64,000 nucleotides of DNA, taken from assembly GCA_030549335.1 (NCBI GenBank), contig JAUKPH010000018.1, positions 2,356,001-2,420,000 of the forward strand, given 5' to 3'. The DNA comes from Pontederia crassipes (Eukaryota > Streptophyta > Magnoliopsida > Commelinales > Pontederiaceae). Within the stretch, counting starts at the first letter, position 1. Each line of letters opens with the position of its first letter. Shown piece after piece: positions 1 to 64,000 of the stretch. The position numbers were made by a program, and so were the translations under genes. The notes under the pieces were generated by a model that made no database searches, was not told where the DNA came from, and saw nothing but the letters and a program-made list of their open reading frames with translations.

Positions 1-1040
1 CAACCAAATATTATTGTTATGCTTTTAAAAGGCCCAAATATATTATTGTCAGTAAGATTGTGTACTGAAATCTTATTATGAGCAGTGAAATGCGAGCAAA
101 AAAAAGTAACAATGTAATTATACCAAACAGAACATTAAATATACTTGGAAAATAATAAGTAAATGAAACTGACAAGGAGCATGATTCTATGATGGTATTT
201 ATGTCCCCGGAACAACCAGTGGCATATGATTTTATGATGTACAATTTTTTTACATATACTGTGCACTTACATTTCAGTAGATCAACTCCATTTCATTCTA
301 TAGAAATCATCTACTCCAAGACATGAAGAAACTAGAAGACAGATTCAGAAAACTAATACTTTGTGCAAAAAAAATTTGAACTAAGAATCAGACCAAGAAC
401 AGGGGTTAATTGAACAACTATTGTCCCATACAGTTCAAATTTATGATACAGAAATCTAAAAGCAAAATGTGAGTAGAAAAAAGAGGATCAACTGTCAATG
501 TTTGAACTAAGTCAGACCAAGAATAGGAGTTAATTGAACAACTGTCATGATGAATCTGTTTCTAATTTCCAAAGTTTGTCCAATAAAGTTCAAATTACTG
601 ATACAGAAATCTAAAAGCAGAATATGAGTAAAAAAAAAGAGGAGCAGACTTTGTGCTGAAAAAGAGGGAATTTTAATTTTAGTGTATTGTTCAAACTATA
701 CAACTAACTACAATTATAACAGAGATACAAGAACTCGTTGTAAATCTGCATACAAGTCCAGTTTTAGCTTATCTGTATGAACAGATTCTGATAATCATCA
801 AAAGAAGCAATAACCACTAGATGCCATCCTAAAACAAGAAGATCAGTGTTACAACCTGATTTCATATCAAACAAATTTTAGGTTCCCTAGAAATAATTTT
901 AGAATTCAGTCAATGCTTTAGAAATAATTTTGGAATACTTTGATAAAAGAACAAGTTCACGTACACATTGAAAGTTATATGCTAAAGTCAGGAAATAAAG
1001 AAGAAGAAAAAAGGAGAGCACATAGATAATTGATAACAAT
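1..1040. other. AT-rich noncoding stretch with an imperfect direct repeat
   Basis: No gene recognised. A block starting near 378 is repeated imperfectly from about 504: both carry gaactaa..cagaccaagaa, then ttaattgaacaact, then gatacagaaatctaaaagca (at 445 and 600). The second copy has about 30 extra bases in the middle. Open frames here are short and low in complexity. Confidence 0.5.
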
Positions 1041-1082
1041 ACCAAAAAATGGGAATTCACTCTACTCGGATGAGGACTAAAA

Positions 1083-1430
1083 AAATGGTTGGCCCCTGTG
1101 TGCACAGGGAGTCAGGGTGTGCGCCGACGACCAACGCAGGGGTCGCCGGCGACCAACGCAGGGGTCGCCGACGACCAACGCAGGGGTTGCCGGCGGCAGC
1201 CTGCACGTACGGGCCCCTGCGCGCCGGCCGCACAAAGAAGAAAACAAAAAAAGGGCCACCGGCATGAAACCAAGCTCCCCGCCTAGTGGCCTGAGACGAA
1301 CCCTGCCAACGATGGCAGGGGTCGCTGGTTGGCCCTTGAGCGCACAGGGAGTTGGGGCGCGCGTCGGCGACCAACGTAGGGGTCGCCGGCGGCAGCCTGT
1401 GCGTACAAGCCCTTGCGCGCAGAAGAAAAC
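1083..1430. repeat. GC-rich minisatellite and internal duplication
   Basis: A GC-rich island in AT-rich DNA. A 24-bp unit with core gaccaacgcaggggtcgccg is repeated three times from about 1125 to 1195. A larger segment starting gttggcccctg (about 1088) recurs diverged from about 1330, again ending in a gaccaacgtaggggtcgccg unit plus a ggcagcctg tail. Overlapping long frames on both strands are by-products of the repeat and the lack of stops in GC-rich DNA. Confidence 0.7.
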
Positions 1431-1489
1431 GAATAAAATGTCAAAAAAACGAATGGAAAAAGTAGGAAAAGTGGAAGAATGATGCACCT

Positions 1490-1700
1490 GAAGCCCTGAA
1501 GAATCTTTGTGGTCTCGATCCAAAAATGTCGAAGAGGAGCAAAAATATCTTTGAGGTCTCGATCCAAAAACGTCGAAGAGGAGCAAAAATGTCAAAGAGG
1601 GAAAGAGGGAAGAGGGAAGAGGGAAGAGGGAAATGTCGTTTAGGGTTTTAGGGAAAGAGGGAAAGAGGAAAAGGGGGAAATTTTGAGAGGAAAGAGGGAA
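1490..1700. repeat. 46-bp tandem unit followed by purine-rich GGGAAGA tract
   Basis: The unit ggtctcgatccaaaaa..gtcgaagaggagcaaaaat occurs twice in tandem (about 1511 and 1556). It runs into a purine-only stretch of repeated agaggga units up to about 1690. No coding potential is seen. It adjoins the GC-rich minisatellite and may belong to the same unclassified repeat. Confidence 0.65.
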
Positions 1701-1986
1701 AGTATTTTTTATTTAGAAAAATATTTTAAAATTATACTTAATAATTAAATAATATTTATAAAATATTTTTGATTACTTAATAAGCATAAAAATATTTTAA
1801 AATTATATTATGTTTTTAGAACTTTTTCAATTTATTATATCATTAATGAATACTTATAAAATATTTTTTTGCAAAATGTTTCTTTTAATATTTACTTATA
1901 AAAATTGTGAATTATTCTTACTTTCATTAGTTTATTGTAATCCGCACCACACGGGTCGGCTAAACCAAAGCTCAAACCCGTCTAGG

Positions 1987-2057
1987 TTTCGGGGGCGCTG
2001 CCCCCGAACCCCCGCCCGCTCACCGCCGTCGGGGGGCGCTGCCCCCCGAACCCCCCT
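1987..2057. repeat. Two GC-rich hairpins gggggcgctgccccc
   Basis: Two near-identical perfect stem-loops, ggggg-cgctg-ccccc at about 1991-2005 and gggggg-cgctg-cccccc at about 2031-2047, each followed by gaacccccc. They stand out against flanks that are mostly A and T. A terminal or LTR-like part of a transposon is possible; the family is not recognised. Confidence 0.6.
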
Positions 2058-2539
2058 TTTGTCAGTACACCAGCAGCACAAGTAATTGGGTAATACTCAA
2101 ATTCTCCTAAGCTCACGGGTCTTGAAGTATTCGCCAACTTCAACAATTATATATATAGGGTAAAATACACATGTGTCATAGGTGTTTCGACGTATGAATG
2201 CGGAGCAGATCTCCACCATTCAGTAAGAGATCCATGGCCAATGATGGCAACGAATACCCACACATGGTTCGTCATGTTCCCAAGCAATGATCATCGTGTT
2301 CGAGTGCGACACAACCACTTTATTAAATTTTCTATTATAGTTTTCACATTAACCTTAAAAATCTTGAGAGTTATTTCAATTATTAAATAAGAAAATAAAA
2401 TCATTTCACTTTTGATGATCAATTATTGATTCCAAAATATTGTTGTACAAACGTCTAGCCATTATAAGCAAAAGAAATTATAACTAAAGTAGATAGTATA
2501 AATGATTGTAAAAAAATTATCGCAAGTCAGTAGTATGTA

Positions 2540-3190
2540 ATTTTTAATGTTAAAATTTGAGACAAAATAGAGACACATTAGCGTCAATTTAAGGACAGAT
2601 TAGTTACAGATTAGAAATAGATTAGTATCATAGTTTAGGGATAAATTAGTTACAGATTTATTACAATATACCAACTTATATTAATGGTCGTAATTTCCAT
2701 CTTATTTTTTGTGGAGATGGTGCACTAAATATGTCTCAAATATGTAGTAAATTTGTAACTGTTAGCAACAAAATTTGAGACAAAGTAGAGATAAATTAGT
2801 GTCAGATTTTAGGGACAGATTAGTTACAATATACTGACTGACATTAGGGACCGTAATGTCTGTACTTAATATGGTCACAGACTTGTCACTATATTATTAG
2901 TTAGATTTGTGAAGACGGTGCACTAAACGTGTCCCAAATATGTAGTAAATGTGTAACTGTTAGCGACATACCTAAGACAAATTAGAGACCGATTAGTGTC
3001 AGTATATAGTGACGGATTTGTTACAGCTTGACTACGATACGTCGACTAATTTTAGTGACCATAATTTCCGTAGTTAATGTGGACACAATTGCGTCACTAT
3101 ATCGTCAGTTTAATTTGTGGAGATGATGCACTAAATGTGTTTCAAATCTGTCACTAATCTGTCACTAACTGTGACAATATTGCTACGGAA
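2540..3190. repeat. Degenerate ~205-bp tandem repeat, about three copies
   Basis: Markers recur at steady spacing: gagacaaa.tagaga at about 2560, 2770 and 2972, and gtggagatgatgcactaaa-type blocks at about 2711, 2913 and 3117. The period is therefore about 203-210 bp over three copies. Units are diverged by substitution. The tgacgg/ttagtgac words resemble CACTA subterminal repeats, but no ends were found. Confidence 0.65.
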
Positions 3191-3235
3191 TATGGAGTCG
3201 CTAAAATCTGTAGCTAATAGCTCAAATTCTTGTAG

Positions 3236-3412
3236 TATACATACACATACACATATACTCATAGACATATACATATACATACACATTTGTACACATATAC
3301 ATATACATACATATACATATATATATACATATACATATACATGCATATACATATAAATATACATATAAATATACATACATATATACATATACATACACAT
3401 ATACATTTAATC
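3236..3412. repeat. Compound acatat microsatellite
   Basis: About 175 bp built from acatat/acacat words. The Tyr/Ile/His-rich frames on both strands across it are low-complexity artefacts. Confidence 0.85.
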
Positions 3413-4180
3413 AATTTATAGTTAATAAATAACTTAAAGTTTGGTGCCACACCAGCATCGCAATAGTGAAAGAGAAACGTTTTAAAAGAGAAAAAAAAAC
3501 AATTAAAAGCACATTTGGCATGCATAGTCGATCTATATGATTTTTTTCATTATTATCAAGACGTTGGAAGAATTTCAAAAATCTTACAGAATACTAAATT
3601 AAAATAAAATGAATTTAACTATAGCATTCTTTAATTAAGCTGACATGTTTTATCACTTCAATCAATATTATCGTATTCCTTAATCAATCCAACGACAACG
3701 CTTTTAATTTTATTTAGGAATGATAATATCGTTTAGTATAATCATTTGTGGATTTTTTCCATATCTCCATTATGTGCATAACTACTTATGATGTTGTATC
3801 TAATTGAATTAACCTTCTACTTATTGATAAGAAAATAGTACAAAAATAACTTCCTTGCAAATATTGACTAAATTTTTGTGTATTGGATAAAAAAAACCAC
3901 TTTTCAAATTTTGTTTAAATTTAGTTTAAACATTTTTATTGAATTAAAAATATCAAATTTCAATCTTTCTGTACAAATATCATTATGTCATGGTGTGATA
4001 AATTTATATGGATAAGTGGAAACTACACGTACAATAATATTTATACTTATACATACATATCTGAATAGAAAATAAGTTTACTATAAATGCCTATTTTTTG
4101 TTATTTTTAAATAATATTTTTTTATATTTCAGAATAGCAATCATTAATCACTCACATAAAAGTACATAATATATTGCCTC
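3413..4180. other. AT-rich intergenic DNA
   Basis: Nothing recognised: no frame of useful length and no clear repeat. Confidence 0.5.
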
Positions 4181-4520
4181 CACCTTAGGGGAGGCCTCAC
4201 CACCACCCCCCCCCCCCCCCCCCCCCCACCTTTGGCCCTCTTTCCCTACGTGTACGTGGGCCGAGTAGGGAAAAAGAGTGTGTGGGAGGGGGGCGTTGCC
4301 CCCTTTTTTTTAATTTTAATTATTATATTTTTAATTTTAATATTATTTTATAATGATGCCACATCGGTGATTTGCTCATGTGGAGGAAAGAAAAATAAGC
4401 TGCATGGATGCCACGTCGACACCACAATCGAAAAATGACGGATTGTGAGTAAAAAAAGACATTTGATGAAAAAAAGTTAATAGTTAGAGCACAACCTAGT
4501 TACAAAATAAAGTTGGATCA
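4181..4520. repeat. Dispersed repeat copy A (poly-C, GC-rich head, conserved tail)
   Basis: Begins with a GC-rich block that holds an uninterrupted run of more than 20 C (about 4206-4227). An AT-rich ttttaattttaat stretch follows, then a tail with gatgccacatcggtga, gccacgtcgacacc and acaaaataaagttgga. The same order of blocks is found at 7320-7745, so the two are probably copies of one element. Family unknown. Confidence 0.5.
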
Positions 4521-5029
4521 TAGAGTTGAAAATGAGCAATGTTGGAGGGAAATTTACCTTATTTTTATGCATAAAAAATAGTATTTATACAACCATAAGT
4601 AATTACTATATTAGATGTGAATAATTTTATTAATAGAATGAGATGGAAGTCACAAGGGTTAGCTGGATGGAAATATCAACAAATAAAAAATATGTATACT
4701 TTTATTTTTCAATATAATAAAATAATATAAAAACTTGAGAAAATGATAGTGGAAAAGAATTTTAAAGAATAATAAAAATATTAAGAATAAAAAAATAATA
4801 GTAGTTGATAATTAAAGTAATTAAACATGTCAATATAGTCAAGTCCAATTTTACTTATCTACTGACCCAATATAGCTATAATTGGATTGGTTCGTCGACT
4901 CATTAAGTGATCAGTATAGGACAATGAACACCCCTCCACCTAATAGAAGATTCAATCATTGAAATTGCATGTGGCTAATTAATAACTAGGGTGAAGAAAT
5001 TAATATTTTTTTGAAAATGTGTAAACTTA

Positions 5030-5598
5030 TTTAAATTGCACATGTCATGAGAATTTAACCTTTTTGGATAATGAAGTAAAATTTTCATAAACAATGGCAT
5101 TAAATATTGCATAATGGTATAAGGAATACCTAATTGAATTAGTTATTGTTTATCTATAAAAATGAATATGATATTGTTAATGCAATTAATTTCATATATT
5201 GACCTATAATGTTACTGGAAAAATCTTGGTATTGATTTAACAACGTTGAATTTGGCTGGAGAACATTTTTCTAGATATACAAAATATAAAGCGGAGAAAA
5301 GAGAATGATAATAGCTTTTTTTTTTGTAAGAGAATGCTAATAGTTTGATGACTTTGAACCAGACTATTTAATTATTTTATATTACTAGTATAACGCAACA
5401 CCTATAATAGTATTATTACTTATTACCTTATAAGAAACTGATTAAAACAAAAAAATCAAATAACTTGTTACTTTAAGAAAAATGAATGTTGGGAAAATCA
5501 ATATGCATATCAGTTAACAAAAAAAAATCCGAATTGTATTAAATTAACAATAGAGCATTACATGTACTAATGCTAAAATAAGCACTTTTTGAGAAAGA
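5030..5598. repeat. Upstream flank of SPH1, duplicated at SPH3
   Basis: Around 5065-5110 the sequence ggataatgaagtaaaattt..cataaacaatggcat matches gataataaggtaaagtgg..cataaacaacggcac at about 25040-25075, at a similar distance upstream of SPH3. This indicates that the SPH duplication carried roughly 0.8 kb of 5' DNA. Confidence 0.5.
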
Positions 5599-5780
5599 GG
5601 TATCTGACCATTTATGGCCCAATAAATGTGACACCTATGAGCTTTACGTATATCTATATCTACTTATATATTTAAGGTATCTGACCATTAATGGCCCAAT
5701 AAATGTAACAGCTATGAACTTTTTTTGTATATGTATATTATCTATCTGTCTATCTATTTAGGGTATGTGATCATTAGTTT
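5599..5780 (+). promoter_or_regulatory. Direct repeats in the SPH1 promoter
   Basis: A ~47-bp block (ggtatctgaccatt..atggcccaataaatgt..) occurs at 5599-5645 and 5677-5723, with a degraded third start (gggtatgtgatcatta) at 5761. The spacing is about 78-84 bp. The array lies 75-255 bp upstream of the SPH1 start codon and contains CCAAT-like ccaataaat. Any regulatory role is inference from position. Confidence 0.5.
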
Positions 5781-5800
5781 TTTCTATCTATCTATCTATC

Positions 5801-5807
5801 TATATAA
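5801..5807 (+). promoter_or_regulatory. Putative TATA box of SPH1
   Basis: tatataa, 55 bp upstream of the SPH1 ATG, directly after a (tatc)n tract. SPH2 has a TATA-like tract at nearly the same distance from its ATG. Confidence 0.55.
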
Positions 5808-5855
5808 CATTCACATCGCAAAGTTTTTTCTTCTATTTCGATTTGAAAAAAAACA

Positions 5856-6290
5856 ATGAATTTCTCAAATAGTAGAAATTTTTGCATTTCCATCTTATGG
5901 TTCCTTTCTCTGCTCATGATCTCATCCAATGTTGTCGTATGTCAGGATCAACTTGTTCACATGAACATTACAAATGTTTTGGGAACGGGAATCCCGTTAC
6001 ATGTTCATTGTAAATCCAAAGATGATGACATGGGTTATCATGACTTGGACTTTAACGAATCTCTCACTTGGGAGTTCTTTCCCAACATCATCATTCATAA
6101 CACACTGTTTTGGTGCAGCATGCAGTGGAAGAGTGCCACAGGGTGGGTCGCCGGAAGCTTTGAGGTTTATGATGAGAAAACTGATCTGAACAAGTGTCAC
6201 ATAGCGTGCTTATGGAGTATCCAAGTGGATGGAGCTTACGTTTATGATCAGCGTACACAGCAACTTGTACTAGTGCATAAGTGGTGGTAA
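5856..6290 (+). CDS. SPH1: S-protein homologue (plant self-incompatibility S1 family), secreted
   Basis: An intronless 144-residue small secreted protein of the plant self-incompatibility S1 family (PF05938). Founding members are poppy stigma S proteins; most homologues have no known function and are thought to be extracellular ligands. Residues 1-30 form a hydrophobic signal peptide. Four family cysteines are present: C52 (HCKSKDDD), C87 (LFWCSMQW), C114 and C118 (KCHIAC). The frame ends in the typical HKWW. N37 and N67 sit in N-glycosylation sequons. Length is normal for the family. The ATG is supported by the signal peptide right behind it, a TATA box 55 bp upstream and an aataaa signal 55 bp after the stop. 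SPH2 and SPH3 are paralogues. It looks intact. Confidence 0.93.
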   Translation: MNFSNSRNFCISILWFLSLLMISSNVVVCQDQLVHMNITNVLGTGIPLHVHCKSKDDDMGYHDLDFNESLTWEFFPNIIIHNTLFWCSMQWKSATGWVAGSFEVYDEKTDLNKCHIACLWSIQVDGAYVYDQRTQQLVLVHKWW

Positions 6291-6344
6291 CATATATGTA
6301 TTTCTTTAGGTTGTGCACCTAAAAATCTTGAATGTTCAATTTCA

Positions 6345-6350
6345 AATAAA
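6345..6350 (+). terminator. Polyadenylation signal of SPH1
   Basis: aataaa within ttcaaataaaatttg. Aligned with the SPH2 and SPH3 3' ends, the caaataaaa word is shared by all three genes. Confidence 0.6.
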
Positions 6351-6456
6351 ATTTGCTTTATTTCTTTCATATCACGAGACCTTGTATGTTTATGACGATT
6401 AGTATGTTAATAAAAGCTTTTCGTAATTGTTGGATATATATATATATATATATTTT

Positions 6457-6548
6457 CATGATACAACATGATATGGAACTTTTCTCAATTCATGATACAA
6501 CATGATATGGAACTTTTCTCAATTCATGATACAACATGATATGGAACG
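6457..6548. repeat. 34-bp tandem repeat, 2.7 copies
   Basis: Units start at 6457, 6491 and 6525, each catgatacaacatgatatgg followed by aacttttctcaatt. The first two are identical and the third is partial with one change. It follows a (ta)n tract 3' of SPH1. Confidence 0.9.
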
Positions 6549-7310
6549 TTTTCTTTGTGCATGGGTAAAAATGCATATATTTTCTGTGTACGTAAACATA
6601 CTTATTTTGGATAGCTATTTCACAATAAAGTCAAAGTGGTATACTACTTTATTAAATTTCGCAATTTGATCGGAAATTCTATTTAAGGACAAACCTGATT
6701 ACAATTTTTTTTGTACATTAACTAAACAATTATTTAAAAATAGACACCTATTATAACTTACTGATGTATACCTATGTACTCAGTAATATTAGTAACCATA
6801 CATGTGCACATTCACAATTTGACTTTAGAATTTTATATATACGGCCATAAAGTTTGATAATTTATGCAAAAATGATAGAGGCTCAATAAACTCATATTGT
6901 AAACCTTTTAGGATCGAAACGACACCAAAAAGCGGGAGGGCTGTATGGGGGTAAACTAATGACAAGAGTCACAAGAAAAAATAGAGGGGTGGACGATATG
7001 GAACCTTGTTCTGCTTCTATTGTTGGATTATAATTTTTATGCCTTATTTTTATGTTTGATAATGACAAACTATATTAAGATAATTGTAAAAAAATATTAA
7101 AGATAGTCATATGGACGGAGAATTATGCTTGACTATTGCCCCTTTATGATGATATAATATTGTATGTATGTAAGATGGCATTGATAAAATAAATGAGCAT
7201 TTAGGAGAAGTGATCATTTCATGTAAGGTCCCAAAATCACCTTTGACATGTAGCTAGACCTAACATGAGAAACACTACCAACTATGCAATACTTTCAGTT
7301 AGATGTTAGA
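6549..7310. other. Intergenic AT-rich DNA
   Basis: No gene, RNA gene or clear transposon end recognised. Confidence 0.45.
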
Positions 7311-7319
7311 CTTTTACTC

Positions 7320-7745
7320 TCTCTTTGAATAAGCGGGCGGCGACATCGCAGAGGGGGTGGGGGCACGAGGCCCCCCTCCAAGCGTGCCGGCGAGGAGAAA
7401 GGGGAGGTCCCCCCCTCCCCGCACCAGCAAGGAGAAAAGGGGGGCCTCGCCCCACCTCTGTGACCCCCTCGGTGGTCACAAGAGAGGAGTGATGCTCTCT
7501 CGTGGTATTTTTTATTTTTAAATTTTTTTAATATTGTCACATCAATGAATGTTTACGTGAAAAGAAGAGAAGATGTCATGTCAGCGCCACATCTGCACGA
7601 CATCAGCTTCGCGACCGGAAGACGAGTGATAGTAGGTAAAGAGGGCATCGGGTGAAACAAATTAAAAGATGGAGGGTATTCGTGCTACAAAGTGAAGTTG
7701 GAGGGTATAACTGATCAAACTTTAAAATTGGAGGACATGATATTA
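7320..7745. repeat. Dispersed repeat copy B
   Basis: GC-rich head (about 7330-7480) with repeated ggggaggtcccccc/ggggggcctcgcccc words, then an AT-rich link, then a tail with attgtcacatcaatga, agcgccacatct and gctacaaagtgaagttggag. The order of parts matches copy A at 4181-4520, with a longer head and better-preserved tail here. Confidence 0.5.
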
Positions 7746-9560
7746 TTTTTCCAGTATAAGTCATATTGTCAATAACATCAATAGCTAAGGCGAAAGTTTA
7801 AAAAATAAATACACGTTTATGACAAAATAGCTAAATTCCATGGTAACAATATTCTAGGACCACTCCATGTGCACATGACTATCTCATACATCATCAATCG
7901 CTTGAGCTCACATTGATTGTTCTAATCACTTGCAAGATCAATGCAAGGGACCAATAGCCTGTGAGCTTCACAGTTCAATAGGTGGATAATAAACTAATAA
8001 ATAAATAATAACAATAACGAAGCATGGGTTAGTGTAATTATAATCATAATCATCAATGAGATAATTGATAGAGTGAAAATCAATGCAATATTTTGATAAG
8101 AATAAGTGGAACAGACAATGTTATACTTTGAGTATAATTAATAAAACATCAATATTAATGGAAAAATCAATTCTATACTTTGGGCGTAATTAATGGAATA
8201 AATCAATGTCATGCTCTGCTTAGATTCAATAAGTGAAACAATACTATGCTCTGAATGAAATCAATATAATTGATCATATAGTTCAATGCTCTCTATTAGT
8301 GGTACATTTATGCAATGCATCACCTCTATGCAATGTCTATGAACATTTGGTTACTGTGAGGTGCCATGTACTTCATTAGTGACCAATGATTGTACACACC
8401 ACAATAAGTCATCCTCACTAAAGGAGAGGGTTATATTTCGTCACACAATGGAGAGAAATCAAGCAACAGGACAAGTCTGAACCTATGCCCCAACGATACG
8501 ATGCTATGCAATGATCTCCTGTCAATTCATGGGTACCCAAGTTTTTATCTTTATTAATTAATTAAGTTCTCATTTTTGCCCTAATTGGGACTTCATATCA
8601 TATTATGCAATGCAATGCTTTGGATAAGAATTAAATGGACATCAGATGATGTATCAATAATAGTATAATAATCAGATAAGAATGTAACACATCACATAAT
8701 TCAGTGGAACCTGAGCTGGATTGGGTCGGACATGGGTCGGGTTTTGTGGTTGCTTTTGTATCAGACGTGGCTATTCTGACGAAACTATGGACACGGCCAC
8801 TCGATTTTAAAGGTGGTTTTGCCATAATAAACCTCTTAAAATTGCACTATTTACATGGAACGATTCCTCTATAATCATAGACGATGCACTGACTCTAATT
8901 GGACCCTAAAATCATGCAAATCTATTATTAAAATTGATCCAATGATCCACCTACCTCTGCGTGGCTTACTCTGCTATTTGGTTTCCTTCTCCTCGTTCTT
9001 CTTCCTCTATGCTTGAACCTAGAAGGTGCGTCCATGCTCTTTGTTCCTGTGTTGTCTTGACTTGTCCTGTTGCACTCCAGCGTGGTCTTGGCGTCGTCCC
9101 TACCATGTTCTCTAGTGAGTGGTGGCGCCTTGTTGCACAAGAGGGATGATGAGAGGAGGGCAGACACATATGGTTAGAGGGAGTATCATGGTTGGAAGAA
9201 AAGTTTATATATGATAGGGGTTAAGAGATTATGTTAGTTATATATTTCCAAAGGAACTCCAATTCTGATTTAATTTTCAATTGAAGTTTGATTTTATCTT
9301 TAGATTAGATTTTTTGTTTGGCCAGGTGTTACAACATCGGGTTCACCGACCCATGCAAGCAATCAAGGTCTTATTGTCGATCAATTTGAGGATGAAGGTA
9401 GGCATTCTGAAGTATTGATCGACTAAACTAAGACTTGAAATCACAACATGAATTGTGGACATTATGTACAATAGCAATTTCAGCATATGAACATACTATT
9501 GTTGGTTCAACTAATCAACTAATACATATTTGAAGAACAATGTGAATGAGATCAGTTGAG
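7746..9560. other. Intergenic DNA, probably repeat-derived
   Basis: Contains several near-repeated phrases (aatcaatgcaata, aatcaatgtcatgctctg, atactatgctctgaa) between about 8070 and 8260, suggesting an old repeat. No protein domain or paired LTR could be identified. Short frames at 8928-9169 overlap on both strands and look spurious. Confidence 0.4.
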
Positions 9561-9779
9561 GGATTCATTGTAAGGTAAAGATTTTTTTTCTGCTTTGGGA
9601 TCTACACAATTTAATTGGATTACTTGCAAAATCTCTCATGAAATTTGGGGTAGACTTTTGATTACTTATGATTGTACAGATAAGGTAAAATAATCTAGAC
9701 TTAATATTTCGAACCGTCAATTTTTTTATGATTGATGATGATGTCATTAGTAATATGCTTGTTCATTTTAACAATATTG

Positions 9780-10490
9780 TGGATGGTGTAATCTCTTTGG
9801 GTGAGCAAAGGACCAACAACTAAAAGATGAGGAACTTCTTAAATCCTTATCTTTTAGATGACACACAAATAGGATTGTGATATGATAAAAGTACTTGAAC
9901 AAATTGGAGTTTGATCACTTGATTGGTCTCTCCTTATCTATGATCCTGGCATGAAGGAAGATCAATAAGCAATAGAAAGACATGAACAAATTGGAGTTTG
10001 ATGACTTCATTGGTCTCTTCTTATTTATGAGCATGGCATGAAGGAAGACGAATCAGCAACCTCAACAAGAAAGAAGAAAATTGGCATTGAAATCTAACAA
10101 AATTGAAGGAAGCTCAAGTGATGAAAATGAAAGAAAAACTATGACGTATGCAAAGAAGTTAGACAAATATGTGAAAATAACAAAAAAAGAGGACTAAAAA
10201 ATGGAATTGTCATCCTCAAAGAATCAAGTGACATACTTTGCATGAAAACAAATTGGTCCACTAGGAGAAAGTGTCTAAATATTGCCAAGAAGGAAAAAAA
10301 GAGTGTAAGAAGTGGAAGAAGAGGAAAAAGAAGACACTTCTTGTCAGTTGGGAAAAAAGCGATGGTGAGAACTTTTGTTCATCCCAAAGTGACAAGGAAG
10401 AAGTATACCTTTGCCTTATGGAGGTACATTCAAACTCATCTTATGATTTTAATGATGATTTTTTTTATATGTACATGAGTTTATAATGCT
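9780..10490 (+). pseudogene. Ty1/Copia gag remnant
   Basis: A broken frame resembling the gag polyprotein of plant Copia elements. Around 9960-10060 it reads NKLEFDDFIGLFLFMSM, like the gag helix that precedes a Lys-rich linker. At 10271-10486 another frame gives CQEGKKECKKWKKRKKKTLL followed by an acidic stretch and EEVYLCLMEV, the pattern downstream of the gag zinc knuckle; the CCHC residues themselves are degraded. Several stops and frame changes lie between. A ~75-bp piece (tgaacaaattggagtttgat..) is duplicated at about 9896 and 9980. No LTRs, integrase or RT were found nearby. It is not functional. Confidence 0.55.
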
Positions 10491-11475
10491 TGTCAAAAAA
10501 TATAGACATTTGATCTAGGAACACAAAAACTTGGAAAAGGAATTGGAAGAATAAAAAACTTGCATTCATTTTGAAACTTGTGAAATCTTGAATAAAATTT
10601 GAACTCGAAACTTTATTTTAAATCTTTGAGTGTTTCTTTTGATGATATGAAATGGAAATGCAATCTTGAAAACTTCTCTTGATATGAAAAAAATATATTT
10701 TGATTCTTTTCAAGATGAAGTGAAAATTGAAATTCAACTTTCAAAAGCTTTCAAATGATTCTAAAATACTTGATTTTCTTTGAGGACAGGCCCTTAAACA
10801 AAAATAACTTATATTATTATTGATTTAGTCCTAAAAAGAGTGCTATGTTAGTTTTTGAACTCGTTGACCACTCATTCTCTAAACTTCATCCGACATTTGT
10901 ACTGATGACACCAATCGACCGCTCACAGTAACAAATCACCTAGTCCTCTAGAAATAATGTGACCATTGCATTTTACATATCAACCAATTGACTGCTCAGA
11001 TATATCAATGAACCAATTCACTAGGCTCAAAAAATTTCAGTTGCCTGTTGATTGCCCTACACTATTATCAGAATGAGCTAATTTTTTATTCTTTGAAAAG
11101 ATAAAAAATTATTAACAACTTTTACATTCACATGCTATTCCAAATATGAATGAAACATAATCAAACATTAACTTCAAGTTTGGTGTATAAAATAACTCAT
11201 TCATATTTAAACTATTTTTGGCATTTTAAATATAATTATAATCATTCAAAGTTTCAAAATATAATTATATGGGACATAAAATGTTTGCTCCAACATATCT
11301 AGCTCTTGTATAGTCTACTATACACACACCTCTAGTGTCTATGGTGGCACCCTAAGGTTCATTCCTTCAGCATAATCAACTCCTTGCATGTCTACCATCC
11401 TCAAATGCCTCCACTTTTATGTTGACACTCAGCGGTTCTCTCAGGTGGAACCTCTCCTCCTCCTTCCTATTCACA
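10491..11475. other. AT-rich DNA next to CACTA-1
   Basis: No gene recognised. It may be remaining Copia-derived sequence. The CT-rich stretch at 11280-11475 continues after the CACTA-1 insertion at 18223. Confidence 0.35.
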
Positions 11476-12010
11476 TGACACTATAAGAAAATTGACAATT
11501 AGCAACTCAAAGTCGGAGACGCTAGGGAGGCGCTATTACGTCTCTGTTTCAAGAGCGTCTCCTTCGCGTCTAACTAACGCCGCAAAATTGAGACGCTGGA
11601 ACTCGGTGGCTAGTGGCGTCGCACTAGAGTCAAAGATGTTGAGACGCAACTAGCGCCACATATTGACGCTATATCGATGGTATTAAGACGCGATATTTGG
11701 GACTGCGCGAAGTAGGACCGCGTCGCTAAGTCGACGCGCAAGGGGCGGTAGACCTGAGACGCCCTTCCGGCGCCCATGTGTGGCTAAGTTAGGCGCTAGT
11801 AATGCGCTATATTGACGCAAATATGATCATGCATTTGTCGCCAATGAGACACGAAGATGGCGCGAAGTGCAATATATCTAAATTAGCGTCGACATGCGTT
11901 TAGACGCTATGGTGTCGCTACATGCACATTTTTTTTACCCGCCCCAGCCTCATTTTTTTCCTTCCTACGCCATACAATTTATAATGCATCTCAAAATGCA
12001 TTGATATTCA

Positions 12011-12100
12011 TCACAGACAATATAAAAGCATCACAAGCAATATAAAATCATCACAGGCAATATAAAACTATCACAGATAATATAAAATCATCACAGACAT
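12011..12100. repeat. 20-bp minisatellite inside CACTA-1, 4.5 copies
   Basis: tcacagacaatataaaagca-type units in perfect 20-bp register. The matching place in CACTA-2 (about 60720-60770, reverse orientation) has only 1-2 units, so the array expanded in CACTA-1. Confidence 0.85.
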
Positions 12101-12239
12101 AATATATAACATAAGAATACGAAAACTACTAAACCGAACTAACAAACTATATGTATGTTTAAGTCTATAAGTAACAAATGCATAGTTTGTTTTCTATCTT
12201 AGGTTTGAGAGTTATTGTTATCATTCCGGATGTTCGACC

Positions 12240-14529
12240 CAGACGTGCTCGGTCCATGGCCTCGCGAGGATGAATTCTGCGTCGGGATCAATCCCTGAAT
12301 CGCTTGCAATAGAGGACCCAACTGCTGCGACAACTGCTGCAACAACTGCTGCGACACCTACTGCGATATCTGCTCCGATAATTGCTGCGATAGCTGCTGT
12401 GATAGTTGCGTCAGATCAGGTGCAGCGGATGAGCTCGGAGCAGATGCACCTCCTGCATATCCTCCGATCCTCCTAGGTATCTGAGCGGCTGTGCCGAGGC
12501 CACACAAGTATCCCCTCGTATCGTGCCGACCACCTCTTCCCAAATAGTAGGGTCCTCTACGAAATAGAAAAATTATAAAATCATATAATATATAAATTAT
12601 ATATTAAGAATCATGTAAATTAAAAATATGACTAAACCAACAAAGAAACATTACCTGGTGGCTGAGTACTTGGATCATTTCCATACTTTTCAGCCATTTT
12701 TGCATTATACTCATCCTAAAAAATTTAAACGTTGTGTATTTAAAAAATATTGCACTAACGACAACAACCAAATGACCATATCATGAGACTTACCAGAAAC
12801 CTACGAGCAGTGGACATGACTAAGTCGTTTGTCTTTCGGCTCTTATGTGTGACCTCATAGACCACACGAAAGTCTATGGGACCGCCTTCTTTCTCCTCCT
12901 ACAATAAAGTTTCAAATTTGATAACATAAGTATAAGTCAAAAGTTTGATTAATTGAATTTATATGTAAATTACCATGCGCCGTCGATGCTCGTCAAATCG
13001 CATCGATCCCCCTGTGTGGATGTGGGCATCGGGCTTTGAAAGATGGTTAACTCTTGCCTTTTCCGACTTCCTTTTCCATCGTTCATCCGTCCTTTGTGAA
13101 CATCAAATACTTACACTTTCAAAAAACTATAATTTTCATAAAAATAATGTAAAAGTATACATACTTACCACTTCCTACAGAGGGACTCTCAAACCGAGCG
13201 CCTAATATGTCTTGGGCATCTTTGTATGCCCTGCTCCAAAGTGAGGTCGGCGGACGTGACGACCTTGCGAAACTTGTATAATTAATTTCGGAGGCATTTC
13301 GCAGCGACCTCCTCAAAAGCTCTTCGGATCATCCCTAAACTAAGATCCGGATGAAACTGATTTGCCTCCTACAAATAGAACGTTAAAACTTAGTAATTTT
13401 AAAATAAATATAAATCGAATTATGTAACCCAAATAGAAGATCATACCGTAAAGGCTCGAAAGATGTCATCTCGCATTTGAATTGTGACATCTTTTCAGGA
13501 TCCTGCCCCTTTCGGCAAGTGGGAAAGAACGAGAGCACTGACATCCCACACGGTACTAGCGGGTAAGAAAGTGGTCCTGCCAATTACAAAGAAGAATTAA
13601 TTTTCAATGATAACCAAAACTATAATAAAATTTGTACAACTTATTTAACTTACGGTCGAGCAATATTATTCACAGTGACCACCCCATTATCGTGTAACCC
13701 CACTTCATCACTCGAAGATGAATCATCATCCGGTACAGCTGGGGTAGGCTATGAAGGTCCGACATCAGCTACGGACCCTAATATATAATAAATCATCAGT
13801 GTCATACCAAATTAAAATTGTGATAATTGATAGATATACAGTAATGTTCTCACCTCGATTGATGTGTACCGCATGATCAGTAACAGTCCGCTCGTCTGAA
13901 TGAATTGAGTCATTAGCTTGTGCTATCAGCGGCGTAGCAACTGACATTATTAAAAATTAATTAATATAATTAATTGAGAAATGTCAATAACAATAAATAT
14001 ATCACCTGGCGTAAGATGTCGCTCGCCAACGCTAGATTGTGGTGAAGCGTCTGGTATTCTCGGCGGTGGCGGTGGGGTAGCAACTGTCATCACAAGAAAA
14101 TACATAAAATTTGGCTCCTACATAAAATTAAATAATATACAAAAAATAACCTGGTGTGACATGACGATCGTGGTCGTGCGATCAAGATGTACCGACTATG
14201 TTCCCCGTCGACGATGGAGCAATTGTCACAAAAGCAAAATATTTAAAAAACTCTATCTCCTACTGTCTATTGTCCACAATGTGTCACGTACCTGGAGTAA
14301 TACGCTGAGCAGACCCACCAATGGATCGTCTACTATGTGACGATCCGACTACGTGCCCCGTCGGCGACGGAGGAACTGATATTATTAAAAAAGGAATTTA
14401 ACTATTATAATCAACTATAAATAAGCAGCTCACAATAAATATATTATCTGGTGGTTGTGATGGCTGACTCATCTGAAATGAACGCCTAGAAGAGCGAGAT
14501 GACCCAGATGCTCGACCCCTAGTAACCAT
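12240..14529 (-). pseudogene. CACTA-1 TNPA-like gene (Transposase_24 / Ptta-En-Spm family), broken
   Basis: A multi-exon gene matching the plus-strand copy in CACTA-2 exon by exon. Exon 1 (14529-14448) encodes MVTRGRASGSSRSSRRSF. A series of short Pro-rich exons follows (14375-14292 and about 14225-14150, 14090-14006, 13940-13855). Then come exons with PLSYPLVPCGMSVL (about 13580-13460), FHPDLSLGMIRR-type sequence (about 13370-13250) and RGYLCGLGTAAQI with a Gln/Ser-rich C-terminus (12543-12358). These match Transposase_24 (PF03004), the DNA-binding accessory protein of CACTA elements. Lesions: the exon 1 donor reads AT instead of GT (14447-14446), and one mini-exon acceptor AG reads AA, by comparison with CACTA-2. 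Exon borders in the middle are approximate. Confidence 0.7.
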
Positions 14530-14626
14530 GACTGAAAAAAAAGAAAGAAACTTCTCTTATTATCGGTAACCATATATAACTTTTTTAAAAAGTAAAAAGC
14601 TTATATCATTAGAATAACTACTGGAT

Positions 14627-15622
14627 TCATTCGCTTGTTTCGTATTCTGATTCATTTTCATCATCTTCATCATCGTTGCTATAATCTTGGTTCGAGTCAT
14701 CATCAATGAAATTATCGAAGTTCACATCCAAGAGGTCATTTGAATTTGAACTCTTCCATTGGCTCAGCGTCATCGACCAATTGAAAATTTTCAACTCCAT
14801 CGGCCACATCAATCATCTCATTCACTCTATCTTCTTAATAGTAATCATCCATGGGCACATCGTTGTGTACGTATGATGTTTCATTCTCATCTACCATTGT
14901 TTCTACCAAGAATAGTCTACTCCTCATTGCATGACGCCCACCATTCATCTTTGGTTATTTTCGATGGATACTTAGTGTAGTACACTTGTTGTGCTTGTTC
15001 CGCCAATACGAATGGATCGTATGACTGAAGTCTCGATCGAGGGTTAATATCCACCAATTTAAACTTTTGATCGATCTGAACTCTTTTCTCTGGATCGAAC
15101 CAACGACATTTTAGCACCACGACTTTGTTAGATTTTCCCAAATAATTCACGCATCCATCCTATAAAGGTTCATCTGCCTTTTTGAGAAGATTATAAAGCT
15201 TAGAAGCCGAAGGATTCGTGTCTTCTTCAATCGATGTTTCTCCAACATTTTCTCCTAACATTGCATCTCGTATCATGTCCCTATCCGGATTGCTCGAGTC
15301 GCGCACAATGGTATCTACATTACTTGTTTCTTTAGCCCATCTCTTCTTCGCCATGAAAGAACCAATTGGTGTATGTAAATAAGAAACCGTTGTAATATAA
15401 ATTCTTCTGCACATCATATCTTACTTTCTACTAATAACATTTGCACTTCCGGCATGGACATAAGATTTTGCCATATGAAGAAGCAACACCTTCATTTTGA
15501 TATGCCACATTAATGAATTCATCAACACAATCCTTATATTCTTCAGTTATGATGCCATGTTTATCCTTCCAACAACGAATCCAACTACGATCTGACTTTA
15601 TCATTTCTGTAACGGAAAACAT
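14627..15622 (-). pseudogene. CACTA-1 TNP2-type gene with transposase core deleted
   Basis: Reading leftwards: residues like SDRSWIRCWKDKHG..GKILCPCRKC (15622 to about 15437) are the start of the transposase-associated zinc-binding domain (PF13963). Two adjacent TAG codons near 15436-15431 interrupt it, and the same frame goes on with NLYYNGFLFTYTNWFFHGEE (to about 15340), the rest of that domain. After a frame change, ASKLYNLLKKADEPL follows (to 15160). The next recognisable part is VVVLKCRWFDPEK..DPFVLAEQAQQVYY (15150-14917), a DUF4216 domain (PF13952). In intact TNP2 genes the large transposase domain (PF02992) lies between these. Here they are joined almost directly. An acidic C-terminal tail (14812-14627) follows in another frame. 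Confidence 0.82.
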
Positions 15623-15639
15623 TAAGCCAAGTAAGAAAT

Positions 15640-16040
15640 TTCTTGTACTTGAAACGTGTGATTTTGAACTTAAGAATTTAGTCCAAAATCACATGTTTCA
15701 AGTAATACTTAACTTAAGTACTACTTAACTTAATTCATAACATGAATAAGTAATACTTAACTTAAGTACATGAATTACTTCATAAGTTAACTTAACAATT
15801 AACATAAGTTAACTTAACTTAAGTAATACTTAATAAGTAATACTAATTAACTTGATCCAAAGAGATGATAATTAACTTAAGTACTACTTAAGTTAATTCA
15901 TAACATGAATAAGTAATACTAATTAACTTGATCCAAAGAGATGATAATTAACTTAAGTACTACTTAAGTTAATTCATAACATGAATAAGTAATACTTAAC
16001 TTAAGTAATACTTAACTTAATTTCTAAGAGATGATACTTA
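15640..16040. repeat. Tandem repeat of about 76 bp (acttaagtaatactt family)
   Basis: aattaacttgatccaaagag and aattcataacatgaataagt recur at about 75-80-bp intervals (for example 15846/15921 and 15895/15972). The region is dominated by ttaacttaagt words, which are partly palindromic. It lies upstream of the TNP2-type gene inside CACTA-1. Confidence 0.8.
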
Positions 16041-17094
16041 ATATTATACTTAATTCCGGAGGCGGCAGTGGAGGGCGTCGGAGGTCGGGCGTCGGGCGAC
16101 AGGCGCCGGAGGTCGGGCGTCGGGGCGCGATGGTAAATGTTAAATAGTAAAAAGTGAAAACGAAGAAAAGGGGTTAGGGATTTAAGTAATCTTTAGCGTC
16201 GCAAAATAATGAGACGCTACGTCGACGCCATGTAGGCACCGAAACTGTCACAATTCGGCTAGCGCGGCGCTATTGAGAAGCTAATGTGTGGCTAAGAAAA
16301 CGTAGCGACACCATTGCGTCGTCGGGGTGTCACAATTTTGTAGCGTCTCAAGATCGCGACGCCATTGAGACGCTCAATAAAAGTTTTTTCAAATTTTTTT
16401 AGTATGTATGTAATTTTATTTATCAATGTAACGTCTCATCGCATTATGCTCCGTTTCAATTGTTTTATTTTCTTCCAATAATCTATCATGTATGTATACA
16501 AAATTATAAATATGTATGTATATGTGTATATAACACAATTATGTGTGTATATATATACATATGTCATATATGCGTACGTATATATATGTCTACGTGTGAG
16601 AGATTAAGTTACAACAATGTGTTTTCGTCTATATGTATTATAAATATATATGTGTATGTATATGTCTACACATATATATAGATAACGTGTATATGTATAC
16701 GTATTCGAAGTGAATATATATATGTGTATTTGTTTATATGTGTCAGAGTAGGTTATAATAATATGTATATATGCACTTATTATATATAGGTATCAGCGTA
16801 TACACGTATTTATATGTCTATATGTGCCCGATTGAGTGACAGGTAAAAAGTCGGCTTAGGAGGCGCAATACAGACGCAATTGAGTCGCTAGATTCATTTA
16901 GCGACTCCGTAGCGCCGAACTAGCGTCTAAAATAATATGGCATCTCGAACATGCGACGCTAGAGAGACGCCCATGGTGTCATCATAGCGTCGACAATAGC
17001 TTCGGCGCTCGTTAAACGCTAGGTGGACGCTATTGTGTGTCTACTGGGACGCTAACATATCACTCAATCAACCATCGTAATCCCATGATTAACT

Positions 17095-18060
17095 GTATAA
17101 TAATAATATATGCATAATTAAGATATTATATATATTATATGTATACATAACATAAATAATATAGGTAAAAAATTATATATTTAGGAACACTCTTATTATG
17201 TAAAAATACATATATATATATATATATATATAATCATGTAATTAATACATATATATGTTGATATTATACTATTGATAATATGTTTATAATCGTGTACTTA
17301 ATGCTAATATAATATTTAATGAATTTATTGATTGACATATAGTATATATAATATAATGTTTAAATATATACAATAGCGTCTCATTAGCTTCTCCTTTATT
17401 TGAGATGCCATATAACGTCGCTTCACAGTCTTCATACATGAGACGTTAGTGTCGCGTCTAAAGTGGTCGACGATAAAACGGCGTTAGGTGCTGCCACGCA
17501 TTAAGAATAGTGGCACGAAATAATAGCGTCTACGTAGCGTCTCGATTATAGCACTAGAGAGTTAACGTCATCCCGGCCGCTGAATAGCTAAGAAGACGTA
17601 TAATTAAGATATATGCATAATAAAAATATTATATCTATTATATGTATAGATAACATAGATAATATAAGAAAAAATTTATATATTTAGGAACACTCTTATC
17701 ATGTAAAAATACATATATATATATATATAATCGTGTAATTAATACATCTATATGTTGATATTATGCTATTGATAATATGTTGATAATCATGTAATTAATA
17801 CTAATATAATATTTAATGAATTTATTGATTGACATATAGTATATATAATATAGTGTTTAAATATATACTGAGCGTCTCTTTCGATTGAGATGCCATGCAG
17901 CGTCGCTTTAGAGTCTTCATACGTGTGACGCTAGTTTTGCGTCTAACGTTGTCGACGCCATAACGATGCTAGGTACTGCCGTGCATTTGCGGTTCCTGGC
18001 GGGAAAAAGTAACGTCTACGTAGCGTCTCGATTGCGCTACTTTTAACATCAACTCTCTGA
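17095..18060. repeat. Internal ~490-bp tandem duplication in CACTA-1
   Basis: Two consecutive units, about 17095-17590 and 17591-18060. Each starts with an aattaagatat/ttatatgtata tract, then tatatatttaggaacactct, aaaatacatatatata, aatatttaatgaatttattg, and ends with gagatgccat..agcgtcgctt..agtcttcatac and a cgtctcgatt block. The truncated CACTA end at 54860-56547 has one unit only. Confidence 0.8.
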
Positions 18061-18732
18061 GTAGCTAGGAAGACGCTAATGAGACGCTATTGAGAGGCAA
18101 GTGGCGTCTGATACTGGTGACGCTAACGAAGCGTAATGGAGTCGCTAATGGCGTCTTTATAACGTCACATACTTTTGAGGCGCTACATGGCGTCGCTAAT
18201 CGCCAATTTTCTTGTAGTGTGAACTAGGCAGACACACAACATCACATTCATAGACACTAGCATTTTTATCATGCTTCGTCCTCGTACACCTACATCCATG
18301 CTCTAGGTTATCCCTTCTTGTGACACCCACTGAAACACAAGATCCATCTTTTTGGTTGGGAAAGATTTAACTCTTACACCAAACACCAAAGTACAATATC
18401 AACCTAGATCTAGACATGATGATGTTGATGAACACTAGGAACACGTGATCATCAATTCTTATAAATCAACATACTTAGGAACATGAAGTCTACTTTTCTA
18501 GTTAAAATGAAAAAGTCTCACATAAACAAATATATTAATATTAACATGATTGGATAAATACAATGGAATAGAAAAAATGGTGGAATAGATAAATATATTC
18601 AAATAATCGATTGCATGCGAAATTGATTGCGCCAGATGGAATCGCATTATGTGGTGCGAGTCGCGTCATGCGGTGCGAAGCACCAGGTGCTATAGACTAT
18701 AGCCTATAGTACTCGTGGTTATGGTACAATAT

Positions 18733-19690
18733 CACTACAACATTTTTGCGAATTACCGACGGATAAATCCATCGGAAATCCTATGATATGCATAAAAAAT
18801 TCTAATTTTTGGCGAATTTTGTGACGGTTACATGATCATTGAAAAATTACTCTTTGATAAGATGTTATCGACGGTGAGTCACCATCGATATTTTCGATGG
18901 ATGAAGCTGTCGGAAGAGAGCACCCTTCAAAACTTCTAATGGGGCTTACCAATCGGATGTTAAAAAAATGGACGCCAGTGGTTGGATCCAGCGCAGTCGG
19001 ATCCGGTTGCCAATAGCTGATCTTGTTGAGAGAGAGGGAGAGGGGGTCGTCGTCGTCAGAGGCATGGACTTGCCGGAGTTCTTGGTCGTCTGATCTGCTG
19101 AATCAGACCGCCTACTATCAGATCGAGTCATCTAGCGGTCGATCAGGTGGCAAGCGTGGCAACAAGACGGCCAATCTGACGGCAAGGCGGCTGATCTAGT
19201 CGTTTGCCGCCAAATCCGGCCGCTTGCTGCTTGAACGACCGCCAGGCAACCAATTTGACCGCCTGCTGCTTGAACGGCCACCTTTTATCTGAACGATTGC
19301 CTGCAGCCAAATCTGGTCACAACACACACACACGCACGCGCGCGCACACACACAGAGAGAGAGAGAGGAGAGGGTAGTCCATCGTCGGAGTCATGGTCGT
19401 GCTGGAGCCAAGGGGTCGAGAGGGAGAGATGAAAGAGCAAGAGGGGAGCGGAAGAGGAGAGAGGAAGATAAGGGGAGAGGGGAGAGAGAGGGGATAGAGG
19501 AGAGAGAGACGGTGAGAGAAGGTTAGACAAATTATTAACGATGAAAATTTTGTTCATTGGTATTTCGAAAAGATTTTTCTTCTTGTTGTAATGCCGCAAA
19601 AAAACGTAAATAATTCTTATTACACTTTTTATGATTTTCTTGCGGTGTATCCATAGGTATTGTAACACCATATGGTTATTGTAGTGTAAG
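18733..19690. mobile_element. Possible second CACTA-type element, right end uncertain
   Basis: Starts cactacaacatttttgcg, followed by repeated words of the type accgacgg, ccatcgg, tcgacggtgag and ccatcgata, which look like subterminal repeats. Interior GC-rich sequence (18960-19310) resembles 52690-53140 in carrying gatc(c/t)g-rich units and ct/ga tracts. A tgtagtg that could be the right end lies at about 19680, but the 3-bp flanks do not match (tat versus taa). No transposase frame; the 162-residue frame on the minus strand is mostly low-complexity. Confidence 0.4.
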
Positions 19691-21300
19691 TGCGACAAAC
19701 TCCATTTGCATGCTATCGCGCCTTGTGGTGCTACATCATCCATGGTGTTGTAGCACCATAGGTGACAGAACACAAAGGTGTTGTCGTCCTGGTGTACAAT
19801 TTTTTACGACGTGTCACGTGAAGCATGATCAATGATGAAATTATATAAATTACGACAATATTCATATTGCTCACAACAAAATGAATTGATAAATGAATCT
19901 TCACGATGATTATATCAAAATTTCACAAAAATATGTGTACCATTTTTAGGGTGACAGATTGGATAGGAAGAGAGCAACCAACATATCTTAGGGTTTGAGG
20001 AGAAGAAAGTTTGTAGTGTCATGATAAGACACAATGGGTAGGAGATCTTCTTGTAACATAATAATTTGTCTTTTCTTTTCCCATTTATTTTTTATTAGAG
20101 TAATTATTATTTTGTTTTTAAACGTTAGCGTTATACAATTTGATTATGAAACTTGATGAGAATATTATCTACTGAAACTTTACTTATTAATGTTGGGTTG
20201 TGTAATAATTTCTCAAACAAAATAAAAATAAAAACGTGTTACTAGATGCACATAATAAGCTGAATATATTGATGGTACAAATACAATCATCAAGAGAGTA
20301 TTAATATATCATGCTTCATTATGTAATTAAGATTCAACATGATCAATGTACTATGCCGGATATCACTAGATACAGTGTAACGATGAAAACTTAAAGCCTT
20401 GATATACAATGGAGCAATCTTTTCCAAAAAGAAAAAGAAGCATATTGAGATCAAATATAGTATGAATCAATCCCCAAACAAGGGGAAATTGAGCCCGTTT
20501 TTCTTGTCCTTGCAGTAGGAGTTGCCAGCTATTTCTCTACAACAACAAATCCTCACCCTTTCTGGTGAATTAACGACCATAAGTTCGACATGGATTTGGA
20601 GCATGACATCGAGAAAGGGAAGAGATGAGGAATGGAAATTCATCTATGAAATGGTGGCAGGAAATCTCTGATGGGATGCAATGCGATGATTTGCACTCCA
20701 CAAGAAAACTTCAGATTTTCGTCATTCAAGTCTCCTAAAATCTAATTAATTCGAAGTAATTCCAATAAAGGGTAAATTGGTATTCTTTTATTTAAATTAA
20801 CAAATTGAGAAATCTTAGTAGGGATGTGAACAAACCCGACCCGGGTTTCCTTTTTTTATGCTATGACCCGTCCGTCTTTTTTATATTTTTTAATATAAAA
20901 ATAATTTATTATTTATATTAGCATTTTTAAATATAAAAAATATTGTTTTAAATATCTATATTTTTTTACATTTAAATATTTTATTTTATATTTTTAAATA
21001 TTGAATAATATAAACTCTTAAATTAACTAGAAATTATTTTAAATTAAAAAGAAAAAGAAAAAAAAGCCTACGTCAAATTTTTGTGTTCACGGGTCCACTG
21101 CGAGTTAGAAACTACTAGATTTCATTGATTCTATGAAAAGGTTGGTTTTACAAGAAAACATCTGAGTCAACATCTACATTCGTGTAATTATATATCATGA
21201 ATAAAATAATATCCAAGATATATTTTAAGGAAAAATAACACTAGTTATAGTAATACTAATATTAAGAAATACACAAGTTCTCATCACAAGAAGAAAAAAA
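19691..21300. other. Intergenic DNA upstream and downstream of mobile elements
   Basis: No gene recognised. The 20830-21070 part is an almost pure A/T stretch. Confidence 0.4.
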
Positions 21301-21310
21301 AATAAAAATC

Positions 21311-21316
21311 TTTTAT
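21311..21316 (-). terminator. Polyadenylation signal of SPH2
   Basis: aataaa on the minus strand within cctcaaataaaagat. The same 15 bases occur in the SPH3 3' end (26381-26397 area), showing that the paralogues share their 3' untranslated region. Confidence 0.6.
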
Positions 21317-21393
21317 TTGAGGTCGGACATGAATTCAATATTCTTAGGTTACATATAACAACCCAAAAGGAATGAATACATACATAATCTTAA

Positions 21394-21831
21394 TCACCAC
21401 CACTTATGCATAAGCACATATTGGCCTACAGTTTGATCAAAGACGTAACATCCGCTCATCTGGATTCTCCACAAGCATGCCCCCCAGCATTTTTTAATAT
21501 CCTTTCTCTCATTATAGACATCAAAGCTTGAAGAGACCCATCCCATGGCACTCTTCCAGTTCATGCTGCACCAGAACAGCGTGTTGTGGATGAAGAAGTT
21601 GGGTGTGAACGACCAACTGAAAGAAGAATTATAGTCCAAGTGATGCCAGCCAAGGTTATCATCTTTGGATTTGCAATGAACGTGTAGTGGGATCCCCTCG
21701 CCCATGTCGTTGTAAACGTTCATGTGAACAGGAGGGATACTTTTCAACCCTACCACGCCCGTGAACAGGGAGAGAGAAAGGAGGAAGATGAAGGAGATTA
21801 TGCAACATTTGCTACTGATTGGAAAAGCCAT
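21394..21831 (-). CDS. SPH2: S-protein homologue (plant self-incompatibility S1 family), secreted
   Basis: An intact, intronless 145-residue member of the S1 family (PF05938). Residues 1-29 form a hydrophobic signal peptide (IISFIFLLSLSLF core). The mature part has the family blocks GIPLHVHCKSKDD, the W-S-F strand, FIHNTLFWCSMNWKSAMGW and a C-terminal HKWW. Cysteines C53, C88, C115 and C119 align with those of SPH1. N68 lies in an N-S-S sequon. An extra Cys (MSGCYVF) replaces the Ala of SPH1 (GAYVY) and has no obvious partner. A TATA-like tract lies about 50 bp upstream of the ATG, and the poly(A) signal is about 80 bp past the stop. It reads opposite to SPH1 and SPH3. Ligand role is inferred from family only. 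Confidence 0.93.
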   Translation of the reverse strand: MAFPISSKCCIISFIFLLSLSLFTGVVGLKSIPPVHMNVYNDMGEGIPLHVHCKSKDDNLGWHHLDYNSSFSWSFTPNFFIHNTLFWCSMNWKSAMGWVSSSFDVYNERKDIKKCWGACLWRIQMSGCYVFDQTVGQYVLMHKWW

Positions 21832-21881
21832 TTTGTTTTCTTGGTACGTAATTTCTATCGAATCAGTAGAAGAACCTCGAA

Positions 21882-21889
21882 ATATATAT
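21882..21889 (-). promoter_or_regulatory. Putative TATA box of SPH2
   Basis: atatatat tract 50 bp upstream of the SPH2 ATG on the minus strand, at the distance seen in SPH1. Confidence 0.45.
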
Positions 21890-22630
21890 CATCTATTATA
21901 TGAAAAAGAAAAAAAAAGTTCAATAGCTGTCACATTGATTGTTAGGCAATTTATATATGGTAAGATAATCTTCCCCGAATTTGTGATCGTTATTGTCATG
22001 CATTCTCTATTTACTAAAATAATAATTATGAGCTTAATTTGGCAATCCTTGATAATAATATCTTTGTGACATTAATAGATTATATGCTTCGGATTGGTAT
22101 GTTTACTTTTTGGTTCGATGCCATCGAATTAATAGTTCTTTTATCTTTACATGTTACATCTGTGAACCTTAATTAATTTCATGAAAGGATAAAGATTCTA
22201 ACGACCGCATTAAAGATGTCTGTCATTCTTCAGTTTTATGAAATCAATTAAATAACAAGTTTCAGTGGCATAAGACAAATAAATTCACATTTTAATATAA
22301 TTCAGGTTGATATTGTACAATTCAAGTAGCAATCCCACTGTTTGTTTTCGATTATAATAAGCACATCAAATTAATTAATTTACAAAATATTGTAATATTG
22401 TACAGTTCTTTATTATCCAAAATATTTGGCAACGGTAAATGATTATAATAAACACATCAAAATATTTGGCAACGGTAACATTTTCCTTCGAGGTGATTGA
22501 CGTCTCCAGAGTTTTGTCAACTAGGATTAATAATACGAGCGTGTTCCAAGTCCCCTTAATTATGTAATTTCTAGTTTATTCTTGTATGCGTCTGACATGA
22601 GTAATGAAGTCCAGCAACTGAGTTAATTGT
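21890..22630. other. 5' flank of SPH2, no gene
   Basis: AT-rich. ttatatgcttcggattgg at about 22079 recalls ttgtatgcttcggacgat downstream of SPH3 (about 26830). The phrase aaatatttggcaacggta is repeated at about 22419 and 22458 within a ~45-bp duplication. Confidence 0.4.
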
Positions 22631-22816
<186 letters not shown>

Positions 22817-25020
22817 TAGAGTATTCAACTCATTATGACAATAATTTAATTGATTAATACGAGATAATTATGGATTTTGGAAAAAAATAAAATAAAAAAA
22901 GATAATATAAAAGAAATTAAAATAATGTTTGTTTGGAAATCAAAGGGAAAAAGGGCAACGAAAAGGTTTAGGAGAGCTTAGATTTAGTGATATTTTGACC
23001 TTAATATCATTTTCTTCTCAATTTGTATATTTTTTATATTTATCATTTTGCTTCATAAAAAGGAAGAGATAGCTGGAAGGAACGTTTTATGTCTTATTCA
23101 ATTATATTTTAAACGAAAATTTGAATTATATCACTTAGTTAGGTCAACTAATATGAGGTTGATGGGAAAGTAGAATGGAAGTTGAAGTGGAGTGACACAA
23201 AGTTCAAGTCTTCATGTGGAGGAAATCTTATTAGACTTTTTTAAGACCTATAAGATGACACATGATCTAAGAGAAAGAAAAAGTATGACTCCAAAATGAA
23301 GAAGAATGTACAATATTCTATTCTTATTTATATATGGTTGTAAGATGAAGAAAAATGATTATATAATATATCATGTAAATAAAACATTTGTCATGGCTAA
23401 GAATTTAGCCTCTATAACTATAGTCCTGCCGAAAATATTCCATATGGTAATCCTAAACACCTCACCCTTACTGATATTATGCAAAATAGTTGTAGCCTGT
23501 AATGATCAAAATCAACAGGGCCATGTCTTTAAATTTGAAGAGTCTAAAAAAGCAGAAAAAAGTTCATTATGATACGCCATTAGAAACATCTTGACCATAC
23601 AAAAGAATAGTTAAAATGGATTATCACCCAATCAAATTATCTCAAGATAAGAATGCGAGACCAGAATGTCACTGGAATAAGCAAAATTCTTATAAAGCCA
23701 ATTTCATTATAGTCATTGATTGTAAGGGTCATGAAACCATTTCATCTCCTCATAAGTATAAATCAAAGTTTTAAATCTGCTTGTAAGTAGAATTTAAAAG
23801 TTTATGTCATATAAATTATAAAGACTATTTGAGTCCACATTATTCGGCTTATTTAAATCTTTACATTCGAAAAGAACGTGAAGTTAACTGTAGAATTTGT
23901 ATCAATAGTACTATTTTAAGACACTGTCATCGAATTTATATTTTGCAAAAATTGGTAGTAAGATATTTAAGCATAGAATTCTTTTTTGGATATGAGCCAT
24001 TCCTCTTACTTTTTATATAAGAAAAACTAGTTCTGCAAATGAAGATTTTCAGAACTAAGATTCAAAAGATTCCAACAAGTTAGACGCAAGAGAACCTTTG
24101 AGTTGTAAAAACAAGAGTTTGGTGATCGAGTCGAGGACGGAAATTTACACATGATCAATATGTTTGAGAGAAACATTTGAGACGTTTGATAAGGGTCATG
24201 AATGTTTTTTCTTAATTACTTTATTATGCATCATACCTCATGGTTTAATGTGTCGTCCTAGTAGTTATATTATCAACTAATAAACTAGCATTAATTTCAT
24301 CGAATACATGTTTAATATTGCCAGAAAAAAAACTTTTACTTTTCATTGTTCACAAAATTATTCAAAATAAATATTAATATGATAAGATTATATTATTTGA
24401 TCCGACAGATATAACATTTCACATTAATTATTTTCATTATATATATGTAATATTACTAATTGAATAATTTATTATCTTATGTCCATTTTTCTTTTTATAT
24501 TCATCACCTAATGTAGTTACTATATGTATAAGATACTTATTTTTTTTGTTCTTCCAATCAATCCTTCTAATTTTAACTGATATTCTCTAAACATTGATTG
24601 AATCATTATCTGCTTATTAAGTTTTCATTTGCTAATTGATGCTAATCAGAACCTTGACACGCAAGAGAGGAGGAGGCCCCTCTCCTCTACAACCAGAGGA
24701 TAACTTTTTACTCTTTCAATTTGGAAAGTTAAAATGAATATTTTGGTTTATACTATTTCGTATGCCATGTACGCAGCATGCATATTGTTAAAATTGTCAC
24801 GTTGATCTGTGGCTTAAATATATATTTGCACGTAAGCTATATAATCTGAATATGAAACAACAAATTTGTCGGAACCAAATATGTTAATTTCCTTTTTAAC
24901 ATTTAAATTGAATAATAAAAGGAAAAAAAACATATTTATTTTGATTATTGAAAATTAATATAATACTACAATATGAAAATGTGGTGCAACCATGCAATGA
25001 ATTAGTTTCATTTATAAATT
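22817..25020. other. AT-rich intergenic DNA between SPH2 and SPH3
   Basis: Short frames at 23306-23572 and 23829-24020 match no family I recognise and lack supporting signals. No transposon ends seen. Confidence 0.4.
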
Positions 25021-25790
25021 ATACTCTATGAGCATTTGTTAGATAATAAGGTAAAGTGGTCATAAACAACGGCACTATGAATTGAAGAAAAGTAAAACAA
25101 TGCAAATCGAATTATTCGGAATTACTTTTATGGAAATGGGAATGCAACAAATTACATAGGAGTAATTGGAGTTTTATTTTTTTAATAAAATTGCTCACGG
25201 ATTAAAAACTTAATGCTACTGTTAGTTACTGATTGCTTTTACTTTAAAGTTTAAAAAATCAGAATGCTATATACTATGTTCGTGAAAAATATAACGAAAT
25301 GAAAAAAAAATATTGGTATTAACAGGATGACGTTGGGTCAGGTTAAATGATGGGTAGTATAAATATTTTTTCCCCATAACATATAATATTTTTTAAAATT
25401 ACAACTAGAAACGCACTGCAGCATGTAAAATGCAAATATTACTTATTATCTTATAAGAAAAATTAAACGAACCGCACCATGCATTAATTAGAACGCACGT
25501 ACAGATAACCACAAGGCTATTCCGAAGAATGAATGAATGAGTTGCATCAATTTCAGAAGAATGAATGTTATGAAAGATACGTACATGGATAAAAGAACAC
25601 AAATGGTATTGATCTGGTGGCGAATTAAGAGCTATAACTTTCTTTTTTTTTTAAAAAAAGTATTAATTTTATACGTACAAGAGGATGAATGTTATCATCA
25701 CATGCATATCGCTTTTGTTATTGAAAAATTAATGTTTGTCCAGGCCATCATTTGCCTAATAAGTGACAACCATTGAGACTTTATATATAC
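25020..25790. repeat. Upstream flank of SPH3, duplicated at SPH1
   Basis: gataataaggtaaag..cataaacaacggca at about 25040 matches the SPH1 flank at about 5070. A TATA-like ttatatatac lies at 25781-25790, about 90 bp from the ATG. Confidence 0.5.
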
Positions 25791-25874
25791 ATAAGAGATG
25801 GCTTCTAAAAGGTCTCACATGCAAGGGTGGCTCTAATCTGTTCTTGTTCTGATAGATTTAAAGAACAAAAAACA

Positions 25875-26303
25875 ATGGGCAGCATTAATCTTTACATTTC
25901 CACGGTCGTCCTCCTGGTTCTTCCCTCGCTCATGCTCTCATGCGGCGCCGATCCGGAGCCGCAGGAAAAGATTTCTGTGGCGATTGTGAACGATCTGGGC
26001 GATGGAATTCCGCTGCACATCCACTGCAAATCCAAGGACGACGACTTCGGCTACGTGGATTTGAACTTTCAGTAGTCGTTCTCCTGGCGGTTCTTCCCCA
26101 ACTTGTTCCCCACCACGCTGTACTGGTGCAGCATGCAGTGGAAGAGTGCCCAGGGCTGGGTCACGGGGAGCTTTGAGGTCTACAACCAGAAGCACGACAG
26201 AAAGATATGCCGCACGGAGTGCGACTGGAGCATACGGCCGGACGCGGCCTACCGATACGACCAGCGCATAGGGCAGTACGTAGTTCTGCACAAGTGGTGG
26301 TAA
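25875..26303 (+). pseudogene. SPH3: S-protein homologue with one in-frame stop
   Basis: A third S1-family gene (PF05938), 142 sense codons plus stop if read through. An N-terminal signal peptide (MGSINLYISTVVLLVLPSLM) is followed by GDGIPLHIHCKSKDDDFGY. Codon 67 is TAG (26073-26075), at the position of Glu in SPH1 (FNESLTW) and Ser in SPH2. The same frame continues with FSWRFFPN, LYWCSMQWKSAQGW, CRTEC and HKWW, so all four cysteines and the end are conserved. No frameshift is seen. The reading frame is strikingly GC-rich at third positions, unlike SPH1 and SPH2. The upstream GTG (25827) is not a plausible plant start. A single-base change explains the stop, so the gene may be a recent null allele. 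Confidence 0.88.
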
Positions 26304-26309
26304 CGCCCT

Positions 26310-26335
26310 ATGCATGCATGCATGCATGCATGCAT
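26310..26335. repeat. (atgc)n tract just after SPH3
   Basis: Six and a half atgc units starting 7 bp after the stop codon. They contain overlapping CATGCATG palindromes, the RY-motif core. Its position in the 3' untranslated region makes a promoter role unlikely. Confidence 0.9.
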
Positions 26336-26388
26336 TTCTTAGGGTTACGTACGTAGCTTAAAAGATTAATGTTGAACGTTTCGCCTCA

Positions 26389-26394
26389 AATAAA
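26389..26394 (+). terminator. Polyadenylation signal of SPH3
   Basis: aataaa within cctcaaataaaagat, identical in context to that of SPH2. Confidence 0.6.
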
Positions 26395-26399
26395 AGATC

Positions 26400-27680
26400 A
26401 TGATATCCTTGTGTTACTTTGATATTTGTTATTTCTCCCTTATATATATGTGCAATTAACCTATTACAACATGAAAATAAGATGCAACTAATTTCATGTA
26501 TCAATTGTGATTTATTTTTGAGACATTGCTAACTAAAGTTCGATACCATGGTCATCTACTTTATGAGTCACAAGCGTAATATTGTTTTCAAAGTAATTAA
26601 CATTGGAGACACCTTAAATTAACTAGTAGTAATGAAGTGCGTCTCAAGTTTTATATATTAAAACGAATACAACAATGTGACGCCAATTACTTACCTTAGT
26701 TCTATGAAATTGTTAATGCAATTAATTACAATGTTGCTACATTTTTTTATATAAAGAAAAGCTGGCTATTTATTTCATTAAACGGGCGCCAGACAATTAA
26801 TTAGAATATTCTTTATTATCATGAGATCTTGTATGCTTCGGACGATCGATATTCATACAAAACAAATAAAAATATTATTTGGCATTATGATCGATGCCAT
26901 TAATTAATAATCATGAGAGTGTACGTTCGCAAACTCATTATGCCAGGTCGATCCGATGGTCTGACTCAATCTCAATCCGACCATGAATCCAAGTCGTCTT
27001 GACCGGTCAATTCAATTGTTTATTTTTTATTTAATTTTAAGTGAATATATTATATAAAAATTTTAAAAATATTAAAATATTTTACATGTGAAAATTAATA
27101 TTTAAATCTTTATAAAATTATTTTTCATTTTAAAATAAATATTATATTTTTTTAAATATTAAATAATGAAAAAGATAAGAAAAAAGACTCGACCCTCGAA
27201 CAATAAATCATTTGTACATATGTTCGAAATCACATATAATAAATATATTGAAGAAATATTGCGTTCACATATTTTAAAGAACAAATGTGATGTGTAGATC
27301 GATAATTGTAGAATCATCATACATAGATCCATTAAACGACGGCATATAGCTAAGTGTAAATCCAAATTAATAACTCCATCTTAAATAATTATTAAATGGA
27401 GATTTTAAATAACCAAGAGTTGCATATATTGCAAAAGAGATTGTACAATTAATAACTATCTCTTGTTCAAATAATTGGAAGTCGAGATTGCCAATAAATA
27501 CGTGACCAAGAGATCAACTCTCACAAGAACCATCTGAATATTATCTTTAAAAAGAGATGCATCGTTGACAAAGTTCAACGAAATGAAAGATTATAACAAT
27601 TGAAGGTCTAACGGGGATAATATTTTTTTCGAAGAGAATGCTTATCTATTAAAGAAGAGAGGGGAGTTATCCCGGTAATA
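26400..27680. other. Intergenic AT-rich DNA
   Basis: gagatcttgtatgcttcgga..gatcgatattcata at about 26822 resembles gagaccttgtatgtttatga..gattagtatgtta downstream of SPH1 (about 6378), extending the SPH1/SPH3 duplication on the 3' side. No gene recognised. Confidence 0.4.
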
Positions 27681-27687
27681 TGAACAC

Positions 27688-28024
27688 TAAGGCGTCATTT
27701 CATTCGCGAATACACAGCGGAATAGGACCTTATTCGATTGTTTTTAACCAAACAGCGCATGGAATAAGAATAAGTGCTGACATCGGATGCACGGAGTCTA
27801 ATATGTGTTTAATTCTATCGAGCGTGTATTTTGCGGATTGGACTATTCGACGAGAACATCGAATATGAGATATTCGTCAATTTTAAGAGGGGTACAGCTG
27901 TCTTATTCCACGACGATCCAAACGACACCCCAGAATAGGATAGGACGACATCGATTGACATGTCGCATGCCTGAATATTTGGGCCTATTCCGACTATTGT
28001 ATTCGCAAACCAAACGATACCCAA
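27688..28024. mobile_element. MITE with ~35-bp imperfect terminal inverted repeats
   Basis: The left end (tcatttcattcgcgaatacacagcggaatagg, seen in parts) pairs with the reverse complement of the right end (tttgcgaatacaatagtcggaatagg). The element is about 335 bp and has no coding capacity. The rccaaacgataccc ending is typical of small hAT- or Harbinger-like MITEs, but the target duplication could not be fixed. Confidence 0.6.
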
Positions 28025-29270
28025 CTTTGTAGTGGAATTGACGATGCTTTTTCATTGTTATTATTTTGGGGTCGGAACGATGGTCACAAACATAAAGGCT
28101 ATGCAGATTCACAATTCAAATTACCACACAACTTCAACAAAACATTCCATAGAATATGAATGAAACTTGCAATTAACCACACCACAAACTGCAACATATA
28201 ACCCCATATATATTAAGGTGTCTTAGCAGTTCTTATCAGTTTTTTAAAACTGCTCAAAACTACTATAGCAGTTATATACATCAGGTAAAGCACCAGGGGG
28301 TGGTTAACATCCAACGATCTTTCCATTCATACACCATGAACAATTTTTCATATCTTATTTCTACTAATATCTATGTACAATACATAAATCATGTGATCCA
28401 CGAGTAGGCTCACAACATACTATCGAAGAACTACGACCTGTTATTGATATATAGTTACTTAACCATCTGAGAGCATAGATTATGATGTGCCAAACAACTT
28501 GAGCGCCAATAATATAACCTATTAAGGATTCATGTGGTCTAGTACTCATTTTGCCCTAGAAATACTATGCATGAATAATTTAGACAATTGACATTTAACT
28601 TTTGTAATATTTGTATGAACTAGTGAACTTTTCTCTTATTGTCATTTTTCTTTCGATTCTAGATCAACTAATCAACTGTTTTCATATATGTGGCTCAAGA
28701 GGTCATTTACAATTTTGACTTTTGAGTACTTGGCTGAAGTAACAACAGTATCCTATTATGTTGAAATATAATTAAGAGCCTAAGGACAATCCCTGACCTT
28801 ATTCAGTTTTAAAAGCTCACACTTGTAATGAAGACTTGGTAAACTATTCGACACAATTTAGTGACTACTTAGTATACTTGGTGACACACTCAATTTACAG
28901 TACTAAATGGGGTGTATGAATTTACTCGCACCACAAGACTTTACTCTGGACACATATCCTTGGTTCCTAACTTGAGTCCCCCATTAGTCTCCCAAATTTT
29001 TGACATCATCAAATGAGGTCTCATATTTATCTCCCTATGTCAAGTCACACTAAGTTGAATTAAATTTATGTTCATGCCCTCCTGAACAAATCAAGACGAA
29101 TTGAGATCATACATGAATATAAATTATTTTATTTCATATCACTATACTCTAAGCATCAGAGGTGATTATTTGTATAATTTGACAATCACGTAACTGACTA
29201 ATATACACTATTTGTATATAACAACTCATATTAACTTAATAAATGAAATACTTGCACTTAACAACATGTA
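28025..29270. other. Intergenic DNA, probably Copia-derived towards the right
   Basis: No frame of use. It adjoins the Copia RNase H remnant, in whose reading direction (leftwards) an old LTR would be expected here; LTR borders were not found. Confidence 0.35.
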
Positions 29271-29274
29271 TTAA

Positions 29275-29640
29275 AATTGAGTGAGGATTGTGTATTTCTG
29301 TAGCTTTTACATGCTTAATAAATATATCTTTTGAAATTGGCTTCATAAATGGGTCGGCCACATTCTGATCTGTAGACACATTGAATAATACTCCTTTATG
29401 AATATCTTCTTTTCTACAAATTTGTATTTAGCATCGATGTGCTTTTTCTTTACAATGATACTTTTCATTTTTGACATATGCAATGTCAGTTTAGTTATCA
29501 CAGTATAGGATGTTGTTTGATGTGTTATAATAACAACAAATAAAAAATCACATCTATGATTAACATAATTATATGAAATCAAGATTTGTCCAAAAAGTGA
29601 TAGTGTATACATAATATGCGATAATTAGAAGGATCAGATG
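29275..29640 (-). pseudogene. Ty1/Copia RNase H remnant
   Basis: On the minus strand, frames give ILYCDN*TDIAYVKNEKYH, then KHIDAKYKFVEKKI, then FNVSTDQNVADPFMKPI. This order matches the end of Copia polyproteins: the YCDN..A..KN..YH strand, the HID.KYHF block and the T..Q.AD..TKPL end. At least one stop and two frame changes separate the pieces. No RT or integrase is left nearby. Confidence 0.75.
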
Positions 29641-29842
29641 CATACAACATAAAGCAATCTGAATTGTAATATTCTTTTGTACTCATCTAATAAATTTTTA
29701 TGTCGCCTTAAATTTTTTGAATTTTCTTCGGTACGTAATACCTCTCGTACATAAATCCTAACACTTTTGTTCATTTAGGTCTCAGTTTTCATTGTATAAA
29801 TATTTGTGAGCTGCAGCAACTATATATATATAGAGAGAGAGA

Positions 29843-31080
29843 GTGAGTTTAAAGGGGTGCTCCCATTTTTACAGGCCTGGGATTGTGAATCAAAGGCTTA
29901 GATTCGCACGTGTATATTAGTCGTCCAATTTTACAAGCGACGATTGAGATCGTTCATGTGGTCGAGAAGGCGGCGAGTGGTGGTGAGGCGGCGGCGGCGA
30001 GTGTCCGCGTGGTTTTTTAGGGCGGCGGCGAGTGTCCGCGTGGTTTTTTAGGGCGGCGGCGGCGAGTGGTCGCAAGGCAGCGCCGGTGAGGGGTCGCGAG
30101 GTCGAAGTGGCATGTGATCGAAGCGTTGGCTAAGAGCGAGGTCAATGCGCGTGTGGCGGCAAATGGGCCACGCCGGCGGTGGCGGCAAACAGGTTGTGCA
30201 GACAGCGGCGAACGAGTCGCACAGGCGGCGGCGAATGAGCTCACGTGGGTTCTCAGGTGGCGGCATGAGCGTCGAATCAGAGCTTCTCGAGCGAGATCAG
30301 AGCTTGGCCCGGTGGCGAGGGCTCCTTGAGCGAGATCGAAGCGCCCGCAGCGGCGAGGGCTCCTCGAGCGAGATCGAGGTGCCCGCAACTGCGAGGGCAC
30401 CTTGAGCGAGATGTCAACCCTCTGTCGGCGGCATGAGTGTCAGCAAGGGACGTGCTGGTCGAGCGGACGGCGGGTCGAGCGGCGCGTGAGGAGAGAGAAG
30501 GCAAGGAGGAGACGGTGGAGTGGAGAGAAGCTTCGATCTTGCTCGAGGAGCCCTCGCTGCCACGGGCGCTTCAATCTCGCTCGAGGAGCCCTTGCCGCTG
30601 CAGGCGCTTCGATCTCTCTCGAGGAGCCCTCATCACTGGGCCAAGCTCTGATCTCGCTCGAGAAGCTCCGATCCGACGCTCATGCTGCCACCTGAGAACC
30701 CGCGCGAGATCATTTGCCGCCGCCTGCGCAACTCGCTCGCTGCCACCAGCGCGACCCGTTTGCCGCCACTGCCTGCGTGGCCCATTCGCTGCCACACGCG
30801 CTTCGACCTCACTCTTAGCCAACGCTTCAATCACATATCGCTTTGACCTCGCGACCCCTCACCGGTGCTGCCTCGCGACCACTCGCCGTCGCTGTCCTAA
30901 AAACCCTCGCGGACACTCGCTGCCGCTGCCTCACCACCAACCGCCGTCACCACGCCGCCTCCTCGACCACATGAATGTAGTCATCTGTGAATCGAACGAC
31001 TGAGTTACGTGCATGAATTTGAGCCCTTGATTCACGATCCAAGAGCTGTAAAAATGGGAGCGGGGCCTATTAAACCCATA
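29843..31080. mobile_element. GC-rich fold-back element, arms ~550 bp
   Basis: The left arm (29843 to about 30400) is the reverse complement, with substitutions, of the right arm (about 30530-31080). Both outer ends contain gctcccatttttacag; next come ttgtgaatcaaagg/ttgtgaatcaaggg-type blocks, catgtggtcgag, and then the GC-rich interior. The interior has repeated gctcctcgagcgagatcgaag-type units on each arm. It is flanked by (ta)n on both sides. Length and long arms suggest a Mutator-type or fold-back element without a transposase. The arginine-rich frames on both strands are by-products of GC-rich repeats. Confidence 0.8.
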
Positions 31081-32440
31081 TATATATATATATATATATA
31101 TATAAATGGATCTTTAAGATCTACCAACAGATATGGTAACGCAAACTAAATTATATTATTGCTGTTAGAGTAGGGGGACTGCATTGGGAATCGATGCAGC
31201 CATGGTGGAGAACAAGAATGAGGCATTGAGAACAAGAATAGTAGTGATGGAAAAGGAAGAGCTTGAGACAGAAAGATTGACATGGTGAGGCAGAGCTTGA
31301 GAGCTCTGGCAGCAGAAAGAAGATGCGTACAACTACAAGGCTTAAAAGTCGGCATGAAAGAAACATGGTTGCTTTGCAAATGAGAAGTGGTGACAGGGAC
31401 TGAGGCCGCTGTACAAAATTGTGTAAAATCTACGTTCTTGAACCCATGTATTACTCATATATATAATATAGCAGCGGCAAATTCAATAGCAGATAGGATT
31501 TTATCTATCCAAGACGTTAATCACTCTATACGAATGCACAATGTTGGGATAGTTCAATGTAACTTCGCCATGTATTGCTACATCAAGGATTATATGCAAA
31601 AGGAAATATCAGAGTAACTCCATTTACATGTGAAAGAAACCTTCAAAGGAAGCTTTATTCTATTTTATCCAGTAACTTGCGAGGCGAGGAAGGCTGAGAC
31701 AAGCCAGTCGGCCCAGAGGACTCAACACAGAAGAATTCGGTGTAACTGCAAGGAGTCAGCAAGGATCTGAAACACAAATGACTTGGAACTCTTTAATGTC
31801 CTAAAATACAGAAGCATTAGAGCAGAACTCATACAAAAAACACTAGAGCTCAACGCATGGGTCCATCATGTCAGCATTTCTAAATAGAACAATCAAACTT
31901 ACGTATAAAAATAAAAGCATATTTTTACAATGCGATGTGGCATAAGCCAGTAAACATTCCGCATTAGATTGCTTTTGTATTATTTCACCAGCACACCCCA
32001 ATTTGAATTTCATTGACATTTCATTTTATCACTCTTTGCCGTATCTTGCACGTAAATAGCCTGCTAACTTTCTCTGTGGTTTTGTAATAAGGCACTCATA
32101 TTAATTCCAATTGGAAAAACCGATTATCCTCTAATTTCATCTGCCATGAATGAAATTTCGTTTTCAATGTTATACAACAATTACACAATCAATAGCGACA
32201 GATTTGACAGAATTGTCAAATGTTGGCATCACAAGTGTCCAAAAAACTGAAAAAATGATTGTAAACCTTATTAGATTCACAAGAAATTAATGACAATTAT
32301 CAAGATCAGGGGACAAACTAAGACATTAAAACATGGACAGCCAATATAATTCACATAGATAAGGAAACTATGAAATTGACCATCCTTCTGAGACTGTACA
32401 TCTAGGTATGAAAAATTGCAGGCCCCGAATCATCACAAAC
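31081..32440. other. Region 3' of the ALE2-like pseudogene
   Basis: No gene recognised. 31170-31420 has weak coding-like composition (Glu/Arg-rich when read on the plus strand) but is broken by stops. The last few hundred bases may be the old 3' untranslated region of the kinase gene. Confidence 0.35.
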
Positions 32441-33090
32441 TCAAACCATCATCCCATGTCCTGAAAGGTGTTCACGATGGCTAATGCTACCCCTCAGTAT
32501 ATAAGATTCTTTCTTTCTTCCTCTCGGTTCCTAAAGTTCCAGAGCTGTTGTGCCTATTTATCAGTTTCATCTGAGATATGGACTGGGACCTCTGTACCTC
32601 ATCCATTGGATCTGAACTATAATCCATTGTGCTAAAAAACTAAGGTAAATCTCTACATATCCTGCTGTTTTTGGTATCAAAATCTCCTATGTAATCACAC
32701 TCTACATCAGAGGATGACTCTTTTCTACTATGGGAATCATCACAACCTTCATCCATGTAATGATAAAGATGCTTCAGAGCTTGTACAACTTCCCGCATGA
32801 ATGGTCTTTGAGATGGCTCTGTATGAATACACAATGAAGCTATGGCTGCAACCTTCACTACATGATCCATGTTACAATGTCCACTCAAGAATGGATCTAT
32901 TAGCTGCTCAATTCCTTCCCTGTTAGACAAAAGAGGTCGTGCCCATGTTACAAGATTCTCTGGGCCCCCGGACTGAGACATGTAAACAGGCTTCCGGCCA
33001 GATAAAAGTTCCAGCAACAGAACTCCATAACTGTAGACATCGCTCTCAATGAGTAAGTGCCCAGTCATTGCATATTCTGGTGCGATATAC
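32441..33090 (-). pseudogene. ALE2-like final exon: kinase C-lobe and tail
   Basis: The acceptor ttctcag precedes G-TAT-ATC, giving YIAPEYAMTGHLLIESDVYS, LLELLSGRKPVYMSQ, LVTWARPLL and SQRPFMREVVQALKHLY. This is subdomains VIII-XI, with the APE Glu and the RPFM Arg preserved. The frame stops at TAG 32640-32642 after CRDLP. Beyond it the same frame reads FFSTMDYSSDPMDEVQ, which matches the ALE2 C-terminal block ITMDYSSGPLEDM, so the stop is premature. After a slip in the gaaagaaag run, the ending LRGSISH..SGHG follows in a second frame and stops at 32441-32443. Confidence 0.85.
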
Positions 33091-34705
33091 CTGAGAAAAT
33101 GTCCAAAGATCCCAAAAGGTTCAGTCAGAATCAACCATGGATTTTGATTATTTACTGACTTGTCCTCAAGATTTTGGAAATATTTAAAGTTAACTGAAAA
33201 GGCAATAGTCAATGTAACTGCAAACAATGTTCAAATGTATAACTTTCTGGACAATGTATGAACCAAAGGAATCTAATTGGAGATAAGAACCCATGAAAAC
33301 AAATACTTGACAACATTTCTAGCACTCCAGCAATAATCGAAAAACAATGCGTTCAATTCAATAAAAAATATGTTTACTAGCAATATGAAAGGAGCAACCT
33401 GACGTTACTGGAGTTTGGAACTTGAAATGACAACTTTAAAGTTTGAGACTTTGAGTCATCTCCATGATCTTGACATGGTAGACAAACTACATGAACTATG
33501 ATATACAGCACCATCTGGGTCCCCTCTCTCTCTCTCAGGAAAAAAAAAGAAACGCACCACCTCAGTTTCAGGGGTATTGGAACTTCCACTATGGATACCT
33601 TTTGTAGTTCTCTGTCAGGCATCACTAAGTGAGACAGCAGGAGGTGACGACATATATTGGCCGAAATCTGATTGCAGCATAATAGATATTTGAGGGAGAT
33701 AGACACTTAAAGAAATATTGTACACTGCAAATCCTTTTCTATTAGAGTGAAATTTTGGATAGTATCTTTCGTTATTTATAGAGCTAGGATCCTCCCATAG
33801 CTTTCACTTGTTTGTATATTCCTTTCAATTAATACAAGTGGATTGCTAGATCCTTGCCCACTCAAAAACCATAAAAAAAATTTCTGCATAGTGCTGAGGG
33901 AAGTAACGGATATTTTCATCCTTTTTTTACTTCAGAAGGTACACTTTACTGCAAACACTCTCTATAATGTTTAATTATTTCATCTTAGATAGTCATATGT
34001 AATATATTAGTCACATAACAGTTTCTCTACTTTGATATGAAATTCACAATACTAAGACTTTTTCATTGAAAAATACAGTCAGTGACATGAATGATGCATA
34101 AAACTATTGACAACTAAAAATTGACTGTTCCCTACGAAACATCAAAGGAAACCAATAGCTTCCCTGACGATAGAAGTTGTCATGTTTACTTTTTTGGAGG
34201 AAGGGAAGGATGACAACAGAGTTGTTATGTTAACTTGGCAACCAAAAGGGCTGCCCCTCTCCCGAACTCATAAATGTAAGATGTCCATTAGCACTGAACT
34301 AGGAAATCGCCTTAAGTAGTAAATGAATAAATAATAATTGCAAACTAAATAAAAATATAATATCTTTTTCTCCTCAAAAAGAATAATAAATAGAAAGAAA
34401 ATAGTTTTTCAGTCTATAATACATTGCACCCCTTGTGGGGAGGATTGAACTTCAGTTGCCAGTGACTTTGTCATACAAATTAAAATGTTTTCCTAAGCTG
34501 AAAAAAGTTATGAGCAAGAATAATTCGATAGTAAAAACAATGTTCTAAATATTTCATGGGCTTTACTCTGGGATCTGCCACAGCAAAAGAATGGACATCA
34601 CCATCTAGAAAAGCAGTTGAAGATATCACCTTTTTTATGAGAAAAAAATTGAAGCACAAATTCTGCTCTATGATGAAATATGTCACAAGTGATGTTTTTA
34701 GGGGA
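33091..34705. other. ALE2-like last intron, proximal part
   Basis: Intron spanning 33091-38247 (5157 bp). This part has no coding exon. Around 33760-33890 a sequence ending acaagtggattgctagatcc..aaaaaaaa resembles the 3' tails of L1 LINEs seen elsewhere in the gene (plus orientation). Confidence 0.45.
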
Positions 34706-34717
34706 ATTGTCACAAGT

Positions 34718-34898
34718 GGTAACAACTCCGCCTATGTTTTATAGCCGGTCCCAAGCCCGGATAAAGGAGGAGGGTTGTGTTAGGCCTCGACAGCCAGCGT
34801 AAAACCCTGTCGAATCTCATGAACATGAATCAACGAAGTCGTATGATCCATGTAGCCGACCCCACCTAGTGGGATAAGGCTTTGTTGTTGTTGTTGTT
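34718..34898 (+). mobile_element. Au-like SINE copy 1, full length (181 bp)
   Basis: Flanked by the 12-bp target duplication attgtcacaagt (34706-34717 and 34899-34910). The body has the Au-type sequence atagccggtcccaagcccgg, gttgtgttaggcctcgacag, tgtcgaatctcatgaacatg and the tail gtagccgaccccacctagtg..ataaggc(ttg)n. The 181-bp length is that of Au SINEs. It belongs to the subtype lacking ~12 bases before gtcgtatgatcc. Confidence 0.9.
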
Positions 34899-35749
34899 AT
34901 TGTCACAAGTAGTATCGTAACCCTTAGGGGAATCCAATCACAGAAATGAATACAAGATATAAATAATTCATTTGTGCTAATCTAACTTATTCACTAGCTT
35001 TTATGTATCCAGGCTTGATGATAAAATACCACCAAACTTTTTAAAGTACACGATATCAATTATGTCTGGTCTACAACAGATTGAGAAGATTCATCAGTTG
35101 TGTGTATAACTATAAAAAAAATTCAGAATATAAAATGTCTATGGAACATAAAGAAATAGAACATTCTGAAGCAGGCATCGCACTCTACATTATTTTTTTA
35201 AGTTCCATAAGTTTCCGAAGCATCCAAACTGCAAGCAAAATGGACAACTCGGAATAGGTTTCACATGAATTGAAATATGTTAACAGTGATTATTTATGAT
35301 AAATAACCTATAAAACTTCTTTTTGGATTGAGGTACTTCACCCGGAAACTATTGAGATGTCTTTCAGATGCCCGTATTTGAATCTCCCAAGATTTAGTTT
35401 ATTTATGTTTCTCAATTAATCATTACTCTGAAAATACGAGAATTTTGCCAGAATATCAAGATTTTTCCATGTGTTCACAGTTTACTACAAATTGATTGTC
35501 CTCATTTCTCAGTCTTTGATAATTTTGCAAGCTAATTATGTCAGCTAACAGGTTCAGACAACATCTTCAGTTTCAAAAACAAAGAAGTTTCTCCTAGCAC
35601 AAGTCATTGTACATGTATCTATTATAATTCTACAACTGAATCTGCTTGAAATCCAGAGAATGCTAGAGGTGAGAATATATCACCAGATATAATTATCAAG
35701 AAGTGCCCACTTATGTTGCTAGAAACCTACTATAAGGTAGAAGTGGTTC

Positions 35750-36135
35750 TCTTTTTCAAGTTCCATTTCTCCTGTAATGTGTGGAACATCTCTGGCATTT
35801 TCTGGATCTGCACTGTTTCTGAGAATGAATTCTGTCATCCTTCAGAAGGGGTGGGATGATATCCAACATTACATATGGATCAAACAAGTAAAGGGCTTAT
35901 GTCTTTGCTTTACCATGGACTACTTGGTTACAATGAAATGATGTGATCTTTTGTGGAGGTAGATTTATGTAGAGAAAGTTTTGACTTGTGCAGTTTTCCT
36001 GACAGGGAGTGTACTGCAAGTCAGTTGAAGTTACATGTAACTTGGCATTGGAAACTTTTTGTAAATTTTTGGATTAATATGTTTTGGATGATTAATGTTC
36101 TGGTTAATCATCCTTTCCACTCTCAAAAATAAAAA
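35750..36135 (+). mobile_element. L1-type LINE 3' remnant
   Basis: Around 35926 the frame reads PWTTWLQ*NDVIFCGG, matching SWAIWLQRNRVIFCGE of the L1 remnant at 40235. Both are the C-terminal end of plant L1 ORF2. The 3' end has a tggatgatt..ggttaatcatcc hairpin and an A-rich tail (aaaaataaaaaa, to about 36137). Stops and frame changes are many. Confidence 0.55.
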
Positions 36136-36333
36136 AGTGTCTTCCTGATAGGCATCAGGCTATCAGAATTTTGGACTTATTTGGGCCTACACCTAGCATA
36201 TTGTCTAGCAGATCAAAATCAGTCTACATGGCCAGAATATGCAGTGGAGTTAGCCTAGCACGAAGCACTGTGCTTCTTTCTTTTACTCATTTGCACAGAC
36301 TGACGAGACTGTTATCATAAACTCTTATATAGA

Positions 36334-38233
36334 CTTGGTGGTGGAACGAGGAGGTCCAAAAAAAGGTGCGTAATAAGAAGAATTGTTTCAAGGCGATACA
36401 CTTGGACAATAGTTCTGACAATTGGGAAAAGTATCGTTTGGCGAAAAGGGAGGCTAAGAAGGCAGTTAGTGATGCTCGTGCTAAAGCATATGAGGGGTTT
36501 TATAAGGAGTTAAGGACAAAGGCCGGTGAACAAAGGATTTACAAGATTGCAAGGAATAAAGAGAAGGAGTCGAGAGATTTGGATCAAGTAAGATGCATAA
36601 AAAATAAAGTTGGCAAAGTTTTAGTTACTGAAGGAGATATTAAGAACAGATGGGAAGAGTATTTCTATAAGTTATTTAATGATGGATGTGAAAGTTCCCG
36701 TTGTGATTTGGAGGACTTGATAGTTAGCGAATGTGAGCTTAATAGGTCATTTTATCGTAGAATTAGAGTCTCGAAGGTTAGCGAAGCTCTTAAGAAAATG
36801 GAGAATGGTAAAGCCGTTGGACCGGATAGTATACCGATTGAAGTTTGGAAATGTTTAGGAGAAAAATGTGTGTTATGGTTATGTAAACTGTCGAAAAAGA
36901 TGTCTAATGATTGGAGATTAAGTACATTAGTTCCTATTTACAAAAATAAAAGGGATATTCAGAATTGTGCAAATTATAGAGGGATTAAACTTATGAGTCA
37001 CACAATGAAATTATGGGAAAAAGTGATTGAGCATAGATTGAGAATGGAGACTAGTATTTCTTAGAGACAATTTGGGTTCATGCCAGGAAGATCCACTACA
37101 GAAGCGATTTATTTACTAAGGGAGATGATGGAGAAGTATCGAAGTAGGAGAAAAGATTTACATATGACTTTCATTGACTTAGAGAAGGCGTATGATCGGG
37201 TATCAAGGGATGTACTCTGGAAAGCCTTGCAAAAGAAGAGGGTGAGTGTTGCCTACATTAAGGTAATATAAGATATGTACGATGGGACATTGACTAAGAT
37301 TAGGACACCCGGAGGTGAGACAAATGAATTTCCTATAGGAATTGACCTACATCAAGGATCAGCTTTAAGCCCGTATCTATTTAACTTAGTTATCGATACT
37401 ATAACCGAGAGTATCACAGAGGAGGTACCTAAGTGCATGCTATTTGCGGATGATATAGTACTTTTGGCGGATTCAAGATAAGAGATTAATACAAAATTGG
37501 AAATATGGAGAAATGAGTTTGAGTCAAAGGGTTTTCGTTTAAGTAGGAATAAAACAGAATATATGCATAGCAATTTCACAAATAAACAACTTAGAGACGA
37601 TTTGAAAGTTAGGCTAGGGGAGGATATAATTCCTCAAGTGACAAAGTTTAAATATTTAGGATCAATTGTAAGACAAGATGGTGAGATTGATGACGATGTT
37701 AATCATAGAATTCAAGCTGATTGGTGTAAGTGGAGGAAAGCCACTGGAGTTCTTTGTGATAGAAAAGTACCCAATAAAGTTAAAGGAAAATTCTATCAGC
37801 AGTGTTATATGGTAGTGAATGTTGGGCTATAAAGGGACAACATGAACGTAAAGTGGGGGTAGCCGAAATGAGGATGTTGAGATGGATGTATGGTCATACA
37901 AGATTAGATAAGATTAGGAATGATCATATACGTGAACGAGTCGGAGTGGCTCCTATTAGTGAGAAAATGGTAGAGAATCGTTTGAGATGGTTTGGTCATG
38001 TTCAGAGAAGACCATTAGATGCGCTAGTAAGAAGAGTAGATCAAATAATTTGGAGTCCGATTAAAAGAGGGAGAGGGAGGCTAAGGCGGACACTTGGCGA
38101 ACTAATAGAGCAAGATCTATTGGTGAATAATATACCGAAAGGTTTGGTTACTAATAGAGCGGAATGGCGTCGTATGATCCATGTAGCCGACCCCACCTAG
38201 TGGGATAAGGCTTTGTTGTTGTTGTTGTTGTTG
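36334..38233 (+). mobile_element. RTE-type LINE, 5'-truncated, with mutated reverse transcriptase
   Basis: Starts inside ORF2 at TWWWNEEVQKKVRNKK, so the endonuclease is missing. The reverse transcriptase follows in one frame with three stops (37062-37064, 37269-37271, 37479-37481). Motifs: FIDLEKAYDRV (first catalytic Asp), QGSALSPYLFNLVID, and CMLFADDIVLLAD with the FADD catalytic pair. A frameshift near 37802-37830 moves into AMLYGSECWAIKGQHERKVG and RLRWFGHVQRRP, and the frame ends IHVADPT just before the (ttg)n tail. The last ~73 bp are shared with the Au-like SINEs. It lies in the ALE2-like last intron, antisense to the gene, and ends 14 bp from that intron's first base. No target duplication was found. 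Confidence 0.9.
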
Positions 38234-38247
38234 GTAGTGAACTTTAC

Positions 38248-38488
38248 CCAAAGGTTCCCATGACTCGAGTAGAAATATGATGATCCCCTTGTGATGTTTC
38301 TCTAGCAAGACCAAAATCAGAGACCTTGGGAGTGAAATCTTCCTCCAGGAGTATATTGCTAGCTTTAAAATCACGATGAATGACATGAGGATTAGAATCT
38401 TCATGCAGGTATGCCAAGCCTCTAGCTGCACCAAGTGCAATCTTCATCCGAGCATCCCAATATAGATGACTTTTATTCCGGTCAGCAC
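38248..38488 (-). pseudogene. ALE2-like catalytic-loop exon
   Basis: A 241-bp exon with acceptor tttatag and donor GG|gtaaag. It encodes [34 protein letters not shown] and [12 protein letters not shown] up to RVMGTFG. HRD and DFG are intact and no stop occurs inside. A SINE begins 16 bp upstream of the exon, and a LINE ends 14 bp beyond its donor junction, so both splice sites sit in retroelement context. The intron phases fit the neighbours (phase 1 before, phase 2 after). Confidence 0.9.
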
Positions 38489-38504
38489 CTATAAACCAAA
38501 TGCA

Positions 38505-38673
38505 ACAACAACAACAACAACAACAAAGCCTTATCCCACTAGGTGGGGTCGGCTACATGGATCATACGACGCCATTCAGCTCATTCGTTGATCCATGTTT
38601 ATGAGATTCGACAGGATTTTACGCTGGCTGTCGGGGCCTAACACAACCCTCCTCCTTTATCCGGGCTTCTATT
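38505..38673 (-). mobile_element. Au-like SINE copy 2, slightly 5'-truncated
   Basis: About 169 bp, flanked by aaccaaatgca (38494-38504 and 38674-38684). It has the (caa)n tail complement, then cttatcccactaggtggggt and the rest of the Au body, ending at tttatccgggctt. It belongs to the subtype that keeps the bases attcagctcattc. Confidence 0.9.
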
Positions 38674-39035
38674 AACCAAATGCATGTTAATAAATTTATA
38701 GAAATCAATTGGATATTATTCCCTAAATTACAACTCCATTCTAGTCATCATTTTACTTTTCGAGAAAAATGAAGATAAATTACATCATTAGATAATAGGA
38801 ATTTTTCATTCAAATAATTTTAATGATGAACAATTCACAAACAATAATAGATATCATCAGTTATCAGATTTATAATTAAAGATTTCACAATAATGGAAGT
38901 ACCTTAATTGTTCTTAAAAGAATCTGAGTACTTAAAAAGGAGGCATACTTTCTTCGAAAGAAATAATTTGATGATATAATTGTGTGTTAGTTTTGCTTAT
39001 TGTTTGTATAAACAACACACTTTGACATTCTAGCA

Positions 39036-39331
39036 ACAACAACAACAACAACAAAGCCTTATCCCACTAGGTAGGGTCGGCTACATGGATCATACGGCGT
39101 CATTCCGCTCTATTAGTAACCAAACCTTTTGGTATATTATTCACCAATAGATCTTGCTCTATTAGTTCGCCAAGTGTCCGCCTTGGCCTCCCTCTCCCTC
39201 TTTTAATCGGACTCCACATTATTTGATCTACTCTTCTTACTGGCGCATCTAATGGTCTTCTCTGAACATGACCAAACCATCTCAAACGATTCTCTACCAT
39301 TTTCTCACTAATAGGAGCCACTCCTACTCGT
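39036..39331 (-). mobile_element. RTE LINE copy 2: 3' fragment with target duplication
   Basis: A 296-bp 5'-truncated copy of the LINE at 36334-38233, in opposite orientation. It encodes VGVAPISEKMVENRLRWFGH..RGRGRPRRTLGELIEQDLL in an open frame. The identical 16-bp sequence ctttgacattctagca flanks it (39020-39035 and 39332-39347), which fixes both borders and shows insertion by target-primed reverse transcription. Confidence 0.95.
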
Positions 39332-39588
39332 CTTTGACATTCTAGCAGTTCCTCAAAAATAATTCCAGCCACATATGAATGCAGTACATATGTAACTTTT
39401 CAATGACATCATGATTCTGCAGCATGTATTATTTTCCTCCTGTTGATTTTCTTGTTATTGAACTTCCATGCACAAGAAATTACCTTCAGTATAACAAAGA
39501 CAATGAGTACTTTTCAGCTTTTGCTGAGAACAAAATAATTTATATTTTGCTAGGAACATTAGAAGGACAAAATATTATCTGAACATAC

Positions 39589-39975
39589 CATGCAGATGAG
39601 ATGCAACACTCCCATTACGAACAAGTTCACAAACCAGACATCTTTTGCTTCCTTCAATGCATATGCCAATTAGCTTGACAAGATTATGATGATGGAGTCG
39701 ACTAAGAATTTCGATTTCTGCAATGAACTCACGTCCACCATTATGATTCCTCTTTGTCAACAACTTAACAGCAACTTCACTTCCATCTTCCAACAAACCA
39801 TGATAAACACAACCAAAACCACCTTTACCTAATATTTTCTTCGGGTTGAACTGGTCAGTAGCCTTCTCAATTTCAGACAAGGAAAAAGTTTTCACAGTAG
39901 GACAAATAGCCATTCTTAAGGTGAAGGATGCAGAATGTGAGCTTGTCATACTAAAAGACAAAATGGACCGAAAGT
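39589..39975 (-). pseudogene. ALE2-like kinase N-lobe exon
   Basis: The acceptor gatacag opens the exon and CATG|gtatgt closes it. It reads FRSILSFSMTSS.., then VKTFSLSEIEKATDQFNPKK, the nucleotide loop GKGGFGCVY, VAVKLLT with the ATP-binding Lys, REFIAEIEILSRLHHHNLVK, LIGICIEG and NGSVASHLHG. The frame is open throughout. Joined to the 38488 exon it restores SHLHG-ADRNK..LYWDAR as in ALE2 orthologues. Confidence 0.9.
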
Positions 39976-40234
39976 CTGTATCATAAAGTTCATATCACAG
40001 TTAGTTCGGCTTTACTTGATGAGAAATTGGCATATGACCTAAACCGAAAAAATTACTAAACTCTTATGTTTGCAAACTTTAAAAAGACAAAGCCAAACTG
40101 TTCGATCGCATTTTCTTATAATTTCACTTTCTTGTAGGCAAGCGTTCAAAGATGAATATTATGTGAATTGTTTTTCGAGGGAAGAAAGGATGATGACACT
40201 TAAGCAGCCATCCGCATATTATTAAAATCAATCT

Positions 40235-40612
40235 GTGAATAATATTCAGAGGATAGCTGGGGGTCTTCTCCCCCCCGATTCAGAGACCTTGTGGCAGTCG
40301 TTTCGGGGTTTGGCCCGTCGGAGATCTTCGTGGAGAGCACCTTTGGCATCTTTTTTGGCCGGCTCTTGGGCTATCTGGCTCCAGCGTAACCGAGTGATTT
40401 TTTGTGGGGAGCGATTGTCACATTGAGCGGATTGTACACCACACTTCCTTTCTTCTTCGGGAGTGGGGTTTTGGTTAGGAGGGATACTTTTCCACTTTTT
40501 GTCGCTCCCTAGTTGGAGCTCACTTTTGTACATGTTTCTCTTTACATAGTTATATACATACCTGGATGACAACCAGATGGTTGGTCATCCTTTTTCTCCT
40601 CAAAAAAAAAAA
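40235..40612 (+). mobile_element. L1-type LINE 3' end with poly(A)
   Basis: The frame at 40235-40426 reads LWQSFRGLARRRSSWRAPLA and SFLAGSWAIWLQRNRVIFCG, the C-terminal end of a plant L1 ORF2. Then come a short 3' region with ctggatgacaaccagatggttggtcatcc and an A11 tail at about 40601-40611. It is 5'-truncated and lies in the ALE2-like intron, antisense to the gene. Confidence 0.75.
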
Positions 40613-41032
40613 GTCATTTTCATGACACACTTTGGTCAAGAAATAGGCATGAAAAGGTAGTGTTCGGCTTTAATATTATAGGTTATCTATCAACTAATGT
40701 ATATAACTTAAGATATTTTCAGGACCATTTTGGAGAAGACATTTTCTAGAGGTTGAACCCAGCAGATTAGGCATTGATAATAATCTGAAACAGATAAATT
40801 CAATACATAGAGAGGCTCTGAGCGACCTGCACAATTGATCTCACTTCATATGCATATATCTCAGTGAGGTCTTTACTTGGATGTGTTTCCACCAAGTAAA
40901 ATTTATTATTTTTTGTCTCTCCATCAACTGGGAAATATATACAAGAATAATCTTCTAACCATGAATGGAATAAGATAATATCTCTAATAAAATAAACTTT
41001 ACAGTTGGAAGTAAAACTGAACTTTATCATAC

Positions 41033-41272
41033 CAGATGTTTTAGCTCTTGCCGGTGTCAATGGAAGGCCAGAAGAAATGTGTGGTTCATGAAGTTTCCTC
41101 CACTTCAAGACAAAAATGAATATGCCAAAACATGACAATATAAGGGTAAACGATGAAAATGCAATGACAATAATGATTCCAAGTTTCTGAGCCTTGCCAT
41201 TGGACACATTTGCTGCCTAAAGGAATTGTTCACTTCCTGAGCCACTAGGTCCAGAACTAGATGATGGTAGTC
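41033..41272 (-). pseudogene. ALE2-like transmembrane exon with a stop
   Basis: Acceptor attgcag, donor ATCTG|gtatga. It encodes LPSSSSGPSGSGSEQFL, then TAG (41217-41219), then AANVSNGKAQKL and the membrane span LGIIIVIAFSSFTLILSCFG with FVLKWRKL behind it. Using the next AG (ctttag) as acceptor would put the rest out of frame, so the stop cannot be spliced away that way. Confidence 0.8.
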
Positions 41273-41347
41273 CTGCAATAATGCTGAGTTTGTAAAACTG
41301 ACGTACAGGTACTTGGCTCAGATTATAAAATAACACAGGCAAATCAC

Positions 41348-41720
41348 CTGGATAATGAATATTTATTACTTTGTAGTCACCAAATATGGGCATTTGTATG
41401 GGAACCTTTTTTCTGCCAAAATCTCTCATAGATAAGTAACGCTGTCATGTTGACAAACTTCTCATCAGGAGGTACCAAATACAATGTAACTCTCGTCTTC
41501 CTAGGATCTCGGAGACTAGAAACAGCAGCCATGATTTTTATCTGACTTTGTTTCAGAAAAACACCAGCAGCAACCTCTATTTTGAATTCCGCAATATGAG
41601 CAAATAATCTATGTAGGGCTACCCCTATATAAATAATGACTTTTAAAGGCAAGACACAAACACATTTTGAACCAATTGGAGCAGCAATAAGAGATTTAGA
41701 ACAAAAAACTCCATCACAAT
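41348..41720 (-). pseudogene. ALE2-like extracellular exon with a frameshift
   Basis: Acceptor tttgacag, donor CCAG|gtgatt. It encodes CDGVFCSKSLIAAPIGSKCV, LPLKVIIY, FKIEVAAGVFLKQSQIKIMA, LVPPDEKF and LIYERFWQKK, the ALE2-type ectodomain with its Cys-rich start. An extra base in the A6 run (T6 on the plus strand, 41407-41412) shifts the frame. The family sequence VPIQMPIFGDYKV..HYPG continues in another frame to the donor. Confidence 0.85.
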
Positions 41721-42725
41721 CTGTCAAATGGTAAAAGATTCAATCATCAGTCATGAGAAAATGGTTTAAGATTGTGACAAATCTGACGTGCATCATAGCC
41801 TTAATCCGTAATGACCATGGTCATAATGCATGAGAATATATAAAGATTAGTGCAAATTTCCCATACACATCCAACTTTACCCATCTTCGTAATATGGTCT
41901 TGTTATGTAAGCAAATGGTAATCAAACTTTAAAATCTTTCAACTGTGGTCATTGTTGACATGGTGTGGTCAGTTTCCCAGTTACCTCACATGTGTGGCTG
42001 CCACTCACACAACTTTCTCTCTCAGCCATATCAACACTTTAAAAAAAAGGTCTCATTTACAAAGGAGAGAAATAATATTTTGTATTAAGTGTCGATGGAA
42101 CGATGAGATAAAGTGATCTGTATGGAAGCCACATATACGAGATAATGGGGAAACTAGCCACAGCAGGTTAACACGGCCTTGTCTAAGAGGTTTTAAAAGT
42201 TGAATGGTTTTCTGATTACAAAACAAAATTTAGTGACTCTTATGGGAAGATTAGTAAAGTTGGATGACCATGTGAAGAATTTACTCATTAAAAATGAAAA
42301 ATTACAAAGTTATCTGAAAATTGAAATATTTACACCATGTGTTCCAAATATCAAGAAAGCTAAATAGCACAAAAATAAACAAGAAAGCTAAATAGAACAC
42401 AAACTAAACAACGGAAAATCTAAATCCTCAAAAGTTCGACCAAAGGCGCAAACTAAAGATCAACAACTACTAGACAAAATGGTCCACGAGCTTGGTTGCT
42501 TTGCATTACTCAGAAAGTAGGCTTTTCATTGTTCCTTCTGAGAGTCCATATTCAGACTATGAAAAAGACAAGCTTGTTTGTGTTGCCTTTATAAAGAAAT
42601 TTTCATAATGGTCACCAAACTTTGCACAAATCCATTTTGGCCCTCCAAGTCTGATTTATAACCAAACAGTGTCCAATTCTGTAATTTATTCAAGCTTGCT
42701 CCCCAATTTCCAATTTTCTATTGAT
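41721..42725. other. ALE2-like long first intron region, 3' part
   Basis: AT-rich intron without recognisable exon or element. Confidence 0.4.
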
Positions 42726-42985
42726 GTGTTTGACATCTGGCTTTAACATGTAAGCAGAAAATGAGATAACATGAAATTAAGTTATCCTTCTCATGGAGGA
42801 AAGGGTTTGCAGTCATCCACATATCTTAAAATGAAAATGGGAATATAAAAATGTCGTGTTTGACATCTGGCTTTAACATGTAAGCAGAAAATGAGATAAC
42901 ATGAAATTAAGTTATCCTTCTCATGGAGGAAAGGGTTTGCAGTCATCCACATATCTTAAAATGAAAATGGGAATATAAAAATGTG
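42726..42985. repeat. Near-perfect 130-bp tandem duplication
   Basis: Two apparently identical 130-bp units starting gtgtttgacatctggctt (42726 and 42856). Only the last base or two differ. The lack of divergence points to a recent event. Confidence 0.95.
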
Positions 42986-43099
42986 CAAGGAGGTACTACG
43001 AGACCATAGTTGTCTGAAACAAACGAAAACATGATTTTATCTATAACCCCACTTTCTAAGTAAAAGTATATCTGATGTTCATTGTTCTCTATATAGCAT

Positions 43100-43620
43100 T
43101 GTTCTCAAAAGGACAAGACAACCAGCAGAGGTCACTTTGGATGGGTGTGGTTTTCGAGCCATTTTTCTGCATAGTCTGCTCACCAGCACCTCCTACCAGA
43201 ATGCTCAATGCCAGCGGAGGTCAGAGCAGACTGCAGACACATGGTGATCTCGCCTTCCCCTCAAGGCCAAGATCTCCGCTTGGCTTTTGAGGCAGGGCAG
43301 GATTCTCACATGTGTGTATTGGGTGCAATGGGCGCCCAACACAGACGCCTGTGATTTATGAGAGACCATGGAGGACATTGCCCACCTCTTTTGCGGTTGC
43401 CCCATCACAGCGGAGGTCTGGCAACAAGTGCAGCAGCCGATCATAGATGCGTCGACACCAATAAGATTTTGAGTTCACTGCGGGCGACTGGGCGACGCAT
43501 GTAACGAGGGATCATGGATGGAGATGTGTTATTGTGTCACTGGGACATCTGGCTTCAATGCAGCTGCACAATTTTTGACGGGGAGACGTGCTACGTAGGG
43601 AACATTGTATAGTACATATT
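43100..43620 (+). mobile_element. L1-type LINE remnant, zf-RVT region
   Basis: Read on the plus strand: PLKAKISAWLLRQGRIL, ending in LTCVYW, followed by NTDACDL and ETMEDIAHLFCGCPITAEVW. This is the zinc-binding region after the reverse transcriptase of plant L1 ORF2 (zf-RVT, PF13966), with the H..C end preserved. Stops after DACDL and before the Pro-Leu-Lys block show decay. No poly(A) tail was identified; an Au-like SINE lies 155 bp further on. Confidence 0.7.
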
Positions 43621-43775
43621 TTTTTGTTGAGAGACTGAGGTGTTGAATAGTCTTCTTTTGGGATCCCCACCTGGTGGATTTTGCACTTGCCTCTTTTCTT
43701 TCTCCTTTTCATTCACACATGTGATTACTCGCTGCTTACTTCTAATATATGGTGGATTACAACCTAAGCTCTGGA

Positions 43776-43959
43776 TAAGGTTTTGTTTTATAGCTGGTCC
43801 CAAGCCCGGATAAAGGAGGACGGTTGTGTTAGGCCCCGACAGCCAGCGTAAAACCCTGTCGAATCTCATTAACATGGATCAACGAATGAGCGGAATGGCG
43901 TCGTATGATCCATGTAGCCGACCCCACCTAGTGGGATAAGGCTTTGTTGTTGTTGTACT
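43776..43959 (+). mobile_element. Au-like SINE copy 3, full length (184 bp)
   Basis: Flanked by the 14-bp duplication acctaagctctgga (43762-43775 and 43960-43973). It has a complete Au body, the subtype with atgagcggaatggc before gtcgtatgatcc, and a short (ttg)n tail. Confidence 0.92.
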
Positions 43960-43973
43960 ACCTAAGCTCTGGA

Positions 43974-45350
43974 ATCATACTCGACTTGACAAATACTAAT
44001 AAAATCTACAGATGCTTTGTAAATATAATATGTCAACATATGTGGACTGCCCTGCCATTTCTCATGCCAAATTAGACATTTTGGAGTTGGAATTTTGCAC
44101 CCACATTTATTGTTTCTTTTTCTTTTTGAGGGAAACACACTTATTGTTTTTGCTTCTTTTTACAGGGTACAATTGTAAATTTGTTTTTCTTATAGATCTA
44201 TTACAATACAAAAGACTACTTGAATTATCTAGTAATCTGTTCACCTTCAAAAAAAAAGAGTTAGTATAAAAGTTAGTTGAGCCACATAGCAAGATAACTT
44301 CCCCGCCACTCTGAAAACAAAGGGTATTGTACAAAGTTTAGTGTCCACTTTGGCCTAGCAACCAATTGGCAATAACCACCTACCAATGACTACCTATTCC
44401 TTGTTAATCACCTGTAGAAATTACCTTAAAGCAAGTAAAGGGAAAGTTGTGGAAAATCATTCTATTCTGCCGCTCAAAAAAATTATATTCTGAATCTCCC
44501 ATAGGTATCATATTATTGGCGATGTATTTGTTTAGGATAAAGTCATTTTTGTTCAACCATCTCAATCTTTCAGTCTTTTATGTTGTGAAACAATATTCAG
44601 TTCAAACATTGTTTCGCCAAGAATGGTAAGCTTCCACAACGTCAGCCCTTTGGTCATCCATTCATATCAAGGTAGAAATCCAAGAGGAAGAAAAGAAACT
44701 AAAACTTCTTAGCATGGAATTTCATTGCTTATAGTCTTCAATTTACAACAAGGGAGGGTAAGCAATTGAATGAGGAGCTTCCTCTATCATCCAAACTACA
44801 ACTGAGACCAACCCTCATCAGATGAATATTACAAAGATAAAACATGGATTGCACCATGCAGATATACATTTGGGAGAGGTACTCTATCCCATGGGACATG
44901 AAGCGGCGAAAGGTGATCAAACAATTACACATTTAATGGCAATGAGGAAAATATAATTCCTCGATACTTGTTAAAAATACATGTTCAGGACCATAAGAGC
45001 ACACAAAATAAAATATTTTTTTTGGAGGGTGAAAGGATTGCCTAGACAAATGGGTAGCCATCCATTTTGTACTAAAACTTCGCATCATAAAATATCTTAA
45101 TACAAGGTCGAATGTGAACCAACTCCACTAAGAGAATGAATAAATCAATCAAACAGTTCAAAAACAAGTAACTTTCCATATGACAAGCAACAGATTAGCA
45201 AGGATCCAAAGATTAATTTCTGAACAAAATAGTATACCTTAAGAAAGTGTGGTCGTTTCCTTTTTTTTTTTTTTGAGATGAAAATGTAATCATTATAAGT
45301 AAGTCAAAACAATAAGCAAAAAAATAAAGCATCCTTTCATGATGAAATAA
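43974..45350. other. Intron sequence, no element recognised
   Basis: Only short frames. A/T homopolymers at 44125, 44250 and 45259. Confidence 0.4.
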
Positions 45351-45355
45351 TTAAG

Positions 45356-45766
45356 TATAGGGTTATTTCCTTAGACCTCCCCTAAACTATCACGATTTTT
45401 CACATCTAACTTCAAAATATGAACTTAATTTTTCGTATCCCTAAACTATCGTGAATTTTTCACTTTAATCCATCCGTCTACTTCTGTTAAGTTTTTTGTT
45501 ATCTTTGCTTTTTCTCATTTATAAAAGGACTAAATTACCCCTCCCTCCAAAACACATCAATGGAAAATCTTAGTCTTGGAGGGAGGGGTAACTTAGTCTT
45601 TTCAAAAATGGGAAAAATCAAAGATAACAGAAAACTTAACATAAGTAGATGGAAGGATTAAAGTGTAAAATTCGCGATAATTTAGAGACACAGAAAATTA
45701 AGTCCATACTTTGGGGTTAGAAGCGAAAAATCGCGATAGTTTAGGGGAAGTCTAAGGAAATAACTC
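45356..45766. mobile_element. Fold-back MITE (~410 bp)
   Basis: The two arms are reverse complements almost to the centre near 45565. The left arm begins gggttatttccttagacc and passes cccctaaactatc, taatccatccgtctactt and acccctccctcc; the right arm has the same blocks inverted. ttaag on each side (45351-45355 and 45767-45771) may be the target duplication. No coding capacity; transcription would give a long hairpin. Confidence 0.85.
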
Positions 45767-46038
45767 TTAAGTGTAAGTTGTCTAGGATAAATAAACCACC
45801 CTTTCAAAAAGAAGTAAATGTAATCTTCTTCTTTTTTCTTTTGAAGAGGGAAAGGATATCTACTGAGGTTGTTTAGCCAACCAATTGTATTAATGAATTC
45901 CAAAATCTACAATATACAAGCAAGTAAGAAAAGCAAATAAAAAAACTCAAGAGGGTATGGAATCCATCGAAAATCTTAACATAATAATTTCTAGAGTTAG
46001 TTTCTGTTTTTTGTATAATACTTGCATTCTTACCTTGG

Positions 46039-46256
46039 TCCAGCATTAGCATTTTCTTGTGAAGAAGTTCTTTTGGAAGCCTACTTTGCAAGAAGTTTAT
46101 ATTATGATGGTTTTGTCCTGCAAACGTGCAAGATTATATATCAGAGCTCCAGCATTAGCATTTTCTTGTGAAGAAGTGTTTTTGGAAGCCTACTTTGCAA
46201 GAAGTTTATATTAAGATGGTTTTGTCCTGAACACGTGCAAGATTATATATCAGAAC
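46039..46256. repeat. 109-bp tandem duplication
   Basis: Units start tccagcattagcattttctt at 46039 and 46148. They differ at a few bases (for example ttctttt/tgttttt and ctgcaaac/ctgaacac), so the duplication is older than that at 42726. Confidence 0.92.
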
Positions 46257-49200
46257 CTCAAGTGCTACTGAGGTTTACAGATGAATAGTACATAAGATAT
46301 ACAAGTCATCTAAACTTATTATCTTAAGAGTTAAGACTCATCCGCATGAAAGTGTACTTATAACCATTTAGGGTCAAAAGTAACATGTAAGCTCCTACAA
46401 AGGTTACAAGATCAGATAATAAGAAACAGACAGAAAAAATACTATAAAAATATGATGTAAAATTTTAGTTCAATCTTGGATTTTACTTTTTAATTAATTA
46501 CCACCTGAAATTTAAATTAATGGCTGTTAAAATGCCAATCTTTTTGTCAACTTGAGAGCTCAATTTAACTCACATTGGCAACAAACAGTTCAGTAAAAAA
46601 TTAAAATATGACAAGACTGGTATATTCTTTCATGAGTATCAAAAACATCATTCTATTACTACCCAAAAAAAGAAACATCATTGTTCTCGGAGTTTCAACA
46701 TCTGTGCTCATAGAAAAACCTGCCCCGGAAATGAGTACACTTTGAATTTTGAATGCAGTGATACTACTAAAGTTCTTAGCAAAACACATAACATAGGAGA
46801 AGAAGATTTATAAGCTAATACTGCAAATGTTTCTAATGCAGATACAACAAAAAGTGTTTTCCAAGATTTCGACCAACTGTCAACATTTAGACATTTAACT
46901 CGGGGTTGATCACCATTGTAGTCAGGTGTTGCCCAGGTTTGGCTTTAATTTCTAATTCTGCTAGAGAATTGGTAATGAAACAGTTAGGAAGTTCCAAGAT
47001 AATTCATGTTGCCTCTGAACCCATGTCCAGTAGAGAAGTTTACATAAATGCCATAAAAATGACAGTTGGATGTATTGGAAATACACTTGAGAAAAACATT
47101 ATTTAAACAGAGGGATCTGCTATCTAATTATCAACATAGAGAAGGATACTTTATGCGCATGATTATAGACAACCCATCTTCTAAAAATTTAAATATCAAC
47201 CAATTAAGGCCATTTAAATTGAGCCTACATATAACAAGATCTGCAACCTCATAGTCCATTTCAAATATCAGTCAATGTGGTTTGTGAGGGAAATTGTGAC
47301 TATAGATTTCTTCCAATTAAAAATGGTTCATAGGGTTTCACTGATTTTTTTATTTGCATCGTGGATGATGGGAGCATTCTTTGAAAGATTGGGTGAAATG
47401 GGAGTAAAACGAATAAAAGACAGAAAGCATTAATGGCCATATAATGTGGGTAACATGATTCCTCAAAATTGACAAGCCACTTGATACCAATGTTTTCCTG
47501 ATGCACGAAACAAATTAGTATAACACCCTTTATTGTCAAAACACCATTTTAGAAACAAGCAGTATAAAGTGAAGGAACTTTTATGCATTAAAGACACATA
47601 TCTATTTGAGGAAATTTTCATGAAAAATCAAATGAAATAAGAATGTCAGGTCTATGATCTCCATCAGGCCTTCTAGTGTGCATAAAAGATTTGCTTAGAT
47701 GGAAGTCCCTAATATTTTTTCTAAGAAGGAAGTCACTGATAATGATAATTGATATGAGTTCTGGTTCTTTAAAGGTTAAAACACTTGCATAAAATGGTGA
47801 AAAAATTAAATATCTGGTACAGCAATCAACAAATCAAAATCAAAATACAACTTGAAATCCACATTTAGTAAGAGCATTGCATATATGAAATTCCATAATG
47901 CTCAGACATCTTTAGTAGGAAAATATTTTCATTTACCAATAGACCATGGCATTTCATAAGCATTTCCCAAATGGCATCCACTATTATTGACTCTTTTACT
48001 ATGCTCTCAAAACAAAGTGAAGGAGAAAACAATCTCCTGGTGGAGTAAACATCACATCTGAAATTCTCTGCATAAATAGTTCAAATGCAGGTAAACATCC
48101 TATCATTGGAAAATATGGAACTTTGTTCACCCCTTTTCTATTAGCTGTGACCCTCACCAATAGCACTGGAATTTTACAGCATAGTAGCTAAATGAGACCC
48201 GCCTAGCTAAATATGACCCCCCAACCGACAAGATTGGAACAACCGAACATGAGCAACCACCAGCATGGATACTTACTCATACTGGCAGATGTCACTATAT
48301 CATAAACTCACTTTGAACATTGGAATTCAGGTATTTTTTTCGGATATTTACTCCTAAGTATGTAAGATCAAATTACTTCTTAATAATTGTAGTTCGCAAC
48401 AAATATTCATTGCATAAACATTTGTCAAAGCAATGGAATGTACATTGTGTAATAACAGTGTTGCGTAATAACAGCGATGTTGAAGGATAACAAAACTAAG
48501 CACTGAGGTTGTATTCGTTTAGGGGAAATTTTTACAGGAAAATGTTTGCCCCGTTTTCCTATCTTAGGTAACCTAAAACATCTTGGTAAAAAACACAACT
48601 ATTTTGCTGTTTTTTCCCTTTATTCCTTTTCTTTTGTTCCTCCATACACACTTGTAAGTTTCTCAGTTTTTTATGATTTTTAATACAAAGTGGATGACTA
48701 CCCAAGATTAGTACCCATCTTTCAGTTCCTTAAAAAAACAATGATCATGAAAAAAGAAAAGACAAACTCGACTGAGTGTGGACACCCACAAAAACAATCC
48801 AACCCTCCCACTCGGTAATAAAAAATGACATATGATGTATAATATTTTCTACGTGTCACGTCTCACAACAAAGAGGAAGTGTGAAGTCATGCTATAGTCA
48901 GATGCCTCAAGTGAAGGTCAACGTAACTCACTTGGGCGAAAAGAAACATAATCAAGTGGCATAACCTTCATTTCAATTATCAAAAATGGTGAGCAAAAAG
49001 TCAATCAATTTTTTTTTCCTTTAGTGATAAGTTGATACACCTTATTAATGACTTGTAATATCATTTCTTATTCATCAAAAAGAATAATTAATAGAATTAT
49101 GAATAATTTTTCAAATATTCCAATAATCATGCATTGTATTTTAGAATTGTGATACAACTTTATTCTGTTATGAGGACAGTCTGTCAACTTAAGCTTATCT

Positions 49201-49403
49201 CAATTTTCTTTCTTGTGGTGTTAGCTTGACATTGACATGTTAGTGTCACACCAACAAGTAACGTGCCAACCTAATACAGTAGGAAAAAGGGACCCTTCTA
49301 AGAAAGAAATTAAGTTGAGATTGTTCAGTTACAATTTAAAGTTGACTGATGATTTAGATACCAATGATTTTTTTTCGGTCACAAAGGAAGGCTCAAGGGC
49401 CTA
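46257..49403. other. Intron sequence of the ALE2-like gene
   Basis: No exon recognised. 48540-48735 ends in acaaagtggatgactaccca..cttaaaaaaac, resembling the L1 tails at 33.8, 36.1 and 40.6 kb. Confidence 0.4.
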
Positions 49404-49409
49404 ATACAA

Positions 49410-49586
49410 CAACAACAACAACAACAACAACAAAGCCTTATCCCACTAGGTGGGGTCGGCTACATGGATCATACGACGCCGTTGATCCATGTTCATAAGA
49501 TTCGACATGATTTTATGTTGGCTGTCGGGGCCTAACACAACCCTCCTCCTTTATCCGGGCTTGGGACCGGCTATAAAATATAGGCG
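49410..49586 (-). mobile_element. Au-like SINE copy 4, near full length
   Basis: A (caa)n tail complement, then cttatcccactaggtggggt and the Au body to gggcttgggaccggctataa and the 5' end ttatatttttag-like bases. It belongs to the subtype lacking ~12 bases between gacgcc and gttgatcc, like copy 1. Possible target duplication is only atacaa (49404-49409 and 49587-49592). Confidence 0.8.
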
Positions 49587-50179
49587 ATACAAGAAAAGAT
49601 TAATCTGAAAATAAATGGGCACATAACTCTTAGTATGGAATTGGACCTGAGACCTTATGGTCTATAAGTCAAGAAACGTGCCCATGCACCATGCCCTCAT
49701 TCCAGTATACCAATGAGTCTATAGTCTCCCACAAATTTATCCAGCACAAGTCATTACAATTCTTTTTGCACCACGAACAATTTGGGTATCTTTTTTAAGA
49801 GATATTTTTTTTATCATATTGCAGATCAGCTAGTTCTATTATCTATCGAATAATTGAAGTAAAATAAAAATCTTCAAAACGGCACTGTAAACAATGATGC
49901 CGGTAGGAATTGGCACACATTTACATGCAAGTATACATACATTATCTGAGGCTTTGTAAGTTCTAAACTTGCAATATGCCATTCCTATTACAATACAAGT
50001 CTGAAGCAAGAGGATCGCATACAGGCTAGAAACAGTTGATGTGAATCAAAAGGATAATTTCAATTACTTCTCTTCAACCTCTTTGAATGATTAAGAACAT
50101 GTTTATTTCCCTTTTATCGTGCTCACTTTCTTGTTTGTTTCTATATTTCACTAGTGAGTGAGCGGAAAAAATACATCTA

Positions 50180-50410
50180 TCACAGAATCACTTTGCTCTT
50201 TATATTGTAACTTCTATCAACTCTCTCCATCCTTTTGCTCGTCATTATAGTCTCCTCTCTGCCTCCTATAATAATGTCTGTTTCTGCTATATTTAAGATA
50301 CCAGGACCATGATGGTGCATGCTGATTAGATCATAGTCATCATCCTTTTGCTGGCCTAAAAGAGTGATTGATGTCTGATAATGGATAACGTTTGTCTGAA
50401 AGAAAAGAAA
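50180..50410 (-). other. Possible ALE2-like exon 2, uncertain
   Basis: A good acceptor (cttttctttcag, about 50405) is followed by a 70-codon open stretch with MHHHGPGILNIAETD. In the phase set by exon 1 the frame instead reads DKRYPLSDINHSFRPAKG and stops. ALE2 proteins have a His/Pro-rich segment here, but the match is too weak to call. It could also be chance. Confidence 0.25.
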
Positions 50411-51279
50411 AAGCAGGCTTTGCACATTACATTCATGATATAATAGGTTAATTTCTATGTTAAGTGCTAAATAATAAGGACTGGTATATTCTAAGTTTGG
50501 ATCCAATGGAGATGCATATTAACAGAGTAATCTAGTCACATTTTGTGGGCTCAAAAAAGGCAATGTTAAAGCAACTGCGTATTAGTTGACTCGCATACTC
50601 AAACAAGGACAGTCATGATTTGGGTAATGAATGCAGATCCTCCAGATGAATCCTGTCAAGGATCATTTCCATAAAGTATAAACGTTGCCATTCAATAAAG
50701 GGCTTTATTTCAGTGATCAGTAAGGAAGACCGATCTAGTTGCAGTGACTGCACGCATTACATACCAGAAAAATAATACAAGTTTCTAGAGAGCTTATTTT
50801 AATATTGAATATTTACAGAAGAAAGAATTATAAATTTTTACTTCTAGGTCAGTGCACGAGCTACTGTAGAAACTTCTTCGATTTAATCAACAATTTCTAC
50901 ATATAATGTCCCACATATCTAACATCATACTTCAGTATGATACCACTGAAGTAGTACTGATTAAATAAGCTCTTGTACCTTTACTTAAAATGTAGAACTA
51001 AAATCTATCTAAAAAAGGTCCACAAAACAAAACCTTGCTATCCAACGCAGTGTGGGTTCATCGTATCCAAACAAAAATAAAAGAAACGACATCGACAAGA
51101 GCCGGCATTCACCTCCCCCCTAAAAATCCGTACCAAACTCACCATGTCAATAAGTGGGCCGGATGATGTCCCGAAGAGTAATTACTACCACCAAAGTCCT
51201 CAGAAATTACTACAAGAAGCCAAGAAAAAAAAACAGTGGTAGGAGAACAAATCGAAGAAAAATGTCCAAGAGGAGTTAC

Positions 51280-51334
51280 CGGAACAACGTAAAACCAGCT
51301 GAAGGCAGAGCGCGAGCACCAACACCGCTCGCAT
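51280..51334 (-). pseudogene. ALE2-like exon 1: signal peptide
   Basis: ATG at 51334-51332 in a GC-rich leader, then MRAVLVLALCLQLVLRCS, a typical signal peptide, ending at the donor TTCCG|gtaact (phase 1). The gene family has just such a short first coding exon. The GC-rich 51300-51540 stretch is its likely 5' leader and promoter. Confidence 0.7.
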
Positions 51335-52262
51335 CTTCACCGGGCTCCGGCGCAAGCCATCACCACAAGAAATTACAGCGATCGAGGCCCGTCCTCGCCG
51401 AAGGGTCCGAGCAACCGTCGGGTCCGACCTCGCCTCCGGCCACATTTCCGACTCCGGAGGCGGGGGAGGTGGCCGGCGACGAAAACCCTAGCCGGAAACA
51501 CCGGTGAATCCGTTTCCTTCCCGCTCCCCCTCCCGCGCTCGCTCGAATGACACAAGAAAACGATCAACAAAAAAAAAACACAAATGTTTACGGGGAGGGC
51601 GGTATTTATATCAATCGCAATAAATACTAATCCCCTTGGTCTAATTGCCTTAATCAAGAATTACGCGGGAGGTTAAGTTTAAATCGCCGAAGGCAAAGGG
51701 GGACGCGTTTCCCGTCGCCCTCCGTTGCAAAAACAACCTTCCCGACAGCCATTCCGGAGGCGTTTCCCGATCCCAAGCAGGTCGAGTCGGAAACGTTTCG
51801 GTTGGCAAACAAAGTATTGAGACAATGCATTTGTGCAGTTGTCAGCAGCTAGCGATCACAAATGCAACTGCCAAATGCAAATAAGGAAAGGTAAAGAAGA
51901 AGAACAACTATTTTGATCATTCAAATCAACTATGAACTTTGAAATCTCTATCATTTCACCTTTCCATAATTATTTTCATGATTGTGACAGTGTCCTTCAT
52001 ATAAATATTATCCATTTTTTTAGATTTCTTTTAGCCTCCTATTAATAAACTCGTAATTAATGTGCATCATTGTATGTCCTTTAATTTACAGAAAGAAATG
52101 TGCCATCAATAAGAGTATGAGTGAGATCCATCTCACCATCTAATTTTATCTTTTCCCTTCCTCGAAGGAACAACCTCGAGTAGTCATCCATTCGATTGAA
52201 TTGGTAAAAAAGCTCATCTGTTCTTGTCTTCCTCCGTATTTGTATTATGTCTAACGTGCTTA
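51335..52262. other. Leader/promoter side of the ALE2-like gene and intergenic DNA
   Basis: GC-rich to about 51550 (leader, CpG-rich), then AT-rich with no further gene. Frames on the plus strand at 51154-51507 are shadows of the leader. Confidence 0.4.
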
Positions 52263-53145
52263 CACTACAAGAATTTCATGCATTATTCCACGGCCTTTTT
52301 CCGATTGATCAAAATCTTTCGTAATTTTTGACGAAATTTACGACAGATAGCACTATCCTTCGGAAATATCGACAAGTCATTTAACGAGAGTCATAACCTT
52401 TGGTAAATGATAGATTTATATGTAATACCGACAATCAGGATCGTTGATATTTATATTTATAATAATATATTTATAACATTATATAATAAAATATTTGCAT
52501 AAGTTAACATCGATCTCAACCGTCGATATTTTTGACGGATTTTATTTCGTCAGTATACAGACGGTCGGGATCATCGGTATTTATATTTATAAGAAAATAT
52601 ATTGTAACACCATATAATAAAATATTGGTGTAAGCGATATTTCCGACGCATAAATTCTGAAGGAGGACCATCGAAAATTTTAAACCTCCTGCCTAACTTT
52701 CCTACCTCTTCCTCTTCGTATATCTCTCCACTCTCTTTACTTCTCTCTCCATCTCTTTTCCCGCCTATGTTCCCCTCTTACTCTCTCTCTCTCCCTCTCT
52801 CTCTCACTCTCTGTCTCCCTCTCTTACTCTCTCTCTCTCTCTCACTCACTCACAGCGCTGGTGATCTCGTGGCTTTGATGACTTCGGTTTCAGTCTCCCT
52901 CTCACTCACTCTCAACTCTGGCATCCCCGCGGTTGGATCTGGTGCAGGTGGCCGATTCGACCACCTCCTACTGGATCTAGCCATCTATAGGCTGGATGCG
53001 AACGCAGGCGGCCGATTCGATGATCTACAAACTGTATCCGACCTCAAGAGATCGGATCGACCTACGATTGGATGGCTGCAAGGGCCGTTCTTAGCCACCT
53101 GTGGCCGAATCTGGCCAAAGACAGCCTTATTTTTTATATTTTATT
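52263..53145. mobile_element. Possible CACTA-type left end with gene-like interior
   Basis: Starts cactacaagaatttcatg, followed by subterminal-type words (cgtcgatatttttgacgg, tcgtcagtata, gacggtcgggatc), then a ct-rich tract, then GC-rich units with gatctggtgcaggtggccga. The same organisation occurs at 18733-19310. The right end was not found. Confidence 0.45.
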
Positions 53146-53209
53146 AAAAGTTTCTTATGATTGAGCAATCATCCTTTTTTAATATGCAACACATCATAGA
53201 GATTGAGGG

Positions 53210-54590
53210 GTCGTTTGGTGATGCGAGAATTGATAACAATTAAATGCTAGCAAGTAATAAAGTGTAAGATTAAAGTGTCAAACCCATGAGGAATTAATTT
53301 ATTTAACTAAACTAATTTCATAGGTTAATAAGAGACGACATAAAGTTTGTGTAAAAGAATGTAGAAAATAAAATAATAGATAAATAAATACTAAAACTAA
53401 TGATGCGTAGGTCCTTAGGATGATCTATAATGATGAGAACAATCTGTAATTTTTTTGTAAAATCAAGCATAAGCATTAAGTTCAGGTTTAGCTTTTAGAT
53501 GGATTAAGGACACTAAAGATATGATCTCCCGCACGGATAAATCAACTATCTTAAGACAATAATAATTTGAAAGTATTCCGCACGAATATGCCTTCAGTTA
53601 CATTGAACTTAAGATGCAATACGCTGCAATCCCTAAACTACATAATTGCCCGCACGGATCAATTCATGCAGACCGCATAATCTAATATGCCGCACGATTT
53701 CTACTAGATTACGACATGGATTGCTTTAACATAAAGTTAAGAATCGATTCGAATAGAAGATGATGAATTAAAGATTGATCACATTACACAGTCAATAATC
53801 GTCTTAGAAATCATTAAATCCTGAAGAAAAGCATTACGCATAACAATCATGTTCATAAAAACTAAACTAATTATTTGATTAACTAGAAATAAAAAATTGT
53901 TCATACATTAAACTCTTACAACTAAAACTAAATGATAAAATGAAAACTAATAATCTTGGGTTCTAAGATAGATAGATTAAATATGAAAAATCTAAAATAT
54001 CATCCCAATGATATGTAGAACAAAGAGTACACTTCAGAAGCATAAAACGGCTACGCAATCCTCGCACGAGTTTACCGCACAAAAAGTCTTCTCTTTTGCC
54101 CTTCAGAAATTCTTCTTTGTTCTTGACTTGAAAACTTCGGTTGCAGGCCATATAGCCTCTCTTTTCTGGTTATAGAAGGCTTCTATTTATAGGCGTTCAG
54201 GTTTTCATGTGATCAAAGAAGAAATGGAAATATTTTCTATATGAATTTCACGGCCCGTAAAGACTTGGTCATAGTCGTGACTCGGGCAACTCTGAAATGC
54301 ATTTTAACGGCCTGTCAAAGTTTTGCAGGGCCATTTTCACGACCCGTTAATGTGCCATTTCAACCTTGCTTCACTGTTTTCTACTTTCTGAATCCATTTT
54401 AACTCCGATTTGAGCGCGATTTCCTCCGTTGGTTTCATAATCAGTCTTCTTACTTCGTAGATAATAAAATACAATATTTGGGTAGATTTTCAATTTTGTA
54501 AAATTAATATAAATAAGTCCATAAAATTATGTATGCTATTAGAAAATTATTCGAAATGAGATTAAATGCATGACTAAATATATGTTATAT
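53210..54590. repeat. Unclassified repeat with recurring cgcacg and cccgt words
   Basis: Contains spaced cccgcacgga, ccgcacgaa, cccgcacgga and ccgcacgat words (53530-53700), then cacggcccgtaaag, aacggcctgtcaaag and cacgacccgttaa (54250-54350). It ends near catcaaactctcccaaactt, a phrase I associate with plant LTR-retrotransposon noncoding regions. No proteins or LTR pair found. Confidence 0.4.
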
Positions 54591-54856
54591 TTTACATGCA
54601 TCAAACTCTCCCAAACTTAGATATTTGCTTGTCTTCAAGCAATTTTCAAAGCAAAGCTCCAACCAAAAAGGTCAATTATCGTTTCCACCCTATCAGTCAA
54701 CTATTTTTCTTAGCACTAAGTTTTATACATCGATCGCCAAAGTATTTTTCCATCATTCCAATGACCCAGACTTATAGAATTTCTGAATATTTCTGTAGGA
54801 GAAATATTAGACATATTTCTGAACTTATACATCGAACGTATTTTGTTCTCTATGAC

Positions 54857-56547
54857 TGTGTCGGGCGTCGGGCGTCGGAGATCAGGCATCGGGCGTCGGG
54901 CGAGAACGACGCCGGAGGTCGAAGGTCGAGCGTCGACCGTCGAAGAAGAGTAAGAGGGGTAAACAGTAAAAGTGAAAACGAAGAAGAGGGGTTAGGTATT
55001 TAAGTAAATTTTTTAGCGTCGCCAAAGAACGCGACGCTACGCAGATGCAATGTAGCTCCGACTCTGTCAAAATTTGGCTAGTGCGGCGCTATAGAGAAGC
55101 TAATGTGTTGCTAAGATAACGTAGCGACACTATAGCGTCGTAAGGGCATCTCTAGGGGTTTAGCGTCCCAAGAATGTGACGCCATTGAGACGCTCATTAA
55201 AAGTCTTTTTCAATTTTTTTAGTATGTATGAAATTTTATTTATCAATGTAGTGTCTCATCGCATTGTGCCCCGTTCCAATTATTTTATTTCCTTCCGACA
55301 ATCTATCATGTATGTATACAAAATTATAAATCTATATATATATGTGTATATAACAAAATTGTGTGTGTATATATATACATATGTAATATATGTGTATGTA
55401 TATATATGTCTACGTGTGGGAGATTAAGTTACAACAATGTGTTTATCCATATGTATTATAAATATATATGTGTATGTATATATCTATACATGTGCGAGTC
55501 ATATATATATATAGATAACGTGTATATGTATACATATTCGAAGTGAATATATGTGTATATGTTTATATGTGTCTAATTAAGTTATAATAATATGTATATA
55601 TGCACTTATTATATATAAGTATAAGCATATACGTATTTATATGTCTATACGTGCTCGATTAAGCGAGGGGTAAAAAGTTGGCTTAGGAGGCGCAATAGAG
55701 ACGCTATTGGGTCGCTATTTTCATTTAGCGACACCGTAGCGCCGAACTAGCGTCTAATACTTCTTCGCGTCTCAACCTTGCGACGCTAGAGAGACGTCAA
55801 TAGTGTCACCATAGCGTCGACACTAACGGCAGCTCTAGTTAAACGCTAGGTGGACGCTATTGAGTGTCCACTGTGACGCTAAAATGGTAGCAAATCACTC
55901 ACTTAATCAACCATCGTAATCTCATGATTAAGTATATAATAATAATATATGCATAATTAATACATTATATATATTATATGTATAGATAACATAAATAATA
56001 TAAGTAACAAATTATATATTTAGGAACACTCTTATCATGTAAAAATACATATATATATATAATCATGTAATTAATACTAATATAATATTTAATGAATTTA
56101 TTGATTAACATATAGTATATATAATATATAGGGTTTAAATATAAAACAAATAGCGAGATAAATGTAAATAAGTTATGAGTAACACAGTAGCGTCCAAATA
56201 GCGTCGCTTATTTAGGAGACGCCACATAGCATCTCTTTAGAGGCGCCAACTTGCGACGCTAGTTTCGCGTCTAATGTCGTCGACGTGAGAACGGCGCTAG
56301 GTGCTGCCGCGCATTTCCACTTCGTGACGTGAAATAATAGCATTGACGTAGCGTCTCGATGGCGCCAGACTTAGCGTCTATTCACTGAATAGCTAAGAAG
56401 ACGCTAATGAAACGCTATCAAGAGGCAAGTAGCGTCTCATTATCGAGATGTGATGTAGACTCTATAAAGGCGCTAGTGGCGTCTATATAGCGTCACAGGT
56501 TTTGGCGACGCTACATTGCGTCGCTAAGCGCCCATTTTCTTGTAGTG
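54857..56547. mobile_element. Truncated CACTA right end
   Basis: Collinear with 16050-18219 of CACTA-1: the gggcgtcggaggtcg block, aaaacgaagaagaggggtta, agcgtcgc subterminal repeats, the tatata-rich middle with taggaacactcttatc (one unit), and the terminal ccattttcttgtagtg. The left part with all genes is missing; the break lies at about 54857 against unrelated repeat DNA. The right flank is acc. Confidence 0.85.
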
Positions 56548-56789
56548 ACCTTAGCATCAAATTGAATTTGATGTAGTCAAGATCTTAATCTTATGATTTT
56601 ACGATCTTATTGCCCCTACGATCTTATATGTAAGATCTTAATACGATCTTAATTTTGATCGTGTGATATCTTATCCGATCCTATACAACCTCATATGATT
56701 AATATAATCATTTAAATATTAATTAAAATATAATTTATGATAATAAAAATTAATTTAGATGAAGTTTAATATATTTTCTTTATTTTTAT
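56548..56789. other. Spacer between CACTA fragment and fold-back element
   Basis: Rich in gatctta words (tacgatcttat, aagatcttaatacgatctta); no gene. Confidence 0.5.
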
Positions 56790-57919
56790 GGTACATTGCA
56801 TAAAAAACCTTAACTTTCCACTATAAGAAAATTGGCGATTAGCGACGACCAATAGCGTCTCCAAATATGTTGGCGCTAAATAGACGCCACTAGCATAGTC
56901 ATGGCGTCCCCGTTGAGTCCCAAATATGATACGCTACTTGTCTCTTAATAGCGTCTTATTAGCGTGTTCTTAGCATTTCAGTAAATAGACGCTAATGAAG
57001 GCGCCATAGAGATGCCAGGTAGACGCTATTATTGCGCACCATCAACCGAAAGTGTGCGGGAGAACCTAGCGTTGTTCTCGCATCGACAGTGTTCGATGCT
57101 AACCTCGTGTCACCGGACATGCGATGCTATGGAGACGCTAGATGATGTCACATATGAAATGACGCTATGTAGACGTCAATATGATTACTTGGAAATAGAT
57201 AACTATATATATTATGCTATCTATATTTATATCGCTATATGTTTTATATTTTGACGCAACACTATATATTATCTATACTATACGTTAATAAATAAATAAA
57301 TTAAATATTATATATGTATCTTCAACATATATAGGTATTCCTACATGATTACCTATATTATATATATGTACTACATGACTACATATTTATGTATTTCTAC
57401 ATCGAGTGTTCCTAAATATATAATTTGTTACCTATATTATATATGTTATTTATCCATACAATATATATCATATCTTAGTTATACATATATTATTTTTATA
57501 TTCTTAATCATGAAATTATGATGGTTGAATTAAGAGACGATATTTGCTACAAATTATGCCATTCTAGCATCTCCGTGGAGGCTCAATAGCGCCTACCTAG
57601 CGCCACACTAGAGCCGCCATCGATGTTGACGCCAGGGGTACACTAGTTGCGTCTTTATAGAGTCACCTCTATGAGACGCTAAGTGACATTAGACGCGAAG
57701 TCGACGCTATTGGGTCACTAAACAGATCTAGCGACTCAATAGCGCCTGTATTGGGGCCGACTTTTTTATCACACTCGCTTAATCAGGCACACATAAATAC
57801 GCGTATATACTTATACTTATATATAATAAGTAGACATATACATACACATATATACTTATAATACATATAGATAAACATATTGTTATGACTTAATCTCTCA
57901 CATAAACATATAAATATGC

Positions 57920-57955
<36 letters not shown>

Positions 57956-57962
57956 GAGAAAA

Positions 57963-58025
57963 ATTAGTGTTAGATCAGAGATTTTGATCTCACCGGTTGA
58001 TCTCTTATTTTGATCTCACACTAAT
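57963..58025. repeat. 63-bp near-perfect palindrome inside CACTA-2
   Basis: attagtgt..agatca at the left and tgatct..cacactaat at the right are inverted copies around accggt. The corresponding tatata-rich region of CACTA-1 lacks it, so it looks like a very small fold-back insertion. Confidence 0.7.
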
Positions 58026-58305
58026 ATATACACACACACAATTTTGTTATGGACACATATACATATAGACTTATAATTGTATATATATACATGAATAATT
58101 ATATATGCATTCCATAATTTTTAAATTGTGGGAAGAGCGGAACGGAGCACGTATTGACTCATAACTCGTGCACATATACATATTATTATCACGTATTCTC
58201 GCACATATAATGTTAAATTAGGAAGAAAATTCTAAATAACGTCTCGACAGCCATAATTATATATGGTTACCGATAATAAGAGAAGATTATTACTTTTTTT
58301 TAGTC

Positions 58306-60540
58306 ATGGTTACTAGAGGTCGAGCATCTGGGTCATCTCGTTCTTCCAAGCGTTCACTCCAGATGAGTCAGCCATCACGACCACCAAGTAATATATTTAT
58401 TGTTAGTTGCTTATTTATAGTTGATTATAATAGTTAAATTCATTTTTTAATAATATCAGTTCCTCCGCCGCCGACGGGGCACGTAGTCGAATCGTCACAT
58501 AGTAGGTGATCCATTGGTGGGTCTACTCCGTGTATCACTCCAGGTACGTGTCACATTGTAGGCGATACACAGTAGGAGATAATGTTTTTTTAAATATTTT
58601 ACTTTTGTGATAGTTGCTCCACCGTCGACGGGGCACATAGTTGGGATGTCTCGGTCGCACGACGACGACCGACATATCACACCAGGTTATTTTTTGTATA
58701 TTCCATAATTTTAAATAGGAGGAAAATTTTATATATTTTCTTATGATGGTAGTAGCTACGCCATCGCCACGCCGACATTACCAAATGCTTCACCACATTC
58801 TAGCATTGGCGAACGACATCTTACCCCAAATGATATATTTATTGTTATTGATATTATATTTCTCAATTAATTATATTAATTATTTTTTAATAATGTCATC
58901 TTCTACGCCGCCGATAGCACAAGCACCTAGCTCAATTCAATCAAAAGAGCAGACTGCCACAAATCATGCTGCGGTAGACATCAATCGAGATAAGAACATT
59001 ACTGTACATATATCAATTATCATAACTTTAATTTGGTATGACACTAATTATTTATTTTTGCCTTAAGCCCCGTAGAGGATGTCGGACCTTCTCAGCCTAC
59101 CTCAGTTGTACCGGATGATGATTCCTCTTCGAGTGATGAAGAGGGGTTACACGATAATGGGTTGGTCATCGTAAATAATATTGCTCGACCATAAGTTAAA
59201 GAAGTTGTACAAATTTTATTATTATTTTGGTTATGATTGAAAATTAATTCTTCTTTGTAATTGGCAGGACCACTTTCATACCCGCTAGTACCATGCGGGA
59301 TGTCAGTGCTCTCGTCCTTTTTCACTTGTTGGAAGGGGCATGATCCTGAAAATGTCCCAATTCAAGTGCGGGATGACATCTTTTGAGCCTTTATGATACG
59401 ATCTTCTATTTGGGTTACATAATTTAATTTATATTATTTTAAAATTACTAAGTTTTAACGTATTTTGTAGGGGGCAAATCAGTTTCATCCGGATCTTAGT
59501 TTAGGGATGATCCGGAGAGATTTCAAGGAGGTCGCTGGGAAACGCCTTCGAAATCGATTATACAAGTTTCGCAAGGTCGTCACGTCCGCTAGCCTCACTT
59601 TGGAGCAGGGCATACAAAGATGCCCAAGACATATTAGACGCTCGATTTGGGAGTTCTTATGTAGGAAGTGATAAGTATGTTTACTTTTAAATTATTTTTA
59701 TTAAATTTATAATTTTTTAAAGTCTAAGTATTTAATGTTCATAAAGGACGGATGAACGATGGCAAAGGAAGTCAAAAAAGGCAAGAGTTAATAGTCTTTC
59801 GAAGCCCGAGGTCCACATCCATACACGGGGGTCTATGCGATATGACAAGCATCGACGACGCATGGTAATTTATATATAAATTCAATTTATCAAACTTTTG
59901 ATTTATACTTATGCTATCAAATTTAAAACTTTATCGTAGGAGAAAGAAGGCGATTTTATAAACTTTCGCGTGGTATATGAGGTCACACATAAGAGCAGGA
60001 AGACAAACAACTTGATCATGCCCATTGCTCGTAGGACTTCTAGACATGTTCATTTGGTTGTTGACGATGGTGCATTATTTTTTAAATGCACAATGTTTAA
60101 ATTTCTTAAGATGAGTACAATGCGAAAATGACTGAAAAGTACGGATATGATCCGAGTACTCAGCCACCATGTAATGTTTCTTTGTTGATTTTGTCGTGTT
60201 TTTAATTTATGTATTTTTATATATAATTTATATATTATATGATTGTATAATTTTTCTATTTCGTAAAGGACCCTACTGGTTGGGAGGAGGTGGCTGGCAC
60301 GACACGAGGGGGATACTTGTGTGGTCTCGGCACAGCCGCTCAGATACTTAGGAGGATTGGAGGATATGCAGACGGTCCATCTGCTTCGAGCTCATCCGCT
60401 GCACCTGATATAACGCAACTATCACAGAAGCTATCGAGCAGTTATCGGAGCAGATATCGCGACAGGTGTCGTTGCAGTTGTCACAACAGTTGGCTCCGCT
60501 ATTGCAGGCAATTTAGGGATTGATCCCGACGCAGAATCCA
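58306..60540 (+). pseudogene. CACTA-2 TNPA-like gene (Transposase_24 family), broken
   Basis: Exon 1 from 58306 encodes MVTRGRASGSSRSSKRS up to a GT donor (ccaccaa|gtaata). Short exons follow at 58460-58543, 58614-58685 and from 58753. Then come PVEDVGPSQPTSVVPDDDSS (about 59070), LSYPLVPCGMSVL (about 59275), FHPDLSLGMIRRDFKEVAGK (about 59480), DERWQRKSKKARVN (about 59750), FINFRVVYEVTHKS (about 59960), EYNAKMTEKYGYDP (about 60115) and TRGGYLCGLGTAAQI with a Ser/Gln-rich end (60290-60520). This is the Transposase_24 (PF03004) layout. Lesions: TGA inside the first mini-exon (AGG-TGA-TCC against AGA-CGA-TCC in CACTA-1), further stops after the RLYKF block, and a frame loss near the end. Confidence 0.75.
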
Positions 60541-61973
60541 TCTCTGCGAGGTCATGGACCGAGCACGTCTGGATCGAACGTCTGAAAAGATAACAATAAC
60601 TTCCAAACCTAAGATAGAAACAAACCATGGATATAAACTATGCTTTTGTTACTTATAGACTTAGATATACATATAGTTTGTTAGTTCAGTTTATTACTTT
60701 TTATATTCTTATGTTAAATATTATGCATGTGATGCTTTTATATTGCATGTGATGAATATCAATGTATCAATGCATTTTTATATGCATTATATAATTGTAT
60801 GGTGTGAGAAGGGGAAAAATGAGATTTGTGTGGATAAAAAAAATCTACAAGTAGTGCCTCCATAGAGTCACATACGTAGTCAATGCTGAGTTAAATATAT
60901 CATTCTTAGCGCAATATTCGCGTCTCATTGATGACGCAGATATCATCATCTTTGCATCACCGTAGCGCTGAAATAGCGTCTACATTAGCGACTCGTGGGC
61001 GCTGGAATAATGCCTCAGACTTAGCGCCACGTGCGCGTCGAGGTAGCGACGCACCTCTACTGCTCCTAACCGGACACCACACGTGTTAATAACGTCGAGA
61101 CAGCGTCAACACGTGGCGCTAGTAGCGTCTCAATTTTGTTGACTCTATTGCGACACCAGTAGCCACCAATTTCTAGCGTCCCATAAATGTGGCACCAGTT
61201 GGACGCCAATGAGACGTTCTTCGAGATGCAATAGCGCCTCCCTAGCGTCGTGATTCATGGGTCGCTATTTCTCAATTTTCTTGTAGTTTCGATTTATTCC
61301 CAAATATAATCTAAACTTTTATTTTTTGTGTAAAAAGTCACAAACTTTAATTTTGTTATCAAATTTGGCCTAAACTTATATTTTTGCATAAAAAAGTCAA
61401 GAACTTTAATTTAAGTCTCAAATCTGACCTAAAGTTTTATTTTTAAAATTTTAAAATTAGTTGTAAATGTAGACTATTATTGTATTATTATTAAGAATAA
61501 TAATTCAGTGATCATTACATAGACAACTCATAAAAAAAGATTAAACATTTAAACATTTTTTACAACTTTGATAGTAAGTTAGTTTAAATTTTTAACCTAT
61601 TTTATAATTAGACTATTTTTTAGTTGCTTTAAAATATCTAATACAATAGGCTAAAAATTTAAACTAACTTACTATTAAAGTTGTCAAAAATATTTTAATT
61701 TTTAATTTTTTTATGACTTGTCTGTGTAATGATCACTGAATTACTATTAATAATAATACAATAATAGGCTACATTTACAACTAAATCTAAAATTTTAAAA
61801 ATAAAACTTTAGATTAGATCTGAGACTTAAATAAAAGTTCATGACTTTTTATGCAAAATATAATTTTAGGATAAATTTGAGAACAAAATTTCATGACCTT
61901 TTATGTAAAAAATAAAAGTTCGGCTAGATTTGATAATGAATCAAAAGTTGAGTGTTTTTAATGTAATTTACCC

Positions 61974-63480
61974 TTATTTGTAATATGTTTTAATAAAATT
62001 TTGTTTAAGAATCAATAAAAGATAATTTGCTGAGGTGTAATTCAATATTTAAATGCAGTAAATTTATAAAAAATATATTTTTTTATTATCTTTAATAGAT
62101 AGAATCTAACGATCCTCAATTCGATATCTTCAATGGACCCTTCTTCCATAAGATTCTGATTTTGACTATATTGGGAACGGACCATCGAATTGATCAACAT
62201 CTAAATCTGTAGTAAAATGATAGGTACGCCGACAAAACAAATCATTTTTACCTTTCTCAACATAGTCTTAGTTGTGTCATATATATTTCTTCATACACCT
62301 GTTTTGACTTGTTCTAATTCCATGTCAAGAACAAAATTCATACCAAAGCACAAGTCACATAGTAGTCGGACACAAAATAAAAGAAAAAATAACTTATCAA
62401 ATAAATACAAGGTTTATAAACACACACTTTAACCATCAATATGGTTTTAGATCGACCTATATCTTTCTATATATGACCTCTTGACCTTAAAAAACCCACT
62501 AACAAATTGATGATTTGTCCCCTCGATAATTAATTGATTTGTCCTCTTGATTTCTCCTCCATTGTGCAATATATATCATTTCTTGAGCAAACCAATTCGC
62601 AAATCTTTTTTGTTAAAAGAACAAGCTCATGATCCCTTAACATTCATACGATTAGAAAGAAATGTCATAATTATTCATTACACTTGATCGATGAACCAAT
62701 GTTCCTACTAAGATTATCTGAATCAACAATGAGGAAGAACTATTGACATGCAGTTCATTTTTTATACTACAACTTTTTTTTCCTCTTTTTGCAGTTTTCA
62801 AATGGCCGATGGAGTAGGAAGAATTTATTTAATTCTTCATCATGATTATTTCTTGCTCAAAGAAGAGGGTGCAAAAAACTGACTTTTAATTGTTATAGAT
62901 TTCTCCTTTTCTAATTAATGATTATTCCAAAGAGATTTTTATTTCCTGCTTATTACTACTGTTTATTGCAAGTTTCTTATAAAGCCAACAACCATGTCCT
63001 GAGCTACCAATTGACAAGCATTTAATACTTCTTCCTCGCTAGTGACAAAGTTTCATGTGTCACAGTCTGAGTTCAATGGCCATCCATTTTGTCAGATCAA
63101 AACGTTTCAGCTGGTTGGTCTCACATTAGCCGTTTGTGGATCTCACCTCTCTTTTTTGGGGCCTATTTGTTTAGGTCTAATGATTTGTCTCTCTTTAGTT
63201 ACTCTGCTTTTCTGATAACTTTTTTTTTCCTTCATTACTGTTTTGTTGGCGTGGTCTTTGATTAGGTTTAGTCAGCAGTAGAGTAATAACATTTAACTAC
63301 GTTAGTCAATAGATTGATAATAGTGAAGTTTGCAAAACTGCACAGAGCGTTAATGGATCAGCATTCAAACTGTACGTTTCAGATGACAATTATTTGGTGC
63401 AGCTGCTAGCATTCAAAGTTTGCAAAACTGCACAGAACTCTGAATTTTGTATTGATAAATAAATTTCTTCCATTGGTTAA
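61974..63480. other. Intergenic region downstream of the KIN2-like gene
   Basis: No gene recognised. agtttgcaaaactgcacaga occurs twice (about 63328 and 63417). The frame at 62217-62432 shows no family features. Confidence 0.4.
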
Positions 63481-63701
63481 GAAATGGAAGAAGACATCAA
63501 AACAGGAATAGCAAGTACAGGACTCGAGAAGCTAGAAACCCTTGCTAACATTATTTGCATGGCGTATGCTTGCAAATTAAGCACCACTCGCAAAAAGAAT
63601 TAAAGGAACTAGAACTAGAAGAAGAAAAGAATCCTGCAAATAGATGATGATGAAAAAGAAGAAGTGCCTGCGTGCCCAATTGTGCAAATGCATATAATTG
63701 T

Positions 63702-64000
63702 TCAGCGCTTGGTGGTGGTGGTGGTGCTGCTGGTGTTGCTCCCCATGCCCACTGCATTCTTCACGGCATCTGCTGCACCCTGAGCCATGTTCATCACTTG
63801 CTCCCCCGTCTACATTAATTAATCCAGCAAGAAGATTAAGAAATCAGTAAAGAGGAGAGAAAAAGAGATAACGTCTATATTAATTCTGCACTGGTCGGTG
63901 GTTGGTGGTCAGTACCTGCTGGAGGAAGCCTGCAGCCTCTTCCTTGTTCTCCCTGGCGGACTGGGCGGAGTCAGACATCTTATCGATGGCCGAGTTCGCC
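63702..64000 (-). CDS. KIN2-like small stress-induced (LEA-type) protein, 3' part
   Basis: The last two exons of a gene that continues past the window. Exon (64000-63916) reads ANSAIDKMSDSAQSARENKE and then EAAGFLQQ; the donor CAG|gtactg opens a 106-bp phase-0 intron (63915-63810) ending atgtag. The last exon (63809-63702) reads TGEQVMNMAQGAADAVKNAV followed by GMGSNTSS, five Thr, Lys-Arg and stop. The Ala/Gln/Lys-rich amphipathic repeats and the GAADAVK.A.GM block match small KIN1/KIN2-type proteins of plants, which rise in cold, drought and seed drying and are unstructured in solution. The usual C-terminus ends soon after GM; the Ser/Thr-rich tail is an extension. The start codon lies outside the window. 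Confidence 0.85.

Follow-up and report, generated by a model that had tools for sequence, protein, structure and literature searches.

Recent LINE and SINE insertions at both borders of a catalytic kinase exon, with a duplicated splice acceptor, may impair its splicing

What becomes of the splicing of a gene when retrotransposons settle at both ends of one of its exons? The question is raised by a receptor-type kinase gene, putatively ALE2-like, on the minus strand of the window (the whole 64,000-nt stretch of contig C18 analysed here). Events in which retrotransposons hit splice sites are known, and the anatomy is unusually clear in this case. Arguing throughout from the DNA, we infer that recent LINE and SINE insertions on balance probably impair splicing of the window copy, which may be mis-spliced and thereby lose its function. 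Three exons of the gene were examined:

39589..39960, minus strand: upstream kinase exon with the glycine loop and the VAVK lysine, donor after 39589, its 5' limit at 39960 being arbitrary
38248..38488, minus strand: catalytic kinase exon of 241 nt with HRD and DFG, supported by translation and by the frame with its neighbours
32640..33090, minus strand: last coding part (APEYAMTG...), running to the stop and preceded by an acceptor AG at 33092-33091

The initial annotation had reported a 241-bp exon with HRD and DFG motifs at 38488-38248, and translation, splice signals (GT donor at 38247-38246, AG acceptor at 38490-38489) and reading frame confirm it. The frame is kept across the joins of this exon with the donor at 39589 and the acceptor at 33090, and the three exons together form a whole kinase domain with frame and kinase motifs intact (Pfam PK_Tyr_Ser-Thr, E 1.2e-49), whose best relative by sequence in the PDB is BIK1 (E 3.1e-76). 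The length of the exon is not divisible by 3, and a message without it would be shifted in frame and reach a stop 8 codons on. In one paralog (L008) the corresponding exon is preceded by CTCGG, whereas the acceptor ends in CAG in the other paralogs inspected; this acceptor may be damaged.

A protein search within the same genome recovered a partner copy on contig C17, with 98% identity over the 80 residues of the catalytic exon. Alignment of 17 kb of C17 to window positions 28001-48000 gave blocks spanning 28557-46244, and the partner lacks all four of the following elements:

36330..38233, plus strand, antisense to the gene: L1, a 5'-truncated LINE with a (TTG)n tail, presumably of the RTE clade as judged from tail type, with RVT_1 on two fragments
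38505..38668, minus strand, sense to the gene: S2, a SINE of 164 nt with a (TTG)n tail, absent from the C17 copy
39034..39331, minus strand, sense to the gene: L2, a 5'-truncated LINE of 298 nt, delimited by its flanks and an empty C17 site
34729..34903, plus strand, antisense to the gene: S1, a SINE in the downstream intron, absent from C17

L1 has two RVT_1 matches (E 8.9e-9 and 1.1e-8) but no intact frame, which is interrupted by stops at 37062-37064, 37269-37271 and 37479-37481; its 5' end is placed to within a few nt, the C17 alignment breaking at 36334 and 38232. S2 is 5'-truncated relative to S1, S3 and S4. The tail of L1 ends 14 nt from the exon donor and 16 nt separate S2 from the acceptor, exactly the distances first reported. 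The accompanying description of the SINE as Au-like is doubtful, since the tail of S2 is (TTG)n and not a short T tail; together with a 3' end in common with its partner LINE, presumably of the RTE clade, this tail places S2 provisionally with the TS-type SINEs. In PMC3747384, Au SINEs end in short runs of T, listed in Table 2 as (T)2-5, and it is the tobacco TS SINE that has a (TTG)n tail in common with an RTE LINE. As in that TS and RTE-clade partnership (PMC3747384), the LINE and the SINE here have near-identical 3' ends that both finish in TTG repeats, but the stretch common to S2 and L1 measures 65-77 nt against about 100 in TS, and the likeness rests on the 3' end.

Did these elements arrive independently, and is their inverted arrangement more than coincidence? 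S2 bears the marks of TPRT insertion: a 16-nt target-site duplication (15/16) and a precise empty site in C17, where CTATAAACCAAATGCA occurs once and the window has it twice, one window copy with a single change. The same holds for L2, flanked on both sides by CTTTGACATTCTAG (39020-39033 and 39332-39345), a target present in C17 as a single copy with one difference; with its own duplication and empty site, a common origin of L1 and L2 as one inverted duplication is ruled out. At the 5' junction of L1 there is no target-site duplication, and about 53 nt of intron by the donor are present in C17 and missing from the window, consistent with L1 having arrived with a target deletion instead of a duplication, or with a separate deletion. 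The absence of S1 from C17 follows from the aligned blocks that flank it, which overlap by 29 nt in C17. The window copy further holds about 350 nt (40258-40609) that are absent from the partner, and the partner has two SINEs of its own in opposite orientation (5658-5838 and 9429-9588 of the joined C17 sequence), flanking a stretch with two exons instead of one.

Within either intron both elements share orientation, L2 and S2 upstream being sense and L1 and S1 downstream antisense, so that each cross-exon pair is complementary. The initial annotation had claimed reverse-complement tails of about 73 bp, and this is borne out: 38162-38233 and 38506-38577 match at 72/72 nt, and the extended match (38157-38233 with 38506-38582) at 76/77 nt. 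A chance inverted repeat is ruled out for these arms because the LINE and the SINE end in a common 3' tail belonging to a single high-copy family. A 40-mer from this tail has 14,030 exact copies (7128 + 6902) in the 1.13-Gb genome; a word-based genome search with the arm gave 0 matches and is uninformative, common words being skipped. Six elements with this tail (four SINEs and two LINEs) lie at 34838-49483, and five of them contain the exact 40-mer; at its genome-wide frequency, 0.8 would be expected in 64 kb. When six elements were placed at random in 64 kb, an inverted pair fell in both flanking introns in 1.9% of 200,000 trials, and both elements came within 20 nt of the junctions in 0/200,000, with an analytic value of 1.6e-6 for what is an after-the-fact test. 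A rough hand estimate assuming 200,000 internal exons gives about 0.004 to 0.2 exons so flanked per genome, and, the family being so large, some will turn up when many genomes are scanned.

The entry of S2 exactly at the intron-exon border has doubled the 3' splice site, as the 16 nt between S2 and the exon are its target-site duplication and contain the AG:

38489..38504, minus strand: right copy of the S2 target-site duplication, comprising the last 16 intron nt with the acceptor AG and identical to the single C17 copy
38669..38684, minus strand: left copy of the S2 target-site duplication, a 15/16 match with a duplicate acceptor AG

The alignment also allows the left AG to be SINE sequence with an 8-nt deletion, which is unlikely in view of the 15/16 match and the single occurrence of those 16 nt in C17. 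As read from the letters, the more direct consequence of S2 is thus at the DNA level: the acceptor is split from its putative branch-point region, with S2 in between, and duplicated. The left AG retains the ancestral context, with TTAAC placing an A at -19 and with TTTAT at -23 and TTGAT at -37, whereas the right AG has no YTNAY motif from -5 to -113. By our own estimate from base composition, such an absence over about 100 nt would arise by chance in around one in ten cases, and plant branch points are loose. The right acceptor has kept all 16 nt with the proper exon base next, and the T fraction over its last 40 nt is 0.60, owing to the U-rich (TTG)n tract, compared to 0.475 for the left. 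Use of the left AG is predicted to add 180 nt to the message, with three in-frame stops. It is conceivable that the elements are instead neutral passengers, the right acceptor employing a new branch point within the SINE and the introns being removed normally, with no measurable effect. The intact frame and the U-rich tract supplied by the S2 tail speak for such passengers, but they leave a duplicate upstream acceptor with an ancestral branch-point-like motif in place, and we consider this outcome unlikely.

How far could the elements act through pairing? The predicted folds represent equilibrium, without proteins, and indicate possibilities only. L1 and L2 form an inverted repeat across the exon (arms 37936-38237 and 39030-39331, 302 nt, 9 differences, 97%), for which duplexfold predicts a duplex of 294 bp at -556 kcal/mol, with S2-S1 at -288, S2-L1 at -193 and L2-S1 at -180 kcal/mol; S1 is hence a candidate partner of S2 and of L2. 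When L2 was left out of the fold, the L1 tail paired with S2 at a probability of 0.98, covering the UUG tract. The initial annotation had suggested folding the intron-exon-intron run and proposed that the tails could pair and loop out exactly the catalytic exon. The pairing geometry and the folding agree, the exon sitting in a loop closed by an L1 pairing in all three folds; the SINE does not hold as the main partner, as L2 outcompetes it once included (pairing probability of the L1 tail 0.94 with L2 versus 0.03 with S2). Concealment of the acceptor by folding was rejected: the pairing of the 16 nt of the right acceptor is not unusual, 6 of 30 exon-shuffled controls being as little unpaired or less, an ordinary value that also favours the neutral-passenger outcome.

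Along a growing transcript, the minimum-free-energy partner of L1 was S2 at 23 nt, L2 at 38, S2 at 58 and 78, and L2 from 98 nt on. This succession could be taken for a transposon-built co-transcriptional switch, in which S2 and L2 would compete for the emerging L1 tail: S2, when paired, would mask the right acceptor's UUG tract, L2 would displace S2 permanently after about 98 nt of L1 and free the tract, and the speed of transcription would determine whether the product of the kinase gene is normal, contains the SINE, or is skipped or circular. We regard such a switch as very improbable. Equally far-fetched in our judgement is that the 302-nt hairpin formed by L1 and L2 in the pre-mRNA would be processed by Dicer-like enzymes into small RNAs, with silencing of the LINE family or of the kinase gene as the result; a near-perfect duplex of 294 bp is predicted, but intronic hairpins are often gone before dicing.

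If the tails pair, or L1 pairs with L2, the donor at 38248 might also be brought to the acceptor at 38488, with back-splicing into a 241-nt circle, or skipping, as the main outcome. All four cross-exon pairs are in inverted orientation and of high predicted stability (-556 to -180 kcal/mol by duplexfold) and the exon occupies the L1-closed loop in the three folds. The circle itself would have no open frame through three laps. Sections of PMC11276256 describe maize LINE1-like reverse-complement pairs as enriched around circRNAs, and as in maize, inverted LINE-derived copies lie on both sides of the exon, albeit here presumably of RTE type and known from DNA. The same sections report few plant circRNAs with complementary flanking introns: more than 15 nt of flanking complementarity was found for 46/6074 exonic circRNAs in rice and 1/5152 in Arabidopsis, so that flanking complementary repeats count as rare around plant circRNAs (PMC11276256). 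We accordingly give circle formation or skipping as the principal effect only a small chance.

We favor impaired splicing of the window copy, which could come about in two ways. Spliceosomes assembled on the ancestral branch point would encounter the duplicate AG before the original one, and the message would take in the SINE, gaining 180 nt and in-frame stops; alternatively, the exon would be held in the L1-L2 hairpin and skipped. Both the SINE-containing and the skipped message would be non-functional, leaving less kinase than from the C17 partner and allowing drift toward loss. The empty C17 sites, the duplicated acceptor, the branch-point-like motifs found on the left only, the strong L1-L2 duplex and the dN/dS pattern argue for impairment, while the intact frame and motifs in three exons, the intact right acceptor with its U-rich tract, the loose plant branch points and the small number of substitutions argue against it.

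The substitutions are as follows. Between the window copy and the C17 partner dN/dS is 0.56 (dN 0.0172, dS 0.0307, 352 codons), and between the window copy and the C19 paralog 0.23 (219 codons). With the C19 paralog as reference, the 14 differences in the last two exons were polarised: 8 changes fall in the window lineage (6 non-synonymous to 2 synonymous, few as they are), 4 in the C17 lineage (2 to 2), and 2 are undecided. The window pattern is near neutral and fits relaxed constraint, the counts being small and the order relative to the insertions not given by them; few as the changes are, they count against the elements being mere passengers. The genome offers a clean natural experiment, two near-identical copies of which one has elements at both splice sites and a doubled acceptor and the other is empty, and the pair permits a direct test of whether, in plants, inverted intronic retrotransposons lead to exon skipping, to circular RNA or to inclusion of a SINE.

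Mammalian Alu pairs flank exons that are circularised or skipped. The present locus resembles them in its young inverted retrotransposon copies in the introns flanking an exon, and differs in that it belongs to a plant, pairs LINE with SINE as well as LINE with LINE, and has its arms no more than 16 nt from either splice site. Young transposons and circRNAs are treated together in PMC8516420. A further parallel comes from wheat, where, in passages of PMC5787218, Au SINEs of about 180 bp inserted in introns of coding genes, one host being a putative Ser/Thr kinase, go along with splice variants that contain the SINE and have a shortened coding sequence; unlike these, S2 has a tail shared with a LINE, lies at the intron-exon border with the acceptor duplicated, and is known from DNA.

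Over the window as a whole, 0 tRNA genes and 0 Rfam matches at the gathering threshold were recorded. Two genes of the plant self-incompatibility S1 family (Pfam PF05938) lie at 5853-6287 (plus strand) and 21394-21885 (minus strand). Long repeats are present in inverted (11477-14579 and 58257-61290, 82.5% over 3.1 kb) and direct (16085-17598 and 54889-56403, 80% over 1.6 kb) orientation, as are palindromic, self-complementary stretches of 0.2-1.3 kb at 29821-31100, 61287-61946, 45359-45767 and 22630-22816. Finally, two identical 129-nt copies stand nearly head to tail at 42726-42854 and 42856-42984.
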